Source: Isoetes taiwanensis (Eukaryota; Streptophyta; Lycopodiopsida; Isoetales; Isoetaceae). From it: a stretch of 64,000 nucleotides of DNA. Shown in pieces: positions 1 through 64,000 of the stretch. The stretch is taken from positions 3,379,821 to 3,443,820 of the forward strand of contig JAJEKV010000057.1 in the NCBI GenBank assembly GCA_021234155.1, read 5' to 3'. Position 1 is the stretch's first letter, and each line of letters opens with the position of its first letter. The translations under genes were made by a program, and so were the position numbers. Below the pieces are notes generated by a model. It was not told the origin of the DNA, did not search any database, and worked only from the letters and a program-made list of their open reading frames with translations.

Positions 1-156
1 GTATTTAGATAATTATCCTTTATAATTAATTTAACATAGCTAATTAAATCCCTTGTGGCCAACCCCCTAGGTTATCATACCCCGTGTATGATCTATACCG
101 AAAGGACGGTCAATATATTTATAATGCATAATCGTGATAATTACTTGGAACGTACA
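1..156 (-). repeat. 3' LTR of the gypsy element, only its first 156 bp in the window
   Basis: On the minus strand the LTR begins TGTACGTTCC at position 156, directly after a purine-rich tract. The same LTR start (TGACGTTCC) is at 23336. The stretch 1-85 is identical to 23182-23266. The remainder of this LTR lies outside the window. Confidence 0.85.
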
Positions 157-175
157 TTCTCCCCTCCTTAGAATT
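157..175 (-). promoter_or_regulatory. Polypurine tract of the gypsy element
   Basis: The minus strand reads AAGGAGGGGAGAA immediately before the LTR TG. A purine run here is the normal plus-strand primer of an LTR retrotransposon and fixes the LTR boundary at 156. Confidence 0.8.
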
Positions 176-758
176 AATGCTGTCCTCAGCATTGGGGTTA
201 GTTACGAATGTAGAAAGAAATACATTATGAAGGAAGGTAATTCCTTATGTTTGCAAAAGTAATAGATATATTCAAAACTTTGAAGTTTGCAAAACAATTC
301 AAGCACCGTGGTGCATTTGACATGATTATCATAATCAAAAAGTTCAAGAACAGAAGTCCAATACAACATCAGTGGACACACAAACAAAACATGTAGACAA
401 AATAAAACTGAAGAGTTCGGGTCATCAGTAACCCTCTAGCATGGGCAGGTCACGCACTGCTTACTGGCCTGCACATGTCAGTATATCAGTATGTATGATG
501 AAATTGTGGTTGAAGGGACCACCCCCTTTATAGCAATTAAAAGGAAATCCTATTTATCAGGGAACCTGTTATGTCTATGGTTTGCAGTTCATTGCAGCAT
601 ATGGAATGGGCAAGTTCCCATTGTAGCCGAAAAGAACGCGGCCTACCAACTGTATGCTCTACAATAAGTAGTGGTCAGGTCAACATTGACAGTACACCAC
701 GTCCTAGAGAACACAAGGTGATCTCATCATCGGTGATTTATTATTATTTACGATGCAT
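176..758. other. 3' untranslated part of the gypsy element
   Basis: This lies between the chromodomain stop codon and the polypurine tract. I see no conserved coding sequence; the plus-strand open frame here is not convincing. Confidence 0.5.
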
Positions 759-1535
759 CTACCCCTCTAGGGTGCTACTCCGTGCAATCGAGCTTCTAAG
801 CTTACCGCCGGCTGCGGGGTTGATAGCATCGTTGATGGTGCGGCCTTGAGATTCGCGCATGAAATCCGGATAATGCCTGTCAAGGTCTATCTTCATCACC
901 CACGTAGCATCCTCAACTGGTAAGTGTTTCCACTTAACCAAGTATTGCAACATTTGAGTCCTTCTGGTTTGTTTGTAAGCTCGATCAAGAAGAGCTTCAG
1001 GCACTATTTCGAGTTGCTCTTCTGTCATTTCTAGGAGGGTTGGGGTATCCAAAACCTCCTCTCGATCGGGGTGTGTTGCTTCGTAAGACTCACGGAAAGA
1101 CCCTCGTGGATCTTCAAGCGGGCGGCAATTCTAAGCGATATGCCCGCTTCCAACGCCAAGAATCTTGAACGGTCCAGCCCATCCGGGGGCCAACTTTTTG
1201 TTGCCAATCTTAAGCTTGGCTTGCTTCACTTTAATCTTAAGCCAAACCGATTCGCCCACCGAAAGACGCGTGGGGTTCAGGTTTATCGGCTACACTCTTT
1301 CCTCGATGACGTGCGATAACAAGTAACCACGAACTTCTTCGACTAGAGCTTGCATCTCCAGCAGGAGTTGTTGAGAAACCTCCACTTTGGAGACGGGGTT
1401 ATGCCATGTATCTGGAGTAAGACATTGGTAACCATAGTTTATCATGAAGGGAGACATTCTGGAAGATTCCTGCTTCATGCTGTTGTAGGCAAACTCGACC
1501 AGATAAATATAGCCTGCCCATTGCGATTGCTTACT
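759..1535 (-). pseudogene. Integrase C-terminal part and chromodomain of the gypsy element
   Basis: From 1535 leftwards the minus strand encodes the end of the integrase core (QWAGYIYLVEFAYNS, then MSPF), a basic C-terminal segment (KLKIGNKKLAPGWAGPFKIL at about 1230-1180) and, in the open frame 1052-759, a chromodomain. The chromodomain shows PEALLDRAYKQ, LVKWKHLPVEDATW and HYPDF. In plant chromoviruses this domain sits at the integrase C-terminus and is thought to steer insertion to marked chromatin. A stop codon and frame changes between 1290 and 1052 separate the pieces. Everything before the core in the 1817-1290 open frame belongs to the inserted transposon, not to integrase. The matching N-terminal integrase part is at 13274-13640. 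Confidence 0.85.
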
Positions 1536-1540
1536 CCACA

Positions 1541-1565
1541 GGGTTAAAGCACAATGTAGTGTCTC
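1541..1565 (+). repeat. Left terminal inverted repeat of the 11.7-kb transposon
   Basis: It reads GGGTTAAAGCACAATGTAG and then TGTCTC, and matches the reverse complement of 13245-13268 with a few differences. It is directly preceded by CCACA. Confidence 0.72.
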
Positions 1566-2419
1566 ATTTAGGTTGTCCCCCCTGTCCCCCCAAAAATAGT
1601 TTGAAAAGTAGGTCGTCCCTATTACTAAATTCGTTTGGCTCTTATCGCAACCACCGCCACGTAGGGAATTTTCAAAAAATACTTCCAAGAAACTCGATTG
1701 CCTCCAAGAACCCGATGCCAGGAGAGGAGACGATCTCATGTTTGTATCAGGGAAGGGAAGGATCACATAAAGCAAGGCATGCAAAATCGATACCATCATC
1801 GCAACCCGGCAAGGCAAAAAACTACTTTATTTCAGATTTTATTTTACAAAAACTCAATTACGAAAGTACATCCAATCTTGTCTTTGGTTTCAGACCAAGA
1901 ACATGAGAAAGTATGAAGAGGAATTAGGAAAATTCGAGCTTTTTGTTACCGTGATTTAGACCACAGAGAAATACCTTCTTGTGATCAGATTTCTTTTGAT
2001 GAACATAGCTATGGAAGACGAAATGTGAACAATTCAAAGGGAAAAAAAGAAGGACATCGTGAGCAAGAGACTTTAAAAAGAGAAGGCAACGAAAAGCTTA
2101 AGAAAAGAGGAAAACAAGCTACTCTACAAGAGAGTTCTTGTTGTGTCACCAAAGGAACATTCGCAGAGTAAAATTGTGGAGAATATAGTGTTTTCATTTG
2201 TTAGAAATACATCTAAAATGGACACCTAAGAGAAAAGAGAAGTTTTGAGTGATTTCATGAAAGATAAAGAAGTGAGAGAGTTTCTTGGTGAAGAATTCAG
2301 AATATGGAGGTGAAAAATCAGTTGGTTGGTAACATTAGAGGAAACATTCAAATCCAGAAAATCTTCTACAAGCATAGACTCCATGGCAAATAAAAAAAAA
2401 GCATTTTGCAATGGCTATT
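1566..2419. other. Transposon left arm, no gene recognised
   Basis: It starts C-rich (CCCCCCTGTCCCCCC near 1577-1592) and becomes A-rich. It probably holds 5' leader or decayed exons of the downstream transposase-like gene. No conserved protein was seen on either strand. Confidence 0.4.
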
Positions 2420-5287
2420 GAGATGGTGGTTGCACAAGTAAGACTATTAGTAAGAGAAACTTGGGTAAAGTTTTGGGAGTCCATCCGAGAAATATTGCAA
2501 TGGCAATAGATAAGCACAAACAAGTGCATGTTGATAAAGCCGGGTGGGTCTTTTACGTAAGATCCAAGAGGTTCTGGTTCGACATGTGATGATGTCATTG
2601 AGCTGGTTCATGAATTTTGGGATGCAAATACAAGGGTTTCAATCAATGCAAAGGATGTGAGATACAAAAGGTCGGGCAAAGAGTATTAAACAAGAACATG
2701 CCACACATTATTTGGAGGATACACGTGTTCATTCCTTCCTTCCTTTTTCTATATATTGAAAAAAAATGTATAAATTCCGATTAATGCAAGTTGCTTGGTT
2801 AGATTTTTATATGTTTGTAATGACATTTGTTTTTTTTCTTTAATTTGTTATTTGTGAAAGATGATAGTAGTAGTTGCGCACTACATTATGAGTAGTTAGA
2901 GTTCCAAGTTCTTGTATGGTAGAGATCATGTTATAGTTCAAGTTTTAGTTCCAATCCTGAATTGTAGCTCCTACTTTGAAGTTATAGTTGAGTAGACTAG
3001 TAGGTTACGTGTTCAGTCACAAAATTATACTCCCAATAGCGCTTACAAATGATTAATGGTTACAGCTTAGAAACTAGCTACGCTTAGTTGCAAATGTACA
3101 ATAGTTGCAAAATCAAAATAGCTACGGTTAGTTATAGTCATGTTTCAATCACCATGTGTGCAGGTCATATTTACAAATAGTTACAAATGCAGTGATAATG
3201 ACAAATTGATTAATAGTGGTAGTTGTTGTTTCAGGGCCCAGCTTGCAAATGCAAATGTATGATAGTTGTAGCTGGTGTTGTAGTTCTAGTTGTAAATGCA
3301 AAGGCAACTAGAGTTGCATGAGCTTTGTTGTGTACTAGTTATAGCTTTAGTTGTTATTTGTGAGCTCTTTCTTATATGTAGGCCATGAATATGAACTCAC
3401 TACGACTTTGTTATGCAAATCCAAACTATTTCTTAAATTCAAAGAGCAATATCCAGAGGTGAAGATCCATCAAAGGGCATTTGAGAAATTAAAGCCATGG
3501 TATGTAATGAAATTGAAGCAATTTAACTCTTTGTCACGCCGATACATCATGTGAGGTTGCAAATGTTGTTAGATGGTTTTAATAAGTTGAGGGACCAAAG
3601 ATGTGAATTCTTGTAGTTGTGCATGTGGAGTATGTCGTTGTATGGAACAAGACATTTGTATTGCTAGGACGAAGAAATATAAAACAACTACGAGCTATGG
3701 CGCCTATCCTTTGCCCAAGGGAAGAAAAATCAAGAATTTCACAAAAAAGATTGCATATATGGGCTTTGTAGCAATTGTGGTATATCACAAATTCCGATAT
3801 GTCCATTAGAGTTATCGCACCAAGGATCTATTAGTTGGGAGTATTGGGATTACGAGGAAGGTGGTAAGGATAAGTGGGGAAAACCAAGAAAGTACTTAAG
3901 CCGCTTTGGGAAAGAGACCAACCACCTAACGCTTACGATAAATTGATTGACAGTTGGCTAAGTTTCCTTTGCATAGTTTCAGGCATAAGTGGCAAGCAAA
4001 GCAATTCAAGGAACCGCTTGAAAACCTTCCTCCCGCATTCTTGTGTCGCTGGTCGATTTTGTCGAGAATTTTTCTATTCAAATTTACGTAACCAAGTTCA
4101 CCGATATTGGGCTACTAAACAAAGTTACTATCTTAGTGCATATTACATACTATGTAGACTCGTGTCGTCGTGATATGATAAAAGACACTCATTATTATAT
4201 ATCTGATGATACAAAGCACGATACATTGTTTGTTCAACACGCTTTTATGATGCATTATGACTTTATGAAACAACAGGGCATGGATCCAAATAAACATTGG
4301 GTCTTTTTCGTGATGGAGCAAAGATCACAATTCAAAGCAAAGAAGACCATTCTATTTTGTCTGGACGATACTCACATGACACACAAATTGAGATGATGTG
4401 GAATTTTTTTGGCTCGAACCATGGTAAAGGCGAGCATGATGGTAAAGGTGCAGAATTAAAACGGTGGTTGAGGGAATTGATGAAGAGACAATCATCTTTA
4501 AAAATTGAAGGTGCAACTGATATAGTCAAAGTAGCCAAGGAGGGCTTTGCTTTTACTGCTCCATCTTCTAGTTTGAAAAGGAAATCAGTCAGAAGATGGT
4601 TTTGGGAAGTGGAGGGGGTAAATAGAAAGAACCTTTGGGCAGCAGAGACTATAGAAGACACAAGGAACATTCATTCTGTTCATGGATTCAATCTAGAATG
4701 CCCTACCCAATTGAATGTAAGACGTTTATCTTGCTTTTGTGTAAATTGCTTAGATGCGGAATGGGAGAAATGCATGAACAAGGATTATGTAGATAATTGG
4801 GAGCTTGTTACAGTTGTACCAAGCAAGGCATTGGCTGATGAATTTGAGCAACGCAAATCTGAAAGAGCCAGGTTTTCCATACAATCAACTATTTTGACAA
4901 ATGATATAAGAGTGGGCTTACAATTTTGCAATTGCCGCACCAAAGGATAATGAAGAGGGGGCATTATTTTGGGTGATGAAATGCACAAAGACTAAGTATG
5001 TTGTTAAGGAAGCCTTTGAGGTCAATGGCCAAACGCTTTATCCAGAGAGGAGCTCCTTGAAGGTATTTACTTTCAAAAGGCAAAGAAGATCACAAACCAG
5101 CTATGTTTTATGCTCTGATCAGCCAAATGCAATAGTGTACGCCACTCAAGTTTGTGGAATTAAGTTGGCCATGCCACAAGCGAAACATCGGCTGAAGGGA
5201 AACAAAGTTGTATACACGCTCAATGAAGCTGATAGTGAGAAAATTTTAGACAATCTTCCTGATGTGTTAAGTGATGATGAAGACTAA
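2420..5287 (+). pseudogene. Decayed transposase-like gene, unclassified RNase-H-like family
   Basis: Several plus-strand fragments in the right order match a family I know only as uncharacterised plant and animal proteins. They are LGVHPRN (about 2463), DVIELVHEFWDANTRVS (about 2594), FKEQYPEVKIHQRAFEKLKP (about 3442-3500), KWQAKQFKEPLENLPP (about 3990-4035), VDFVENFS (about 4048), ISDDTKHD (about 4200), then after a frame change DGAKI, and MWNFFGSNHGKGEHDGKGAE (about 4395-4455). The D-rich motifs followed by HGKGxxDG look like an RNase-H-type transposase core; that reading is inference. A further open frame reaches 5287 (AVNG-free C-terminal tail ending DVLSDDED). The fragments lie in different frames with stops between, so introns plus frameshifts are both likely. 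It is the best candidate for the transposase that once moved the 11.7-kb element. Confidence 0.65.
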
Positions 5288-5987
5288 CAAGAAAATGTGG
5301 AAGGTCGCTTCTTGAAGACAAAGGTACTTGTACATAATACAGATTTAATTCTTCTTCCATGCATTGCATTGAGACTTTACTGTACCATTATTTGTTGCAG
5401 GTTTAAGAAGACTCTACCTTCTGTGAGTTCATTGAGCATATTATTTGCTGCTACATGGGAGACATACAATTATTACAGTTACAGAAGTTACACGCAGTGG
5501 TGAAGAATCTACATTGTGAAGTTGAAGCATTCACCTGGAAATAGGCCTTATTGTAAACCTTATTGTTGCTTGATGTTGCATCATCAGCAAACGATTATTT
5601 GAATATTTGAATGTCCAACTTGGACTTATACTGTACTGTCAATTGCAGCTTGAATACAAAGAAATATCCCTGCTCTGTTTTGGGAAGCAAAATTGTATTA
5701 TCACTGTTTTAGTTTGAAGTTTTTCATTTGCATTGCTTTGTCTATTAGCTCTTGTTGGCTGCAGCAGGGAGAGATTGTCCATTATCTCGTGTTGACTGCA
5801 GCAGGGAGAGAAGGAGCAGCTTGCCACAAAGTTTGCTGTTTGTTTTGTAGTGGTTGTTCTTTCCTAATATGTGAAGATTTGGTTCATGTTGTGTATTAAA
5901 TTGAACCAATGTTAGTGTGAAGATTATGACAGTCTCTGGACTGAAGTTGCTCCTGATTTATGGTTTCTGATATGGGGAAGTTGCATG
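5288..5987. other. AT-rich spacer, nothing recognised
   Basis: This follows the stop codon of the transposase-like gene. It contains a short repeated phrase around GCAGCAGGGAGAGA (about 5761 and 5798). I see no coding sequence; 3' untranslated sequence of the preceding gene is plausible. Confidence 0.35.
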
Positions 5988-7380
5988 CGCATTAATCGCA
6001 TATATAGATCACGATAAATAATTCTGATATGCCCCGCATTAATCGCATATATAGATCACGATAAATCATTAAAGACATGGTGAATTAGATCAATTCCAAA
6101 GAAAACAAACCCTTTTGTGTGGATCAAAGTTCGAGTTTGAGTCGCTGGTTTTCGAAGTCAATGACCAAATGAACAAGAATATTCAATTAAATCAATTCCC
6201 TCGGTTTATATATCCCACAAGCATGAATGAAAAAAAAAAAAAACCATTGTTATATAAGCATTTGCATTTTTCATTTAGGTTGGATTGGGTCTTCATGGGA
6301 AAGGAGAAGAAGAAGATCCTTTCCCATGAAGATCCATTCCTTGATCCATTCCTTTTAAAGATTTTCTTAATTAATCAATATTCGACTTAACCTTTTTAGG
6401 ATCTCAACATGAAATGTCTAGCATCTAGATTATTTTCCTTCTTGTGCAATGCTTCTAAATATCAAACAATCAATACAATTTAACTATAGAACCATTGAAC
6501 CATTGAATTCAAAAGTTCAATAGAAAAAATTCATGTTCATCCTCAAGAGCCCGGGCATTCATTATTATTAAAATGAATCCAATGATACACCGCCGCTTCT
6601 ACCGATTCGCCCATTCTAAATTTGAATTAATGAACCCGCCTTCGATATTTCGACGAGCATTTCCTTTGGTTCTCAACCAATGGCACTAAAGGTTCACAAT
6701 AATGATAATAATTAGGTTCGCCACGAACCATTGAACCTTATATTATAAGGTTAACTTTTATCTTTGGCATAGGTTCACTAATGACCTTTATACTGTCTTT
6801 GCTCCCTTGCATTTCACAGGTCTTCTTACCCTGTTTGAGTTGAACCTTTTTAGGATCCTAACATGAATCAATAGAAAAAATTCATGTTCATCCTCAAGAG
6901 CCCGGGCATTCATTATTATTAAAATGAATCCAATGATACACTGCTCGTTCTACCGATTCGCTCCATTCTAAATTTGAATTAATGAACATGTTCATCCTCA
7001 AGAGATATTCGATCGAAAGCATTTCCTTTGGTTCTCAACCAATGGCACTAAAGGTTCACAATAATGATAATAATTAGGTTCGCCACGAACCATTGAACCT
7101 TATATTATAAGGTTAACTTTTATCTTTGGCATAGGTTCACTAATGACCTTTATAATCGCCTTTGCTCCCTTGCATTTCACGTGTCTTCTTACCCCTGCTT
7201 GAGTTGAACCTTTTAGGATCCTAACATGAAATGTCTAGCATCTAGATTATTTTCCTTCTTGTGCAATGCTTCTAAATATCAAACAATCAATACAATTTAA
7301 CTATAGAACCATTGAACCATTGAATTCAAAAGTTCAATAGAAAAAAAACCATGTCTAGATCCATTGAATTCATTGAATTC
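5988..7380. repeat. Tandem and dispersed direct repeats inside the transposon
   Basis: A 30-bp phrase (CGCATTAATCGCATATATAG and onward) occurs at about 5990 and again at about 6037. A unit of about 350 bp starting TCAATAGAAAAAATTCATG runs 6518-6864 and recurs at 6865-7228. The flanking stretch starting at about 6396 (aggatctcaacatgaaatg) recurs from about 7214 to 7340. Copies share blocks such as GCCACGAACCATTGAACC and differ by small indels. No open frame is conserved between copies. It could be a subterminal or satellite-like array, or an older nested insertion. Confidence 0.7.
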
Positions 7381-7560
7381 AAAAAATCTTTTAACCGCCT
7401 AGATCTAATATCCCAATATTGGGTAACACCCAATATCCTTATATAGAACATTAGGCCTAGGCCTAGAACATATTTTATGAAAACACCCATATAGAACATT
7501 CGATATGGGGTGCTTTCATAAAATACCCCAACACCCCATACCTAATGTTGGACTCGACTT
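7381..7560. repeat. Hairpin-forming inverted repeats
   Basis: TATTTTATGAAAACACCCAT (7471-7490) pairs with the reverse complement of ATGGGGTGCTTTCATAAAATA (7505-7525), with two mismatches. The outer arms GAACATTAGG and CCTAATGTTG extend the stem. Small palindromes (CCAATATTGG, AGGCCTAGGCCT) lie just to the left. Confidence 0.6.
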
Positions 7561-8823
7561 TTGAGGCGTGCTTTTAAGTTTGCATGCAAAGCAGCTGTAA
7601 TCGCTCACTCTTCATTTTCACTCTTCGCTGTAACAGAACGCCATTCTATGGCTAAGATGAAAGTTTACCGCCGTGGTGCCAATGGAGGAGTCCGCTGCTT
7701 CCAGCCACCGCCGTGAGGGCACTAAACCAAGATTGTGGCCAAATTCTCTTGTCCGAGGTGAATCGGCCGCAAAGAAAAAGGAGCCGCAGCCTCATCTAAG
7801 GTCCAAAGAAGGATAGACCGTGGTGCATGCAACTCGATGAACGCCTTCGAGATGCACATTGAAGCTTCCGGGCGATGACCTTCATGTTCACCGATGATGC
7901 CTTCGCTCATGAACTTCTATCTTCTCGGCTCTATGGATTTCTACACCGATATATGGCTTTCTCGGCTACCTAGACAAATTTTTGTGTAAATGATGTTTTT
8001 TGTGTAAAGAAGTTTTGGATTTAAGCTTTTTCTAAGTGAACTTTTTCCTGTAAGCTCTTGAATGAGTAACTTATGATTCCAAATGTAAACACTTGATACA
8101 TATTATGATAATATATTACCGCTTTTTCCCTTTGTAATCGTTTCTCGTTTTTTATACCGCATGCAATATTTCTCCTCAACCCTAAACCCCGAAGTTGATC
8201 CTCCGTGTTTAACTTTGATTTTAACACAATAATAGTTCACCGGTGCCGTGGCAGGCAAAAGGTGGCTATAAAATAGGTTGTTACGTGCAGTTGTTGGCTG
8301 GGTTTGTGTGAGTTAAGTGGCTATAAAATAGGTTAAGTGCAGAGACTGATACAAATTAAGCATGATGAGAAACCAAAAGACTTTGATGTTAGAGTCTCTG
8401 AACTTGCAAGCAAAATAAGTCCTAAACCTGAACAAATTGCATAAACAAATGCAATGAACAAATTGCATAAACAAAGTGCAGAAAGTGCAGAAACAATTGC
8501 ACACACAAATGCATCCAAGGCATTTTGAAATCTGTGGTTTGAGAATAACATACAATGTTAGTTATCAATTACATATTCAATTGCACAATCTATTCTATCT
8601 ATTTCAATCTAATGAACAAAGTGCAGAATGCAATGAATGATTTTGAAATCTCTGGTTTGAGAATAACATACAATGTTTACAAGAAATGCATCAATATCAA
8701 TACAATGATTCCAAATCAATAACAAATCACGTAACATTGTAATCTGATAAAAGCAAAATCAGAAAGAATGTAAAGTGAGAAAAAGTTATATTGAATAAAC
8801 CAAGCAATTACAACAGATAAATG
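7561..8823. other. No gene recognised
   Basis: The stretch 7600-7950 is less AT-rich than its surroundings and could be an old first exon or promoter region, but I cannot support a product. The stretch 8300-8800 repeats short words such as GAACAAATTGCATAAACAAA (8430-8480) and AACATACAATGTT (8545 and 8662). Confidence 0.35.
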
Positions 8824-9470
8824 TCAAGAATACTTGTATTTCTTCAGAGTATCAACGGCTTTCTTGGAAGCCTTATCCGTAAAGTTAGTTAATGGATTGG
8901 CCCGAACATACACTTCCACATTCTCGCCTTCTAACAAATCCCTTCCAGCCATGGTTTTAGATGTTCAAATTAAGAAGTCACCATCTCTTCTAGATGGTTG
9001 ATAAGTGTTAGGGCATACCATCGTATGTGGATCGTTCTTAAAACCACGGTACAACATATCATCGATTAGCAATGTGTTATGATGCATCCATGCTCCCTTC
9101 ATTTCAGAATAAACCTTGCTCAACTCCTTCAACAAAATAGGCTTCCTATCAACTTTGAATGCCGTATTTGTGCACTTACCCAAGACCATGTAAACCGTAA
9201 GCTTTCTAACAAATTTTTCAAACATTTGATTCGTAATAAGATTAGTTGCAAAGTACGCTCATTGTTGTCCAAATGGCAATCTTGAAGTTATCCTTGCACC
9301 ACTCTAGAAGCTCCTTAGCCTTCTAACGGGCGCAATACAGCTATCTTTGTGTGATTAAGGTGCTTTAGTTCTGCACCATCCATGACACAACTTGGCAATG
9401 GCTCAGTATTCTCAAACAAATTTCAAAGAAAACTCCATCTAGCTCAAAAATCAAAAGCTTTTATGCTTAC
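8824..9470 (-). pseudogene. FCP1/NIF-type HAD phosphatase-like domain, broken
   Basis: Minus-strand pieces lie in the order of an FCP1-like HAD fold. KLLIFELDGVFF (about 9460-9425) stands at the place of catalytic motif I, with Glu where the first Asp of DxDGxL is expected. ELLEWCKDNFKIAIWTT (about 9318-9268) corresponds to the segment leading to motif II. KPILLKELSKVY and NTLLIDD (9225-9040) correspond to the motif III region, and GENVEVYV with NPLTNF (about 8930-8890) to the family C-terminus; the stop is at 8824-8826. Frame changes between 9425 and 9268 and an in-frame TGA after GDFLI (about 8962) interrupt it. It is the 3' end of the gene whose RING part lies at 10573-12497. Phosphatase activity of this copy is unlikely because of the breaks and the altered first Asp. 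Confidence 0.72.
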
Positions 9471-10510
9471 TTCATCCTTTTGGTACATGGAGACTTGAAG
9501 GGTCTGCTAAATACTTCGCTACGTTTAATTTTCTTCCTTGCAGCCATTAGAGCCCTTGCATTTCCTGGAAGGAAATGCTTTAAATAAACAAATACGAGAC
9601 ACTTCATACAAAAATAACAAAGAATTACCAGGTGAAACAGATTCTTGTGATTGTGTTCGATGAGATGTCTCCTTCTTTGTCTTCACAACCGACTACATGA
9701 TGAAATGGGAAGACTACCATGGGTTTCAATGGCCTTATTATCGCCTCACTGCACCAACAAACTTTGATTGACACAAAGTAGCCTCCCTATTGACAACAAG
9801 CGGACTGCCCACATTCAGTTTATTTCCACAAGGTGATGAAGCAGTGTCGCTCACATCTTTCGCATGTCGCGGTCTCTTTAAGTCTACAAGCATTACAGAA
9901 AGCTAAATTGACAACATGTAATAACAAACACATAAGTTTTGCAGAAACCTAGTTTGTCCAAACATGCATTACCTGGTGATATCATTGTCGTCTTTGGCTC
10001 ATTCTCTTCGTGAAATATCAACTCTTTGTTTTTACCTTCAGCTTCCACAGCAGTACCTATCTTTGATGAGTGGCCTTGAATATCTAGATGTACATAAATA
10101 AAAAATCATTGCTATGCAACAACATTTGAAAAGCTAGTCCATTTGAACATATAATTACCTGGATGACTCAAGATTGCAGTGTTTGGCTCAAAAGACATCA
10201 GAGTTGTACAGCTATCGTGCAATTCCAAACCAGTTGCTGATTGTCCTTGACTATCTGTGTTTTGCAAATGTGAAGAACATATACATGGTCATGCTTTTTA
10301 GAAGCTGCAATAAATCCTGCAAAGTAGAAAACATTTTTAGATTTGTTACCATCATTGTCCTTCTGCTCTTTGTAAGAAATAATGTCCATAGAACCCTTCC
10401 CAGTTGTTAATGCAAAGGCTCAAACGCCTCTCGATAAGTTTATGTTCCTTGGGATATGATATGGAGGCCGGGGTGGAGCTAACACCTTTCATTCTCGATT
10501 TCTCTGTTTC
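9471..10510 (-). CDS. Linker exons of the RING/HAD-like gene
   Basis: Short minus-strand open pieces end in clean donor sites. Examples are one ending at about 9628 (SVVKTKKETSHRTQ then CCTG|GTAATT), one at about 9975-10085 (ending ATCACCAG|GTAATG), and one at about 10158-10256 (ending ATCCAG|GTAATT). A basic stretch RKKIKRSEVFSRPFKSP at about 9535-9480 and KRPRHAKD at about 9880 look like nuclear localisation signals. Two exons share a pattern (QGHSSK...PKTTMISPG and QGQSAT...PNTAILSHPG), suggesting exon duplication. Exact exon limits are uncertain. I place them in the same gene by strand, order and splice signals only. Confidence 0.5.
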
Positions 10511-10572
10511 CATATGCAAGTAACATTCATTAAGTTATCTTGTGTGAGCTGAAAATAATGAATACAACCAAC

Positions 10573-12497
10573 CGTGCGAATCTAGGGTTATGCTAATGTT
10601 GGACTCCTGGCACCCCTTTAATCCAAGAAAAGACAGCCATGATTTTGACATGTTATATCCACAATCGGTATAACAACATATTGTAGAGCAACTGCAAAAA
10701 AAAAAACACTGTTAGAAAAATTCATTCAGAAAATAATGGCATGGGAAGATGCTACCTGAAATGCACTACGCAACATGCCACATGATATGCATGTCTACAC
10801 TCCACAATAATGATTGGCAAGAGCATATCATCCAATGTCAGTGACCTGTTACAAAATGGGCATGCTTCATTCAAATTAATGCTCAAATCTTCCTTCATAC
10901 TATGAACAACGACCGGTGTTTGGGTAGGCAAACAAGGATCGAACTCAAAAGGTTTGCACATGCTGGATCGAGATGCCAACAGCCTCATAAGGCAGGGCCT
11001 CAATTTGTTTAGCTGCTCCAACTCGACATCTCTAGAAATCTCTGAATTCAGTAAGTCATCGAGAGCTTGCTTCAAAGCTACACCCAATTCTTCAAGATCT
11101 CTTTCTTGCAAGTCAATTACTGCCTCAACACCCTCCTTCGCTGCACTTGAGAGCTTTGTGCACAAATCTTGGTACTTCTTAATCTCATTGGCCACACTAA
11201 CCTGCCTAGCTTCCAAACCTTTAATATTTTCTTTGATGACACCGCACTTTTCGCCACTTAGTTGCGCCGATAGTCGCCTTTGTTCACATCATGTTCTGCA
11301 ATAGAAATCCATTCCTCCAATATCCTCGACATCTCTAAAACACAAAGAGACACTAAATTAGAATATTGAATAAATTAGATAAACAATTGACTGCCATTAA
11401 CTTGCAGCTATAAGACACAAGTTGCAAGCTGTAACTTTGACCTATGGGACGTAAGCTTCAAGCCGCAAGTCGTATGATTGACCTATGACACACGCCAAGC
11501 CGAAGTCGCAATCGTGACCTATGCGCTACAAGCTTCAAGCCGCAAGTCGCGACTTTTGACCTATGGGACACAAGCTTCAAGCCGAGGTCGCAAATCGCAT
11601 GACACACTCTCTCACTATGACTGTGGCTGAATCTGCAACTACTAAGGCGTGGTGCACCATGGCTGAGACTGAGACTGTAAATAGTAAGGCATGACACATC
11701 TGCAACAAACAACTGTAAGCTTCCACCTGCAATTGCAACTGTGACTGGAAAGATTAAGATGGTAGTAAACATTAACTAGAACATGTGCTTAAGCTTGTAG
11801 CTGCAACTCACAAATGCATGCTTTTACCTATGAGTTAACTGCAAGTTCAGGTTTGACTTACAACATATACAAGCACATGCTTCTAACTATGAATACAACA
11901 ACGATTTTAGATTTAGCTAAGAATGTACTACAGAAAAATAAAAAAATAAAAACAGCAATCAAATAGTACCTGGTATTTTTTTTGCGTAATTGGCATCATT
12001 CACCTGGGTCTTACATGGCACATTAGAGCTAACATAGATTTGTGAAGTGGGCTTATCAACAAGCACTGGCGCAATTGGAGACATTGTCAACTGAGGAACA
12101 ACATTTGTTGTAACTTTTTCCAGCCCATCCTCATAATCATTGTTTGAAAGTGCTCTACTCTTTGCAGCTGACTTTGCATGCTTGTAGAAGCTCATCCAGT
12201 TTATTTCACGGCCATTGCAATGTAAGAGAAATGCTACTGCCAATGCTTGAGGCACCTGCCCTCCTAAAACCTTCTTACGATCATGTATTTTTGTATACAA
12301 TGATAGAAACTCTTCCTTCTTGTTTTCCTTCAATAATCTGAACCTATAACAAGACTTACCATTTACCTTTGGACCCCACATCTTTCGCATGTCATTCTCA
12401 TCAACATTCTTGTCCTCTGATTTATATAACTCCTTAAAGGTCAAACCTTTGCTGCTCAAATTTGGAATTGCATCGTTTGGTACTGCTTCCATGAGAT
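10573..12497 (-). CDS. N-terminal part of the RING/HAD-like gene: coiled coil and RING-like zinc finger
   Basis: There are three minus-strand exons. The first (12497-11970) has acceptor TGTTTACAG and donor ACCAG|GTACTA, and encodes an unrecognised region with LSSKGLTFKELYKSEDKN. The second (11334-10756) has acceptor GTGTTTTAG and donor TTTCAG|GTAGC. It encodes helical, coiled-coil-like sequence and then the start of a RING-like finger (CPFCNRSLTLDD, ECRHAYHVACCVVHF). The third (10691-10573), with acceptor TTTGCAG, continues the finger in frame with further cysteines (TICCYTDCGYNMSKSW). The finger residue order C-x2-C, C-x-H-x2-H-x2-C, C-x4-C is RING-like. A frame change near 11260 interrupts exon two. 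Earlier exons toward 13100 are likely but not resolved. The role is unknown; a nuclear protein is an inference. Confidence 0.6.
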
Positions 12498-13244
12498 CTG
12501 TAAACATATTAAGACAGAGTTTAAAGATTGGCTAGAATTAAAGAAATGCTTGAATCAAATGTAAATATTTTGTAACAATTGGCTAGAGACGATTTTGGTC
12601 CATAAGAGCTATTACAGTCCTATATTTTCCCTGCCTAGAAAGATGAACTCAGCAGCATGTAAAATATTAAGACCCAAAGATTATTCAACAAGTCAGCCTA
12701 CATTATTCACTTACACAAAGCATGTTCAAATAATTACATGAGGTATGCTAAAAATACTTAATAATTATGGTAAGAATTTAGAGAAGATCACGCAAAGTCA
12801 CTCAATTTATCTGAGCACTCAATATAAAGAATATGAATTAGGTCGAGTCCTCTTCTCTGCAAATTTAACTAGAGAATTAACAGCTTCAAATTTTATGCCT
12901 TATGGTGATTAAAACAAAGAGCATTAGTGTGAAGACTGAGAAGACGGCTAATGCAATAGAATAAGATTTAGAACAAGAAAAAGAACAAGAACGCATGATG
13001 CCTAAGAACAACCTCGATGGAAAAGATGGAGGAGAAAACTTGATGCCGCTTTTAGCCGTGGTGGCGTAGGTGGGACGTTGAATGATCGAGCTGTAAGAGT
13101 CGGCAAAGAAAAGAATTCCCTCCCTCCCATTCTTGCTATTTCCCGATCCCTCCCTCTCTCCGTTAGTTTCGGAAAATTCAAAATACCACCTGACATTCCC
13201 ACTATTTTTCTAACTACTATAGTAGTTCGAATTAAGACTTTTTT
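12498..13244. other. Upstream region of the RING/HAD-like gene and right arm of the transposon
   Basis: An intron precedes the exon at 12497. A less AT-rich stretch at 13000-13150 on the minus strand could hold the first exon and 5' leader. No product can be supported. Confidence 0.35.
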
Positions 13245-13268
13245 GATACACTATATTGTGCTTCTACC
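13245..13268 (-). repeat. Right terminal inverted repeat of the 11.7-kb transposon
   Basis: The minus strand reads GGTAGAAGCACAATATAG and then TGTATC. It is directly followed on the plus strand by CCACA, matching 1536-1540. Confidence 0.72.
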
Positions 13269-13273
13269 CCACA

Positions 13274-13640
13274 CATAACTTCGCAGCATATCCTCAATAA
13301 TGCGATTGGTACGTTCTGTCTGACCATCTGTTTGAGGATGATATGCCGTACTCATAGCAAGCTTGGTCTGAATAGTGGCAAAGAAATCTTTCCAGAATGC
13401 ACTTACAAATTTGGGGTCCCTATCCGACACAATTACTCGTGGCATTCCGTGTAATCTGAAGATTTCTTTGGCAAAAAGCAGAGCGGTATCAAAGGCTGTA
13501 TCCGTGGTACGACATGGCAAGAAACGAGCCATTTTCGACAATTTGTCGACCACAACCATTAAGGCATCATACCCCCGGAGAGTTCTTGGAAGGCCCACAA
13601 TGAAATCCATGGTTATCACTTCCCATTTGGCGTTGGGCAC
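13274..13640 (-). pseudogene. Integrase core, N-terminal part (gypsy element)
   Basis: The minus strand encodes WEVITMDFIVGLPRT (first catalytic Asp), VIVSDRDPKFVS (second Asp) and YHPQTDGQTERTNRIIEDML (catalytic Glu). The frame runs into the 11.7-kb transposon after RSYVW and the rest of the core is at 1535 leftwards. Upstream a frame change near 13650 separates it from the zinc-binding N-terminus. Confidence 0.88.
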
Positions 13641-13642
13641 GT

Positions 13643-14953
13643 CTAGAGGTTGTAGCTCACCCGATCCTTTAACGCTTCAGCCTTAGTTTGTCGGGCATAC
13701 CCCATTAATCGCTTAATGTATCTGGCAATGTCCTTTTTCATAGAAGGCCAAAAATAACTGGAACGAATCTTAAAGTAGGTTTTCATAAGCCTCGCATGTC
13801 CAGCTATAGGGCTGTTGTGGGTGTCGTGGAGGATTAGCTTACGCACTCCCGAGGACTCAGGTACACACAACTTATCCTTGTGATATAATAAGTTGCCCTC
13901 TTTCTTATACGCACGAAAGGCTTCGCGCTCCCTATCCGTGCGAGCTTCCTTAGCCAAACTATCCCAAATGTCACGGAACTCCTGGTCTGTGGCCAAGGTC
14001 TGCTCTATCTGTTTCCCAAACTCACTGGCGAGTGTAGAAATGGCATTACAATGGGTTCGGGTCACCAAGGGATGGCGTGACAATGCGTCCGCAACCACAT
14101 TGTGCTTGCCAGGCTTATACATAATTTCAAAATCATATTCTTCCAAGAATTCCATCCATCTTCTCTGGCGGAGATTGAGATTTGGCTGGGTGGATAAATA
14201 ACGGAGGCTTTGATGATCCGTATCCAACTGTAATCTCCTACCAAGAAGGTAGTGTCTCCATATCCGCAGGGCACGGACAGCGGCTAACAATTCCTGATCA
14301 TGGGTAGGGTATCGCTGCTCTGTCTCGTTCATTTTCTTTGAATCATAGGCAATAACCCACCCCTCCTGCATTAGGACTCCACGGGTGGCAATCTTACTGG
14401 CATCTATTGCCACTAGTTTATCCTTCTCAGGATCGGGCAATGTGAGAACTGGTGCTGATGTTAAAGCATCCTTAAGTTGCTGGAAACTGCCCTGAACTTT
14501 TGTCTTCCAGTGTTCCATCCAATCCCTCACTTTCTCATGCTTTGTGAGATTTGTAAGAGGGGCTGCGATCTTTGCAAAATCCTTTACAAATTTTCGATAA
14601 TATCCTGCTAATCCCAAGGAACTCCGGACTTCGGAAACATTCCCTGGAATAGGCCATTCTTTTACGGCCTCTATCTTTGCTGGGTCTGTAGCAATTCCCT
14701 CTGCCAAAATAACATGGCCCAAATAATCGACCTTCGGAGTGGCAAACTTGCACTTAGAGAACTTGGCATAGAGCTGATGACGCCTTAGCTTTTGTAGGGC
14801 TAGCCTAAGATGTTTCTCATGCTCCTCCAGGGTCTTACTATAGATGAGAATGTCGTCAAAGAAAATAACAACAAAGTCATCCAAGTATTGTCGAAAGACA
14901 TCATTCATTAGTCGCATGAAAGTTGCTGGGGCATTAGTTAATCCAAAAGGCAT
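13643..14953 (-). pseudogene. RT palm/thumb, RNase H and integrase zinc domain (gypsy element)
   Basis: An open minus-strand frame of 436 codons. It begins in RT with [12 protein letters not shown], then FFDDILIYS (the catalytic YxDD box, here FFDD) and VDYLGHVI. RNase H follows ([36 protein letters not shown]), then the integrase HHCC-like zinc region ([17 protein letters not shown]). It overlaps the next upstream frame at 14938-14953, where a frameshift breaks the RT. It ends at 13643 with a second frame change before the integrase core. Plant gypsy order RT-RNH-INT is kept. Confidence 0.9.
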
Positions 14954-15705
14954 AACTGTAAACTCATAATGCCCATATCTAGTGCGAAAAGCAGATTTAT
15001 GGATGTCTCCTCTTTAATCCTTATCTGATGGTATCCGGAGCGTAGATCAATCTTTGAGAAATACTTAGCCCCTTGCAACTGATCCATTAGGTCATCTGCT
15101 CTAGGCAAAGCATAGCGATTCTTGATGGTATGCCTGTTCAGTTGCCGATAATCAATACACATCCTCAGCGAGCCGTCCTTTTTCTTAACGAAGAGAATAG
15201 GAGCGCCAAAAGGCAAAACACTAGGTCGGATGAAACCTAGGTTTAGTAACTCCTGAAGTTGCTTCTTAAGTTCTGCCAATTCTGGAGGACTCATACGGTA
15301 CGGGGCCTTGCTGGTAGGCTTGGTACCCGGCTCTAAAGCTATTTCACATTCCACCCCTCTAAAAGGAGGGAGCTTCTGAATCTCATCCGGGAAAAGGTCA
15401 CCAAATTCCCGGAGAAGATGAGCAATCCCCTCTGGCAAGGTGTCGATTACTTGCTTTTGTTTAGCATCTGACTCTATGGAAGCAAGGCTAATGATGCAAA
15501 GGAGCTTTTCCCTGCGTATAGCTTTATCTAACTGCCTGATGGAGATAGACTGCATGATAGGGTTGAATGGTTCACCTCTGATAGTCACGCGGGTTCCATT
15601 AGCTGCGTTGAAGGTAACTTCTCTCTTCTCGCAGTCTATGTTGGCTTTTGCAGATGCCAAGAATTCCATACCAACAATGAGGTCATATTTGCCAATATCC
15701 ATCAA
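14938..15705 (-). pseudogene. Protease end and RT fingers (gypsy element)
   Basis: This frame starts at [14 protein letters not shown], the C-terminal half of the retropepsin. It continues through the connector ([15 protein letters not shown]) into RT ([34 protein letters not shown]), where DLRSGYHQ holds the first catalytic Asp. It changes frame at both ends relative to gag-protease (15702-15705) and to the RT palm (14938-14953). Confidence 0.88.
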
Positions 15706-17280
15706 TTCGCACCCAAAGCAACCGGTGCACCTGGCAACTGCATCTTAAGATTGATGCGGCGGCCATGGGTATGCCTGACCTTACCACTGGCTAGAGTAAC
15801 AGGTCTTGGTCGGGACCTTAATGTTTCAAGCTGTAAGACCTGGGCCATCCTAGGAGAAGCAAAGTTATGTGTACTTCCCGTATCCATAAGAATTACGAAA
15901 GGCTTACTGTCTACTTGACCTATGGTGGAAATGACAGCAGGCTGACTTTCCGCATTGCCGGTTTCTATAGCTGCAAGGATATGAGACGCACCGTGAATGT
16001 ACTCAGGAGCCTCCTCTTCGCCAGGTAAGGTCGACTCTAGATCGTCCCAATCGAGATCGGCCATGGCCAGCTGGGCAGTCTGCGTAACATAAGGACAATT
16101 GTGCATAAAGTGGCCGGGCCGCATACACCTGTAGCATGCCTTATCCCGGCGGAGCTGCTCCCGGGCCTCCTTAGGAATAGACTGTAAGAGGTTCCGTACT
16201 TCCTTACCGACATTGCTCTGTTTATCCGGCGTGGTGAAAGTAACTTTCTTTTCCTGGCGGCCATAGGAATTCTGCTGAGAGGGGCCCGGACTTGGCGACT
16301 GGGGTTTGTACGGTGTGGATGGCCGGGGCTGCGAGTAAGGAGCAGGACGCGGATACTGGTTTCTTGGTGTGTCCTCCTCGAGGCTCAATGCCTTAGCCTC
16401 AGCCTCCACAACTGATTTTGGGTCTATGGCTTTAACCATCCGTTTAATTGATGGGGCCAACCCTTCAATATAACCCTCTACGGCTCTCTTTTCATTCATA
16501 CCTGGTACATATAGCCTCAAGCGCATAAACTCATCAGTGTAAGCCTGAACCGTCATACCCTTCTGCTCCAACCTATAAAAGGTCTGAATCTGCTGGCATT
16601 TGTGCGCACGAGGCACATAATGCGACTTGAAGGCCTTGGCAAACTTCCTGAAGTTGCATCTGCTCCTGTCCAGATGCTTGGCCCTGGCATAGCCCTTCCA
16701 CCAAATACGGGCAGCTCCTGTAAGGTTGGTGGTGGCAACCTTTCCTGTATCCTTCTCCGTCATGCCATAAGACTTCCCAAACTCCTTCATCTCGTCCAAC
16801 CAGGATTCTGCATTTAGTCCGCCTCTGGATTTCCCATCAAACTGGGCCAATTTCCTATTCTTCCATATACTAGTTATAGTCAGATCAACCGCCTTTCTGC
16901 GGTATTCCTTATCCCGGCGCTTTGCATGGTCACCAGCTGATACCGATGATCCAGAAGACACCGAAGTGGTTGAGCATGAGGAAGTGGCACTATCCTTAGA
17001 AGAACTTCGGCGACGCTTAGCATGAGGCCTCCTTGGTGCAGTACGTGATCGCCTCCGGGGAGATGGTCATTGTCAGTGCAGTGGACTTTGCGGTGGTAGC
17101 GGAGGTAACTCCGGTCCATCTTCCCTCGGGTTTGTCATGCGGTGGGTTGGCATGCAACACATAGGCTTGTAACTCGCCTAACTGCCTTTTCATTAACATC
17201 AGTTCCTGTTCGGGTGTGAGTCTACTAGCATTTGAAGGTGTTTGCCAGGCGGCGTTACGTGCACCGTCTAAATCGAGCAT
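15702..17280 (-). pseudogene. Gag with zinc knuckle and protease active site (gypsy element)
   Basis: The frame from 16961 to 15702 contains the capsid-like region (FDGKSRGGLNAESWLDEM, GAARIWWKGY), a CCHC knuckle (CYRCMRPGHFMHNC at about 16135-16090) and the aspartic protease active site (ILMDTGSTHNFAS at about 15892-15855). Upstream the same protein continues as a basic serine-rich stretch, with an N-terminal open frame starting at 17280 (TPEQELMLMKRQLGELQAYV) joined through a frame change near 17030. Gag packages the RNA and the protease processes the polyprotein. A frameshift follows at 15702. Confidence 0.85.
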
Positions 17281-17500
17281 GAAAAAGGTATAAGCATATT
17301 TATAACATATAAATTTTTACAAATTTTATCATGTCGGACAAAGGGTAGAGAGAGAACATGAGGGAAATTTATTATTATAAGAGGAAAAACTTTGTTATTA
17401 CAGTTTCACACCAAAAGTTGTTACAGGAGTATTACACAAAAACAACATTGAGCTCACAAACAGCATGAAAAAAAAAGAAACGAAACTGGAAAGACCCGGC

Positions 17501-17958
17501 CTAGGGGTTCGCAAAGGAGTACAGGATCGAGTAACGAACACTCTCACGCACAGCCCTAACGAGCTTGTAGCGTGCCCAGGCCTGGACAATTACTGGTTGG
17601 TATTCCCACGTTGGGCTAACAATGAGAAGATTGAAAAGCCTTCTCAAAGCATAGAAGAGTTGCCACAGGTGGTCGTTAGCGTCCTCGAAGGCTTCGTGCC
17701 TGGTCATGCTCCAGTAGTCCCATGTGCGGCACAGAGTTTTCTTCAGGTCCTCAAAAGCTCTGTCCCTGAGGATATTAACTATCTCCATCCCTTTGGCTGG
17801 ATCATAGGGTTCTCCTGGTGGCGGGGGTTCCATCTCGTAACCTTCATCCCATTCTGGATATTCTCCATATCTCTGGCCATAGTCCTGCTCGGGCGGCCCT
17901 GGATCCTCCCTCCTGATCAGATCTGTAATCCTTTCTTCATATTCCAGAAGTGTCTCTT
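17501..17958 (-). CDS. Unrecognised ORF between gag and the H3-fold region
   Basis: Open from an acceptor-like site (TTGTCTTGCAG at about 17968-17959) to a stop near 17501. It has an acidic start (EETLLEYEERITDLIRRED), a proline-rich patch (MEPPPPGEPYDP) and a helical, aromatic-rich half (LWQLFYALRRLFNLLIV). No family recognised. It could be the last exon of an upstream accessory gene of the retrotransposon. Base composition matches the neighbouring ORFs. Confidence 0.45.
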
Positions 17959-18182
17959 CTGCAAGACAATGGCAATGAATATAGAGTGTTGTATAATTTT
18001 TTTTATTTTACTCTAACTTCAATAATTAGAAGAACTTATCATGGAAAAGAACAATTGTATTCCTCGATACCGTAATCACAGTCGATCAGAAAAAGGGTAT
18101 ATCATATTATAGAATGGCTAAAGAATTTACCAAACCAAAATTTTACAATCATACGCAATACAAAAATGCGTAGTGCAATTAT

Positions 18183-19583
18183 TTAAGAACTAGAGTCTCC
18201 CTCTTCATTCGTAGGCCTAGGAGGTGGTGGAGGCGGTCGGTGTCGCAGCAGAGTCACCCCGGGGTCTACTGTGGCAGCCGCAATAGATGCAACCTCTGGT
18301 GGATAGGCAACAGCCAATGGGGCTGCCGTAAGGAGCTTCATGCTCATCCAGGGTGCAATGTCTTGGCCCAAGGCCATCAGGGCGAGATCCCGTCGCACGA
18401 GTACATAAGTAAACGTACGATAGGGAAGCTTCTTATGCCCGGCCAATGTGGAGAGAGCACGGAGGGTCCACCATGAAGCTTCAGCCTCCGGTCCTAGATC
18501 TCGGGCTATAAAAAGAACTTGGCCCTGCCGAAAAGCTGATAAGAAGAAGCGAGTAAGGTGGTTTCCCAATACCTTTCCTTGTGGGGTCTCCGACGTGGCC
18601 ACTTCCTTATCCAAATCCATAGGGACTTCTTCTTCCTTAAGTTCCTGTTGCTCCTCCTTCACATGAGTAGGATTATGATATAAATCCTCTCCCTCGTCAT
18701 CTGACCCGGAGGGAACCTCAACCATATTGATATTTGGGACGTGAGGTCCCATAGCCGTGAAGGCATCTGGTGAAGGCTGAGAGGCCGGCTCCTGCATCAC
18801 CAAGTCCCGAAGCCGTAGCAATGTCTCGGCGGGTTCTATAGTCTCCTGGCAGAACTGGAGCAGCTGCTGAACCTCCGGAGGAAGCTCAATAGAAGTGAAG
18901 TCGATGAAATCGTCCATACAATACTCCGCAAGCTCATAGAGCACATGGTCTTTACGCTTGCGTCTAAATCCGGCCACCATGTGATAAGTCCAGATAATAT
19001 CATCCAAGAGAAGATATTCTTGCCCTTGGTGATAAATAACTGGAAGGGCATCCAGCCCTGACAAGCCTACAGCTTGCTCACGGCGCGGTGGCAGCTCTTC
19101 CGCCAGCTGCTTCCAACGGGCAAAGTCGCCCATGCCTATGTGTTCGTCTTCCCCCTCCTCAGAAGACTCAGGCAGTTTGCCTTTCTCTACAGGCAAGGTT
19201 TCATCCTCGACGTATTGGTCCATGAGGATGGCTAGGGCGAAGGCAACCTCAAGATACTGCCGCCCCTGGTGCTGCACAAAGGGCAGGTGTTTGCCCCATC
19301 GGAGCTTCCCCTTCAGCACATCATATGCATGGGTGTCTCCCGCTAGCATCTCCCGGACTACCTCCCGCTCCAGATACAGTTGGGGAGGATCCCCAAGAGG
19401 AATACACAGAGGGAGCATCTCCTCCATGTAGAAGTCTAGAAAGCCGGCATAATCCGAGTGCCGCTGCATGTTGGTAATGAGGTCTAGGCGCTGGCATAGC
19501 AAGGGCCGCAACAGGTCGAAAGGGACTTGCAGATCCCAATGTTCTCCGTCTTGATACCATGCGAGAAGATCAGCGGCGGCCAT
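18183..19583 (-). CDS. Unrecognised 466-residue accessory ORF in the gypsy element
   Basis: An intact minus-strand frame. I choose the ATG at 19583 (MAAADLLAWY) because the 18 codons before it look like untranslated sequence. The protein is acidic with two related segments, LPFVQHQGRQYLEVAFAL and LPVIYHQGQEYLLLDD, suggesting an internal duplication. A Glu-rich low-complexity region (EEQQELKEEEVPMDLDKE) and a proline run near the C-terminus (RPPPPPPRP) follow. It has no signal peptide or membrane segment. It lies between the H3-fold ORF and gag in the same orientation. It is not gag or pol and I do not recognise it; a captured host gene or clade-specific accessory protein are both possible. 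The long uninterrupted frame next to a broken pol is notable. Confidence 0.6.
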   Translation of the reverse strand: MAAADLLAWYQDGEHWDLQVPFDLLRPLLCQRLDLITNMQRHSDYAGFLDFYMEEMLPLCIPLGDPPQLYLEREVVREMLAGDTHAYDVLKGKLRWGKHLPFVQHQGRQYLEVAFALAILMDQYVEDETLPVEKGKLPESSEEGEDEHIGMGDFARWKQLAEELPPRREQAVGLSGLDALPVIYHQGQEYLLLDDIIWTYHMVAGFRRKRKDHVLYELAEYCMDDFIDFTSIELPPEVQQLLQFCQETIEPAETLLRLRDLVMQEPASQPSPDAFTAMGPHVPNINMVEVPSGSDDEGEDLYHNPTHVKEEQQELKEEEVPMDLDKEVATSETPQGKVLGNHLTRFFLSAFRQGQVLFIARDLGPEAEASWWTLRALSTLAGHKKLPYRTFTYVLVRRDLALMALGQDIAPWMSMKLLTAAPLAVAYPPEVASIAAATVDPGVTLLRHRPPPPPPRPTNEEGDSSS

Positions 19584-19637
19584 GGCGCTAGAAGGGAGGA
19601 GGAAGCAAGAAAAACAGAGAGAACAATTGGAATGCAC

Positions 19638-19803
19638 GCTAAAAACCCTTTTTAAACCCTTTTTATTACTATGCTGATGTCAGCAATTTCATATTTAAAA
19701 TAAAATAAAAGGTTCTTAATATGACTTCTACTAAAGCAGAAAAAGAGTTTTTTTTATTAATTATCAGAAAAATATTTACAATGGAAACCCCGGTAACACA
19801 ACG
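19638..19803. other. Short AT-rich spacer between ORFs
   Basis: It separates the 466-residue ORF from the H3-fold stop codon. Nothing recognised. Confidence 0.3.
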
Positions 19804-20223
19804 CTAAGGACGCTCCCCCCGAATCCTACGGGCGAGGGCTAAATCCTTTGGCATAATCGTAACTCTCTTTGCGTGAATCGCGCAAAGGTTAGCGTCACCA
19901 AAAAGTGCCACCAGATAGGCTTCAGCAGCCTCTTGGAGCGCCAAAATAGCAAAGGTCTGGAAACGGAGGTCGGTCTTGAACTCCTGCGCGATCTCCCGTA
20001 CCAGCCTCTGGAAGGGAAGCTTCCGTATCAGAAGCTGGGTGGACTTCTGAAACTTGCGGATTTCCCGCAAGGCCACGGTACCGGGTCGGTACCGATGGGG
20101 CTTCCTTTGTGGGGCAGCTCCAGGCACGGTCTTGGCCCCAACGGCTGGCCGGGATGCATCCACTCGCTCCTGCCTCCGATCCGAGCTCGCCTTCTTACCA
20201 AAGGCTCCGACTTCTTCCTGTGC
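19804..20223 (-). CDS. Histone H3-fold ORF inside the gypsy element
   Basis: The minus-strand frame is open from 20223 to the stop at 19804. It encodes the full H3 core in order: [19 protein letters not shown] (aN), [20 protein letters not shown] (a1), [20 protein letters not shown] (a2), [20 protein letters not shown] (L2/a3) and ARRIRGERP at the very end, as in H3. Loop 1 has no insertion, so it resembles canonical H3 rather than CENH3. The normal modifiable tail is absent; before KPHR stands an unrelated stretch ([20 protein letters not shown]). It overlaps the upstream coiled-coil ORF in another frame and has no good ATG of its own. It is therefore probably the C-terminal domain of that ORF after a frame change, or a spliced product. 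Nucleosome incorporation is unproven. Confidence 0.88.
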
Positions 20224-20978
20224 TTAATAGTGGTGTGCTCGGTCGGTATTGGTCCCGGGCCACTCCCTGATGCCCCTCCATCCTGCGGGTTTAGCTGGTC
20301 CTGCCGAGCCCTCTCCTCGCATTCGAGCCTCTCCTGTTCCTCCCGGAACTCCCGGGCGCTCCTAAGGTTTTCTTCAGCCTGAGCTACGTTACGGCGAAGA
20401 AGTTCAACATGGTACCGATGGGGCCGTTGGCTCATATCAATCTGGATCGTCGTTAGATAATCCAGACTGATATCAGGGATCGGGGCTCCCCACATGAAGC
20501 TCTGGGAAGCTTCATGCCATTGGTACGGGGGAACCTCAATTGCCCTGCCATCTATGACGGCAAGTCCGTCCCCTAAGTACCGGTACTCCCTTCCCCGAGC
20601 CGCCGTATCCGCTCGCTCAATCTCCCGATGGTCATCTTCTTTAGCCAAACCTCTGATGCGATCGGCCTCTGTCCTGATGTCCTCCTCCTCAGTATGCCCC
20701 TCTTGTTCGGGAGGATAGAACTTAATCAGCATCATGACCATGTCATGTTGCTCCACGATGGTGTAAGAGAGCTGGCGAAGGTTCAGCCGGATCAGGAATG
20801 GCTCCGAGAAATGGTAGATAGAATAGGGAATCCTATCATTATTCTCAAACCGGTTCACCAACTCGTCCAAAAGGATGTCGATGAAAGCCGGGTCGGTAGC
20901 CATGTACTGGGCGATCATGGCATAAATCTCCACTATGCTTAGGGTAGAAGGGTCCGGGACGCTCTTGGTATTGGCCAT
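20028..20978 (-). CDS. Coiled-coil accessory ORF upstream of and overlapping the H3-fold ORF
   Basis: I choose the ATG at 20978 ([13 protein letters not shown]). The first ORF after the 5' LTR leader encodes an unrecognised N-terminal region ([35 protein letters not shown]), a charged middle and a coiled coil ([20 protein letters not shown]). A basic segment ([19 protein letters not shown]) follows near 20180. Its frame runs on to 20028 inside the H3 sequence, but there it reads nonsense. The meaningful reading switches to the H3 frame between about 20223 and 20120. A single indel that broke an original fusion protein is the simplest explanation. No known family is recognised for the N-terminal part. 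Confidence 0.6.
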
Positions 20979-21756
20979 GGCTGTGACACTAAGGTGTAAG
21001 GAAACAGACAATGAGGCGCTTGCGGAAAAGGAGACGGCAATGAGGGCGCTAAGGTTGGCGGAGCACTAAGGCGAAAAAGCGAAGTCAGATCGGGCGGCAA
21101 TGGCGGGCGTCGGCTCCGGCGGTCGAAGGCGCTGAAGGCAAGGCGAAATAAAACAACAAAAAGAAATTTGAACGGCCAGTTAACTTTTGAAATTTCAAAA
21201 TTTTTCTTATTAACTTTTTAATTTTTTGTTATTATAAAATAATTATACGGCAGAAATACGCGGGGCATACGGTCGGGCGCCGGCTGTATTATACGTGCTC
21301 CCGCCTCGACTGGGGGTCGTCGAAAAGCAAGCGGCGCCCGGGTTGACCTTGCGGGGCTGCGTTGACTCCCATCTGTACGGTCGGGCGCCGACTGTATTTT
21401 CGGCTCTTCCACCGTGACTGCAAGACGATAAAAAGCAAGCGGCGCCCGAGTTGGTTTTTGGGCCTGCCCTTGACCATTTTTCGCCTGGAGACGACTGTTC
21501 TAGGGTAATTCGAGTACGCCCGACCCAATGGAACTACTTCCTCCGTCATTTGAGCTACCCACTAACATTTACAACTCTTCCAATCTTGGGCCCTCCGGTC
21601 GCCCTATCTTCTTTAAAGCTACAATTTCTTAACTTAACCTAACACCAAAACAAACATCAAAGAGGACTAACAATACATTAACTTAGCCTCCTCCTAACTA
21701 CCGTACTACGAGTTAGTGTTTGGCGCTGCTATGATTTCGAAAAGCAATCAAATCAC
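20979..21756. other. 5' leader of the gypsy element
   Basis: It lies between the primer binding site and the first accessory ORF. The stretch 21260-21470 contains a repeated GC-rich phrase (GGTCGGGCGCCG at about 21271 and 21380; AAGCAAGCGGCGCCCG at about 21325 and 21434). No coding sequence supported. Confidence 0.5.
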
Positions 21757-21757
21757 G

Positions 21758-21769
21758 CCATCGATACCA
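21758..21769 (-). promoter_or_regulatory. Primer binding site of the gypsy element
   Basis: One base after the LTR CA the minus strand reads TGGTATCGATGG, whose first seven bases match the initiator-Met tRNA primer site common in plant LTR elements (TGGTATC). This fixes the inner LTR boundary. Confidence 0.65.
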
Positions 21770-21770
21770 T

Positions 21771-23336
21771 TGTGGACGCTCCTCGATATATATCACTCCT
21801 CGTTAGATACATACGAGGACTTTCCCTCCCATGGCGACCATCTCGCCATTTGCGGCCCCCTCCATCTAACCCGGCCGCCTACATAGAGACGCCGGTGAAG
21901 GGACACGGAGGGGTCATTCGGCCCACGCCTTCGATGGGCTCCTACGTCGCGGAAGCATGAATACAAGGGTTAGCACACAACATAAATCATATACATTTAG
22001 CCACCACGAAGGGTGGCGCATCCATCCAAACATTAACAACAAAAAATATGCATCTAAACTAAGAAAACGCCCAAAACCCAGGTTCTACCCCGGCTCAAAC
22101 TCTAGTGGGGAGCGGCGGCCCGGTACTGGTCTCGGGGAGATCAGCCGGACCGAATCTTGGCATGGCGTTGGGCGGCATAGAACATCGGCTAGGGTTGTCC
22201 ACTCCATCCGCCTCCTCGTACACACTTTGCGGATGGGTCGATTCACGCCATGGCCGCTATAGCCTTCCTGAGACTTGAGACTCAAGGTATCACCCTTTGA
22301 GCCTACTCCGTGTTCATGACACACAGTCCGATTCCCCTTCCAGATCACGGTGGTTCCATGGGTGAGCTAGAGAATACGTGCCGCGATCAGCCCCCCCCCC
22401 AAGATCCGCACCCAGACTTACTCACCCTAATTCTACTCAAAGTGCATGGTGCCCCATACGGTCACACCACTACACCCAGGGGAGTGTCGGACCCATACCC
22501 GGCCCTCTACGGACCACGCCATCGTGCCTAGCCCACCAGGAGTCCCAGGAGCCTTTTATGCTCGTGCAAGACCCCATCCCCTACTTCACCATCAGGTCCC
22601 TTGTCCTGGTGCTAAGCCGGACCATAGCGCCTATGACCCGTGGGCTCTTGTGCACAAAGGAAACTAGTAGGGTGTTAAAGGAGTACTAGGAGCATTCTAT
22701 ACTCAAGCTCAGAGGCCTCTACCTCCCCCTTTTAATCCCTGTTTACTGGAACTACTAAACTAACTCATAGAGACATTCGACCATCCCATAACAGAGCATC
22801 ATTCATAATTGAAAAGTATTCCTAATTACCAAAGAAGGGTTAATCTCAACCCAAAACTAGCCAAAAAGAATACTAGAGTATTATTCTACAATTTGCAAGT
22901 TAAACTACCACTAACCGAGTTTCGGGCCGGACCCGTTGTCAAGGGTGCTTCCATAGTCTTTATCTTGATCGGGTAGCAACATGTGTAGAGGGTGTCTTGG
23001 CGATTGGGGAATGTTCAGCAACTGTGCTTTGAGCGCTTAGCTGCTCCTTGGTGCTGGCGGGGTCGAAATTGGGGGCAGGATGGGGGTGGCGCTGCCTTGG
23101 GTGGCTCAGTTTAGAAACCCCCATGCTGGCCGCTCAGGTCATGCCAAATTTTCCTTCCCACCATTAGGTGACTTAATAGCAAGTATTTAGATAATTATCC
23201 TTTATAATTAATTTAACATAGCTAATTAAATCCCTTGTGGCCAACCCCCTAGGTTATCATACCCCAGGTGGCGTATCTATACCGAGTGACGTGTCAATAT
23301 ATTTATACGTACACCGTATAATTACTTGGAACGTCA
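21771..23336 (-). repeat. 5' LTR of the gypsy element
   Basis: About 1566 bp, beginning TGACGTTCC at 23336 and ending CCACA at 21771 on the minus strand, followed by the primer binding site. Its start matches the partial 3' LTR at 1-156. The outer flank is CAAAA at 23337-23341; the matching target duplicate would lie outside the window. Confidence 0.75.
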
Positions 23337-24019
23337 CAAAAAGCAAATTGGTCATCCAATCACTGGTATCCCTATTGTTTTTAAAAAGCATGTATGATAT
23401 AGCATCAGACAAGCAACGTAACAAGCTTTGAGGATAAGGATTTGATCATAATGTACTAGCCCTATTTAAAAATTTAATACTTGTTTCTATACCGTAGTAC
23501 CATAAACTGCATAATCCGTATGACAGAGTGTCTCATGCACGAGCTCACATAGATACAAGTTACACAATATAAGATAAATCCATAGGTAACATCAATGCTA
23601 AGTATGCTATTAAGAACTAAGACAAATCAGAAACTAAAAACATATGTCGCCTCACATTGTGCATTCTGGGACAATTACGGTTCATGAGTTCAAATTTATT
23701 GCCAAGACTAACTCCGCTAAACGACATTGAACGATTGAGTTCGAATTTGTACTCAATAACGATTGAAGTTATTTGTGAAGAATATTTTAATCTAGAACAA
23801 CAAATATTAGATGTTAACGTTAGCTCATGATGACTATGGCTTGCCATAACATTATATGTTTAATAGTAATAATATAAAATTTTTGCCGGGAAATAGTTGG
23901 AAATAGCTCACCTGACAGAAAACAAAAGTGTTGTTCAGAAGGCAACTGGTGGTCGAGAAGAACCGCATCACAGGTCTGGAGACCCGCACGCAGCACGTAG
24001 AAGATGGCCTTGGCCTGGC
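23337..24019. other. Flank of the gypsy element, nothing recognised
   Basis: AT-rich sequence without a convincing coding frame or RNA gene on either strand. Confidence 0.4.
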
Positions 24020-24260
24020 ACACTTGAAGAGAGAAGAGAGAAGAAAGGGAGGAGAGAGAAGAGAGAGGAGAGAGAAGAGAAAGTGGGAGAAGAGATGCAG
24101 AAGGGAGAGAGGAGAGAGAGGAGAGACAAGAAAGGGAGGAGAGAGAAGAGAGAGGAGCGAGAGCAAAGAGAATAGAGAGAAGAGAGAGGAGAGAGAATAG
24201 AGAGTACAGAGAGAAGGGGAGAGAGAGCAGAGAGAGGAGAGACAGGAGAGAGAGATGCTA
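24020..24260. repeat. GA-rich low-complexity tract
   Basis: Almost pure purine on the plus strand (GAGAGAAGAGAGAGGAGAGA style), imperfect. The open frames over it are artefacts of composition. Confidence 0.85.
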
Positions 24261-24296
24261 GAAAAGGGAAGGGGCTCAGTCAAAAGTGTTAATGGG

Positions 24297-24418
24297 GTCC
24301 AAATCGAGGCGAGGCCGGCCGGAGGCCGGCCGAGCCGAGGAATACTACAAAAAAGAAGGGCATGGGTTGGTCCAGATCGAGGCGAGGCCGGCCGGAGGCC
24401 GGCCGAGCCGAGGAATGA
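24297..24418. repeat. Two-copy GC-rich palindromic repeat
   Basis: The phrase TCGAGGCGAGGCCGGCCGG and then AGGCCGGCCGAGCCGAGGAAT occurs twice about 73 bp apart (from 24303 and 24376). Each copy contains nested GGCCGGCC palindromes. Confidence 0.8.
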
Positions 24419-24539
24419 TGCAAAAGAAAAGGGCCCGGCGTTGTAACGAATGTAACTCCACCCCCATCGACGGCCTGCGTGGAGCCACTTGGCGCGATCC
24501 GGACGGTCTTAACGCACCGTCTCACGCGCCACGTGGCGC

Positions 24540-24665
24540 GATCCTAGGCCCTCCCCCTTTTTCTAACCACTGTCTAAAATTTTATGTTGCATGGTGGATT
24601 CGAACCCAAGTCTAGCCCCCCATACCCCCCAACTCTAGCCACTAAGCCAAGCATTTCTTCTTCAA
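24540..24665 (-). mobile_element. tRNA-like head of a SINE
   Basis: The minus strand reads GGCTTAGTGGCTAGAG (24648-24633, A-box-like) and, about 30 bases on, GGGTTCGAATCC (24607-24596, B box), the spacing of an internal RNA polymerase III promoter. It does not fold as a complete tRNA, since the G-rich stretch between the boxes lacks a clear anticodon arm. A tRNA-derived SINE is more likely than a tRNA gene. The body and 3' end are not resolved. Confidence 0.55.
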
Positions 24666-24780
24666 CAAAATAGGAAGTCCATACTTAGTTAAGGCTGGGG
24701 CAATAGAAATTCATTTGGTTAATTAAAAGCCTTGATCCTAGAACCTTCTAGAATGCTCTAGAATAAAGCTAGAGAGAGAA

Positions 24781-24784
<4 letters not shown>

Positions 24785-24874
<90 letters not shown>
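24785..24874. repeat. (GA)n microsatellite
   Basis: About 45 uninterrupted GA units, flanked by imperfect GA-rich sequence to 24960. All Leu/Ser open frames here are artefacts. Confidence 0.95.
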
Positions 24875-24877
<3 letters not shown>

Positions 24878-26059
24878 GAGAGGGGGGGAATGAGAGAGGA
24901 AAGAAAGAGGGGAGAGAGAGAGGAGAGAGAAAAGAGAGGAAGGAGAAGAAGGAGAGGGAGCGGGCAATGCATGAGACGATGATCACGGTGTCTCGGCTTC
25001 AGTCAGAGGTTGAGGAAGCCACCACCATGGCACGGGAGCACAGCCGCCTTTGCGCATGCCGCATACGCCTTCGGTTCTTCGTGAGTACGATCGAGCAAAG
25101 AAGCCCGCCTCGACGCCAGGCCGGGCTCGAGCACGCCCTCGCTACTCAGAGCCTGGAGCTCCAGGGGTTGTGGGCAGCCATCCATAGACATGGCCAGGGT
25201 CTCCCTACCGAGGTTCATAGTCACCGCAGAGTGGCAAAAGTGTGAGATGGCCAGCAAAGCAGGCCCCGCAAGAGCCGTGGGTTCCCGACTTCCACAGGCC
25301 GAGGACGCGGCTGGCATCGGGCTACCCATTAGCACGCCTCCATGCCGGGTAGCCGGGACCACTTTGCCCGACTCAAGCCACCCCACGCCATCCCGGCCGC
25401 CACCACCACCACCACCCGGCCGGGGCCAGGCCCCGCCCCTTTTTGACCCGCCACAGCTTGAAACTCCAAGCCTTGACGGAGAGGCCACAACTGGGTAGTC
25501 CGAGGCATGCCGTAAGAGGGGAGAGTCTCGCCCACAACATCCAGAACACACATTCTCGATCGGATGACATTCGAGGCAGTTCACATTTCCCTCGAAAGCA
25601 GCCCGCCATGGGGCTCGGGCGGTCGGGGACCAGCATTGTCATATTCCTTCAAGGTTCGCGGATGTGCAAAGTGCGGATGCCATATTGCGCCCGGGGCAAG
25701 ATGCCGAAGGGGACATCCCCCAGTCGTGGACCGGGACCTCACACCGCGACAATGGGAGGCACGCAGATGAGGTTGTCGTGGTCGAGGCATTCGCCACCAA
25801 GGGGTGCCGCAGATTGGTTCGGGCGGGATGCACATTTTTTCGCCCGGCCTCTCTTGCCGCAGACCCGCAGCCCCAACCGCGGTGAGCGTGGCCCTGCTTC
25901 CTTCTCCTACCACGGCCCCCCTTCTCCTGCTCCCTCACGTCCCACGCCCTCTCCCACCACATCGCCTCCGCTCCATCTACTTCTCACTCGACCTTTGCTT
26001 CCCCGTCCTCCCCACATCAGTCGCGTGCGCGCGCACGGCTCACGGCTGACAAATAGGAA

Positions 26060-26930
26060 TTGTGCCTCCGGGTGGTCTCATGGAATTGTCGAGGCTTCCC
26101 TTGGCAGAAGGGGGCCAGTCTCAACTCCGTGGCAGCCGATATGGATCTCATCTTTCTCATGGAAACATGGGAGTCTTTGGGCACAAAGCTACGATCCGGC
26201 TGGTTACCAACATTTCTCGGTCTTCAATACACATGCGAGGACGGAGGGGGTCATGGTGGGGTTGCTTGCTACTCTGGGACAACCTTGGCACATTCGGTTA
26301 CCCTCCGTACATTGCATTGCACAATGTCGGTACTTGTGGGTTCGTGTGCATAATACCAAAGGGCATTTTTCTCGTCAACCAGATTTCCCTCACGCAGAGA
26401 GCACCTTCTACTATCGCAGCCACTCCGATGCGGATAGGATGGACCCTTATGTTGATCTATATGATGACATACAACAGCACAAGCAGTTGGGTAGGGTCGT
26501 CCTTCTTGGGGATTTCAATGCACGGACAGGAGTAGAGCAGCCCATGAGACTTGACCCCCTCGCTGACGATGTCCTGCAGCTACGTCCCGCAGAGGCAACC
26601 TAGCCACGTGGATCGGATGACAGCCAGGTCACTCGCTTTGGCAGACAGTTGCTCCTGTTATGTGGTATTTTTGACTTGATAATTTGCAAGTGCAAGTCCT
26701 CACACCGCGGGCCCGCCGCAAGTGCACATGCGCATGTGACAATCGTGGGGGGTCTAGTCAAGTGGTGGACTATGTGCTCGAAGTTGCGCAAGATATGCAT
26801 CTCATCGATCGTTTCGGGGTGGAGGGCACCGCCGGTCCGGGATGAGGAGGTCGACTCGGATCACCTCCCACTTTATTTGGACATGGTTTGGCAAGCGCTA
26901 GAACCCCACTATGCCAGACCCTCGCCATCC
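26060..26930 (+). pseudogene. LINE endonuclease (EEP fold), frameshifted
   Basis: It opens with VVSWNCRGF (metal-site Asn), then DLIFLMETWES (Glu). After a frame change follow STFYYRSHSDADRMDP and VVLLGDFNARTG (Asp/Asn), then FGRQLLLLCGIFDLIIC and VDSDHLPLYLDM (the SDH motif). All hallmark motifs of an apurinic-endonuclease-like LINE nickase are present in order, but in three frames. Confidence 0.8.
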
Positions 26931-27769
26931 TCGATTCGCGACTAGATTATGGCGGCCGGAGGACTTCTGGCCAGATGCTCATGGGCGCCACGCCGGCGGT
27001 TAGCGGACCCCCACACTAGAGCAGGAGCCAGACCAGTTGACTACTCTATTACGGGATCGCAAATGCCAGTGCTTTTGGACCCCCTTCCCGTGGCGCCGCC
27101 GGGGCGGCAACAACATTTCAGCGTAACCCGATGGTTTGATGCGGAGTGTAAAAACATAAGTGCCCAGTTCAGTCACATTACGGATCCAGTACCGCTTGGA
27201 GCCACCACCGTACCACGCCCATCCAGAAGGAGACAAAGTGGCGGTACCTTGCCGGCATCGTGGGGAGATGTTACGCTCGCTAGACACTCATCCTCCCGAA
27301 CCGTTTGGCGCAGGAGTGCTTGAAGGCCAGCCCGACCCTACTGAGGAGACATCACACGAGGCGGTGGGAGCGATGCCTGGGCTCTATGACCCACCGAGGG
27401 GCCAGCGTGGCCCATACCCCCGGGGATGGTCCCCATTGATTCACCAGAGGAGGAGGATGTTGTGGAGGGCACACAACGGCCGGCTAATGGGAAGGCGGTG
27501 ACCTGGATGGTATCGCGAGGCGAGTTACTCAAATGGGCGGGCAGCCGGTTGTGCCGACCTCACTACCCCGTTCAATGAGCATTGCGGGGAGGTTTCCTCC
27601 GACAATGGACCACAAGCGAGGTTGTCCCCATTCACAAGGCGGGCGACCCACAGCGGTCCGCCAATTAACGGACGATCATGGTCATTCGGTATTTGTCAAA
27701 CTGTTGGTCGGCATTCTCGGCGTGATTGACCCGGCGGGGCGATGCGGCAGATGTGCGAGCCCTCACACA

Positions 27770-28440
27770 AGCGAGCTTTAGACCCCGTCACTCAACGATT
27801 GACCATATCTTTACATCAGCGGCACCGATTGAAGACAAAGGAACCATCGGGCGGACTTGTATTGCCGCTTTGTGGACTTCGAAAACTTTTGATACTGTCC
27901 CCCTGAAAAGCTATGGGCTAGATCGCATCAATCGGGGCTGCCGCTGCCTATCATGCGAATGCCATATCTGTGGCTATGAGAGTTGTTTTGGCGAGATGCA
28001 CCGACGGGCCAAGCATTCACCCGGTGAGTATCGGGTCCGGCGTGGCTGCCCCCTCTCACCAACACTTTTTGCCTCTACATTGATCGCTTAGAGCCCTGCT
28101 TCGAAAGCATGGGGATGGCATACAACTTTTGCACTAGGTCATCCGCCAGCTCATCTATGCGGGCGATGTTGACCTTTCCGCCCACACCCCGAAGCTATCT
28201 GCGGTCTCATCCGGAAGCCCTAGACACATTCAATGGGGCTACGCATGCGCCGTGAATTTGGCCAAGACCGTGGTGGTTCTCATATCCTCTTCACGCCACC
28301 CCACGCCTCCTGCACTCACATATCGGGGACAGCCTGTGGAGGTCACGGCCACCTACAAGTACCTAGGGGTGGAGTTCCCCTCCTCGCCTCTGGGGAGGCG
28401 CCCATCCGCTTGTGACAACAGTCGAAAGCTTTTATGCCAT
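27770..28440 (+). pseudogene. LINE reverse transcriptase, frameshifted
   Basis: Motifs in order are SFRPRHSTIDHIFTS, then a decayed catalytic block A (SKTFDTVPLKSYGL), RGCPLSPTLFA and LIYAGDVDLS. In the last one the catalytic YADD is changed to YAGD. VNLAKTVVVL and YKYLGVEFPSSPLG follow. The motif set identifies a non-LTR RT; the changed catalytic box and frame breaks make it inactive. Confidence 0.8.
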
Positions 28441-29200
28441 GCGTAACAACAGTCACCGTGCAGAGCTCTATGATTGGGGACATCGGGCCACATGTATTTC
28501 GCAATCGGTCGAGCCCGCCCTTCTTCAGATGGGGTCGAGGTTTGGGGCCCGGTCGTCTCTTTGGCGACTGAATGACTTGGAGCAGTGTGTAAGGCATTCT
28601 TAGCACGCACTTGGGTGAAACCTTCAGTCCCCTATCAGATTTTGCCGCAGAAATCGGATTCTTGCCGCTTCACGGCAGCCCTTGATGGACACATCGCCTA
28701 TTTTCGAAAAGTGGTTAATATGGGTGATGCTCGGCTCCCGCACTGGCTTACGCCAGGGGCAATGGGCCCAGCCGCTCGGGCCCTGTTGGAGGGGTAAGAG
28801 AGATGAGTGGTTCGCCAGATGGAATGTACAGGAGCATAGGTGCGTCGCAGGTGGACCACGAGAGGCCGATCGTGGCGGCCCCTCTGGGAGTACCTGGATG
28901 CTTGCTTCCTTGGCAAGCTCTGGGACCCCCGCGCTCTAGAGCAGGTCAAAATGGCCCATTACAAGGAGCACATCAACCCCGTGTTAGCCCGGGCCCAGCT
29001 CTCTACCCGTTCCCGGTACCCCCGAAAAAGCAATGACTCATTGCCTCCATTCGCCCGAGTGCCCACCATCTTCGAGATCGAGGCGGGGTGGATTGGGAAG
29101 CCCCGCGGGAGACCGGGGCTCTGTCGGTCTTTGTCAAACGGGTGCCATTGAGGATGAGTCTCACACTTTCCAGAGTTGCCCAGCATTCAGTCAGATCCGG

Positions 29201-31484
29201 GCCTGATATAAAGGCTCTTATTGAGGAGCTTAAGAAGCAAGAGAAGGCAAAATCAGTAGTAAATTGTGGATTTGTTGAGGTGGAGAATGACCCATTTCAG
29301 CAAGAAGAAGAGATTGGAGAAGTGAATGCAGTTACAAGATCACAAAATGTGGTTCAAGAACCAAGAGTAGTGCCGATAGCGGAGAAGACTAAGACCACTT
29401 TTCCAAAGGCTTTGAAGGTGTCAGCACCTAAGAAGGTGCAATTTAATGTGCTGCCCACAGAACAGTTTCAGTCTATAGCAGAAAATCAGCCCATAGTGAT
29501 GCCTCCTATGGTGGATGAGGAAATGCAAAATGAAGACGATGTGATCAGCCAAGTTTTGGCCACTAAAGTGACACTTACTTTGGAGCAATTGATGCATTAT
29601 TCTCCAAATTTGTTGCAAGAGTTAGGAGGAAGAACAAAATCAGAAATTTCAGTCCAACAAATCATCTCAAATGATACCAATAAGAGTAGAATGGAGCCAC
29701 CAGCCCGGCAATCCAAGGATCCAAGGCCATTTCTTTGTGATGTGAGTATTAATGGATATTTAATCAAAGACGCCAACATAGATACTGGCAGCGGAGTGAA
29801 TGTAATGCCTTACCATATAATGCTTCAAGTTGGATTGAAAATGATGGAACCGACAACTGTGATGCTCAAAGCATTCAATCAAATGAAGGTGCAACCTATG
29901 GGAGTCATAAGAAATGTCTTATGCAAGGTCTATGAGATGGAAGCAATCTTGGATTTCATGGTTTTGAAATTTCCAGAGAGTGTGCATGCTGAAACTTATA
30001 CTTTGTTGCTGAGTCGTACGTGGTTAGATGCCGTACAAGCTGAGACTTCATGGAGGAAGCGTGAAATGAACATCTTTCAAGGAGAACACAAGGTTACTAT
30101 AGATCATCCTCTGAAATCAGCAAAAGGTACCTTTCTTTGCAATCCTTCTTTGAGCAGCCCGCAGTTAGAAATCAGCAAAGAGAATGCTATGGTGTCAGGG
30201 CAGCAAGGTCTTAGTTGTTTTCATGTCTTGGAAGTGGGTGACAGGGAAGATAAGACTTTGTACAAGTGGTTAAAAGGTACCCAAATTTCAGAAATATGTC
30301 ATTTACAGCAGCAAGTTACAGATAAGTATATCCAAAGACTTGAAAGTATTAGTGAAGGTGAGTTACAAGAGACTCTTGTAAACATGCAGGAGGAGTCCAT
30401 TCAAAGACCCATTGGGGAGACTTTATTTCAGCAAGGTATTGATCAAGATCAAGTAGAGATGTTGATTTTGACATCAAGCATGGATGGGGTCAGCAGAAAT
30501 CAGCACACTATGGAAGGACAAATGTATTTTGATGGTGCATTCTCTAAACTCAAGAATTATGGAGGTGTAGGAGTATTTCCGATATATGGGCATAAGAAGA
30601 AGATTGTTACATTGAGTATACCATGCAATGCAAGCAGTAATAATGAGGCTAAATATCATGCACTTATTCAAGGGATGACTTTGGCACAGAAGAAGCATGT
30701 TGATTGTTTGACTATTTTTGGAGACTCTTTGTTGGTGTGTCAAAAACTTATGGATCAATTTCAGGTTTTAAGTGCTAATTTGAGAGGCTTACATCAACAA
30801 GCCATGGATTTGAAGTCCTATTTTCAGCAATGCATTGTGGTACATGTTCCAAGGGAGCAAAACAGTGTGGCGGATGCTTTAGCACAATCGGCAATGGTGC
30901 AAGCAGCTTGGTGGCATGTGCAAATTCAGGAGGATGAGGTAAATCACATCAGTCCATGTTCATTACAGTCACCACAGTCACCACATTCACCACATTCATC
31001 ACCAGAACCACATTGTCATTACAGTCACCACATTCACCACAGTCATCACCTGCACCACATTCATTACAGTCGCTACATTTACCACAGTCACCACATTCAC
31101 CACAATCACCACAGTCATCACAGTCACCACATTCCTCACCACACTCACCACATTCATTACAGCCACCACATTCAGTCAAGAACATCAATATTTCTCAAGG
31201 CAATCAAGAAGAATTGGTTACTATTGGAGGCGATCTTACTCAAGGAGGAGCGTGATTTGATATCTTTGTTACGAGAATTCAGAGATGTTTTGGCAAGACA
31301 TTACAAAGAATTGAAAGGCATTCCACCGGAGGTTGTGGTTCATACCATTGATTTGAAACAAGGATCAAAACTAGTCCAACAAGCTCAAAGGAGAATGAGT
31401 CCAGCAATAGAGGAGCAAGTAAAGGTTGAAGTCATGAAGCTTTTGGAGGCAGGATTTATTGTACCAGTGCCAAATTCAGATTAG
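29201..31484 (+). pseudogene. Gag remnant, protease, extra RNase H and RT N-terminus of the Tat-like element
   Basis: The open frame carries a charged gag-end region and a retropepsin with active site NIDTGSGVNVMP (about 29778-29812). A second RNase H follows: MYFDGAFSKLKNYGG (about 30522) gives the first Asp, SSNNEAKYHALIQGM the Glu, IFGDSLLVCQKL the next Asp and NSVADALAQSA the last acid. All four acidic positions are kept. After a 240-bp His-coding minisatellite the RT connector begins (LREFRDVLARHYKELKG, about 31270). The frame ends at a TAG where the family normally has Trp (after VPNSD), so it looks like a single G-to-A change. Confidence 0.82.
30950..31185 (+). repeat. In-frame CACCACATTCA-type minisatellite
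   Basis: Imperfect tandem units built from CACCACATTCA and CACCACAGTCA keep the polyprotein frame open and encode Ser/Pro/His and then His-rich sequence (HHSHHSHHIPHHTHHIHY style). Related units are also at about 34400-34470 inside the 3' LTR. Confidence 0.85.
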
Positions 31485-33076
31485 ATCAGTTCTATTGTAC
31501 CAGTGAGAAAGCCAAATAACTCAATCCGAGTATGCATTGATTACAGGGATCTCAACAAAGCTACCAAAAGAGATCATTTTCCTACACCATTCATAGACAC
31601 TTTGCTGGATATTGTTGCAGGAAATCAGGCCTATTCTTTCTTGGATGGGTACTCAGGATATAATCAGATCCAAATCTATCCACCATATCAAGCAATGACG
31701 GCTTTTCGAACACCTTTTGGCATCTATGCTTATAAGGTATTACCTTTGGCCTTACAAATGCTCCAGCCACATTTCAGCGAGCTATGACATATGCTTTTCA
31801 TGATATTTTAGACTTTTTGAGAGTCTTTATAGATGACTTAACAGTATTTTCTAATCCAAGAAGGGATCACTTGGATCATCTCAGAAAAGTTCTTGAAAGA
31901 TGCCGTCTGTATGGTATAAGTTTGGATCCTGCTAAGAGTATTTTCTTCACTAGAGGAGGAAAACTATTGGGCAATTATGTTTCAGAAAAGGGATTACAAG
32001 TGGATCATGGTAAGATTGCAGCCTTGGAGAAGGTCAAGCCACCTACAAATGTATCCCAAGTGAGAAGCTTATATGGCCAACTCAGTTTTAGTAGGAGGTA
32101 TTTGCATAATTTTGCTAAAGTAACCCAGCCACTTGTGGATTGTATGAAGCCAGGGCAGCATTTTAGATGGAAGGAAGATGCTCAAGAAGCATTTGAATGG
32201 TGCCTCGCACAATTAAAAGAGAGAACTTTGCTGATTCCTCCAAGAATGAGTGAGCCATTTCATTTATTCTTTACAGTTTGGAAGCAAGCTTTGGCTGTCA
32301 CACTATGTCAGAAAAATCAGCAAAAGCATTATGATGTGAATTACTATGCTAGCAGGGTGTTAACTCCACAAGAGCAGAAATGGACTCATGTGGAGCATCT
32401 TGGGTTAGCATTGAAGTGGGCCTTGAACAAATTTAGACATTATCTTCTTCCTTCACAATGGAATTCAGCAAATGTACAGTATGTTTACATTCATATGGAT
32501 GTGAACCCGTTGCCATGCATTTACAACAAGACTGTCCAAGATCCTAAGTTTACAAGATGGGCTCTTATCATACAAGAATTTGAGTTGAAGTATGTTAAGA
32601 TGGCTCAAGGAGCTCATAATCCAAGTGCCTATTTGACTAGTGGTGCTGAAATAGAGGAGGAAACAGACCAGCAAGTAGCATTTCAGGATAATGGAGTATT
32701 GCAAGGGTTCATTGAGACCGTGGATCTTTGGTATGCCAATATATACAGGTATTTACAAGATCAGACTTATCCTTCATCATTTTCAAAGCAACAAAAGCAT
32801 GCTCTTAGAGTGCAAGCAGCTGATTATGTGGTGCATGAAGCTATTCTTTATAAGAGGACTATAGAAGGTCTCTTATTAAGGTGTGTTGCTGGTCAGCAAA
32901 CTCATGATTTATTGCAGCAAGCACATGATTGTCGGGGGCATTTTACAGCCAGAACCACAGCTAGGAAGATCCTTCATTGGGGATATTATTGGCCAACTCT
33001 TTACAAGGATACTAGAGACTTTGTTAGCAAATGTGAGAAGTGCCAAAGGCATAAACAATTAACAGGCCACAATTAA
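31485..33076 (+). pseudogene. RT, RNase H and integrase zinc domain of the Tat-like element
   Basis: It resumes after the stop with SIVPVRKPNNSIRVCIDYRD, FLDGYSGYNQI (first RT Asp) and FGIYAYKVLP. A frameshift near 31785 follows, then VFIDDLTVFS (the catalytic box, FIDD). The chromovirus-type RNase H follows (YYASRVLTPQEQKWTHVE; the first acidic region FFTVWKQALAV is degenerate). The integrase zinc-binding segment (HDCRGHFTARTTARKI, CEKCQRHK) comes next. It stops at 33076, just before the integrase core. Confidence 0.83.
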
Positions 33077-33077
33077 T

Positions 33078-33998
33078 ATGCCATTCCATCCTATTTTGAG
33101 TGTTGGTCCATTTCATATGTGGGGATTAGATTACATTGGGCCTATCAATCCTTCATCTTTCAAGGGTCATAAGTATATCTTGGCAGTCACATGTATGTTT
33201 ACAGAGTGGGTAGAAGCAATTCCAGTAAAGCATGCTACAGAAGATACCACAGTAAGCTTTCTTTATCATAATTTAATTTCTCGGTTTGGTGTTCCAACCA
33301 TTCTTTTGTCTGATCGGGGAACTCATTTCATGGGAAAAGTAGTAGCTCAGTTAACAGAAAAGATTGGTGTTCAACATGTGCAAGCTTCTGCTTATTATCC
33401 ACAGGGCAATGGGCAAGCTGAGTCTACTAACAAAATTCTGAAAGCTATCTTGGCCAAAACAGTGAAGGATAATCAAAGAAATTGGCATGAAGCCTTGATA
33501 GGTGCATTATGGAGTTTCAGGTGTACTTACAAGTTGGCTATAGGATTTACACCATTTGAATTGGTTTATGGAGTGCAAGCTGTGATGCCTATTCATTTGG
33601 ACATTCCTTTGTGTTCATTTGTGGAGTTACCTTATTATGAGAATTTAGGAGAAGTTCCAACTCCAAATCAAGTGCATAATAGGATGGATGATTTACTGCA
33701 ATTGCAAGAGATGAGACAGGAAGCAGCAGACTTCAATATGAGGCATAAACAGAAGGTAAAGCTTATCAAAGACAAGTTACAAGTTGTCAATCCATTTGAG
33801 GAAGGCCAATTGGTGTTATGCAGGACCACTAAGCAGCATCTATCCAAATTTCAAAGCCCATGGGAAGGCCCATTTCTGATCGATAAGGAGGTACCAGGTG
33901 GGGCTTTCTACTTGATGACTCCAGAAGGGGAATTGTTGCCTAATCCCAGAAATGGCAAGGATCTCAGGCCTTACTTTGAAAGAGAAGTGCTGTTCTAA
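33078..33998 (+). CDS. Integrase core and C-terminus of the Tat-like element
   Basis: An uninterrupted frame of 306 codons. WGLDYIGPINPSSFKGHKYI and LLSDRGTHFMG carry the two Asp, and YYPQGNGQAESTNKILKAIL the Glu of the DDE triad. A C-terminal region follows with FQSPWEGPFLIDKEVPGGAF and DLRPYF-like ending (LRPYFERE). No chromodomain follows, in line with the Tat lineage. The frame is intact but separated by a stop from the zinc domain, so a functional integrase is unlikely. Confidence 0.88.
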   Translation: MPFHPILSVGPFHMWGLDYIGPINPSSFKGHKYILAVTCMFTEWVEAIPVKHATEDTTVSFLYHNLISRFGVPTILLSDRGTHFMGKVVAQLTEKIGVQHVQASAYYPQGNGQAESTNKILKAILAKTVKDNQRNWHEALIGALWSFRCTYKLAIGFTPFELVYGVQAVMPIHLDIPLCSFVELPYYENLGEVPTPNQVHNRMDDLLQLQEMRQEAADFNMRHKQKVKLIKDKLQVVNPFEEGQLVLCRTTKQHLSKFQSPWEGPFLIDKEVPGGAFYLMTPEGELLPNPRNGKDLRPYFEREVLF

Positions 33999-34271
33999 GG
34001 GATTCAGATTTGGTATAGCTCCAATTACAGAGATGGAGACCTTTTGGGTTACAGCAGGTCATTTTTCTGTAAAAACAGATGGTTACAGTTCTATAATACA
34101 CAATCTATCCTACATCAATGGATGTGTTTCGGCGATACGAATCCAACGAGCTATGGTGCAGGTCAAACGGAGTTCTGGAACTCAAGATATCAGCTTTCAA
34201 AATTTGCCACAGTTACAGAGGCTCTGTTTCGTCACTGTCATTTTGGACCAGTTTGTTTGTATTAGTCATTT

Positions 34272-34291
34272 GGATTTGAGGAGGGTGTAAA
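34272..34291 (+). promoter_or_regulatory. Polypurine tract of the Tat-like element
   Basis: GGATTTGAGGAGGGTGTAAA directly precedes the LTR start TGTGTCC at 34292. Confidence 0.6.
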
Positions 34292-34788
34292 TGTGTCCTT
34301 TGGGGACATGTCCCAAGGACCATATTAGTATGTTTTGTTGTGGGTTCTCCGCCTCGGAGTGGCACATTTTCCCACTATGGTCGCCACTGTTGGGGTGGTC
34401 ACCACATTCACCACACTCGTCACCACTCACCACATTGGTCACCACTTACCACTCACCACACTCACCATTATTGAGGTGGTATAGGAGACTGTATACCGTA
34501 TATGGAGGGAGATATGCACATGCACGCGTGCAGGATATTTGCACGTATGCATTGTGGGATGATCATTACTGTATATATTTGTGTGTTTTTGCATTTTGTA
34601 TATTGGAACAGTTTGTCAGCAGGCTGATTGCTGCCACGGTTTTTCCCTCGAAAACCCTTCGGGGCGGGGGTTTTTTAATCCGGGTAGTAATCCGCTTGCT
34701 GCGCTTTTGTATTGGGTCCCATAGACCGATTGGTCTCCGTGGACGATAAAAATACCTTTCCTTCCTTCCTTCCTTCCTTCCTTCCTCA
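34292..34788 (+). repeat. 3' LTR of the Tat-like element
   Basis: It starts TGTGTCCTTTGGGGACATG, contains CACCACA-type minisatellite units (34400-34470) and an R-region-like fold (CCCTTCGGGGCGGGGG), and ends in a (TTCC)n run and CTCA. No second LTR is in the window to confirm the limits, so the 3' end is approximate. Confidence 0.55.
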
Positions 34789-36540
34789 TTAGTGTTTTGT
34801 GAAGCTATTGTCCATACTTATAAGTGAATCTTGTGGTATTCTCCATCTATATGGCTAAAGCAATCAAATTGTGATGGACCATAATGATTTAAAAAGAAAT
34901 TGACAAATAACATTTGCCTAAACATACTAAATCTATTCTTGTTCTACGATTTTATCAAAGATTGTCAAATTCTGCCAATGAAGACATTATGTCTTACTTC
35001 CAACATTGGTCACTCATGATTTTCCAAAAATTCCAATCGACCTATCTTCAAATTAATATAAAGGTCGTCCAATTCTTATTTTTCAGAGGTGGAAAAAAGA
35101 ATGCATTAGAAGAGGAAGCTTATCTAGAGTGTGTTTACACAGGCTCGAATATATCCTTTTGGGTGATGCTAGAACTACAGGGATTTCTTGAATAAGAATC
35201 AACTTTAGAAAATTATGTCAGACAATAAGCCTAAAAATTCTAATCAAAGAGAAATTTATCATTCCCTCTAAAAACTTCTGTCATTGCAAAAGCAAAATTG
35301 AAGGCGATGGCTAGAACAATACTAGTTCTCAACATGCTTGTTATTCAAAGAAACAACTACAAGAGAGGCCGTAGTAGTGGAAATAAAAACAACTAGGAAG
35401 CTAATGTTCTATAAGTAACAAACATTCATGCCAATAACTAGAGTTTTAATTATATGGAATTCCAATCTTTATCTCCCTTAGCATGCAGGAGCAGTCCATA
35501 GAGCAATCCATAGGCATTGACTCCACTAAATGACACTAAACATTTGAATTGCCTCCATATTTTATGCATACATAATCACGAAAACAAAAGCATTCTACAC
35601 TCTCTTTAATCGGAACTACAACAACATCGACTTTATCATTTGCAAGATGATAACAGTCCATAAACACAAATTATCGAATAAGAGTCATTAAACACCGAAT
35701 AACGATTCTTGTTACTTACATGGTAATCACAATAGTGTGTAGTTGTGCATGCGTCAATGGGTCTTCTAACGGGCAACCCATTGATGCGTTAGCATCTTGT
35801 TTGAACAATCACATGGAACATCCATCGAAAATAAGCAATTTTCTAGTATCTTAATCAAATTATATCTATCCAGCTTATTTTTTTCAAGAAAAATATATAT
35901 AGCTTTTACATCATGCAATTTGATCAACAAAAACATTTTATTTTTCCCGTTTCCTTGTCCATAATTTGTAAGGGGTTCACTATTGTTACAAGCCCAATTG
36001 GTTAATTTATAAAAGGGACAATTTGAAGAGAAAAAAACGTTCCATCAAGGCATGCAAATGGAGCACGAGGGATGTGGGACAACTTGAACATTAAGATTGG
36101 AAACAAAGAGAGGGGTGTATGACAACTTGGATATTCATTTACGGAGGACAACTAGAAGTGATCACTTTAAGGATCTACTAGGGCCCATTACTATTACAGA
36201 GGATAGGCATATTTTAAGTACATAATCCCAAATTTTTAATACAAACACACTTCAATATTCATAGCCAAATTTTATAATTATCCTATGCAAATTCTAATTG
36301 GGGACAAGATTAGATGGCTTGACAATCTTGAACGCTCCGAGGTTGAACAAGTGCATAATGCGCAAAACGACACTTATTATACTTTTTCTATTCAAAGTGG
36401 ACGTTCATTAAATATGTGATAAGCAAAAAGTTAGAATGGAAGGTGCAGACCCAAGCACGATTCCATCACGATTCTAGATGATAAAGACACATCAACTTAA
36501 AGGTAGACATGTCTTAAATGGCAAGTGGCTAGATTGTCAG
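34789..36540. other. Intergenic, nothing recognised
   Basis: AT-rich with scattered short open frames lacking family resemblance. I see no RNA gene or repeat structure here. The last few hundred bases would be the upstream region of the lipid-transfer-like gene. Confidence 0.4.
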
Positions 36541-36587
36541 TTTAAAAAGGATTGCTCTATGCATGGGATACATCATACGATTGCAGA

Positions 36588-37094
36588 ATGGCAGCAAGAA
36601 TTGAAATGGCTAAAGGAATAGTCGTTTTGGCAATGTTGAGCATGATGGTAATGTTGGCATCTGCTCAGCAATGCAACAATTATTTATCCCTTGCTGTCTG
36701 TCTCACTGCTGTTCAGACTAGCACTGGATATCCTGGTGCTTCTTGTTGCAATAAAATTGCGACGTTTCAGAATAATCCTGACTGTCTCTGCCAGCTTGTG
36801 CTCGCTGGCCAAAGAAGTGGCATCAGATTTAGCATTGCTAATGCTATGACTGTGCCCAAGCGTTGCGGCTTCTCCAAATACATCCCAGCTGGCTATAAGT
36901 GTGGTGGTATGTATATACAATGTTTTTATTTTTCGTGCCTCTTATGGATTCATTTCATGTTAAAATAGCTTATGTTTCTTTGTCTATCATGTTGCTCATT
37001 ACTCTCTTATAGGCTCATTGCATGTAATACCTTCTCTTTTTGTATCTAACATCATGTTTTTTGTTAATTAGGTTACACTGTTCCTACTGTCTAG
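36588..37094 (+). CDS. Non-specific lipid-transfer-like protein (eight-cysteine motif), two exons
   Basis: Exon 1 is 36588-36906 and exon 2 is 37072-37094, with donor GGTG|GTATGT and acceptor TTAATTAG|GTTACA. The joined reading ends CGGYTVPTV and stop. A second ATG at 36606 starts directly at the signal peptide and could be the true start; the more upstream ATG at 36552 seems too far out. The signal peptide (MAKGIVVLAMLSMMVMLASA) predicts secretion. The mature part has all eight cysteines in the order C, C, CC, CxC (CLC), C, C of nsLTPs, which bind lipids in a small helical cage in the cell wall. An intron just before the last codons is usual for the family. Flanks are repeat-poor. This is the only gene in the window that looks complete and intact. 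Confidence 0.87.
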
Positions 37095-37190
37095 ATCTTC
37101 AACTTTGTTGCGGCGAGAAACTAGACCAGCCTTAGATCAATAACCTATGTTATTGCTAATGCACATATAACATAGTAATATTATGAGCTT

Positions 37191-37196
37191 AATAAA
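37191..37196 (+). terminator. Candidate poly(A) signal of the lipid-transfer-like gene
   Basis: AATAAA about 100 bases after the stop codon, in an AT-rich 3' region. Confidence 0.5.
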
Positions 37197-37199
37197 GTA

Positions 37200-39690
37200 T
37201 AATGTTCTTCAAATATTTATGCAAGAGTTAACTTTAATATACAAATTTGTGTGTTATTCCCCTTCTACGGAAAGGAAAGTGGCTTTTGTTCATTTTTGTT
37301 CTACATTGTTGGGTATACTTGACTTATTGGACTTTGATTGATGTATGGTATGACATGAAAAGCATAAATAGCTATTGTTAGATGGAATCAAGCAAAACCA
37401 TTTTTTTTTTTTTTTGGGGGGGGGTGGGTGGGTTGGGTGGGTTGTTCATCAATTTACCTTTGATGGAGATGATCAAGAATGGGATGTGCTACAGAAGTCG
37501 GAAAATAGTGGGAGGAAATAAAGTAATGGCTAATAGTAATGATTACTCTTGGTTCCCAGTTGCCCAGCTTGCATCCAGTGGAACTTGGTCCTCTCCCTTT
37601 CGCAGAGTTTTTGACAAGATCAATATATCTTAGATGATAGTTCTATGATTTACACCACTTGCATTTGCGACCATAAGTTTTACCCATTCTAGATGAATGG
37701 AGGACATGACCCCTCCTATCGGCATTTGGCAACTTGGTTCTCCTTGAATGGTAAAAATGTGTCTCTCTCCTTTTCCCTTCTTCCTACTATCATTGTCATT
37801 ATTGATATTTCTAGCACTTGGTCTAGTGGTTTGTCATGATCTAGAAATGATAAAAAATGGAAAGTGATTGATTTTTCTTTTTTATGCAAATGATTCTATG
37901 CTTCTTTTCTGCTTCAATCATGCAAGTCATGATGTTGCAATCTAAAGCTATTTAACAAATTGGAGATAGCAAATCAAGAAGCATAAAACTCAAAGGACCA
38001 ATAAAATATATTTAGCTAGAGTGTTTTACATGAAATATTATTAGTATCTGACATGCTTTCAAATAAAAGCTTACTAAACACAGTGGTGTTCTAGAGCCTC
38101 AATAGATATTACCTTGAGAACCAGGACAATTTACGGGCTCAAATAAAAACATTCAACAATCTTACATGGTACTTTGTCTACACTATCACACTGGTGGAAA
38201 GTGGCAAAGTATATTACAATATGAGCAAATATTTCTTGCGAAAGCGAAAAGCTGTGAAAACCAAAAACATTTATATAATGACACGGGATCTTTATAAGAG
38301 AAACCCTAACTATCACTATCTGTCTGCCTCATCTGGAAGTGGTAGATGACAAAGGGTACACTCATGTTTGATGATTATGAGCAGAAGATGAAAAACTAAG
38401 GACCGTTGGAGGAAATTTGTGATGCATCAACACATTATATGCTATTAATACGCCACCATAATTAATTAATAGATATATTAAATATTTATGTTAGCAAAGT
38501 CAATGAGGATATACTTAATTAGAATTTTTAAATAATAATGTTAGTTACGTAATCAATTAAATAACCTTATTTAATTAATTAGTTACCTAACTGAAGTGCC
38601 ACTTGGCCTAAATCGATTGACTAAGTATTTGTTATAACTGACTAGACTAATCTAGTATCATCCCTAACCGTAAATCAAATTGGGGTCTTTACTTGTTCTA
38701 AGGACACTAGCAGGATGGAGATGCCTCATGAAAAGTGATCGTGCTGGGAAATAGGTATGATACCTAGATAGATTGATTGATAGCTAGGGACTGACCCGTC
38801 TTTGACTAGATGATTGTTAAATATATGATGGATTCTTAGTTTCTTGGCATTGGATGGTCGTGTAGTAGTTGAATTCTCTACCTCTTGTTCCTGGGAAGAC
38901 TGAAGACTTAAAAGCTAGAATCAAAGCAATTGGGTTCTTTGATATTGGCGCTAGGGTTTGCGCTTTAGGGCAGCGACGGCCACCTGAGCTCTGCTAGTTC
39001 ACAAAGATAGATCGTGGCTGGAAGAATAGCAAACGACTAGCAGATTAGGAGATACCTCCCTTCCATTTCCGTAGAGTCTACAACAGGAGCTATTAGGCTG
39101 GGGTGTGGCTGCTATTCCAAGTAATCTTTTTTAAACAATAGGCTGTGATTTGGCAAGGGTTCTATTTCGTGTATCTAGAGATAAGAGCAAAGCTATTGAT
39201 AATTATTTCTCTTCATAATAATGTATTTCACATGGCTTTTCTCAAATTCGAATCTGTGTCTTTTGTGTTCCTCTTGTTTGCTCAAGACTATTGTATTTAG
39301 TCATCTATTTCTTCATTTTTTGTTGAGTATTGTGTTGTGTAGGTGTAATTACATGTTGGTCCTATTGCAGCCACCGAGCCAGATTTGGCAATCGAGAGCT
39401 CAAGTTTTCGTTTAAGATAGGGTTATAATCATATAGGGCTTTTATCTTGAACCAAAATTTCAGTTCAAAATAGAACTAAAATCGTGCTTAGGTTGGCTTT
39501 AGTGCTCAGAGCACCAGACTTATCTCAATATTTATTATTAGCTTTCTTTGATATTTGTTATTAGCATTCCGGGCCTGGAAGAATTTTGTGAGTGCTTGCT
39601 TTTGAAGAATGATTACGTAATTAAATTGTTTTTACGTATGGTTTATCTGTGCGTGATAAACATGCTAACTCATTCTACTATGTTTTCTAG
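37200..39690. other. Intergenic, nothing recognised
   Basis: It holds a T15/G9 homopolymer junction at 37401-37424 that creates a spurious frame. Around 38900-39110 there is a less AT-rich stretch, possibly an old 5' exon of the weak gene candidate to the right. No product can be supported. Confidence 0.35.
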
Positions 39691-39719
39691 AAGGGATTGT
39701 CAATCTTGCCGTTAACATG

Positions 39720-40443
39720 TGACTCTATTTCTATTTTTGCAGCTTTAAGGATTTTCAACTGGAAGAAAATAGCACTCTATTCTCTTGTTGGCGGAGTGAG
39801 TGCTTGCATCCAATCCACCGAAAGGTATTTTATTGTTAACTGCTCCTATAAATATTTTAATTCCTTGATTTTGTATAAGATAGACAAGCTGCCCATGTAC
39901 TTATATGTGTAAATCAGTGAAACAAATAATTGATGCGCCGATACTTTGATCGCAGTGTTTAAAGTAACCACTGATCCTCCCCTCGGATAATATTATCCGA
40001 TTATATAAGCCATTAACATGCAAGATCTAACTCAAAGCTTTTTTCTAAACTTGCAGAACAGGATGGGGTTGCTTGTGTGGAACCTCTTGCTGCATACTGT
40101 TCTTGGTATAATGTATACCCATGTGTACTTTGTGAGCATCCAGCTCAAGTAAGCAGAGAATTGTTCCTGCACGGTCATTCAGGCATTTATCTAGTCGGAT
40201 TGTCCTCCATCCGACTGATGATGAATAGGCTGTGTATGTGAGAATTTTTTTCAATATATCTATATGTATAAATTTTGGAACTTTGAGCTTGATGTTGAAA
40301 ACCTATTCATTCTTTTTTTCCCCCTGTTTGCTGCTTTTGTTTTCCTTATTTTTTACATCCATTTCTTGTAGTTCAGGACAATCACCAATTTCAATGTAAT
40401 ATCATTGTTATGGACACATCTTAGTGGTGGATTTAATCATCAG
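39720..40443 (+). pseudogene. Possible exons of an unrecognised gene
   Basis: Three plus-strand pieces have splice-like borders. The first is about 39742-39824 (acceptor TTTTTGCAG, donor CGAAAG|GTATTT; reading RIFNWKKIALYSLVGGVSAC). The second is about 40057-40150 (acceptor TTGCAG; reading MGLLVWNLLLHTVLGIMYTH). The third is about 40373-40443 (acceptor TTGTAG, donor ATCAG|GTAAGG; reading FRTITNFNVISLLWTHLSGG). All are hydrophobic, as in a membrane protein, but they do not join in one clean frame and I recognise no family. It may be a decayed gene or chance. Confidence 0.25.
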
Positions 40444-40479
40444 GTAAGGTTTAAGGTTCCTTAGGTTTTTTAAGTTTTT

Positions 40480-40520
40480 GGTCTCCGTGCACGATAAAAA
40501 TCTATTCTATTCTATCTTAT
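40480..40520 (+). repeat. Retroelement 3' tail with (TATTC)n
   Basis: GGTCTCCGTGCACGATAAAA and then AT plus TATTC units. The same phrase with G for C stands at 34732-34753 at the end of the Tat-like LTR, followed there by (TTCC)n. Confidence 0.55.
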
Positions 40521-40679
40521 ACGGGTCCTCATGCTTTTATTGATTTCATTTTTCCAGATTAAACATCATTATTTCTAGCTATATGCCATCTTCACTATTC
40601 AAACATTCAACCAATCGTTGAAGCAACATCTAAGGAGTCTGGTATCCCACATAGATGTTATCCAACTATAAGTGTTTAA

Positions 40680-42075
40680 GTGAATGCATGTACCAGACTT
40701 CTGGGCATTCCTTTTGGGGATGATATCTCTATGGGCGGTGTCGGGGATGAGATTTTGCAGGGACTACAGAAGCACCTGAATTGGTGGAAGGGTAGTAAGT
40801 TGTCGATGGCAGGCATGATTATTGTAGCTAAGTCAGTGCTTTGTAGCACCTATGTATCACAACGTCTGTTATATTAGCTCCAGAATGCAAGGTTCAGGAA
40901 TTGGATAGAATTGTCTGAAACTTTGTTTGGGGAGGGGCTGCAGAAGGAGCAGTGGTTAAAGTAGCCTGGTGGAAGTGCCTTCACCCTCGAGAGGATGGGG
41001 GTTTGGCAATCCTAGATTTGGCTTTGCATTCTAAGGTGTTAGTCTCCAAGTTTGTTTGGAGTATTCTGCATGAAGAGGTGTTCTCTCCAGGTGCAGCATT
41101 GCTTTTACAGTCCCTCGAGAATTGTGTGGCTTTTCACAAGCCATCTGTCCGCGTGAAGTTGCCTTGGGGCCTTGCTTTACGGTTTGAGGCCCTTCCCATA
41201 TGCGTCACCTTTTCTCAAGGGTGTATTGCGAGCCTGGGAGCATGTGCGAGTGCTTTTCCAGGTAGACTATGCATCAGTATTTCACCACACTTCTTTTCTG
41301 TGGGTTCCTCTGCCTCCGGCATACTTGCCTTTGGCTGCCAGCTTGCACGCTCGGACGCAGGCCCGTTGGACTCGGGCTGCAGTCTCCACCTTAGAGGATT
41401 GGTTTTGGCATGGCCAACGGGTTGGGAGTTTTTTCAGGCCCGCTCTCGGCTTAAGAGCAGTGATCGAGCTATCTGGCAGTAAGTGGCCTCCTGTATTCCA
41501 CTGCATATTCCTGTTCTCCTGCAGGGAAGGGTGGTCTTTCAGATTTGGAAGGTTCATTCGGGGTCGATGAGTCATGTTTTATTCGTTCTTGTTATCGGAC
41601 ATTGGTTATTCATGATACTTTACCTCCTTCTGACAAGTGGGCACTGAAGCTTCAGGATTCCTGTTGGCGCTCCGTCTGGACATGGACTTGGAACTTTCTC
41701 CCCCCACCAAAGGTTAGGGTTCTCTTGTGGCAAGTGGTGCACTGCTGCATTAGGGTAAATGTTCTTGTGCATAGATTTAAGCCAGCTGTGAGTTTTCTTT
41801 GCCCTTGCTGTGGCTCTCATCGAGAGTCCATTAAACATTGTCTAGTCTTGTGCCCACATTTGCAAGCTGCATGGGATTGGGTCAAAGCATTGTTCCAGAT
41901 CAGGATGTGTAGCCAGAAGATACTTCTTCATGTGTTTCCAGCTTCATGGACATGGTCCTCTCCTAAGAAGCAGGCGGGTGCAAAAGTTTTGCGTGTAGTT
42001 TCAACATATGCAAAGTGTTTTTTTTTCCCCCTTCTGTTAAATTATATAAACAAAATAAAAGAGATTTCAGAGTAG
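40680..42075 (+). mobile_element. 5'-truncated LINE fragment
   Basis: It starts inside the post-RT region (LLGIPFGDDISMGGVGDEI, KHLNWWKGSKLSMAGMII). It continues with VKVAWWKCLHPREDGGLAIL and ends with the zinc-binding domain (WNFLPPPKVRVLLWQVVH, FLCPCCGSHRESIKHCLVLC, CPHLQAAW). An A-rich tail near 42040-42062 follows. Several frame changes make it inactive. 5' truncation is normal for LINE copies. Confidence 0.8.
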
Positions 42076-44104
42076 AATTGCCTGTAGGATAATGAGAACA
42101 TATTTTCATTAAAATTTAAAATGAAGGTCACAACTAGAAATTAATGATTCTCCTTATTGTAGGAATGATTAAATAAGAATCATCAATTCGCAGTCAATAA
42201 TCAATCAGGCAAGATTCGCAGTAAAACATCCTCGAACAATATTGGTTGTATCAAGGCAATGTCTGCCATAGGGTCCACGCCAAGCTCTTTATGCATGATG
42301 TAGAACAAGTGTTTGCAAGGAATGTCACTGTTCATGAAGTCTTCACAAGTACAACTAGGCTCTTTTTTTATAGAGACTTTATAGCTATTGTTGTCCTTTC
42401 GAATAACAAAGTCCACATGGTTTTTATTTAGCACAACCTGCCGAGTTACAACGTAGCCTTGCATCTGGTAGCTTGAATTTAAACGGATCTCACTATCTCT
42501 GTTTAGTTTATTCCTCATATGCACCACTCTTCCACCTCTTTTTAGCTGAGATTTAGCACTATCTCTAGCCCTTTGGCTGCCAGCCAATGTTGGTGGAACA
42601 GCCTCTTCAACATGTCTACCCAAGCCCTCAATGCTGAAACCTACATCCTGTAACTTGCTGATTTCAGATTGTGTTAAGTTCACCCCTTTCGCTACTGTGC
42701 TCTTCTCTGTGTTGTTGGTATATATATTTCTTTGTGTGCCTTTGCATGCACTGTTCAAAGTGAAAGACACAAGAACGTTCCTTCTCAGGTAAATGTTTCC
42801 CGTTGAAGAAGACTTCCCTTATGGCATTCCAATTTGCTTGGCCCTCATCGGCCATAAATCCATGAAAGTTGGCAGGAGGGTAATTCTTGGAAATCATGAC
42901 CTCATTTAGCAATTCCCAAAAGAGTCTTTGAGAATCTAGGTCTTCTGTCTTCATATCACATATAGCTGTTGTGAGTAAGGCTTGTAGGCTAGAAATAATA
43001 GATAGACCATAGAATGACAATAATTAGGTAGTCTAGATAGATACAATTGAAAACAGCACATACCTTGGGTCGTACGTACACGTGGCAGGCAATGGTTGTC
43101 CAATCACTAATCCTTTTAACATGATCGAAGTGGACCCAAGATTTATCAAGATCACCTCCAGGTCACATTCTATTCACCAAATCAACACCTGATCCTGGTT
43201 CTACAGTTGACATCTTAAACACAAAGCACTTATTCTTCTCTGTATGGTTTTGATAAGGGAATCTCGAACCATGAAAATACTCATATTTCAAACGTCTCTT
43301 CAAATGTAAAATACTAGATTGGTCATCAATACATTGCTTATTCCTTTTCCGACAATCATCCAACCATTTTCTCAATCTATGTGCACAAACAACCTCGTTA
43401 AACAATGAATGAAGAACATTTACAAAGATGCTTCATTACCTTCTTTGATTGCATAATGGCTCAAGTCTCTTGAGAAGCTCATCCAATTGTTCAGTATTAA
43501 GCATTTGAACATTATCAACAGTATTACTATCCAACAAATTGTTGCAAATAGCATCCATGGCAAGCAGATGTTGAGATTCTCTTGTGCCATTAGACGTTGA
43601 TCCTTTCCTAGCTGACACACTTATCAACTGCTTATACTTAGCTATTTCTTCTCTGCTTTCAGCCATTCTTATCGGATGTTTGTGCACACCATGATGAACA
43701 GCTAACCTTGTGTCATGAATATTGTCTGGAAGTACATAATATAAAATAGCTTCACAACTGGATATACATTTTGGTTGTTTCTTGCAGTAATCACACATCA
43801 AAGAACCAATATCATCACTTATTTCTCCAAGCCTAGGTCTTTCATGGAGTGTTCCACGCCACTGCAACTCATTAGGAACCCTCTTGGCTAATAAATGATC
43901 ACACACCATATTTTGACATTGCAAATGACCAGCGCAATGCACTAAACGGACTGTTCCAGAGAAATGGGTGTATGTGCTATTGTTGGGATGGGTCCAAACA
44001 TGGGGATCCATGTTTTGCTGCATTCATTCCATACTACTACCAGCCTCTGCTTGAGATGGCAACTCAAATACGAAATCATTGTAAAATGGGGGAAGACATT
44101 TTAC

Positions 44105-44470
44105 CTTTCTGTTTGGATTCTTGGCATGCACCCTGCAGCAGCAGTCCATGAATGCGGGATGCTACAAGGCTGCCATGCTCATGATCACAAAACAAGAACA
44201 AGGGGAACAAATATGTACAAAGAATGGAGTGAATGAACGTGAGCTAATGAGGCTCTCCAAATTTGAGATGAAACCTGAGTACAAATGAAGAGGCTCCGGT
44301 CTAATATAGTGTAGACCGCAAATCTAAGCCGTACATCTAACTAAATCTAATCCCTACACTTATGTTAACCTAATCATGCCAAGTGTCAGTCTGCCACCAC
44401 TGACACCTAACATGTGCATGCACCTAATATGTGCATGCACAATGTTAACCACTAGGTGGTTAACACTTTC
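44105..44470 (-). mobile_element. Solo LTR (or TRIM-like element) with 5-bp target duplication
   Basis: The element is 44110-44465 (356 bp), bounded by TG and CA and flanked by CTTTC at 44105-44109 and 44466-44470. The paralogous copy at about 53861 has the empty site with a single CTTTC, which proves the limits. The minus strand looks like the sense strand (starts TGTTAACCACC). No coding capacity. Confidence 0.88.
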
Positions 44471-44515
44471 GAGCCTCTCCAACATATTGCAGTATCTTCT
44501 GGATCTTGTTCTTGT

Positions 44516-45070
44516 CATTAGAGGTAATTTGAGATATCCTTTTGTCCCCATAAGAATCCTCCAATAGAATGAGTACTCTACATCAAACTGCAATTAATGC
44601 AGCATTAACAACTTCATTGCTGTCGTTTTTTCCCTATAACTTTTGATCTACTCATGAAAATGCTGCGGCGTTTGTTGCAGTAGATGCAGAATGAAAAGAT
44701 CTTTCAAGTGATATATGGTTATGATGTATTTCAATACAAGCCATATGTGTTAACCTTAAAAAATATGGTTTTTTGCTCTTTTCTTATATATTTACATCCC
44801 AAAAGATATAACAATGGGTTGTCATTAGAAAGATCTTGAGGAGACGAATCCATTGCCACAAATAGTGTTCGAATCGGAGTTTTTGATCAAAAGTTATAGT
44901 AGAAAAATGACACTGCAAAAGTTAGTTAGAACTGCATTAATTACTGCTGCCACATAATACTGGAATAAAATACACTGGAGCTCTTCTCTTATTGGACAGT
45001 TTAAAAAGCTGATGTGGCTTTTTAAGCATCCCTTAATGGGACAAAATGAGATCTCAAATTACCTCTAATG
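44516..45070. mobile_element. 555-bp TIR element (MITE-like) without target duplication
   Basis: The ends are inverted repeats of about 39 bp starting CATTAGAGGTAATTTGAGAT on both sides (right arm 45032-45070). The paralogous copy at about 53908 reads straight through (TTCTTGT joined to TGGGATT), with neither the element nor a duplicated base. No open frame of note. Confidence 0.82.
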
Positions 45071-45715
45071 TGGGATTTTTTAGAATGTTGTAGAACGTGG
45101 AATTGTTACTCCTCCTTACGAAAGTTGGGGATGTGGAGGACTCAACAGATATTGGAAATCGAGGGGAACTTCCTAACAATGTTGTGCCATACACTGTTAT
45201 TGAATGCCCATTTTTTTCTTCCACTTGAAACGTTGGCTCTCCAACCTCATCAACGTTGGGCAACAAATTTTGTGTCCTCTGCACATCTTCATCCTCTCCA
45301 TCCCTCTGAACAACAAAGATGGAACTATTAGTAAATCCAAAGATTTGGCAAAGATAGCTCTGTTTTACAAGTGCAATGCAATTTCGGAAAGGAATATTAA
45401 TGTACTGCTCCTTCAGAAATCCTCTAATACTCAAGAAAGTCGCCATTAGCAAGGTGAGAATTCACAAAACGATACATTGATGTCTTCTTAAGTTAAGTAG
45501 AGGTGCTAAGTACTATAATTACGAACAACGTTTTGGTGGGTGAACGTTTAAATAATCATTGAAATTAGTGCTTTAATTTTGTATTATACCCTACCAACCT
45601 ATAACGTTTTCTTTAATGAAGGAAAAATTAAAAAATTGATTAAACGGTAATCTCTCCACATTCTAAAACAATTCTAAAAATGGTAATCTCTTCCAACATT
45701 CTCGTATTTAAAAAA

Positions 45716-47873
45716 AAAAAAACCTTTAAATCCGCATCAGCAGAATTTTGTCCAGTTAAAACCTTTGAAAGGTAAGAACTAGGACCAATTAGCAGCCCTG
45801 ATCATAATCAGGTACTTATTATAACCAGGCCATGATCAGATAGGTAAAGAATTACTTAAAATAATTTATGCCATAAATTTATTGCCCAAAACTTATGCCA
45901 TTCTTTTAAGAATATAACAATGATAGTTCTAAATACAATTAGGCAATGCATAGCCATTGGCCTATTGTACATTTCTTACTTTCTAAATTTATGAAGAAAT
46001 CAGAAAGGATTCTCACCTTTTCAAACTGATAACATAAGGTACATGAATAAATTAAACATATTTTCAGTTTAAAACTTCAGATCTGGGTCATATGTGTTCC
46101 CAGCATGCTAATAACATACTTTTTGTTGTAGAATCCACTAACAAAGAGTAAGAAAGCCCACCCGCACCCACAAACCGTAACAAGCATTAGAATGGTTGAA
46201 CAAGAATGGGATAGCAAAAGGCCATGGGCTTTCTTAAGGTCATCCCTTTCACCTTGCCAAAGATTCAATTGAAAAAAAAAAAGCATAGCAATTAGAAGAC
46301 AACTAGATCGTAGCCTACATAATCTATAGCATTTCTTAAGCTACATCATTTAATGAAAATCTAGGAGTCTTATTAATAACAGAATTAATTCTGCATGCTG
46401 ATTTCCATAATCTTTGCAGCAGTAGTTTGCATACATTGTTATTTTATCAAAATAAGCCATATGCATGGATCATAGTTAAGTTTCATGCATGAAACAGTAT
46501 TTAGACCATGTTACTAGATTAGAAACATACTATCTCTTAAAAAATCCAAAGAATTATAAATCGTAATACTCCATATGGTTAGGGCCCTATATTTAACCAA
46601 ATTAGATCTATTTTTAGTTTAAGCATCTTATCCATATGGCCAGATCTTTATAAAATTTACATCTATCAAACATTAATTGCGCGCATCCTGATACCATGTT
46701 TCTCCTTAGTTGCTCCAATATGGCTTTGATCTTGTAATTGCTCATGACTCTCAGCAACTCCAGGCACATTACTAGTGGAGCAATTAATCACTGCATCTTT
46801 AGCACCTGGATCCTTATCAGCTTGCTCAAGATTTTTACTCATACCCCCAATCTCCTTTTCATTGCTAGGTCCTCCACCAAGGCTCCCTTCTGTATTGCAA
46901 GCCTTGACACTCCTATTAATAACAGAGGTCCGAAATTGAAAGATCTTCTTTACATTACATCCTTCCTTACTTTTTTCTTCTGCCAATCTCTTGCGTGTGG
47001 CAAGGTTGAGATCTCCCTTCTTCCTTACCATTTTTGGAGCAGGGTTTCAGCCCCTGCTCTTAAGAATTCTTCCTCATCCAGTTTGATCTACTCCTGTTAT
47101 TTATAGTCCGTCAAGGCCAGGGAAGTGTCCTTAGTACCGTGTGTTCTTCCTAACTGCCAACTTACTTTTTCTTTTTCCATAGTATCTTCATCAGTGTTGG
47201 ATCCGTACGGGTACGGTACCTTTCAAGTACTTAGCATACCGTACCGGAGGTACGGTACGTACGGAATGAAAAATGAAATGTTTTTGCTTCAAATTTTTGG
47301 AGTTTTCAACACAAGTACGGTAAGTATTTTAAAGGTACGGTACGTATTTTATAGGTATTTTATAGGTATTGTAAGTATTTTACAAGTATTTTATAGGTAC
47401 GGTACGTATTTTATAGGTACGGTAACAACACTTTTTAACGTACTGGTTTTTTTTTTCGGTACGTTAAAAACTCAGAGGTACGTTACGAGGTATGATACAT
47501 AAAATACTTACAATACCGTACAGGTACGGTAAGTACGTAACAACACTGATCTTCATTAGCCAATGCCTTTTTTCTTTCTCCAGCATCCTCCCGACATCCG
47601 GCTGTATTCTTCACCTGTTTCTAACCCTAAAAAAGTTTTTACGTCCATAAGAAAGGGTTTTTAGTTTAATACAAATGTCTACAGGTTTTAAAATCAATTC
47701 CTTGCACAATCTTTATTCCCCAAAGTGCCCCCATGATGGGAAATATTCTTCTAAGCCCAATATTCTATGTCTTTGCATATGTCTCATCATTTATGTTACA
47801 ATTTCCCTGCTTCCTGTAACATTCATAACCATTTATTAGTATCACTAATTCACAGTGTGCATATAATAAAAAA
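45716..47873 (-). repeat. Direct repeat D (downstream copy, with MITE)
   Basis: It matches 51916-53707 from AAACCTTTAAATCCGCATC to GTGCATATAATAAAA. It contains a copy of exon 1 (46666-47031) in which the exon-end donor is altered (AATTAATGTTTG instead of AATTAAGGTTTG), and the 357-bp insertion at 47192. Confidence 0.9.
47192..47548. mobile_element. hAT-like MITE made of GTACGG repeats, 8-bp target duplication
   Basis: The ends are CAGTGTTG and CAACACTG (perfect 8-bp inverted repeats). ATCTTCAT flanks both sides (47184-47191, 47549-47556), and D' has one ATCTTCAT (53383-53390). The interior is rich in GGTACGGTA and GTATTTTATAG repeats. 8-bp duplications with CAGNG-type ends are typical of hAT elements. 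Confidence 0.9.
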
Positions 47874-48008
47874 CCCTGCCTCCTACCGTAGGTCAGGGGG
47901 GCCATTTATTTTTAATTTCCCTCATTTTGGGAGTTAATATGGTGACAACAAGGAGAGTAGGGCCTTGTTCTCACCAAGGCCCTACCCTACCTATATTTTA
48001 TTACTCAC
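47874..48008. other. 3' end region after the RT stop
   Basis: It begins with CCCTGCCTCCTACCGTAGG at the edge of repeat D and contains two copies of AGGGCCTTG / AAGGCCCT in inverted orientation (47961-47991), a possible hairpin. Confidence 0.35.
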
Positions 48009-50084
48009 TTACTCCATAATACTTTTTAGTATCACAACCATATCTGTTATTGAGTAAAGAATACCAGGGAACTCTTCTTTTTCTAGAATATTCAGAACCA
48101 TTCCTGATATCTTTGCTTTATGAAAGCCATTTTTATTGAAAGCTTCAATGAGCCCATATATGTCTTTGGCCGCATCCCATGCTTCAGAGTGAGCATACAC
48201 GTACGACATAATTTGGGATATAATAACCCTGGATGCCTGTCCAAATGGCCTGCAGCTGTCTGCTCTGATAAACCTGTTAATTTCAAATGGTAGTTTTGTC
48301 CTTTTGTCATATCTCGTGACTTTAAAAATGCCTTTGTTGCAATCCTTGACCTGTACAGTAATATTGAGGAAGTTACACTTCATGCCAATTGCATCTTCCC
48401 TATTGCTTCCATAAGCATATTCAGTTTCATCCTTTATTCCTAAATACTTCATGTTGTAAATTGTATGCTCAGCATCTTCAGTTAGGAATTCCATGATTCC
48501 TCCACCATTAATGATGTTTAGGTCGTCAATATAACTTGCAGCGTGCTGGAATCTGTACACATCAGACATTTTCCCATAATGGGCTAATTTTAAAATAAAT
48601 CTGAGCTCAAACCATGCAAGATATAAGTTGCACCAGGCTGGGCTGCAAGCAAAGCCCATGGGAATCCCTTTAACCTGTTTCCAAATGTCATTTCCTGTTT
48701 GCAAATAACAGTTGCACAGTAACCAAGTATTCATGTGCTTGAATTTTTCTTTTGTGATCAATCTCCAGCTAACATATTCTTTACTTCTCCAAGACTTGGC
48801 CCACTTGACAACTATATTGTCATTTTTGCACTTAATTAACATATCAAAGTATGTTTTTTCTTCTCTCATATACTGCCAGATCATGTCAGAAATATCATTG
48901 CATATCTCTATGATTCCCTCATCTCCAAATAAGGGGATGTTCTCGTAACATTTCGTTATATCTGCTGAAAAGACGTTATGTACTTTATTTGGGAGGTTCA
49001 GTACTACATAATAAGATGAGGTCACCATCCAACATGCATTAATTCTTTTGGTACTCCATATTCTGTACTTTGTTGTCATCTTAAAGCAGATGTTAGGCCA
49101 TATTTCAATAAAATTATTCAGAATGCCAGTAACAATGGCAGCCATGTCAGTGTACAATGTGTCATGTGCATTAGTTAGCCATCTATATTCCCCTTTATGT
49201 GCTTTAAATGTAGCCATAAGATATGGTAAATTTCTGTTTTGGCCCTGTAAATCATCAATAAACTTCCTAATATCTTCCCTGCATTTGTCTTTTATATCAT
49301 CAGGCTTTAGTAGACATTTTTCGAAATCCTCACTTTTGAGTCTGCATTTAGCCATTTCAGCAATGTGATTGGGGCATATAAATACTGCATTATTGGCTGC
49401 TTTATCAAGTCCTGCAACATACAAATTGTTGTTCAGCCAGATTATATTTTTCTTGACCTCTTGGTCTAACCACAGAAATCTCTTGGTCTGCATTGAATTT
49501 TTTAATTCTACTATTTCAGAATGGACCAATTGCTGGAGCATTCTGCTAATATTCTGAATATCCACATCAGTAAGGTCCAGATGTTCAAACTTGTGCATAT
49601 TAAAAAACTGCTGACATAATGCACCAAATTCTTCCATAAACTCTTGTATGCTACGGCTATGATCCGGGATATGATTCAGTCCATGAGAAAAAGCCTTTCT
49701 CAGTTTACTATTATGAATAATCTCCAGATTGGTAGTCCTAATGTGCCCTATAGATTTGTCAATGAACTTTTCTGAATTTGGATCGCTACACGGGCACTTG
49801 TTAGCAGATCCATCAGCAAAAACCATAAAAGGTTTATACACTACATCTCTGATTTGATTGATGTATTTCCATGCAAAAATTGTTTTATCAACTAATTCTG
49901 TACCTCTTTCCTGCAACACCTCATAAAGGACTGTGTGAAACATCCTTTTAATACTTATTGCATCCAATACCTTTGACAAAAATGTCATATGAATTATCTT
50001 CTTGTCTTTGTCTGTGTCAGTAGTGCTGAGATGCTTAAATCTGTTGACATCTTTAACTATTGTTCTGAGCTTTAAGTTTTCAGC
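48009..50084 (-). CDS. Penelope-like reverse transcriptase exon
   Basis: The exon begins after acceptor TGTTTTTGTAG at 50085 (AENLKLRTIVKDVNRF) and is open to 48009. Motifs in order are GLDKAANNAVFICPNHI (the DK box of Penelope-like RTs), LPYLMATFKAHKGEYRW, FSADITKCYENIPL (catalytic A box, Asp), VKGIPMGFACSPAWCNLYLA (B box), ASYIDDLNI (catalytic YIDD), CNFLNITVQ (D/E region) and YDKRTKLPFEIN. The thumb-like end resembles the animal RT family with YDKRDDF. No C-terminal nuclease is visible. The open frame of 690 codons keeps its catalytic residues, although upstream exons carry breaks. It is assigned by motif pattern. Confidence 0.75.
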   Translation of the reverse strand, partial: AENLKLRTIVKDVNRFKHLSTTDTDKDKKIIHMTFLSKVLDAISIKRMFHTVLYEVLQERGTELVDKTIFAWKYINQIRDVVYKPFMVFADGSANKCPCSDPNSEKFIDKSIGHIRTTNLEIIHNSKLRKAFSHGLNHIPDHSRSIQEFMEEFGALCQQFFNMHKFEHLDLTDVDIQNISRMLQQLVHSEIVELKNSMQTKRFLWLDQEVKKNIIWLNNNLYVAGLDKAANNAVFICPNHIAEMAKCRLKSEDFEKCLLKPDDIKDKCREDIRKFIDDLQGQNRNLPYLMATFKAHKGEYRWLTNAHDTLYTDMAAIVTGILNNFIEIWPNICFKMTTKYRIWSTKRINACWMVTSSYYVVLNLPNKVHNVFSADITKCYENIPLFGDEGIIEICNDISDMIWQYMREEKTYFDMLIKCKNDNIVVKWAKSWRSKEYVSWRLITKEKFKHMNTWLLCNCYLQTGNDIWKQVKGIPMGFACSPAWCNLYLAWFELRFILKLAHYGKMSDVYRFQHAASYIDDLNIINGGGIMEFLTEDAEHTIYNMKYLGIKDETEYAYGSNREDAIGMKCNFLNITVQVKDCNKGIFKVTRYDKRTKLPFEINRFIRADSCRPFGQASRVIISQIMSYVYAHSEAWDAAKDIYGLIEAFNKNGFHKAKISGMVLNILEKEEFPGILYSITDMVVILKSIME

Positions 50085-50284
50085 CTACAAAAACATTTTA
50101 AATCAGGATTTATAGTATACCACATAAACAACACAATTATAAAAAGTAAATTGTTTGATTGAAGGCCAAATGGCATCAGACAGAATGTATATCAGTTTTT
50201 TGGAAAAAGTAGATTCCATAGCTCATAGGGTAAACTTGATAAAACATCCCTTGGCTAAGTATAGCAGAAATCAGAAAAATTTCT

Positions 50285-51806
50285 CTACTGAGAATCTGGA
50301 ACACATTCCAGTTTTGAGAGAGTGTCATCTTCTAGCGAAATGATTTCATTTCCTCCTTTAGTGATTGAATATTCTTCACTGTCTTTTGCATTGTTATCCC
50401 TTGTAGCAGTCAGCCCTTTCATTTTTGGATCTATGGTAATCCTGGGCGGCATCCTAGGTGTTATCATTTTTCTTTGTTCATTTGAGCTGTTGGGATTTTT
50501 AGAGTACTTCTTTTCCCAAAACACAGTTCAATTTGCAGAATTTTTTCCTTTTAGAAAGCTGACAGGTCTGATCATCTTTTCAGCTATATCTGCCATCTTG
50601 TTGTTGCCAAAGAGAACCTTCAGATTTTTCTCGGGATAGTTGGCAAAAGATATAGTCATGCTGATCAAGTTCCTTCTGACTTCAAGGTACGATATATATG
50701 CTAAAACAGCATCTCTCATTTCCTTGTTCAGTAATTTTGAGATAATAACCATTTTTGACATGGGGGACATTTCCATGTGATTGATCAGAAACCATATGCC
50801 TTGGTCGAACCATATAATCCCACATTTGCATTCTTCATCCTTATTCTTCTTGTATGAAAACTTGGTCTTCTCACATAAACATTTAAAGTAAGGACAATGC
50901 GACCTCCACATTCTCTTAAGGAAAAAATCATCTCTGGTGATATTTGGGAAAGCCATATGGCCTTTCTGACTTATTTCAATTGGGGCATCCACCATGCATT
51001 TTTGCTCAAAGAAATCCATTTTAAATGGCAGATTCACCTCAAGAGTCTCGAAAGTTTTTTCCAATTTCAGTGCAGCATATTTGGCAGTCATTATCTCTTC
51101 TTGTGATACCCCTGCAAGAGCAATCCATGTGTCAACATCTATGGGTCATGGTCATATAGGACAGCATAACATTCCACTGTTTGTTCAATTATTACTGGAA
51201 AACATGTGGAATTAGAAAGAGTCAGCTCTGGTACTTTATTCTCCTCCTTATAATTTTCAGATAAATCGTCTTGAGGGATCAGATCCTTGTTACTATACCC
51301 AATACTCTGCATGTCTTCATCAGTAAGATCCATTTCGGAAAATAAACAATCAGTCATGTCTTTTTTAACTTTGCTCGGTTTCTGTTTGCTGGAAGTATCT
51401 TCTTTACCAAATGTAACGGGCTTGATGCTATTAGCTTTCTCCAATGCCATGATGCCAATCATAAATTTGTTTGCTGCTTCGTCCTCAAAACATGTCCTCT
51501 GATACAAAATACTGCTCATATTGCTATAGGTATCAGTCAAAATAATTCGAAGTTCACTTTCTTCATCAGCTGGAATCTTGCAAACCATCCGCTGAATCCC
51601 AAGTATGATACTGGTGACAAGTTTTTGTCAAGAAGGTTCGATTCTTTGAAGGTAATATAAGCATGCACATCCTTATTTCTGATACATCCTATAATGGTTT
51701 GTACCGCCACATTTGGACTGCTGATATTGCATTTGTTGTACTCGAGCATAACGAGCTCCTTAATGCAATAATTGTAAACATCTTGATCTTCTGATTGCAT
51801 ATTATC
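50285..51806 (-). pseudogene. Middle exon(s) of the Penelope-like gene, with breaks
   Basis: It begins after acceptor GGTGATTTAG at 51807 (DNMQSEDQDVYNYCI). Frame changes occur near 51632 (in an A-run after LLDK) and near 51140 (after YDHDP). An in-frame TGA at about 50527 follows KGKNSAN. A Cys-rich patch (CPYFKCLCEKTK, ECKCGIIWFD) at about 50855-50800 could bind zinc. No known domain. It ends at about 50285 before the intron preceding the RT exon. Whether the breaks are real or sequencing errors in homopolymers cannot be told here. Confidence 0.55.
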
Positions 51807-51915
51807 CTAAATCACCACAAAATAAATTCTTAGTATGAAATCAAATCTGCAGTACCTGAGAAATCTGCCTATCTTGATCATAGTTGTTAGTATAACTAAC
51901 AAACTGGAGTGCGAT

Positions 51916-53707
51916 AAAAAAACCTTTAAATCCGCATCAGCAGACTTTTGTCCAGTTAAAACCTTTGAAAGGTAAGAACTAGGACCAATTAGCAGCCCTG
52001 ATCATAATCAGGTACTTATTATAACCAGGCCATGATCAGATAGGTAAAGAATTACTTAAAATAACTTTATGCCATAAATTTATTGCCCAAAACTTATGCC
52101 ATTCTTTTAAGAATATAACAATGATAGTTCTAAATACAATTAGGCAATGCATAGCCATTGGCCTATTGTACATTTCTTACTTTCTAAATTTATGAAGAAA
52201 TCAGAAAGGATTCTCACCTTTTCAAACTGATAACATAAGGTACATGAACAAATTAAACATATTTTCAGTTTAAAACTTCAGATCTGGGTCATATGTGTTC
52301 CCAGCATGTAATAACATACTTTTTGTTGTAGAATCCACTAACAAAGAGTAAGAAAGCCTGTTACCTGCACCCACAAACCAGAACAAGCATTAGAATGGTT
52401 GAACAAGAATGGGATAGCAGGCGTCATGGGCTTTCTTAAGGTCATCCCCTTTCACCTTGCCAGCATTCAATTGAAAAAGAAAGCATAGCAATTAGAAGAC
52501 AACTAGATCAGGTAGCCTACATAATCTATAGCATTTCTTAAGCTACATCATCTAATGAAAATCTAGGAGTCTTATTAATAACAGAATTAATTCTGCATGC
52601 TGATTTCCATAATCTTTGCAGCAGTAGTTTGCATACATTGTTATTTTATCAAAATAAGCCATATGCATGGATCATAGTTAACTTTCATGCATGAAACAGT
52701 ATTTAGACCATGTTACTAGATTAGAAACATACTATCTCTTAAAAAATCCAGCAATTATAAATCAGAATACTCCATATGGTTAGGCCCTATATTTAACCAA
52801 CTAGATCTATTTTTAGTTTAAGCATCTTATCCATATGGCCAGATCTTTATAAAATTTACATCTATCAAACCTTAATTGCGCGCATCCTGATACCATGTTT
52901 CTCCTTAGTTGCTCCAATATGGCTTTGATCTTGTAATTGCTCATGACTCTCAGCAACTCCAGGCACATTACTAGTGGAGCAATTAATCACTGCATCTTTA
53001 GCACCTGGATCCTTATCAGCTTGCTCAAGATTTTTACTCATACCCCCAATCTCCTTTTCATTGCTAGGTCCTCCACCAAGGCTCCCTTCTGTATTGCAAG
53101 CCTTGACACTCCTATTAATAACAGAGGTCCGAAATTGAAAGATCTTCTTTACATTACATCCTTCCTTACTTTTTTCTTCTGCCAATCTCTTGCGTGTGGC
53201 AAGGTTGAGATCTCCCTTCTTCCTTACCATTTTTGGAGCAGGGTTTCAGCCCCTGCTCTTAAGAATTCTTCCTCATCCAGTTTGATCTACTCCTGTTATT
53301 TATAGTCCGTCAAGGCCAGGGAAGTGTCCTTAGTACCGTGTGTTCTTCCTAACTGCCAACTTACTTTTTCTTTTTCCATAGTATCTTCATTAGCCAATGC
53401 CTTTTTTCTTTCTCCAGCATCCTCCCGACATCCGGCTGTATTCTTCACCTGTTTCTAACCCTAAAAAAGTTTTTACGTCCATACGAAAGGGTTTTTAGTT
53501 TAATACAAATGTCTACAGGTTTTAAAATCAATTCCTTGCACAATCTTTATTCCCCAAAGTGCCCCCATGATGGGAAATATTCTTCTAAGCCCAATATTCT
53601 ATGTCTTTGCATATGTCTCATCATTTATGTTACAATTTCCCTGCTTCCTGTAACATTCATAACCATTTATTAGTATCACTAATTCACAGTGTGCATATAA
53701 TAAAAAA
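51916..53707 (-). repeat. Direct repeat D' (upstream copy, holds exon 1)
   Basis: It matches 45716-47873 without the MITE. On the minus strand it carries the presumed promoter, exon 1 and most of intron 1 of the RT gene. Confidence 0.9.
52871..53230 (-). CDS. Exon 1 of the Penelope-like gene, in the repeat
   Basis: ATG at 53230 (MVRKKGDLNLATRKRLAEEK), basic and lysine-rich at the N-terminus and polar afterwards. The exon ends AATTAAG|GTTTGA at 52871, and joins in phase to GATAATATGCAATC at 51806 across an intron of about 1.06 kb. No family recognised for this N-terminal region. The downstream repeat holds the same 120 codons with a damaged donor, so only this copy can be spliced to the RT. 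Confidence 0.6.
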
Positions 53708-53712
53708 AAAAA

Positions 53713-54554
53713 CCAGAGGTGTATGTGCTATTGTTGGGATGGGTCCAAACATGGGGATCCATGTTTTGCTGCATTCCTTCCATACTACTACCAGCCTCTG
53801 CTTGAGATGGCAACTCAAATACGATAGTATCATTGTAAAATGGGTGAAGACATTTTACCTTTCGAGCCTCTCCAACATATTGCAGTATCTTCTGGATCTT
53901 GTTCTTGTTGGGATTTTTTAGAATGTTGTAGAACGTGGAATTGTTACTCCTCCTTACGAAAGTTGGGGATGTGGAGGACTCAACAGATATTGGAAATTGA
54001 GGGGAACTTCCTAACAATGTTGTCACTGTTATTGAATGCCCATTTTTTTCTTCCATTTGAAATGTTGGCTCTCCAACCTCATCAACGTTGGGCAACAAAT
54101 TTTGTGTCCTCTGCACATCTTCATCCTCTCCATCCCTCTGAACAACAAAGATGGAACTATTAGTAAATCCAAAGATTTGGCAAAGATAGCTCTGTTTTAC
54201 AAGTGCAATACAATTTCGGAAAGGAATATTAATGTACTGCTCCTTCAGAAATCCTCTAATACTCAAGAAAGTCGTCATTAGCAAGGTGAGAATTCACAAA
54301 ACGATACATTGATGTCTTCTTAAGTTAAGCAGAGGTGCTAAGTACTATAATTACGAACAACGTTTTGGTGGGTGAACGTTTAAATAATCATTGAAATTAG
54401 TGCTTTAATTTTGTATTATACCCTACCAACCTATAACGTTTTCTTTAATGAAGGAAAAATTAAAAAATTGATTAAACGATAATCTCTCCACATTCTAAAA
54501 CAATTCTAAAAATGGTAATCTCTTCCAACATTCTCGTATTTAAAAAAAAAAAAA
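53713..54554 (-). pseudogene. Second copy of the SWIM-gene 5' part (F')
   Basis: It matches 43956-45722 without the solo LTR and the 555-bp TIR element, so the N-terminal reading (54284 leftwards) is continuous through NKNKIQKILQYVGEARK. It lacks everything downstream of CCAGAG (the SWIM and transposase-like parts) and runs into the A-tract at 53702-53712 instead. Small differences include 6-bp deletions. It ends in the same A-run (54542-54554) as F. Confidence 0.85.
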
Positions 54555-54693
54555 CTTAGAAAATGTTTTAACAATATCCAAAATCGAACCAAGATCAAAC
54601 GGCAGACTCGTGAGCTGCAAATTTTCCATCAAAGAAATTTTCTATATCGGGGGATCGGGGCGGGAATGGACGCTGGCGCTCGAACCCTAAACC

Positions 54694-56987
54694 ATGGCTG
54701 TGAGGCACTTCGCCATCCTTTCTGAAGGATCGAAGATTGCTTGTGGCTGGTTGGTGGGAGAAGATGCAACCCTATGGAGAAACTTGGTGCTTCACCAGTT
54801 TTTCCCGGATGATCTCTTTCACCCGATTTTTTCCTTCATTTCAATAGAAGATGACCTTGAAGTGCAGATTACCGAATCTTGGCTGGGTGAGTTTGTAGGG
54901 GACAAGAACAGGTCAGCAGCAGGAGTCTTCAACCCGTTCTGTTCTTGGTTAGAACATAAGATTACTGTTAAAGTTTATAGTTAGTCGAAGTCTTGAGCAA
55001 ATCTTAGGGTGGTGGAGGTAGAATAAGGAAGACAAAGGAAAAAATAAAAATAGTTGTAGTTCAGCGGGTAGTGGGGCCGTGTGAAAAAAAGGGGAATGTC
55101 AGGAATTTCATTGGAAACCGTGCAGCAGGCAGAAGGTCAGGCCTTGGATACTGGGATAAAGGACATAACATTTGAGACAGCAATGTAAAAGGATGGATTG
55201 GGACAGGGACTGGAAAAGAGACTATTGATACAGTTACATAAGCTTAGCAACAGAGGTCGAGAGCAACTGTGGGCGATTGTGGAAGAGCTGATCAAACTCG
55301 AGCGCGGACAAGCATCCGACTGTGTTGCTTTCGGAGATTTCCTAACCCGCCTCCCAAACATGGTGAACACTCGAACTGGAGCAGGGGTAGGCCCGGTGAA
55401 TAGACAGCAGAGGGTGGTTCAGCCGATTCTTGACTATGCCAATGAGATTCAAAATGTGGTGAAGCGTGAACTAAAGGACCAAAGACGCTCCTACTGTGTT
55501 GGTAAGCTCAAAAACCCAGCTGTAGAAAATAAACTTAAATATCTCTCTAGCCTGGGCCTCATTGGTTGTGTCCGACCCGAAGGGGTCCGCTTACAGTACC
55601 TTAAAGTTGAACTGGAAAAAGACAAAGATATCTTAATCAAAAATATGTATTGGACTGAGTTCCCATTTTTCATAGCAGAATGTGAGAACTCCCGCTCGCC
55701 ATCGTGTTCCTAAAAAAAGGAACAATCAGCCGAGCCAATACCCAAATTTTTTCTTTCGTAAATGGTATCCGGATTTGACCCCGTAATTTATCTCAACTTT
55801 TCCATCCGCCCGTCGCGTCTCGGGGGGTTAAACCCCATGTACCGAATGAACAATCTTTGTATTCTTTGTTCAAGAATACAGGTAATTATATTGCTATGGA
55901 GATCACAGCTGATCGAGCCCCCAGAGTTTGGGCTCAGATAGACCTCCTGAAACCAGTGCCTGAAAGCATACATTACATTGATTACTTTGGAAATCCCAAA
56001 GTATTAAAGCTAGCCTGGAATGGTCTGCCTGAGCCATGTTCTATCTGTGGACTTCGATTACATGGCGGAGGCATCTGCAAAGGGTCAAAAACAGAGATCC
56101 CAAAGCGAAAAATGGCAATAGAAAGGGAGGAGGAATGGATCACTCCTAACAAGGGGAAAGCTCAGAGGTATCAAAATACCCCTGCCCAGAAACCGAAAAA
56201 GAATGTGAATGGCAGTGCAAAGAGGAAAGCAAGGAAACAAAAACAAAGGGAAATCCGGGAGCAGCAGAATCAGGAGGAGCAAAAAATTAAAGAACAAAAG
56301 AGGCAATGGAGGAAGAAGGTCAGATTCCAAGCAGAAAACATGGAGATAAAGATCTTGAACAAGGCAAAGGGGAAAGAAGTGGTAGATCCAGATGCTCTGA
56401 CTGTTACCCCAGCCCATGAGGGCAGAGCTAGGGTGCTGACCATTGAGGAACCAAGTAGGCCCCCTATTAATGAATACTCGGAGTCAGATGACTCGGGTGG
56501 AAAATTTTTAGAACAGGGAGAACCCTCTAAAACCCTTTCCTCTCCCCCTGTTATCCAACTGTTTAAGGATGCTCCCTCAATCGAAGAGGAGTATGTGACC
56601 ATTCAGGGTGATGAGAATCACAAGGGTAGTTTTGAGGAGGATTTCCTGAACCCCCTCACAAGAGATAGCACTGCAGATGGAGATCAGGGAACTCAAGAAT
56701 CAGAAATGGTTCTACCCACTGATCTAATTATAAATAACTCTCCCATGTTGGAACAAGTGGCACAGGTGGCTCCTGAACAGGAAGATGACATCCAAGGGGT
56801 CTCATGCTCACTGGAATTGGAAATAGGGGACACCCCACATGGAAAATTCTGGAATGATGAAGAAAGCAGTGATGAAGACACTCAGGAAGAGTCCTTTTTC
56901 ACCCCCCAAACAACCAAAAAAACAAGGCAGAGAAAGGTCTATACTCCTAATCCTTATGGGCCAATCACCAGATCCAAGAAGGCATGA
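54694..56987 (+). pseudogene. LINE ORF1 (nucleic-acid-binding, DUF4283-like with CCHC knuckle)
   Basis: A first frame (54694-54984, GWLVGEDATLWRNLV) and a second (55198-55713) precede the main frame 55857-56987. The latter begins in the DUF4283-like region (NYIAMEITADRAPRVWAQID) and has a clean C-x2-C-x4-H-x4-C knuckle (CSICGLRLHGGGIC, about 56040-56080). Basic and acidic low-complexity sequence follows, ending TPNPYGPITRSKKA. Its stop overlaps the endonuclease ATG at 56984, as is common for plant L1 elements. Breaks between the first pieces may be frameshifts or an intron-like gap. Confidence 0.7.
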
Positions 56988-57720
56988 AGATTGTCACATG
57001 GAATGTGAGGGGGATTAAAGGGCCCCTGAAACGAAGAAGAGTTATCATTGCTTTGAAAGAAATGAGGGCTGACATTGTCCTTATTCAAGAACATAGGCTT
57101 CCAAGTTTTGAAGCCTCAAATCTGGGGAACTGGGTTATGCCTAATGGAGGATCCATATGGTCACCAGCTGATGGTACCAAAGGGGGGATTTGCACAATAT
57201 GGAACTCTTATTCTCCTCTAGGGTCATATCACCATCCCTCTGGCAGATGGCATGTCATTTTCCTTAGGGTGGGGGAAGACAAAGTTGGGATAATTAATGT
57301 ATATGCATCCACAGATCCTGAGGAGAGGGAAAGACAATGGAAGGACATGGCTGACTGGATTCCTACCATGCAAGCAGACAGCTGGGTGCTGAGTGGAGAC
57401 TTCAACAATACCCCTTTGTGGAACCAGAAGTTAGGCAAAAAGTTGAACATGACAAAAAATGAAAGATTCCAAAGGGGACAAACTTATGGATATCTTTGTG
57501 TATCAAGCCCCCTCCTCAACTAATGTGTACTCTCGAGTAACAAAAAAAGGGTAGGGAATGATAGGGTGTTTTGTCTCCTAGACAGTTTTTACACTAAAGA
57601 TGTCGTTAGATGTGGCCACAAATAATTATAAATGGGGACCACAAAGAACTCAATATCAGACCACTTCCCACGATCATGGAAGTAGGCAACTTTCGGGCTT
57701 AAAGGGGAGCTAACACCCCC
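56984..57720 (+). pseudogene. LINE endonuclease
   Basis: Open from ATG (MKIVTWNVRGIKGPLKRRRV, Asn site) through VLIQEHRLP (Glu), INVYASTDP and WVLSGDFNNTPL (Asp/Asn), then a frame change near 57500. The SDH motif (SISDHFPR) follows in another frame at about 57652-57675. All parts of the nickase are present but not in one frame. Confidence 0.8.
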
Positions 57721-57726
57721 TTTAAA

Positions 57727-59290
57727 GTGAACACCAGCCTTCTCAACAATGAAGTCTTCTGTCGAGAATTCCAGGACTTCTACAAATCCCTACCCCCATT
57801 GCAGCAGAGTGGATCAATGAAGGGGTTTGTAAACAAAATGAGGAAGATAAAGGACTGGCTGAAACTTTGGGGTAAAAGGTGGAATGGAAATATGAAAAAG
57901 GAAAAAACTGACATCTATCTTCAGGTCAAAGAAATTAGGCAAAGGATTTTTTATGACCCATACAATGTGGATTTGCATAAGGAGGAGGAACACCTGGAAA
58001 GAAAGGTCAAAAACATTGAGGAGACAGAAGCTAAGGGTCTTATCATCAAGAGTAAATGCATCAATGTTAATTGCATGGACCGATGTAGCTCTAAGCTCTT
58101 CTTCAGGACAGCAAAAGGGCGAATCATGAACAATGGCATCATCTCGGTTACAGAAGAAGGCCAAAAGATCTCAGGGCAGGAAAATCTATTGGACTTCTTC
58201 CATGCTAAATACAAGGACCTGTTTGCTGACTCACAGGTGAATGAGGCCAATCTTAAGCACTTCTTTCATAAGCTTGGTCCAAATTTACCAAGCAATTGAT
58301 GATGGCGCCTACACAAAGAACCTTCTACAGAGGAAATTGGGAAAACTCTTACAGGTATGGCTCATGGGAAGAGCCCTGGCCCTGATGGAATCCCCCCGGA
58401 ATTCTATGTGGCTTTCTGGGACATCATGAAGCAGGACCTAACCACATTCATCCAGGGAGCTTGGGCTGCCCCAAAGGTACACCCAGCCATAAATGCTGGC
58501 CTGATTGCCCTAATTCCCAAAGTTGATGCTCCTGTTGCCTTCTCCGATTGGAGGCCAATATCACTCACAAACTCTTCATATAAAATCTTGGCCAAGATTC
58601 TGGCTAATAGAATCAAGGGGGTTCTCCAAAAGGTAATAAATCCAGTGCAATCAGCCTTCCTGCCAGAAAGGAGCATCTTGGATAACTTCATAGGGGCTCA
58701 TGAGGGTTTACACTGGAACCTTCACTCCAAGCAGAACTGCATGCTAGTTAAGCTGGATTTCAGACGGACCTATGATACAATTAATTGGAAGTTCCTCTAT
58801 ATGGCAATGGCACAGCTTGGCTTCTTTGATGGAGTGATAGGGAAAGTGCATAGTCTTAATGATGCCGGGTTGCTCTGCTGCAGCCATGGTCAATGGATCC
58901 CCTACCAAGTTCTTTGAATGCAAAAAGGGGTAAGACAGGGGATGCCCTCCGCTCCCTATCCGTTCTTAATTGTTGCGTAAATGGTAATCGGGCCACACTC
59001 AATATGGTAGCTACAAAAGAGATCCGTGGCCTCCAACTTCCACAAGGTATGGGAGACTTTGTCATCATGCAATATGTCGATGACACATTTGCATTTCTGC
59101 AGAATGATGGATCAAGTCTTCCTAATTTCCTAAATATGCTACAACTCTTTGGGAGTGCTTCGTGTCCTTCCTCAATAAGAATAAGAGCACCATTGTCATG
59201 CAAACCGATCGATGAGCTGCATGGCATCAAAGTTACCGGACACAAATCTACCACAAAACTTCTAGGGTTGCCTCCGGGGTCATCAATATG
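57727..59290 (+). pseudogene. LINE reverse transcriptase
   Basis: A helical linker precedes RT (57727-58299). From 58357 come GKSPGPDGIPPEFY, LIALIPKVDAP, DWRPISLTNSSYKILAKILA, NPVQSAFLPERSILDN and VKLDFRRTYDTINW (catalytic Asp; the usual KAYD reads RTYD). A stop at 58917 is followed by QKGVRQGMPSAP and, in another frame, MQYVDDTFAFL (catalytic YVDD intact). Frame breaks make it inactive. Confidence 0.82.
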
Positions 59291-59299
59291 AATTTACCC

Positions 59300-61072
59300 C
59301 GACTATGGGACTCAATTGTAAACAGGGATGAAGAGGAAGATACGGATGTACTCTAAATCTCTCTCTTTAGCGGTATGCGTGGGGTATAATTAACAGGATG
59401 ATTGCCAAGACACACACATCTACTTTTCCTCGGTAATAATAGCTGATAAGGCATCATATAGGAAACCGAAACCGCTATGAGGGAATACATCCGGCGGGAG
59501 CAAGAATGGTCTCCCCGGATAATTTGACCTTGCCAAAGAAGGAAGGAGGATTAGGATGTAAAGACCTATTTTCCCAAGCTCAAAGCTCTCGGTCGCTAAA
59601 ATAGTCCGAGATCCCCGACTTCAAAAGTCCATCACCGCTCTCAAACTTGTGAAATATCGGTTAGGGACCACAACCATAGTAGGTGCCCCTTCTCTTCCTC
59701 ATCAACTCCCCTGACTCGGCATTTTACCAGATTAAACCCTCCTCAAGATCCAAAATTCTCGAGACGTATTCTCTCAGCCTGAAATTTGGTCTCTCCATGC
59801 TTCCGAGCAAGGGAGTTGGACTCGGTCAATGACAGTCATGGTTTCTTCGCATCGATTTGGTAAGTGAGGATGAAGGTTGTTTGGCCCTCAAGCACCCCCT
59901 CAAATACAAGGAGTGGTGCCCCGGCCGGGCTACACACCATAGGCTCCCTCAGAATAATGAGACTTGGAGAGAATGGGGAGCTAACTACTTAAGTTCCGAT
60001 ACAGAGACCAACAGAAAAATCTATTCCTTAGTCACCAGGCACCCCAGGGGTAATGATAACTGTCTTCATAATTGGATCTCTGATGGTAAGGGATATAAGG
60101 TCTCTGTGATTTATAGTTTGTTACTTGACAAGAGTCAACTCAAAGTTTGCAGAACATGGAATTGTCAACATGATACAGATACCGCATGCATTATCGGGGC
60201 GTGGGGAAGCTTCAAGTGCAAATAAGGTCATCTTCTTTAGATGGCTGCTACTTAATCAAAGCCTCAAAACCAATAGCTATAGGGCCCAATTTGACACTAA
60301 CATATCTGGCATGTGCCCCTTAGGGTCGTGGGTCGTTGAAACGAGCCCCCACGCCTTCACCGCCTTTTGGTTAGCTCCATTCTGGCAATGGATTAGACCC
60401 CTGTTACAACAAGTTCCCACTGATGATGCCTCCTTGCTGCAGTTTCTCAACAATACATCATCCTTCAAGGGCACTCTCAAAACTCTAGCCTGTTGGGCTA
60501 TTTGGAAACATAGGAACACAGTGGCCATTGAAGGACTGGCCCCGAGCCTATCTGAACTTAAAGCCTCTTTTCAGATCCTCCTAGCTGAGGCAGCCATGGC
60601 ACATAGGGCAAACAAGGGTCTAAAATATGATCGCAAATGGGATTCCCTGGGAACCTTCAATGGTTTCTTTCAATTTTTTGCAATTCTATTTAATGATTTG
60701 GATATTGTTCTTGACAGAATTTCTGCTGAAAGGACACTATGCGGGGGGACATGAGCGCCTAGTGGATCCTGCCACAGCTCCACTTTACAACCAAGAAGTC
60801 ATTGATGCTCTGTTTTGGGTCAAGACTGAAGTTATCAGCTGTATAACCTTTGAGAGGCTGCTTTGCGCACGAAGACATCCGGAGGTTTAATCGAAATCAA
60901 ACCATACTTTCAGGCCAAAAAGAAAATCCATGAAGAGGCCCGTGACTCCTGGATTATGCACCTGCTGGATTCCACAGGTTATGGCCCAAATGAGCTAGAT
61001 GACATGATGTTCATCTACACAGATGAGGCCTTTGCAATCATATCACTGGAGGGAGTGCCGGATATACTGTAA
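59300..61072 (+). pseudogene. LINE C-terminal region
   Basis: Scattered plus-strand fragments lie in the position of the post-RT and zinc-binding region (LKYKEWCPGRATHH, ACWAIWKHRNTVAIEGLAPS). A final open piece ends DEAFAIISLEGVPDIL and stop at about 61070. I do not recognise a domain in the last 130 residues; an RNase H cannot be supported. Confidence 0.5.
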
Positions 61073-61303
61073 ACAGTCGATGGAACAGTAGTCTCTGTTT
61101 TGAGTAGATATGCTTCTGAACTTTAAGTTTAAAGTGCTTTCTATTTTGAACTCTGTTTAGTGCCATCCATGAAGGGTCTATGATAGCGAATAGCTATCCA
61201 CTTTTTCCCAGGAGTAGTACTTCCTACTCAGGGTTTTTTGTATGATCATGTAATTTTCCTATACAGTAATACAATCTCTGCCGTTTCCTCAAAAAAAAAA
61301 AAA

Positions 61304-61503
61304 TCCATCAAAAAACCCTGAACCCTAAGCCCTCTGTTCTACCATTTGCTTATCTGGTATGTCCATTTTTCTTTGTAGATTTGTAGATTTTGGGCTCTCT
61401 ATGTTTGAACGGCGCCGTTTACAGATTTCATATGTTCTTGTTCTCTTCTTGTATGTCCCTTTCAATTTCATAAAAACATTGGTTATTTGGGCTCCTCATT
61501 TTT
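61304..61503. other. Unique sequence upstream of the terminal gene, left part
   Basis: It contains the 12-bp palindrome AACGGCGCCGTT (61408-61419) and ends in GCTCCTCATTTTT (61491-61503), the left copy of the target duplication of the retroposon to the right. Confidence 0.6.
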
Positions 61504-63272
61504 TTTTTTTTTTTTTTTTGAAGGCACGTTTTTTTATATTATATAAGTAAAAAGGTACATGGCTTAAAGCCTTATTGAAGGCTCCACAATGGGCCAGATA
61601 GGAATTATTAAATCACAACGGATCCCTCAATGGATCAAATTGGAAGCAAAAGGCGCCAGAACCCAAAAGTGTGGAACAGGAAAAAACTATAAACTCCAAC
61701 GACCACCAATCAAGTCGAAATCCCATGATCATCTAAAGATAGAACCACCTAAGGCACCTCCCCCTAACATACAAGAAGATGAAGGCAGATATTAAGGAAG
61801 CATCCTCCCACGCTGCGTTAACTAGGACCTCTAGTCCAAAGATTTATGGAGGTACTATGGGAGAGGCACTAGCACCATTCCACGGATGTACTAAGCACAT
61901 GCACCCTCACCGCCTTCCCGAGAACACATTTGCCTCTCAAGGCCCTCCCCCCCCAAGGGGTGGTCCACATCCTCTTCACCGCTTTAATCTCCCCTCGCTT
62001 GAGATCCATCTTCATTTTACTCCTATAAAGCACTTCGCCCCTCCCGTACCAAGTGCCTCCTAGATCTCGTACCTTTTCCTGACCTTCTTTGTCTATACCT
62101 TTTCCTGGACAACACACCTCCTCCCAGCTGGGATAGGAGAGGGCAGCATAAATTAAACAAGACTCTAGTAAAATCCACATATCACACACAAGAATCCCCC
62201 TTAAACAAATAGAGCAACAACAATGCAACTCCAACCTTCGAAATGTATCACTTTCCCATTGTCGTACTCCAAACAAAGGCCTCCTTGCCTTGAGCAATTA
62301 CCAAATACACCTTGAAAAGCACCTCCGCAATATTACATATAAGGTGGACTGCTCAAGTGTGAAGAGGCCACTATATTCTTTGTCCTCCTAATCAATTAAA
62401 TACAAAGAACAATGGATCATCCCAAATGCCTCAATAAATCTAGGGTGCTCCTCTATCACTAGTATCTACAACCAAAACAACAAAGCGTATATTTCAGGGC
62501 CCAACAAGAGTAGTGCACACTTCCAACAATCAAACCTGCCTTGTTCTGTCATGCTCTTCCACATTAGATCCTAGCACGCCTATTTGAGAATTACCAATAT
62601 TATTTCATTCATGCACGTATAACGATTCATGGATCGAAAAGAAAGCAAGCAACACAAAGCCATAAATCCTAGTGCTTCATTTTCAACACTCGCACATACA
62701 TATCTTGACCAGCCTTGACCATTCTCATCGCAGGGAGTGCAGTCTTAATCATTATTGCAAGGTGCAATCACAACCGCATCGCGTCGGCGGTCTTCGTGTT
62801 GGAAGGAGTGCAACACATTAAGATTCATTGCTAGTGAGAACTGCCCAAGACCAAAACATGCTTAACTATCATTCATGAACACCTAGCAATAGCCGAAGAA
62901 TAATGCGGTTCTAAGCAAGAGCCGAACCTGTTAAAGCACAAAAGTCAGTATGCTAGTCGCTATCCGTTCTCGTAACGCAAGGACAAAGCGAAAACTTATT
63001 TCTTACCCGATCACAACCCGAGACAAAAAGATAAGAGCCAGAGGTAGCGGCCATACACCCAGCTAAAACCCCTGTTTGCAGCAGATCCTAAGTGAGCGAG
63101 GAGGAAACAACATTTGCGACTTCACCCGCGGTGCGAGAAAGACAAAGAAGAAACCTTTTTTGGTCTGCTCCTCCAAACCGATCCTTCAAATAGATCCTTC
63201 AAGGGGATGGGCGGCGCCGCCAATCGCCTAAACCCGCTACCCTAAACATTTTTCCTTTCCTTTCAAAAATCC
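61504..63272 (-). mobile_element. 1.77-kb retroposon with poly(A) and 13-bp target duplication
   Basis: On the minus strand it ends ATATAAAAAAACGTGCCTTC plus a long A-run (T-run 61499-61520 on plus). It is flanked by GCTCCTCATTTTT at 61491-61503 and 63273-63285. That is the signature of LINE-machinery insertion. No RT or other protein is recognised inside, so it is either a non-autonomous LINE derivative or a retrocopied transcript. The 3' end style is that of plant LINEs. Confidence 0.82.
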
Positions 63273-63285
63273 GCTCCTCATTTTT

Positions 63286-63604
63286 CTGAACGGCGCCGTT
63301 TAGAAAATTCGCATGCTTTCATTTACAGAATTGCTAGGGCATAAAATCTATTTGCTGCATTTGGGCTTCTTCATTGGTTGTAGTTTTTCTTGATAGGCAA
63401 CAAGAATATAATATGAGCACATATTTGTTTTGGTGATCAAGTGCAGTTTTCCTGTTTGACGCCGTTTAATCAAATGAGCATCTGATTTGTATGAAGCAGT
63501 AGGGCATGGTGGTGACTTTTTTTCAAGGTATTTTATAGTATTTTTGTGATGCAAGTCTCTTGTTTGGTGCCATTTGATGAAATTGTGTGTTTATATGCTT
63601 GCAC
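63286..63604 (+). promoter_or_regulatory. Upstream region/intron of the terminal gene
   Basis: It contains a second AACGGCGCCGTT palindrome (63289-63300) and a related GACGCCGTTTAAT (63459-63471). It ends with an acceptor-like ATATGCTTGCACAG at 63604. An intron preceding the coding exon is likely. Confidence 0.4.
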
Positions 63605-64000
63605 AGAAGGGCATGGTTGTAACTCGCCAACATAAAGAGGAGTTTGTATACACTCTTCTTCGGACCCCACCTAGAAGATCAAGGAAGTCTAAGCCTTTTC
63701 GTACAGAGTTGCAAATAGATATGGCACAAGAAGACATAGAACAAGTTATTGAATATGTTGAGCCAGATGTGTCTGTAGAAGGAGAAGATATTCAATCAGA
63801 TCAGAAAGAGGTTTTGGGAGGTAGTCCTTCAAAGAATGCAATTCTTGCAAAAGAAAGCGAGGATACTGAGACAGATGAAGGTAGTCCTTCAAAGAATGCA
63901 ATTCTTGCAAAAGAAAGAGAGGATACTGAGACAGATGAATTTTCTGGAAAGTTCACAGTTCAGCAAATTTCTGAAATTTTGCAAGAGATCAGAGTAGTCA
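63605..64000 (+). CDS. 5' coding exon of an unrecognised gene, runs off the window
   Basis: Open from the acceptor at 63604 to the window end with no stop. The first ATG is at 63613 (MVVTRQHKEEFVYTLLRTPP). A basic patch RRSRKSKPFRTE suggests nuclear location; acidic sequence (DIEQVIEYVEPDVSVEGED) follows. Then comes a perfectly phased 20-residue tandem duplication (SPSKNAILAKE core, 63820-63939) and a possibly helical end (FTVQQISEILQEIRVV). No family recognised from this N-terminal part. It is not part of the flanking mobile elements as far as I can see, so it may be a genuine host gene. Confidence 0.6.
63820..63939 (+). repeat. 60-bp coding tandem duplication
   Basis: Units 63820-63879 and 63880-63939 are identical except for one base (AAGCGAG versus AGAGAG region, Ser to Arg). 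The phase is kept (20 codons). Confidence 0.95.

Follow-up and report, generated by a model that had tools for sequence, protein, structure and literature searches.

Copies of a chromodomain-bearing Ty3/gypsy retrotransposon family in the genome of the lycophyte Isoetes taiwanensis encode the core of histone H3 behind a further protein region. As judged from the pattern of change among the copies, this H3 fusion belongs to an amplified family as a conserved gene and not a dead one-off, because H3 occurs in many copies, an ORF with a predicted long helix (ORF A) lies upstream of it in every copy examined, one-frame fusions of the two persist and the H3 core has a dN/dS of 0.034. We consider it probable, at roughly 0.6, that the captured and fused core enters host nucleosomes in place of H3.

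The window, i.e. the whole stretch of DNA analysed, comprises 64,000 nucleotides (GenBank assembly GCA_021234155.1, contig JAJEKV010000057.1, positions 3,379,821 to 3,443,820). Within it the H3 ORF lies 3' of the 5' LTR and 5' of gag, on the same minus strand of a chromodomain-bearing Ty3/gypsy element, which consists of the following features:

21771-23338, minus strand: 5' LTR, TG..CA, 1568 bp; its first 156 bp match window positions 156-1
21758-21769, minus strand: putative primer binding site adjoining the LTR, from the sequence beside the LTR end
20028-20978, minus strand: ORF A, which encodes the N-terminal domain of the fusion and its predicted long helix; precedes H3 in all 44 copies
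19804-20223, minus strand: histone H3 ORF lacking a start codon; its final 99 codons and the stop (about 20103-19804) make up the core
18183-19592, minus strand: ORF B, accessory, before gag; from the ORF list, without Pfam relatives
17501-18007, minus strand: ORF C, accessory, before gag; from the ORF list, without Pfam relatives
15702-17316, minus strand: gag with the first part of protease, divided between two frames (17017-17316 and 15702-17066)
13251-15744, minus strand: end of protease, RT, RNase H, integrase zinc-binding domain and start of integrase core, in three frames
1541-13269, no strand assigned: later insertion inside the integrase, outside the element proper; 11.7 kb, 22-bp TIRs, 4-bp duplication
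759-1540, minus strand: last part of integrase, with the chromodomain (ORF 759-1130)
1-156, minus strand: start of the 3' LTR, which leaves the window; aligned with the beginning of the 5' LTR it shows 88.75% identity (160 columns)

Pfam searches recovered Ty3_capsid, Retrotrans_gag and zf-CCHC on 15702-17066, RVT_1, RT_RNaseH, Integrase_H2C2 and rve across 13251-15744, and Chromo on 759-1130 (1.7e-8). Thus gag, protease, RT, RNase H and integrase follow in order between the LTRs with a chromodomain at the integrase end, as expected of a chromovirus, the class that the preliminary description of this DNA had assigned. The best PDB match of the chromodomain is to those of CHD1 (9.8e-6); one tryptophan is kept in the alignment to Chd1, and the remaining two cage aromatics of HP1 are presumably absent. 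Given that the integrase frame is continuous across the insertion at 1541-13269, whose TIRs are alike at 19 of 22 positions, the chromodomain belongs to the same element. The insertion holds ORFs of its own, including 10752-11288 with weak RING-type matches. The 5' LTR had earlier been ended at 23336; its TG..CA limits correct this to 21771-23338. Differences between the two LTR starts (1-156 versus 23183-23338) all fall in the first ~73 bases, the other ~83 being identical, and because of this confinement no age is drawn from the pair. Beyond ORF A and H3, the ORFs of the element (B, C, gag, protease, RT, RNase H and integrase) are spread over several frames. Searches of the 64-kb window for Rfam families and tRNA genes found none. 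The window further contains a second Ty3/gypsy element on the plus strand (29037-33998), with an extra RNase H-like domain (RVT_3) before RT; in Ty3/gypsy elements an RNase H-like domain usually follows RT. At 43967-54555, two repeats that are 97-99% alike, with pieces in shifted order, surround a divergent RT ORF (48009-50084, minus strand), an arrangement that brings to mind a Penelope-like layout.

The H3 ORF (20223-19804, minus strand) spans 139 amino acids from stop to stop and matches solved H3 chains with E-values down to 8.7e-55 as well as the Pfam Histone family (8.4e-43), which rules out a chance ORF. Its core corresponds to positions 37-135 in H3 numbering and ends with RIRGERP and a stop. 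A gapless alignment over H3 positions 37-134 shows 11 differences in 98 positions (88.8% identity) from chain 7ux9_E, named Histone H3.3; chain 1aoi_A differs from the core at 13 of 98. Together the structure, Pfam and alignment matches establish an H3 histone fold, so that the earlier claim of such a fold with this ending, between the 5' LTR and gag and in their orientation, is confirmed. CENH3 has a diverged fold with a longer loop 1; judged against H3.3 only, the gapless 98-residue alignment with its 11 differences rules this identity out. The canonical tail (with K4, K9 and K27) is not recognisable in the 40 residues before the core, where 3313 of 5000 shuffles reach an equal local score, and the proposal that the tail has been replaced is in keeping with this result.

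ORF A, from its ATG at 20978 down to 20028, overlaps the H3 ORF, which is read in a different frame. The first ATG in the H3 frame comes no earlier than residue 124 of 139; hence the window H3 would have to be translated either as the C-terminal end of the upstream protein or from an unusual start. Below position 20230 or so, ORF A and H3 are read in different frames, and in this sense the window copy is broken. A programmed -1 frameshift was rejected for this copy, the sole heptamer of the searched type being in the wrong phase for -1 slippage. A single-sequence model of ORF A has a mean pLDDT of 44 with one confident long helix (residues 188-229); that of ORF B has a mean pLDDT of 35. The upstream ORF had been described as a coiled coil overlapping H3 in another frame: the overlap was found as described, and the coiled coil is plausible for the one confident helix but unproven. 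ORF A has no Pfam or PDB relative. A profile of 13 N-terminal parts matched nothing in the PDB at E-values of 0.1 or less and, in Pfam, nothing beyond a weak tRNA-synt_1c match in 2 of 13. ORFs A, B and C showed no resemblance when compared with one another, ORF A had no match in the genome contig collection, and no relatives of ORFs A and B were found among viral contigs, from which the H3 query drew one distant match (38%).

To examine further copies, the H3 sequence was searched against the whole assembly from which the window comes (1,658,258,908 bases). This gave 9352 first-look candidates, possibly including host H3 and chance matches, of which the 150 best-scored are 89-100% identical to the query (E <= 3.6e-69), with one internal stop each in 16 of these 150. 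The 44 places examined comprise the 30 best (L002-L031, L002 being the window), three stretches of 10 kb (L032-L034) and a further 11 short loci (L035-L045), most of which stood at the bottom of the ranking. Selection of the last 14 was manual and took in four that had been listed with a stop, which makes stop rates among them meaningless. Since all copies were found through H3, these counts do not give the share of the family that carries it.

ORF A lies upstream of H3 in all 44 copies, and in 17 of them, the window not included, a single frame stays open through both as far as the H3 end, as expected from the earlier suggestion that they were once a single fusion protein. This number excludes L022 and L038 from an initial 19, their frame stopping before the H3 end, and the nearly complete L043 is likewise uncounted. 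The fusion measures 408-420 amino acids in 13 copies; a complete one-frame fusion is missing in 27 of the 44, and 39 read through to the usual H3 end. Of the 33 loci of sufficient length, 32 have ORF B after H3. All three 10-kb copies have an LTR related to that of the window, a leader, ORF A, H3 and ORF B in this order, followed by ORF C and gag in two and by RT in one; L032 shows only the start of gag, and in L034 the similarity ends within ORF B.

Pairwise Nei-Gojobori estimates for the H3 core in the 30 copies (435 pairs) gave pN 0.0186, pS 0.402 and dN/dS 0.033; for the 181 pairs of greatest distance (pS 0.45-0.75) dN/dS is 0.027. With all 44 copies (946 pairs) the values are pN 0.0216, pS 0.432 and dN/dS 0.034, and the 14 later copies alone give 0.048. 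These ratios are too low by an unstated amount because copies were ranked by H3 similarity; such ranking, however, cannot yield a pS of 0.4 with a pN of 0.02 from neutral change. Window and L017 differ in the H3 core by 31 synonymous and no non-synonymous changes. Across the 13 whole fusions, dN/dS is 0.063 in the first hundred residues, 0.114 in the next hundred, 0.223 in the helix part, 0.198 in the linker and 0.030 in the H3 core, the first region including some residues upstream of the start in L018 and L030. For ORF A in 33 copies the values are 0.099, 0.165 and 0.322, the N-terminal part being less constrained than in the 13 whole fusions, and ORF B by thirds gives 0.122, 0.246 and 0.174 in 33 copies. 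On these sequence comparisons, all parts of the fusion gene are under purifying selection. Core histones are themselves among the slowest-changing proteins of the host.

These values bear on the view that the H3 piece was carried along and amplified without function, as a passive capture. Transposons often carry captured host sequence, the copy in the window is broken, and in fungi hAT elements spread H3 copies that were later inactivated, according to PMC6710886. Against this stand the dN/dS of 0.03-0.05 at pS above 0.4 and the one-frame fusion kept in 17 of 44 copies. In a neutral simulation of the window core, chance accounts only in part for its conservative changes (P = 0.0065), with P = 0.06 for the count of positive-scoring changes; a stop was expected in only 39% of runs, which makes this a weak test. 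The preliminary description had named an H3 piece absent from other family members, or a dN/dS near 1, as marks of a dead capture; neither was found among the copies, and its suggestion that intact copies might keep ORF A and H3 in frame was followed up with a positive result. We regard passive capture as nearly excluded.

A comparison of 33 copies reveals that positions 54, 86, 87, 89, 102, 105 and 124 share residues unlike those of 7ux9_E and are invariant, while at each of positions 107 and 125 a single copy deviates. Because the copies share one set of changes relative to H3.3, their H3 looks like the product of one capture; the shared changes may have arisen in the element or come from a host H3 variant. 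K53 and A96 appear to us to be of the plant type. Plant H3.3 genes contain introns and the element core has none, which suggests that H3 was captured from a processed transcript. Two groups of copies can be distinguished, with Y (25 copies) or F (8) at position 41 and Q (25) or D (8) at position 59; the F41/D59 group comprises L019, L023, L027-L031 and L033, and the seven of its copies whose linker was inspected all have AHKA instead of ARKS there.

Positions 87-90, which we take to face histone chaperones (others presumably face H4), are FAIL in all 33 copies. Retention of this stretch might be expected if the fusion served as a decoy that ties up H4 or the chaperones or modifiers of H3 without staying in chromatin. 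Such a decoy would not need arginines 49, 63, 72 and 83, which we assume to be DNA-facing; yet each of these is kept in 31 to 33 of the 33 copies, and we hold a decoy to be quite unlikely.

In copies readable there, some 60 basic residues take the place of the tail and include a near-constant stretch, for example KHRRK.VARK(S/T)GSQYKEKLKT. This stretch is missing in one of the 44 copies; in the ARK of the other 43, A is kept in 41, R in 29 (H in 11, Q in 2, L in 1) and K in 42. ARKS also occurs around K9 and K27 of H3. Whole linkers do not match the H3 tail significantly, the ARK stretch included: with L017 an equal score was reached by 1231 of 5000 shuffles, and with L004 by 3229. The basic linker with its KHRRK-like stretch, and the position of the gene ahead of gag in the transcript, would also suit a part of the element particle, in which the H3 core, through its basic surfaces, binds or compacts element RNA or cDNA or aids nuclear entry and never enters nucleosomes. 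Mere nucleic-acid binding would not demand such constraint, including at the positions presumed to face chaperones and H4, and we think a particle role unlikely. A further possibility, to which we give little credence, is that the ARK(S/T)-like linker of an element-made H3 variant is modified in the manner of H3K9 and read by the integrase chromodomain; nucleosomes made by the element would then direct where new copies go, or label old ones.

Our preferred reading is entry of the fused core into host nucleosomes, on the ground that so constrained a core would be one that meets H4, DNA and chaperones. We propose that a chromovirus family took up an intron-less H3.3-like coding sequence, whose core became fused behind a protein of the element itself, so that the product would consist of an N-terminal domain, a long helix, a basic linker and the H3 core, the canonical tail being gone. 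This fusion would pair with host H4, be loaded by host H3 chaperones and replace H3 in nucleosomes, with the element domain projecting where the modifiable tail would be. Plants silence transposons by marking histone tails. Two benefits, each more tentative than nucleosome entry itself and rated about equal, can be envisaged: chromatin unable to take K4, K9 and K27 marks might permit escape from silencing, or the fusion might be an anchor that holds element proteins or DNA on host chromatin. Should this role be correct, a mobile element would have a direct route to altering nucleosome composition. The family makes it possible to test whether transposons influence silencing through replacement of H3 rather than avoidance of its marks, and offers chromatin work a natural tail-less H3 fusion.

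A literature search on retrotransposons with histones or accessory ORFs and on lycophytes found no histone-encoding LTR retrotransposon in the titles and abstract beginnings of a collection without preprints and most subscription journals. Like the plant chromoviruses, whose clades include Tekay, CRM, Reina and Galadriel (PMC9033089), the element has gag, protease, RT, RNase H and an integrase with a C-terminal chromodomain; unlike them, it has three ORFs before gag, one with H3. Orchid Ty3/gypsy elements are described in PMC9289625 as having acquired a 2-ODD (RNA demethylase) ORF, and the section text on 15 domains in that screen of 121 angiosperm genomes names no histone. As in the present family, numerous Ty3/gypsy copies there retain a domain taken from the host; the domain itself differs (2-ODD there, H3 here). 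Fungal hAT elements amplified H3 in Pseudocercospora, Cercospora and relatives, and H3 amplification is also reported for Pyrenophora tritici-repentis (PMC6710886). There too H3 was captured and amplified with a mobile element, but that element is a DNA transposon with copies inactivated by RIP, whereas the retrotransposon fusion is under purifying selection, with a dN/dS of 0.034 and 39 of 44 copies reading to the H3 end. Single H3s are encoded by DNA viruses, among them xenomavirus and the Dishui Lake phycodnavirus, and according to PMC9145170 their fold is as a rule 73-89% identical to host histones; they are likely to enter host nucleosomes. The 88.8% of the element H3 refers to one solved H3.3 chain and not to host H3. 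The same source gives an N-terminus of about 170 residues in two phycodnavirus MAGs and TAIL or SAIL at the chaperone site of single viral H3s, where the element copies have FAIL. As far as this source goes, the element thus shares with the viral proteins a single host-derived H3, an altered or longer N-terminus and I89 in the chaperone site, and differs from them in lacking a recognisable canonical tail, in its element domain and in belonging to an LTR retrotransposon family resident in a genome.
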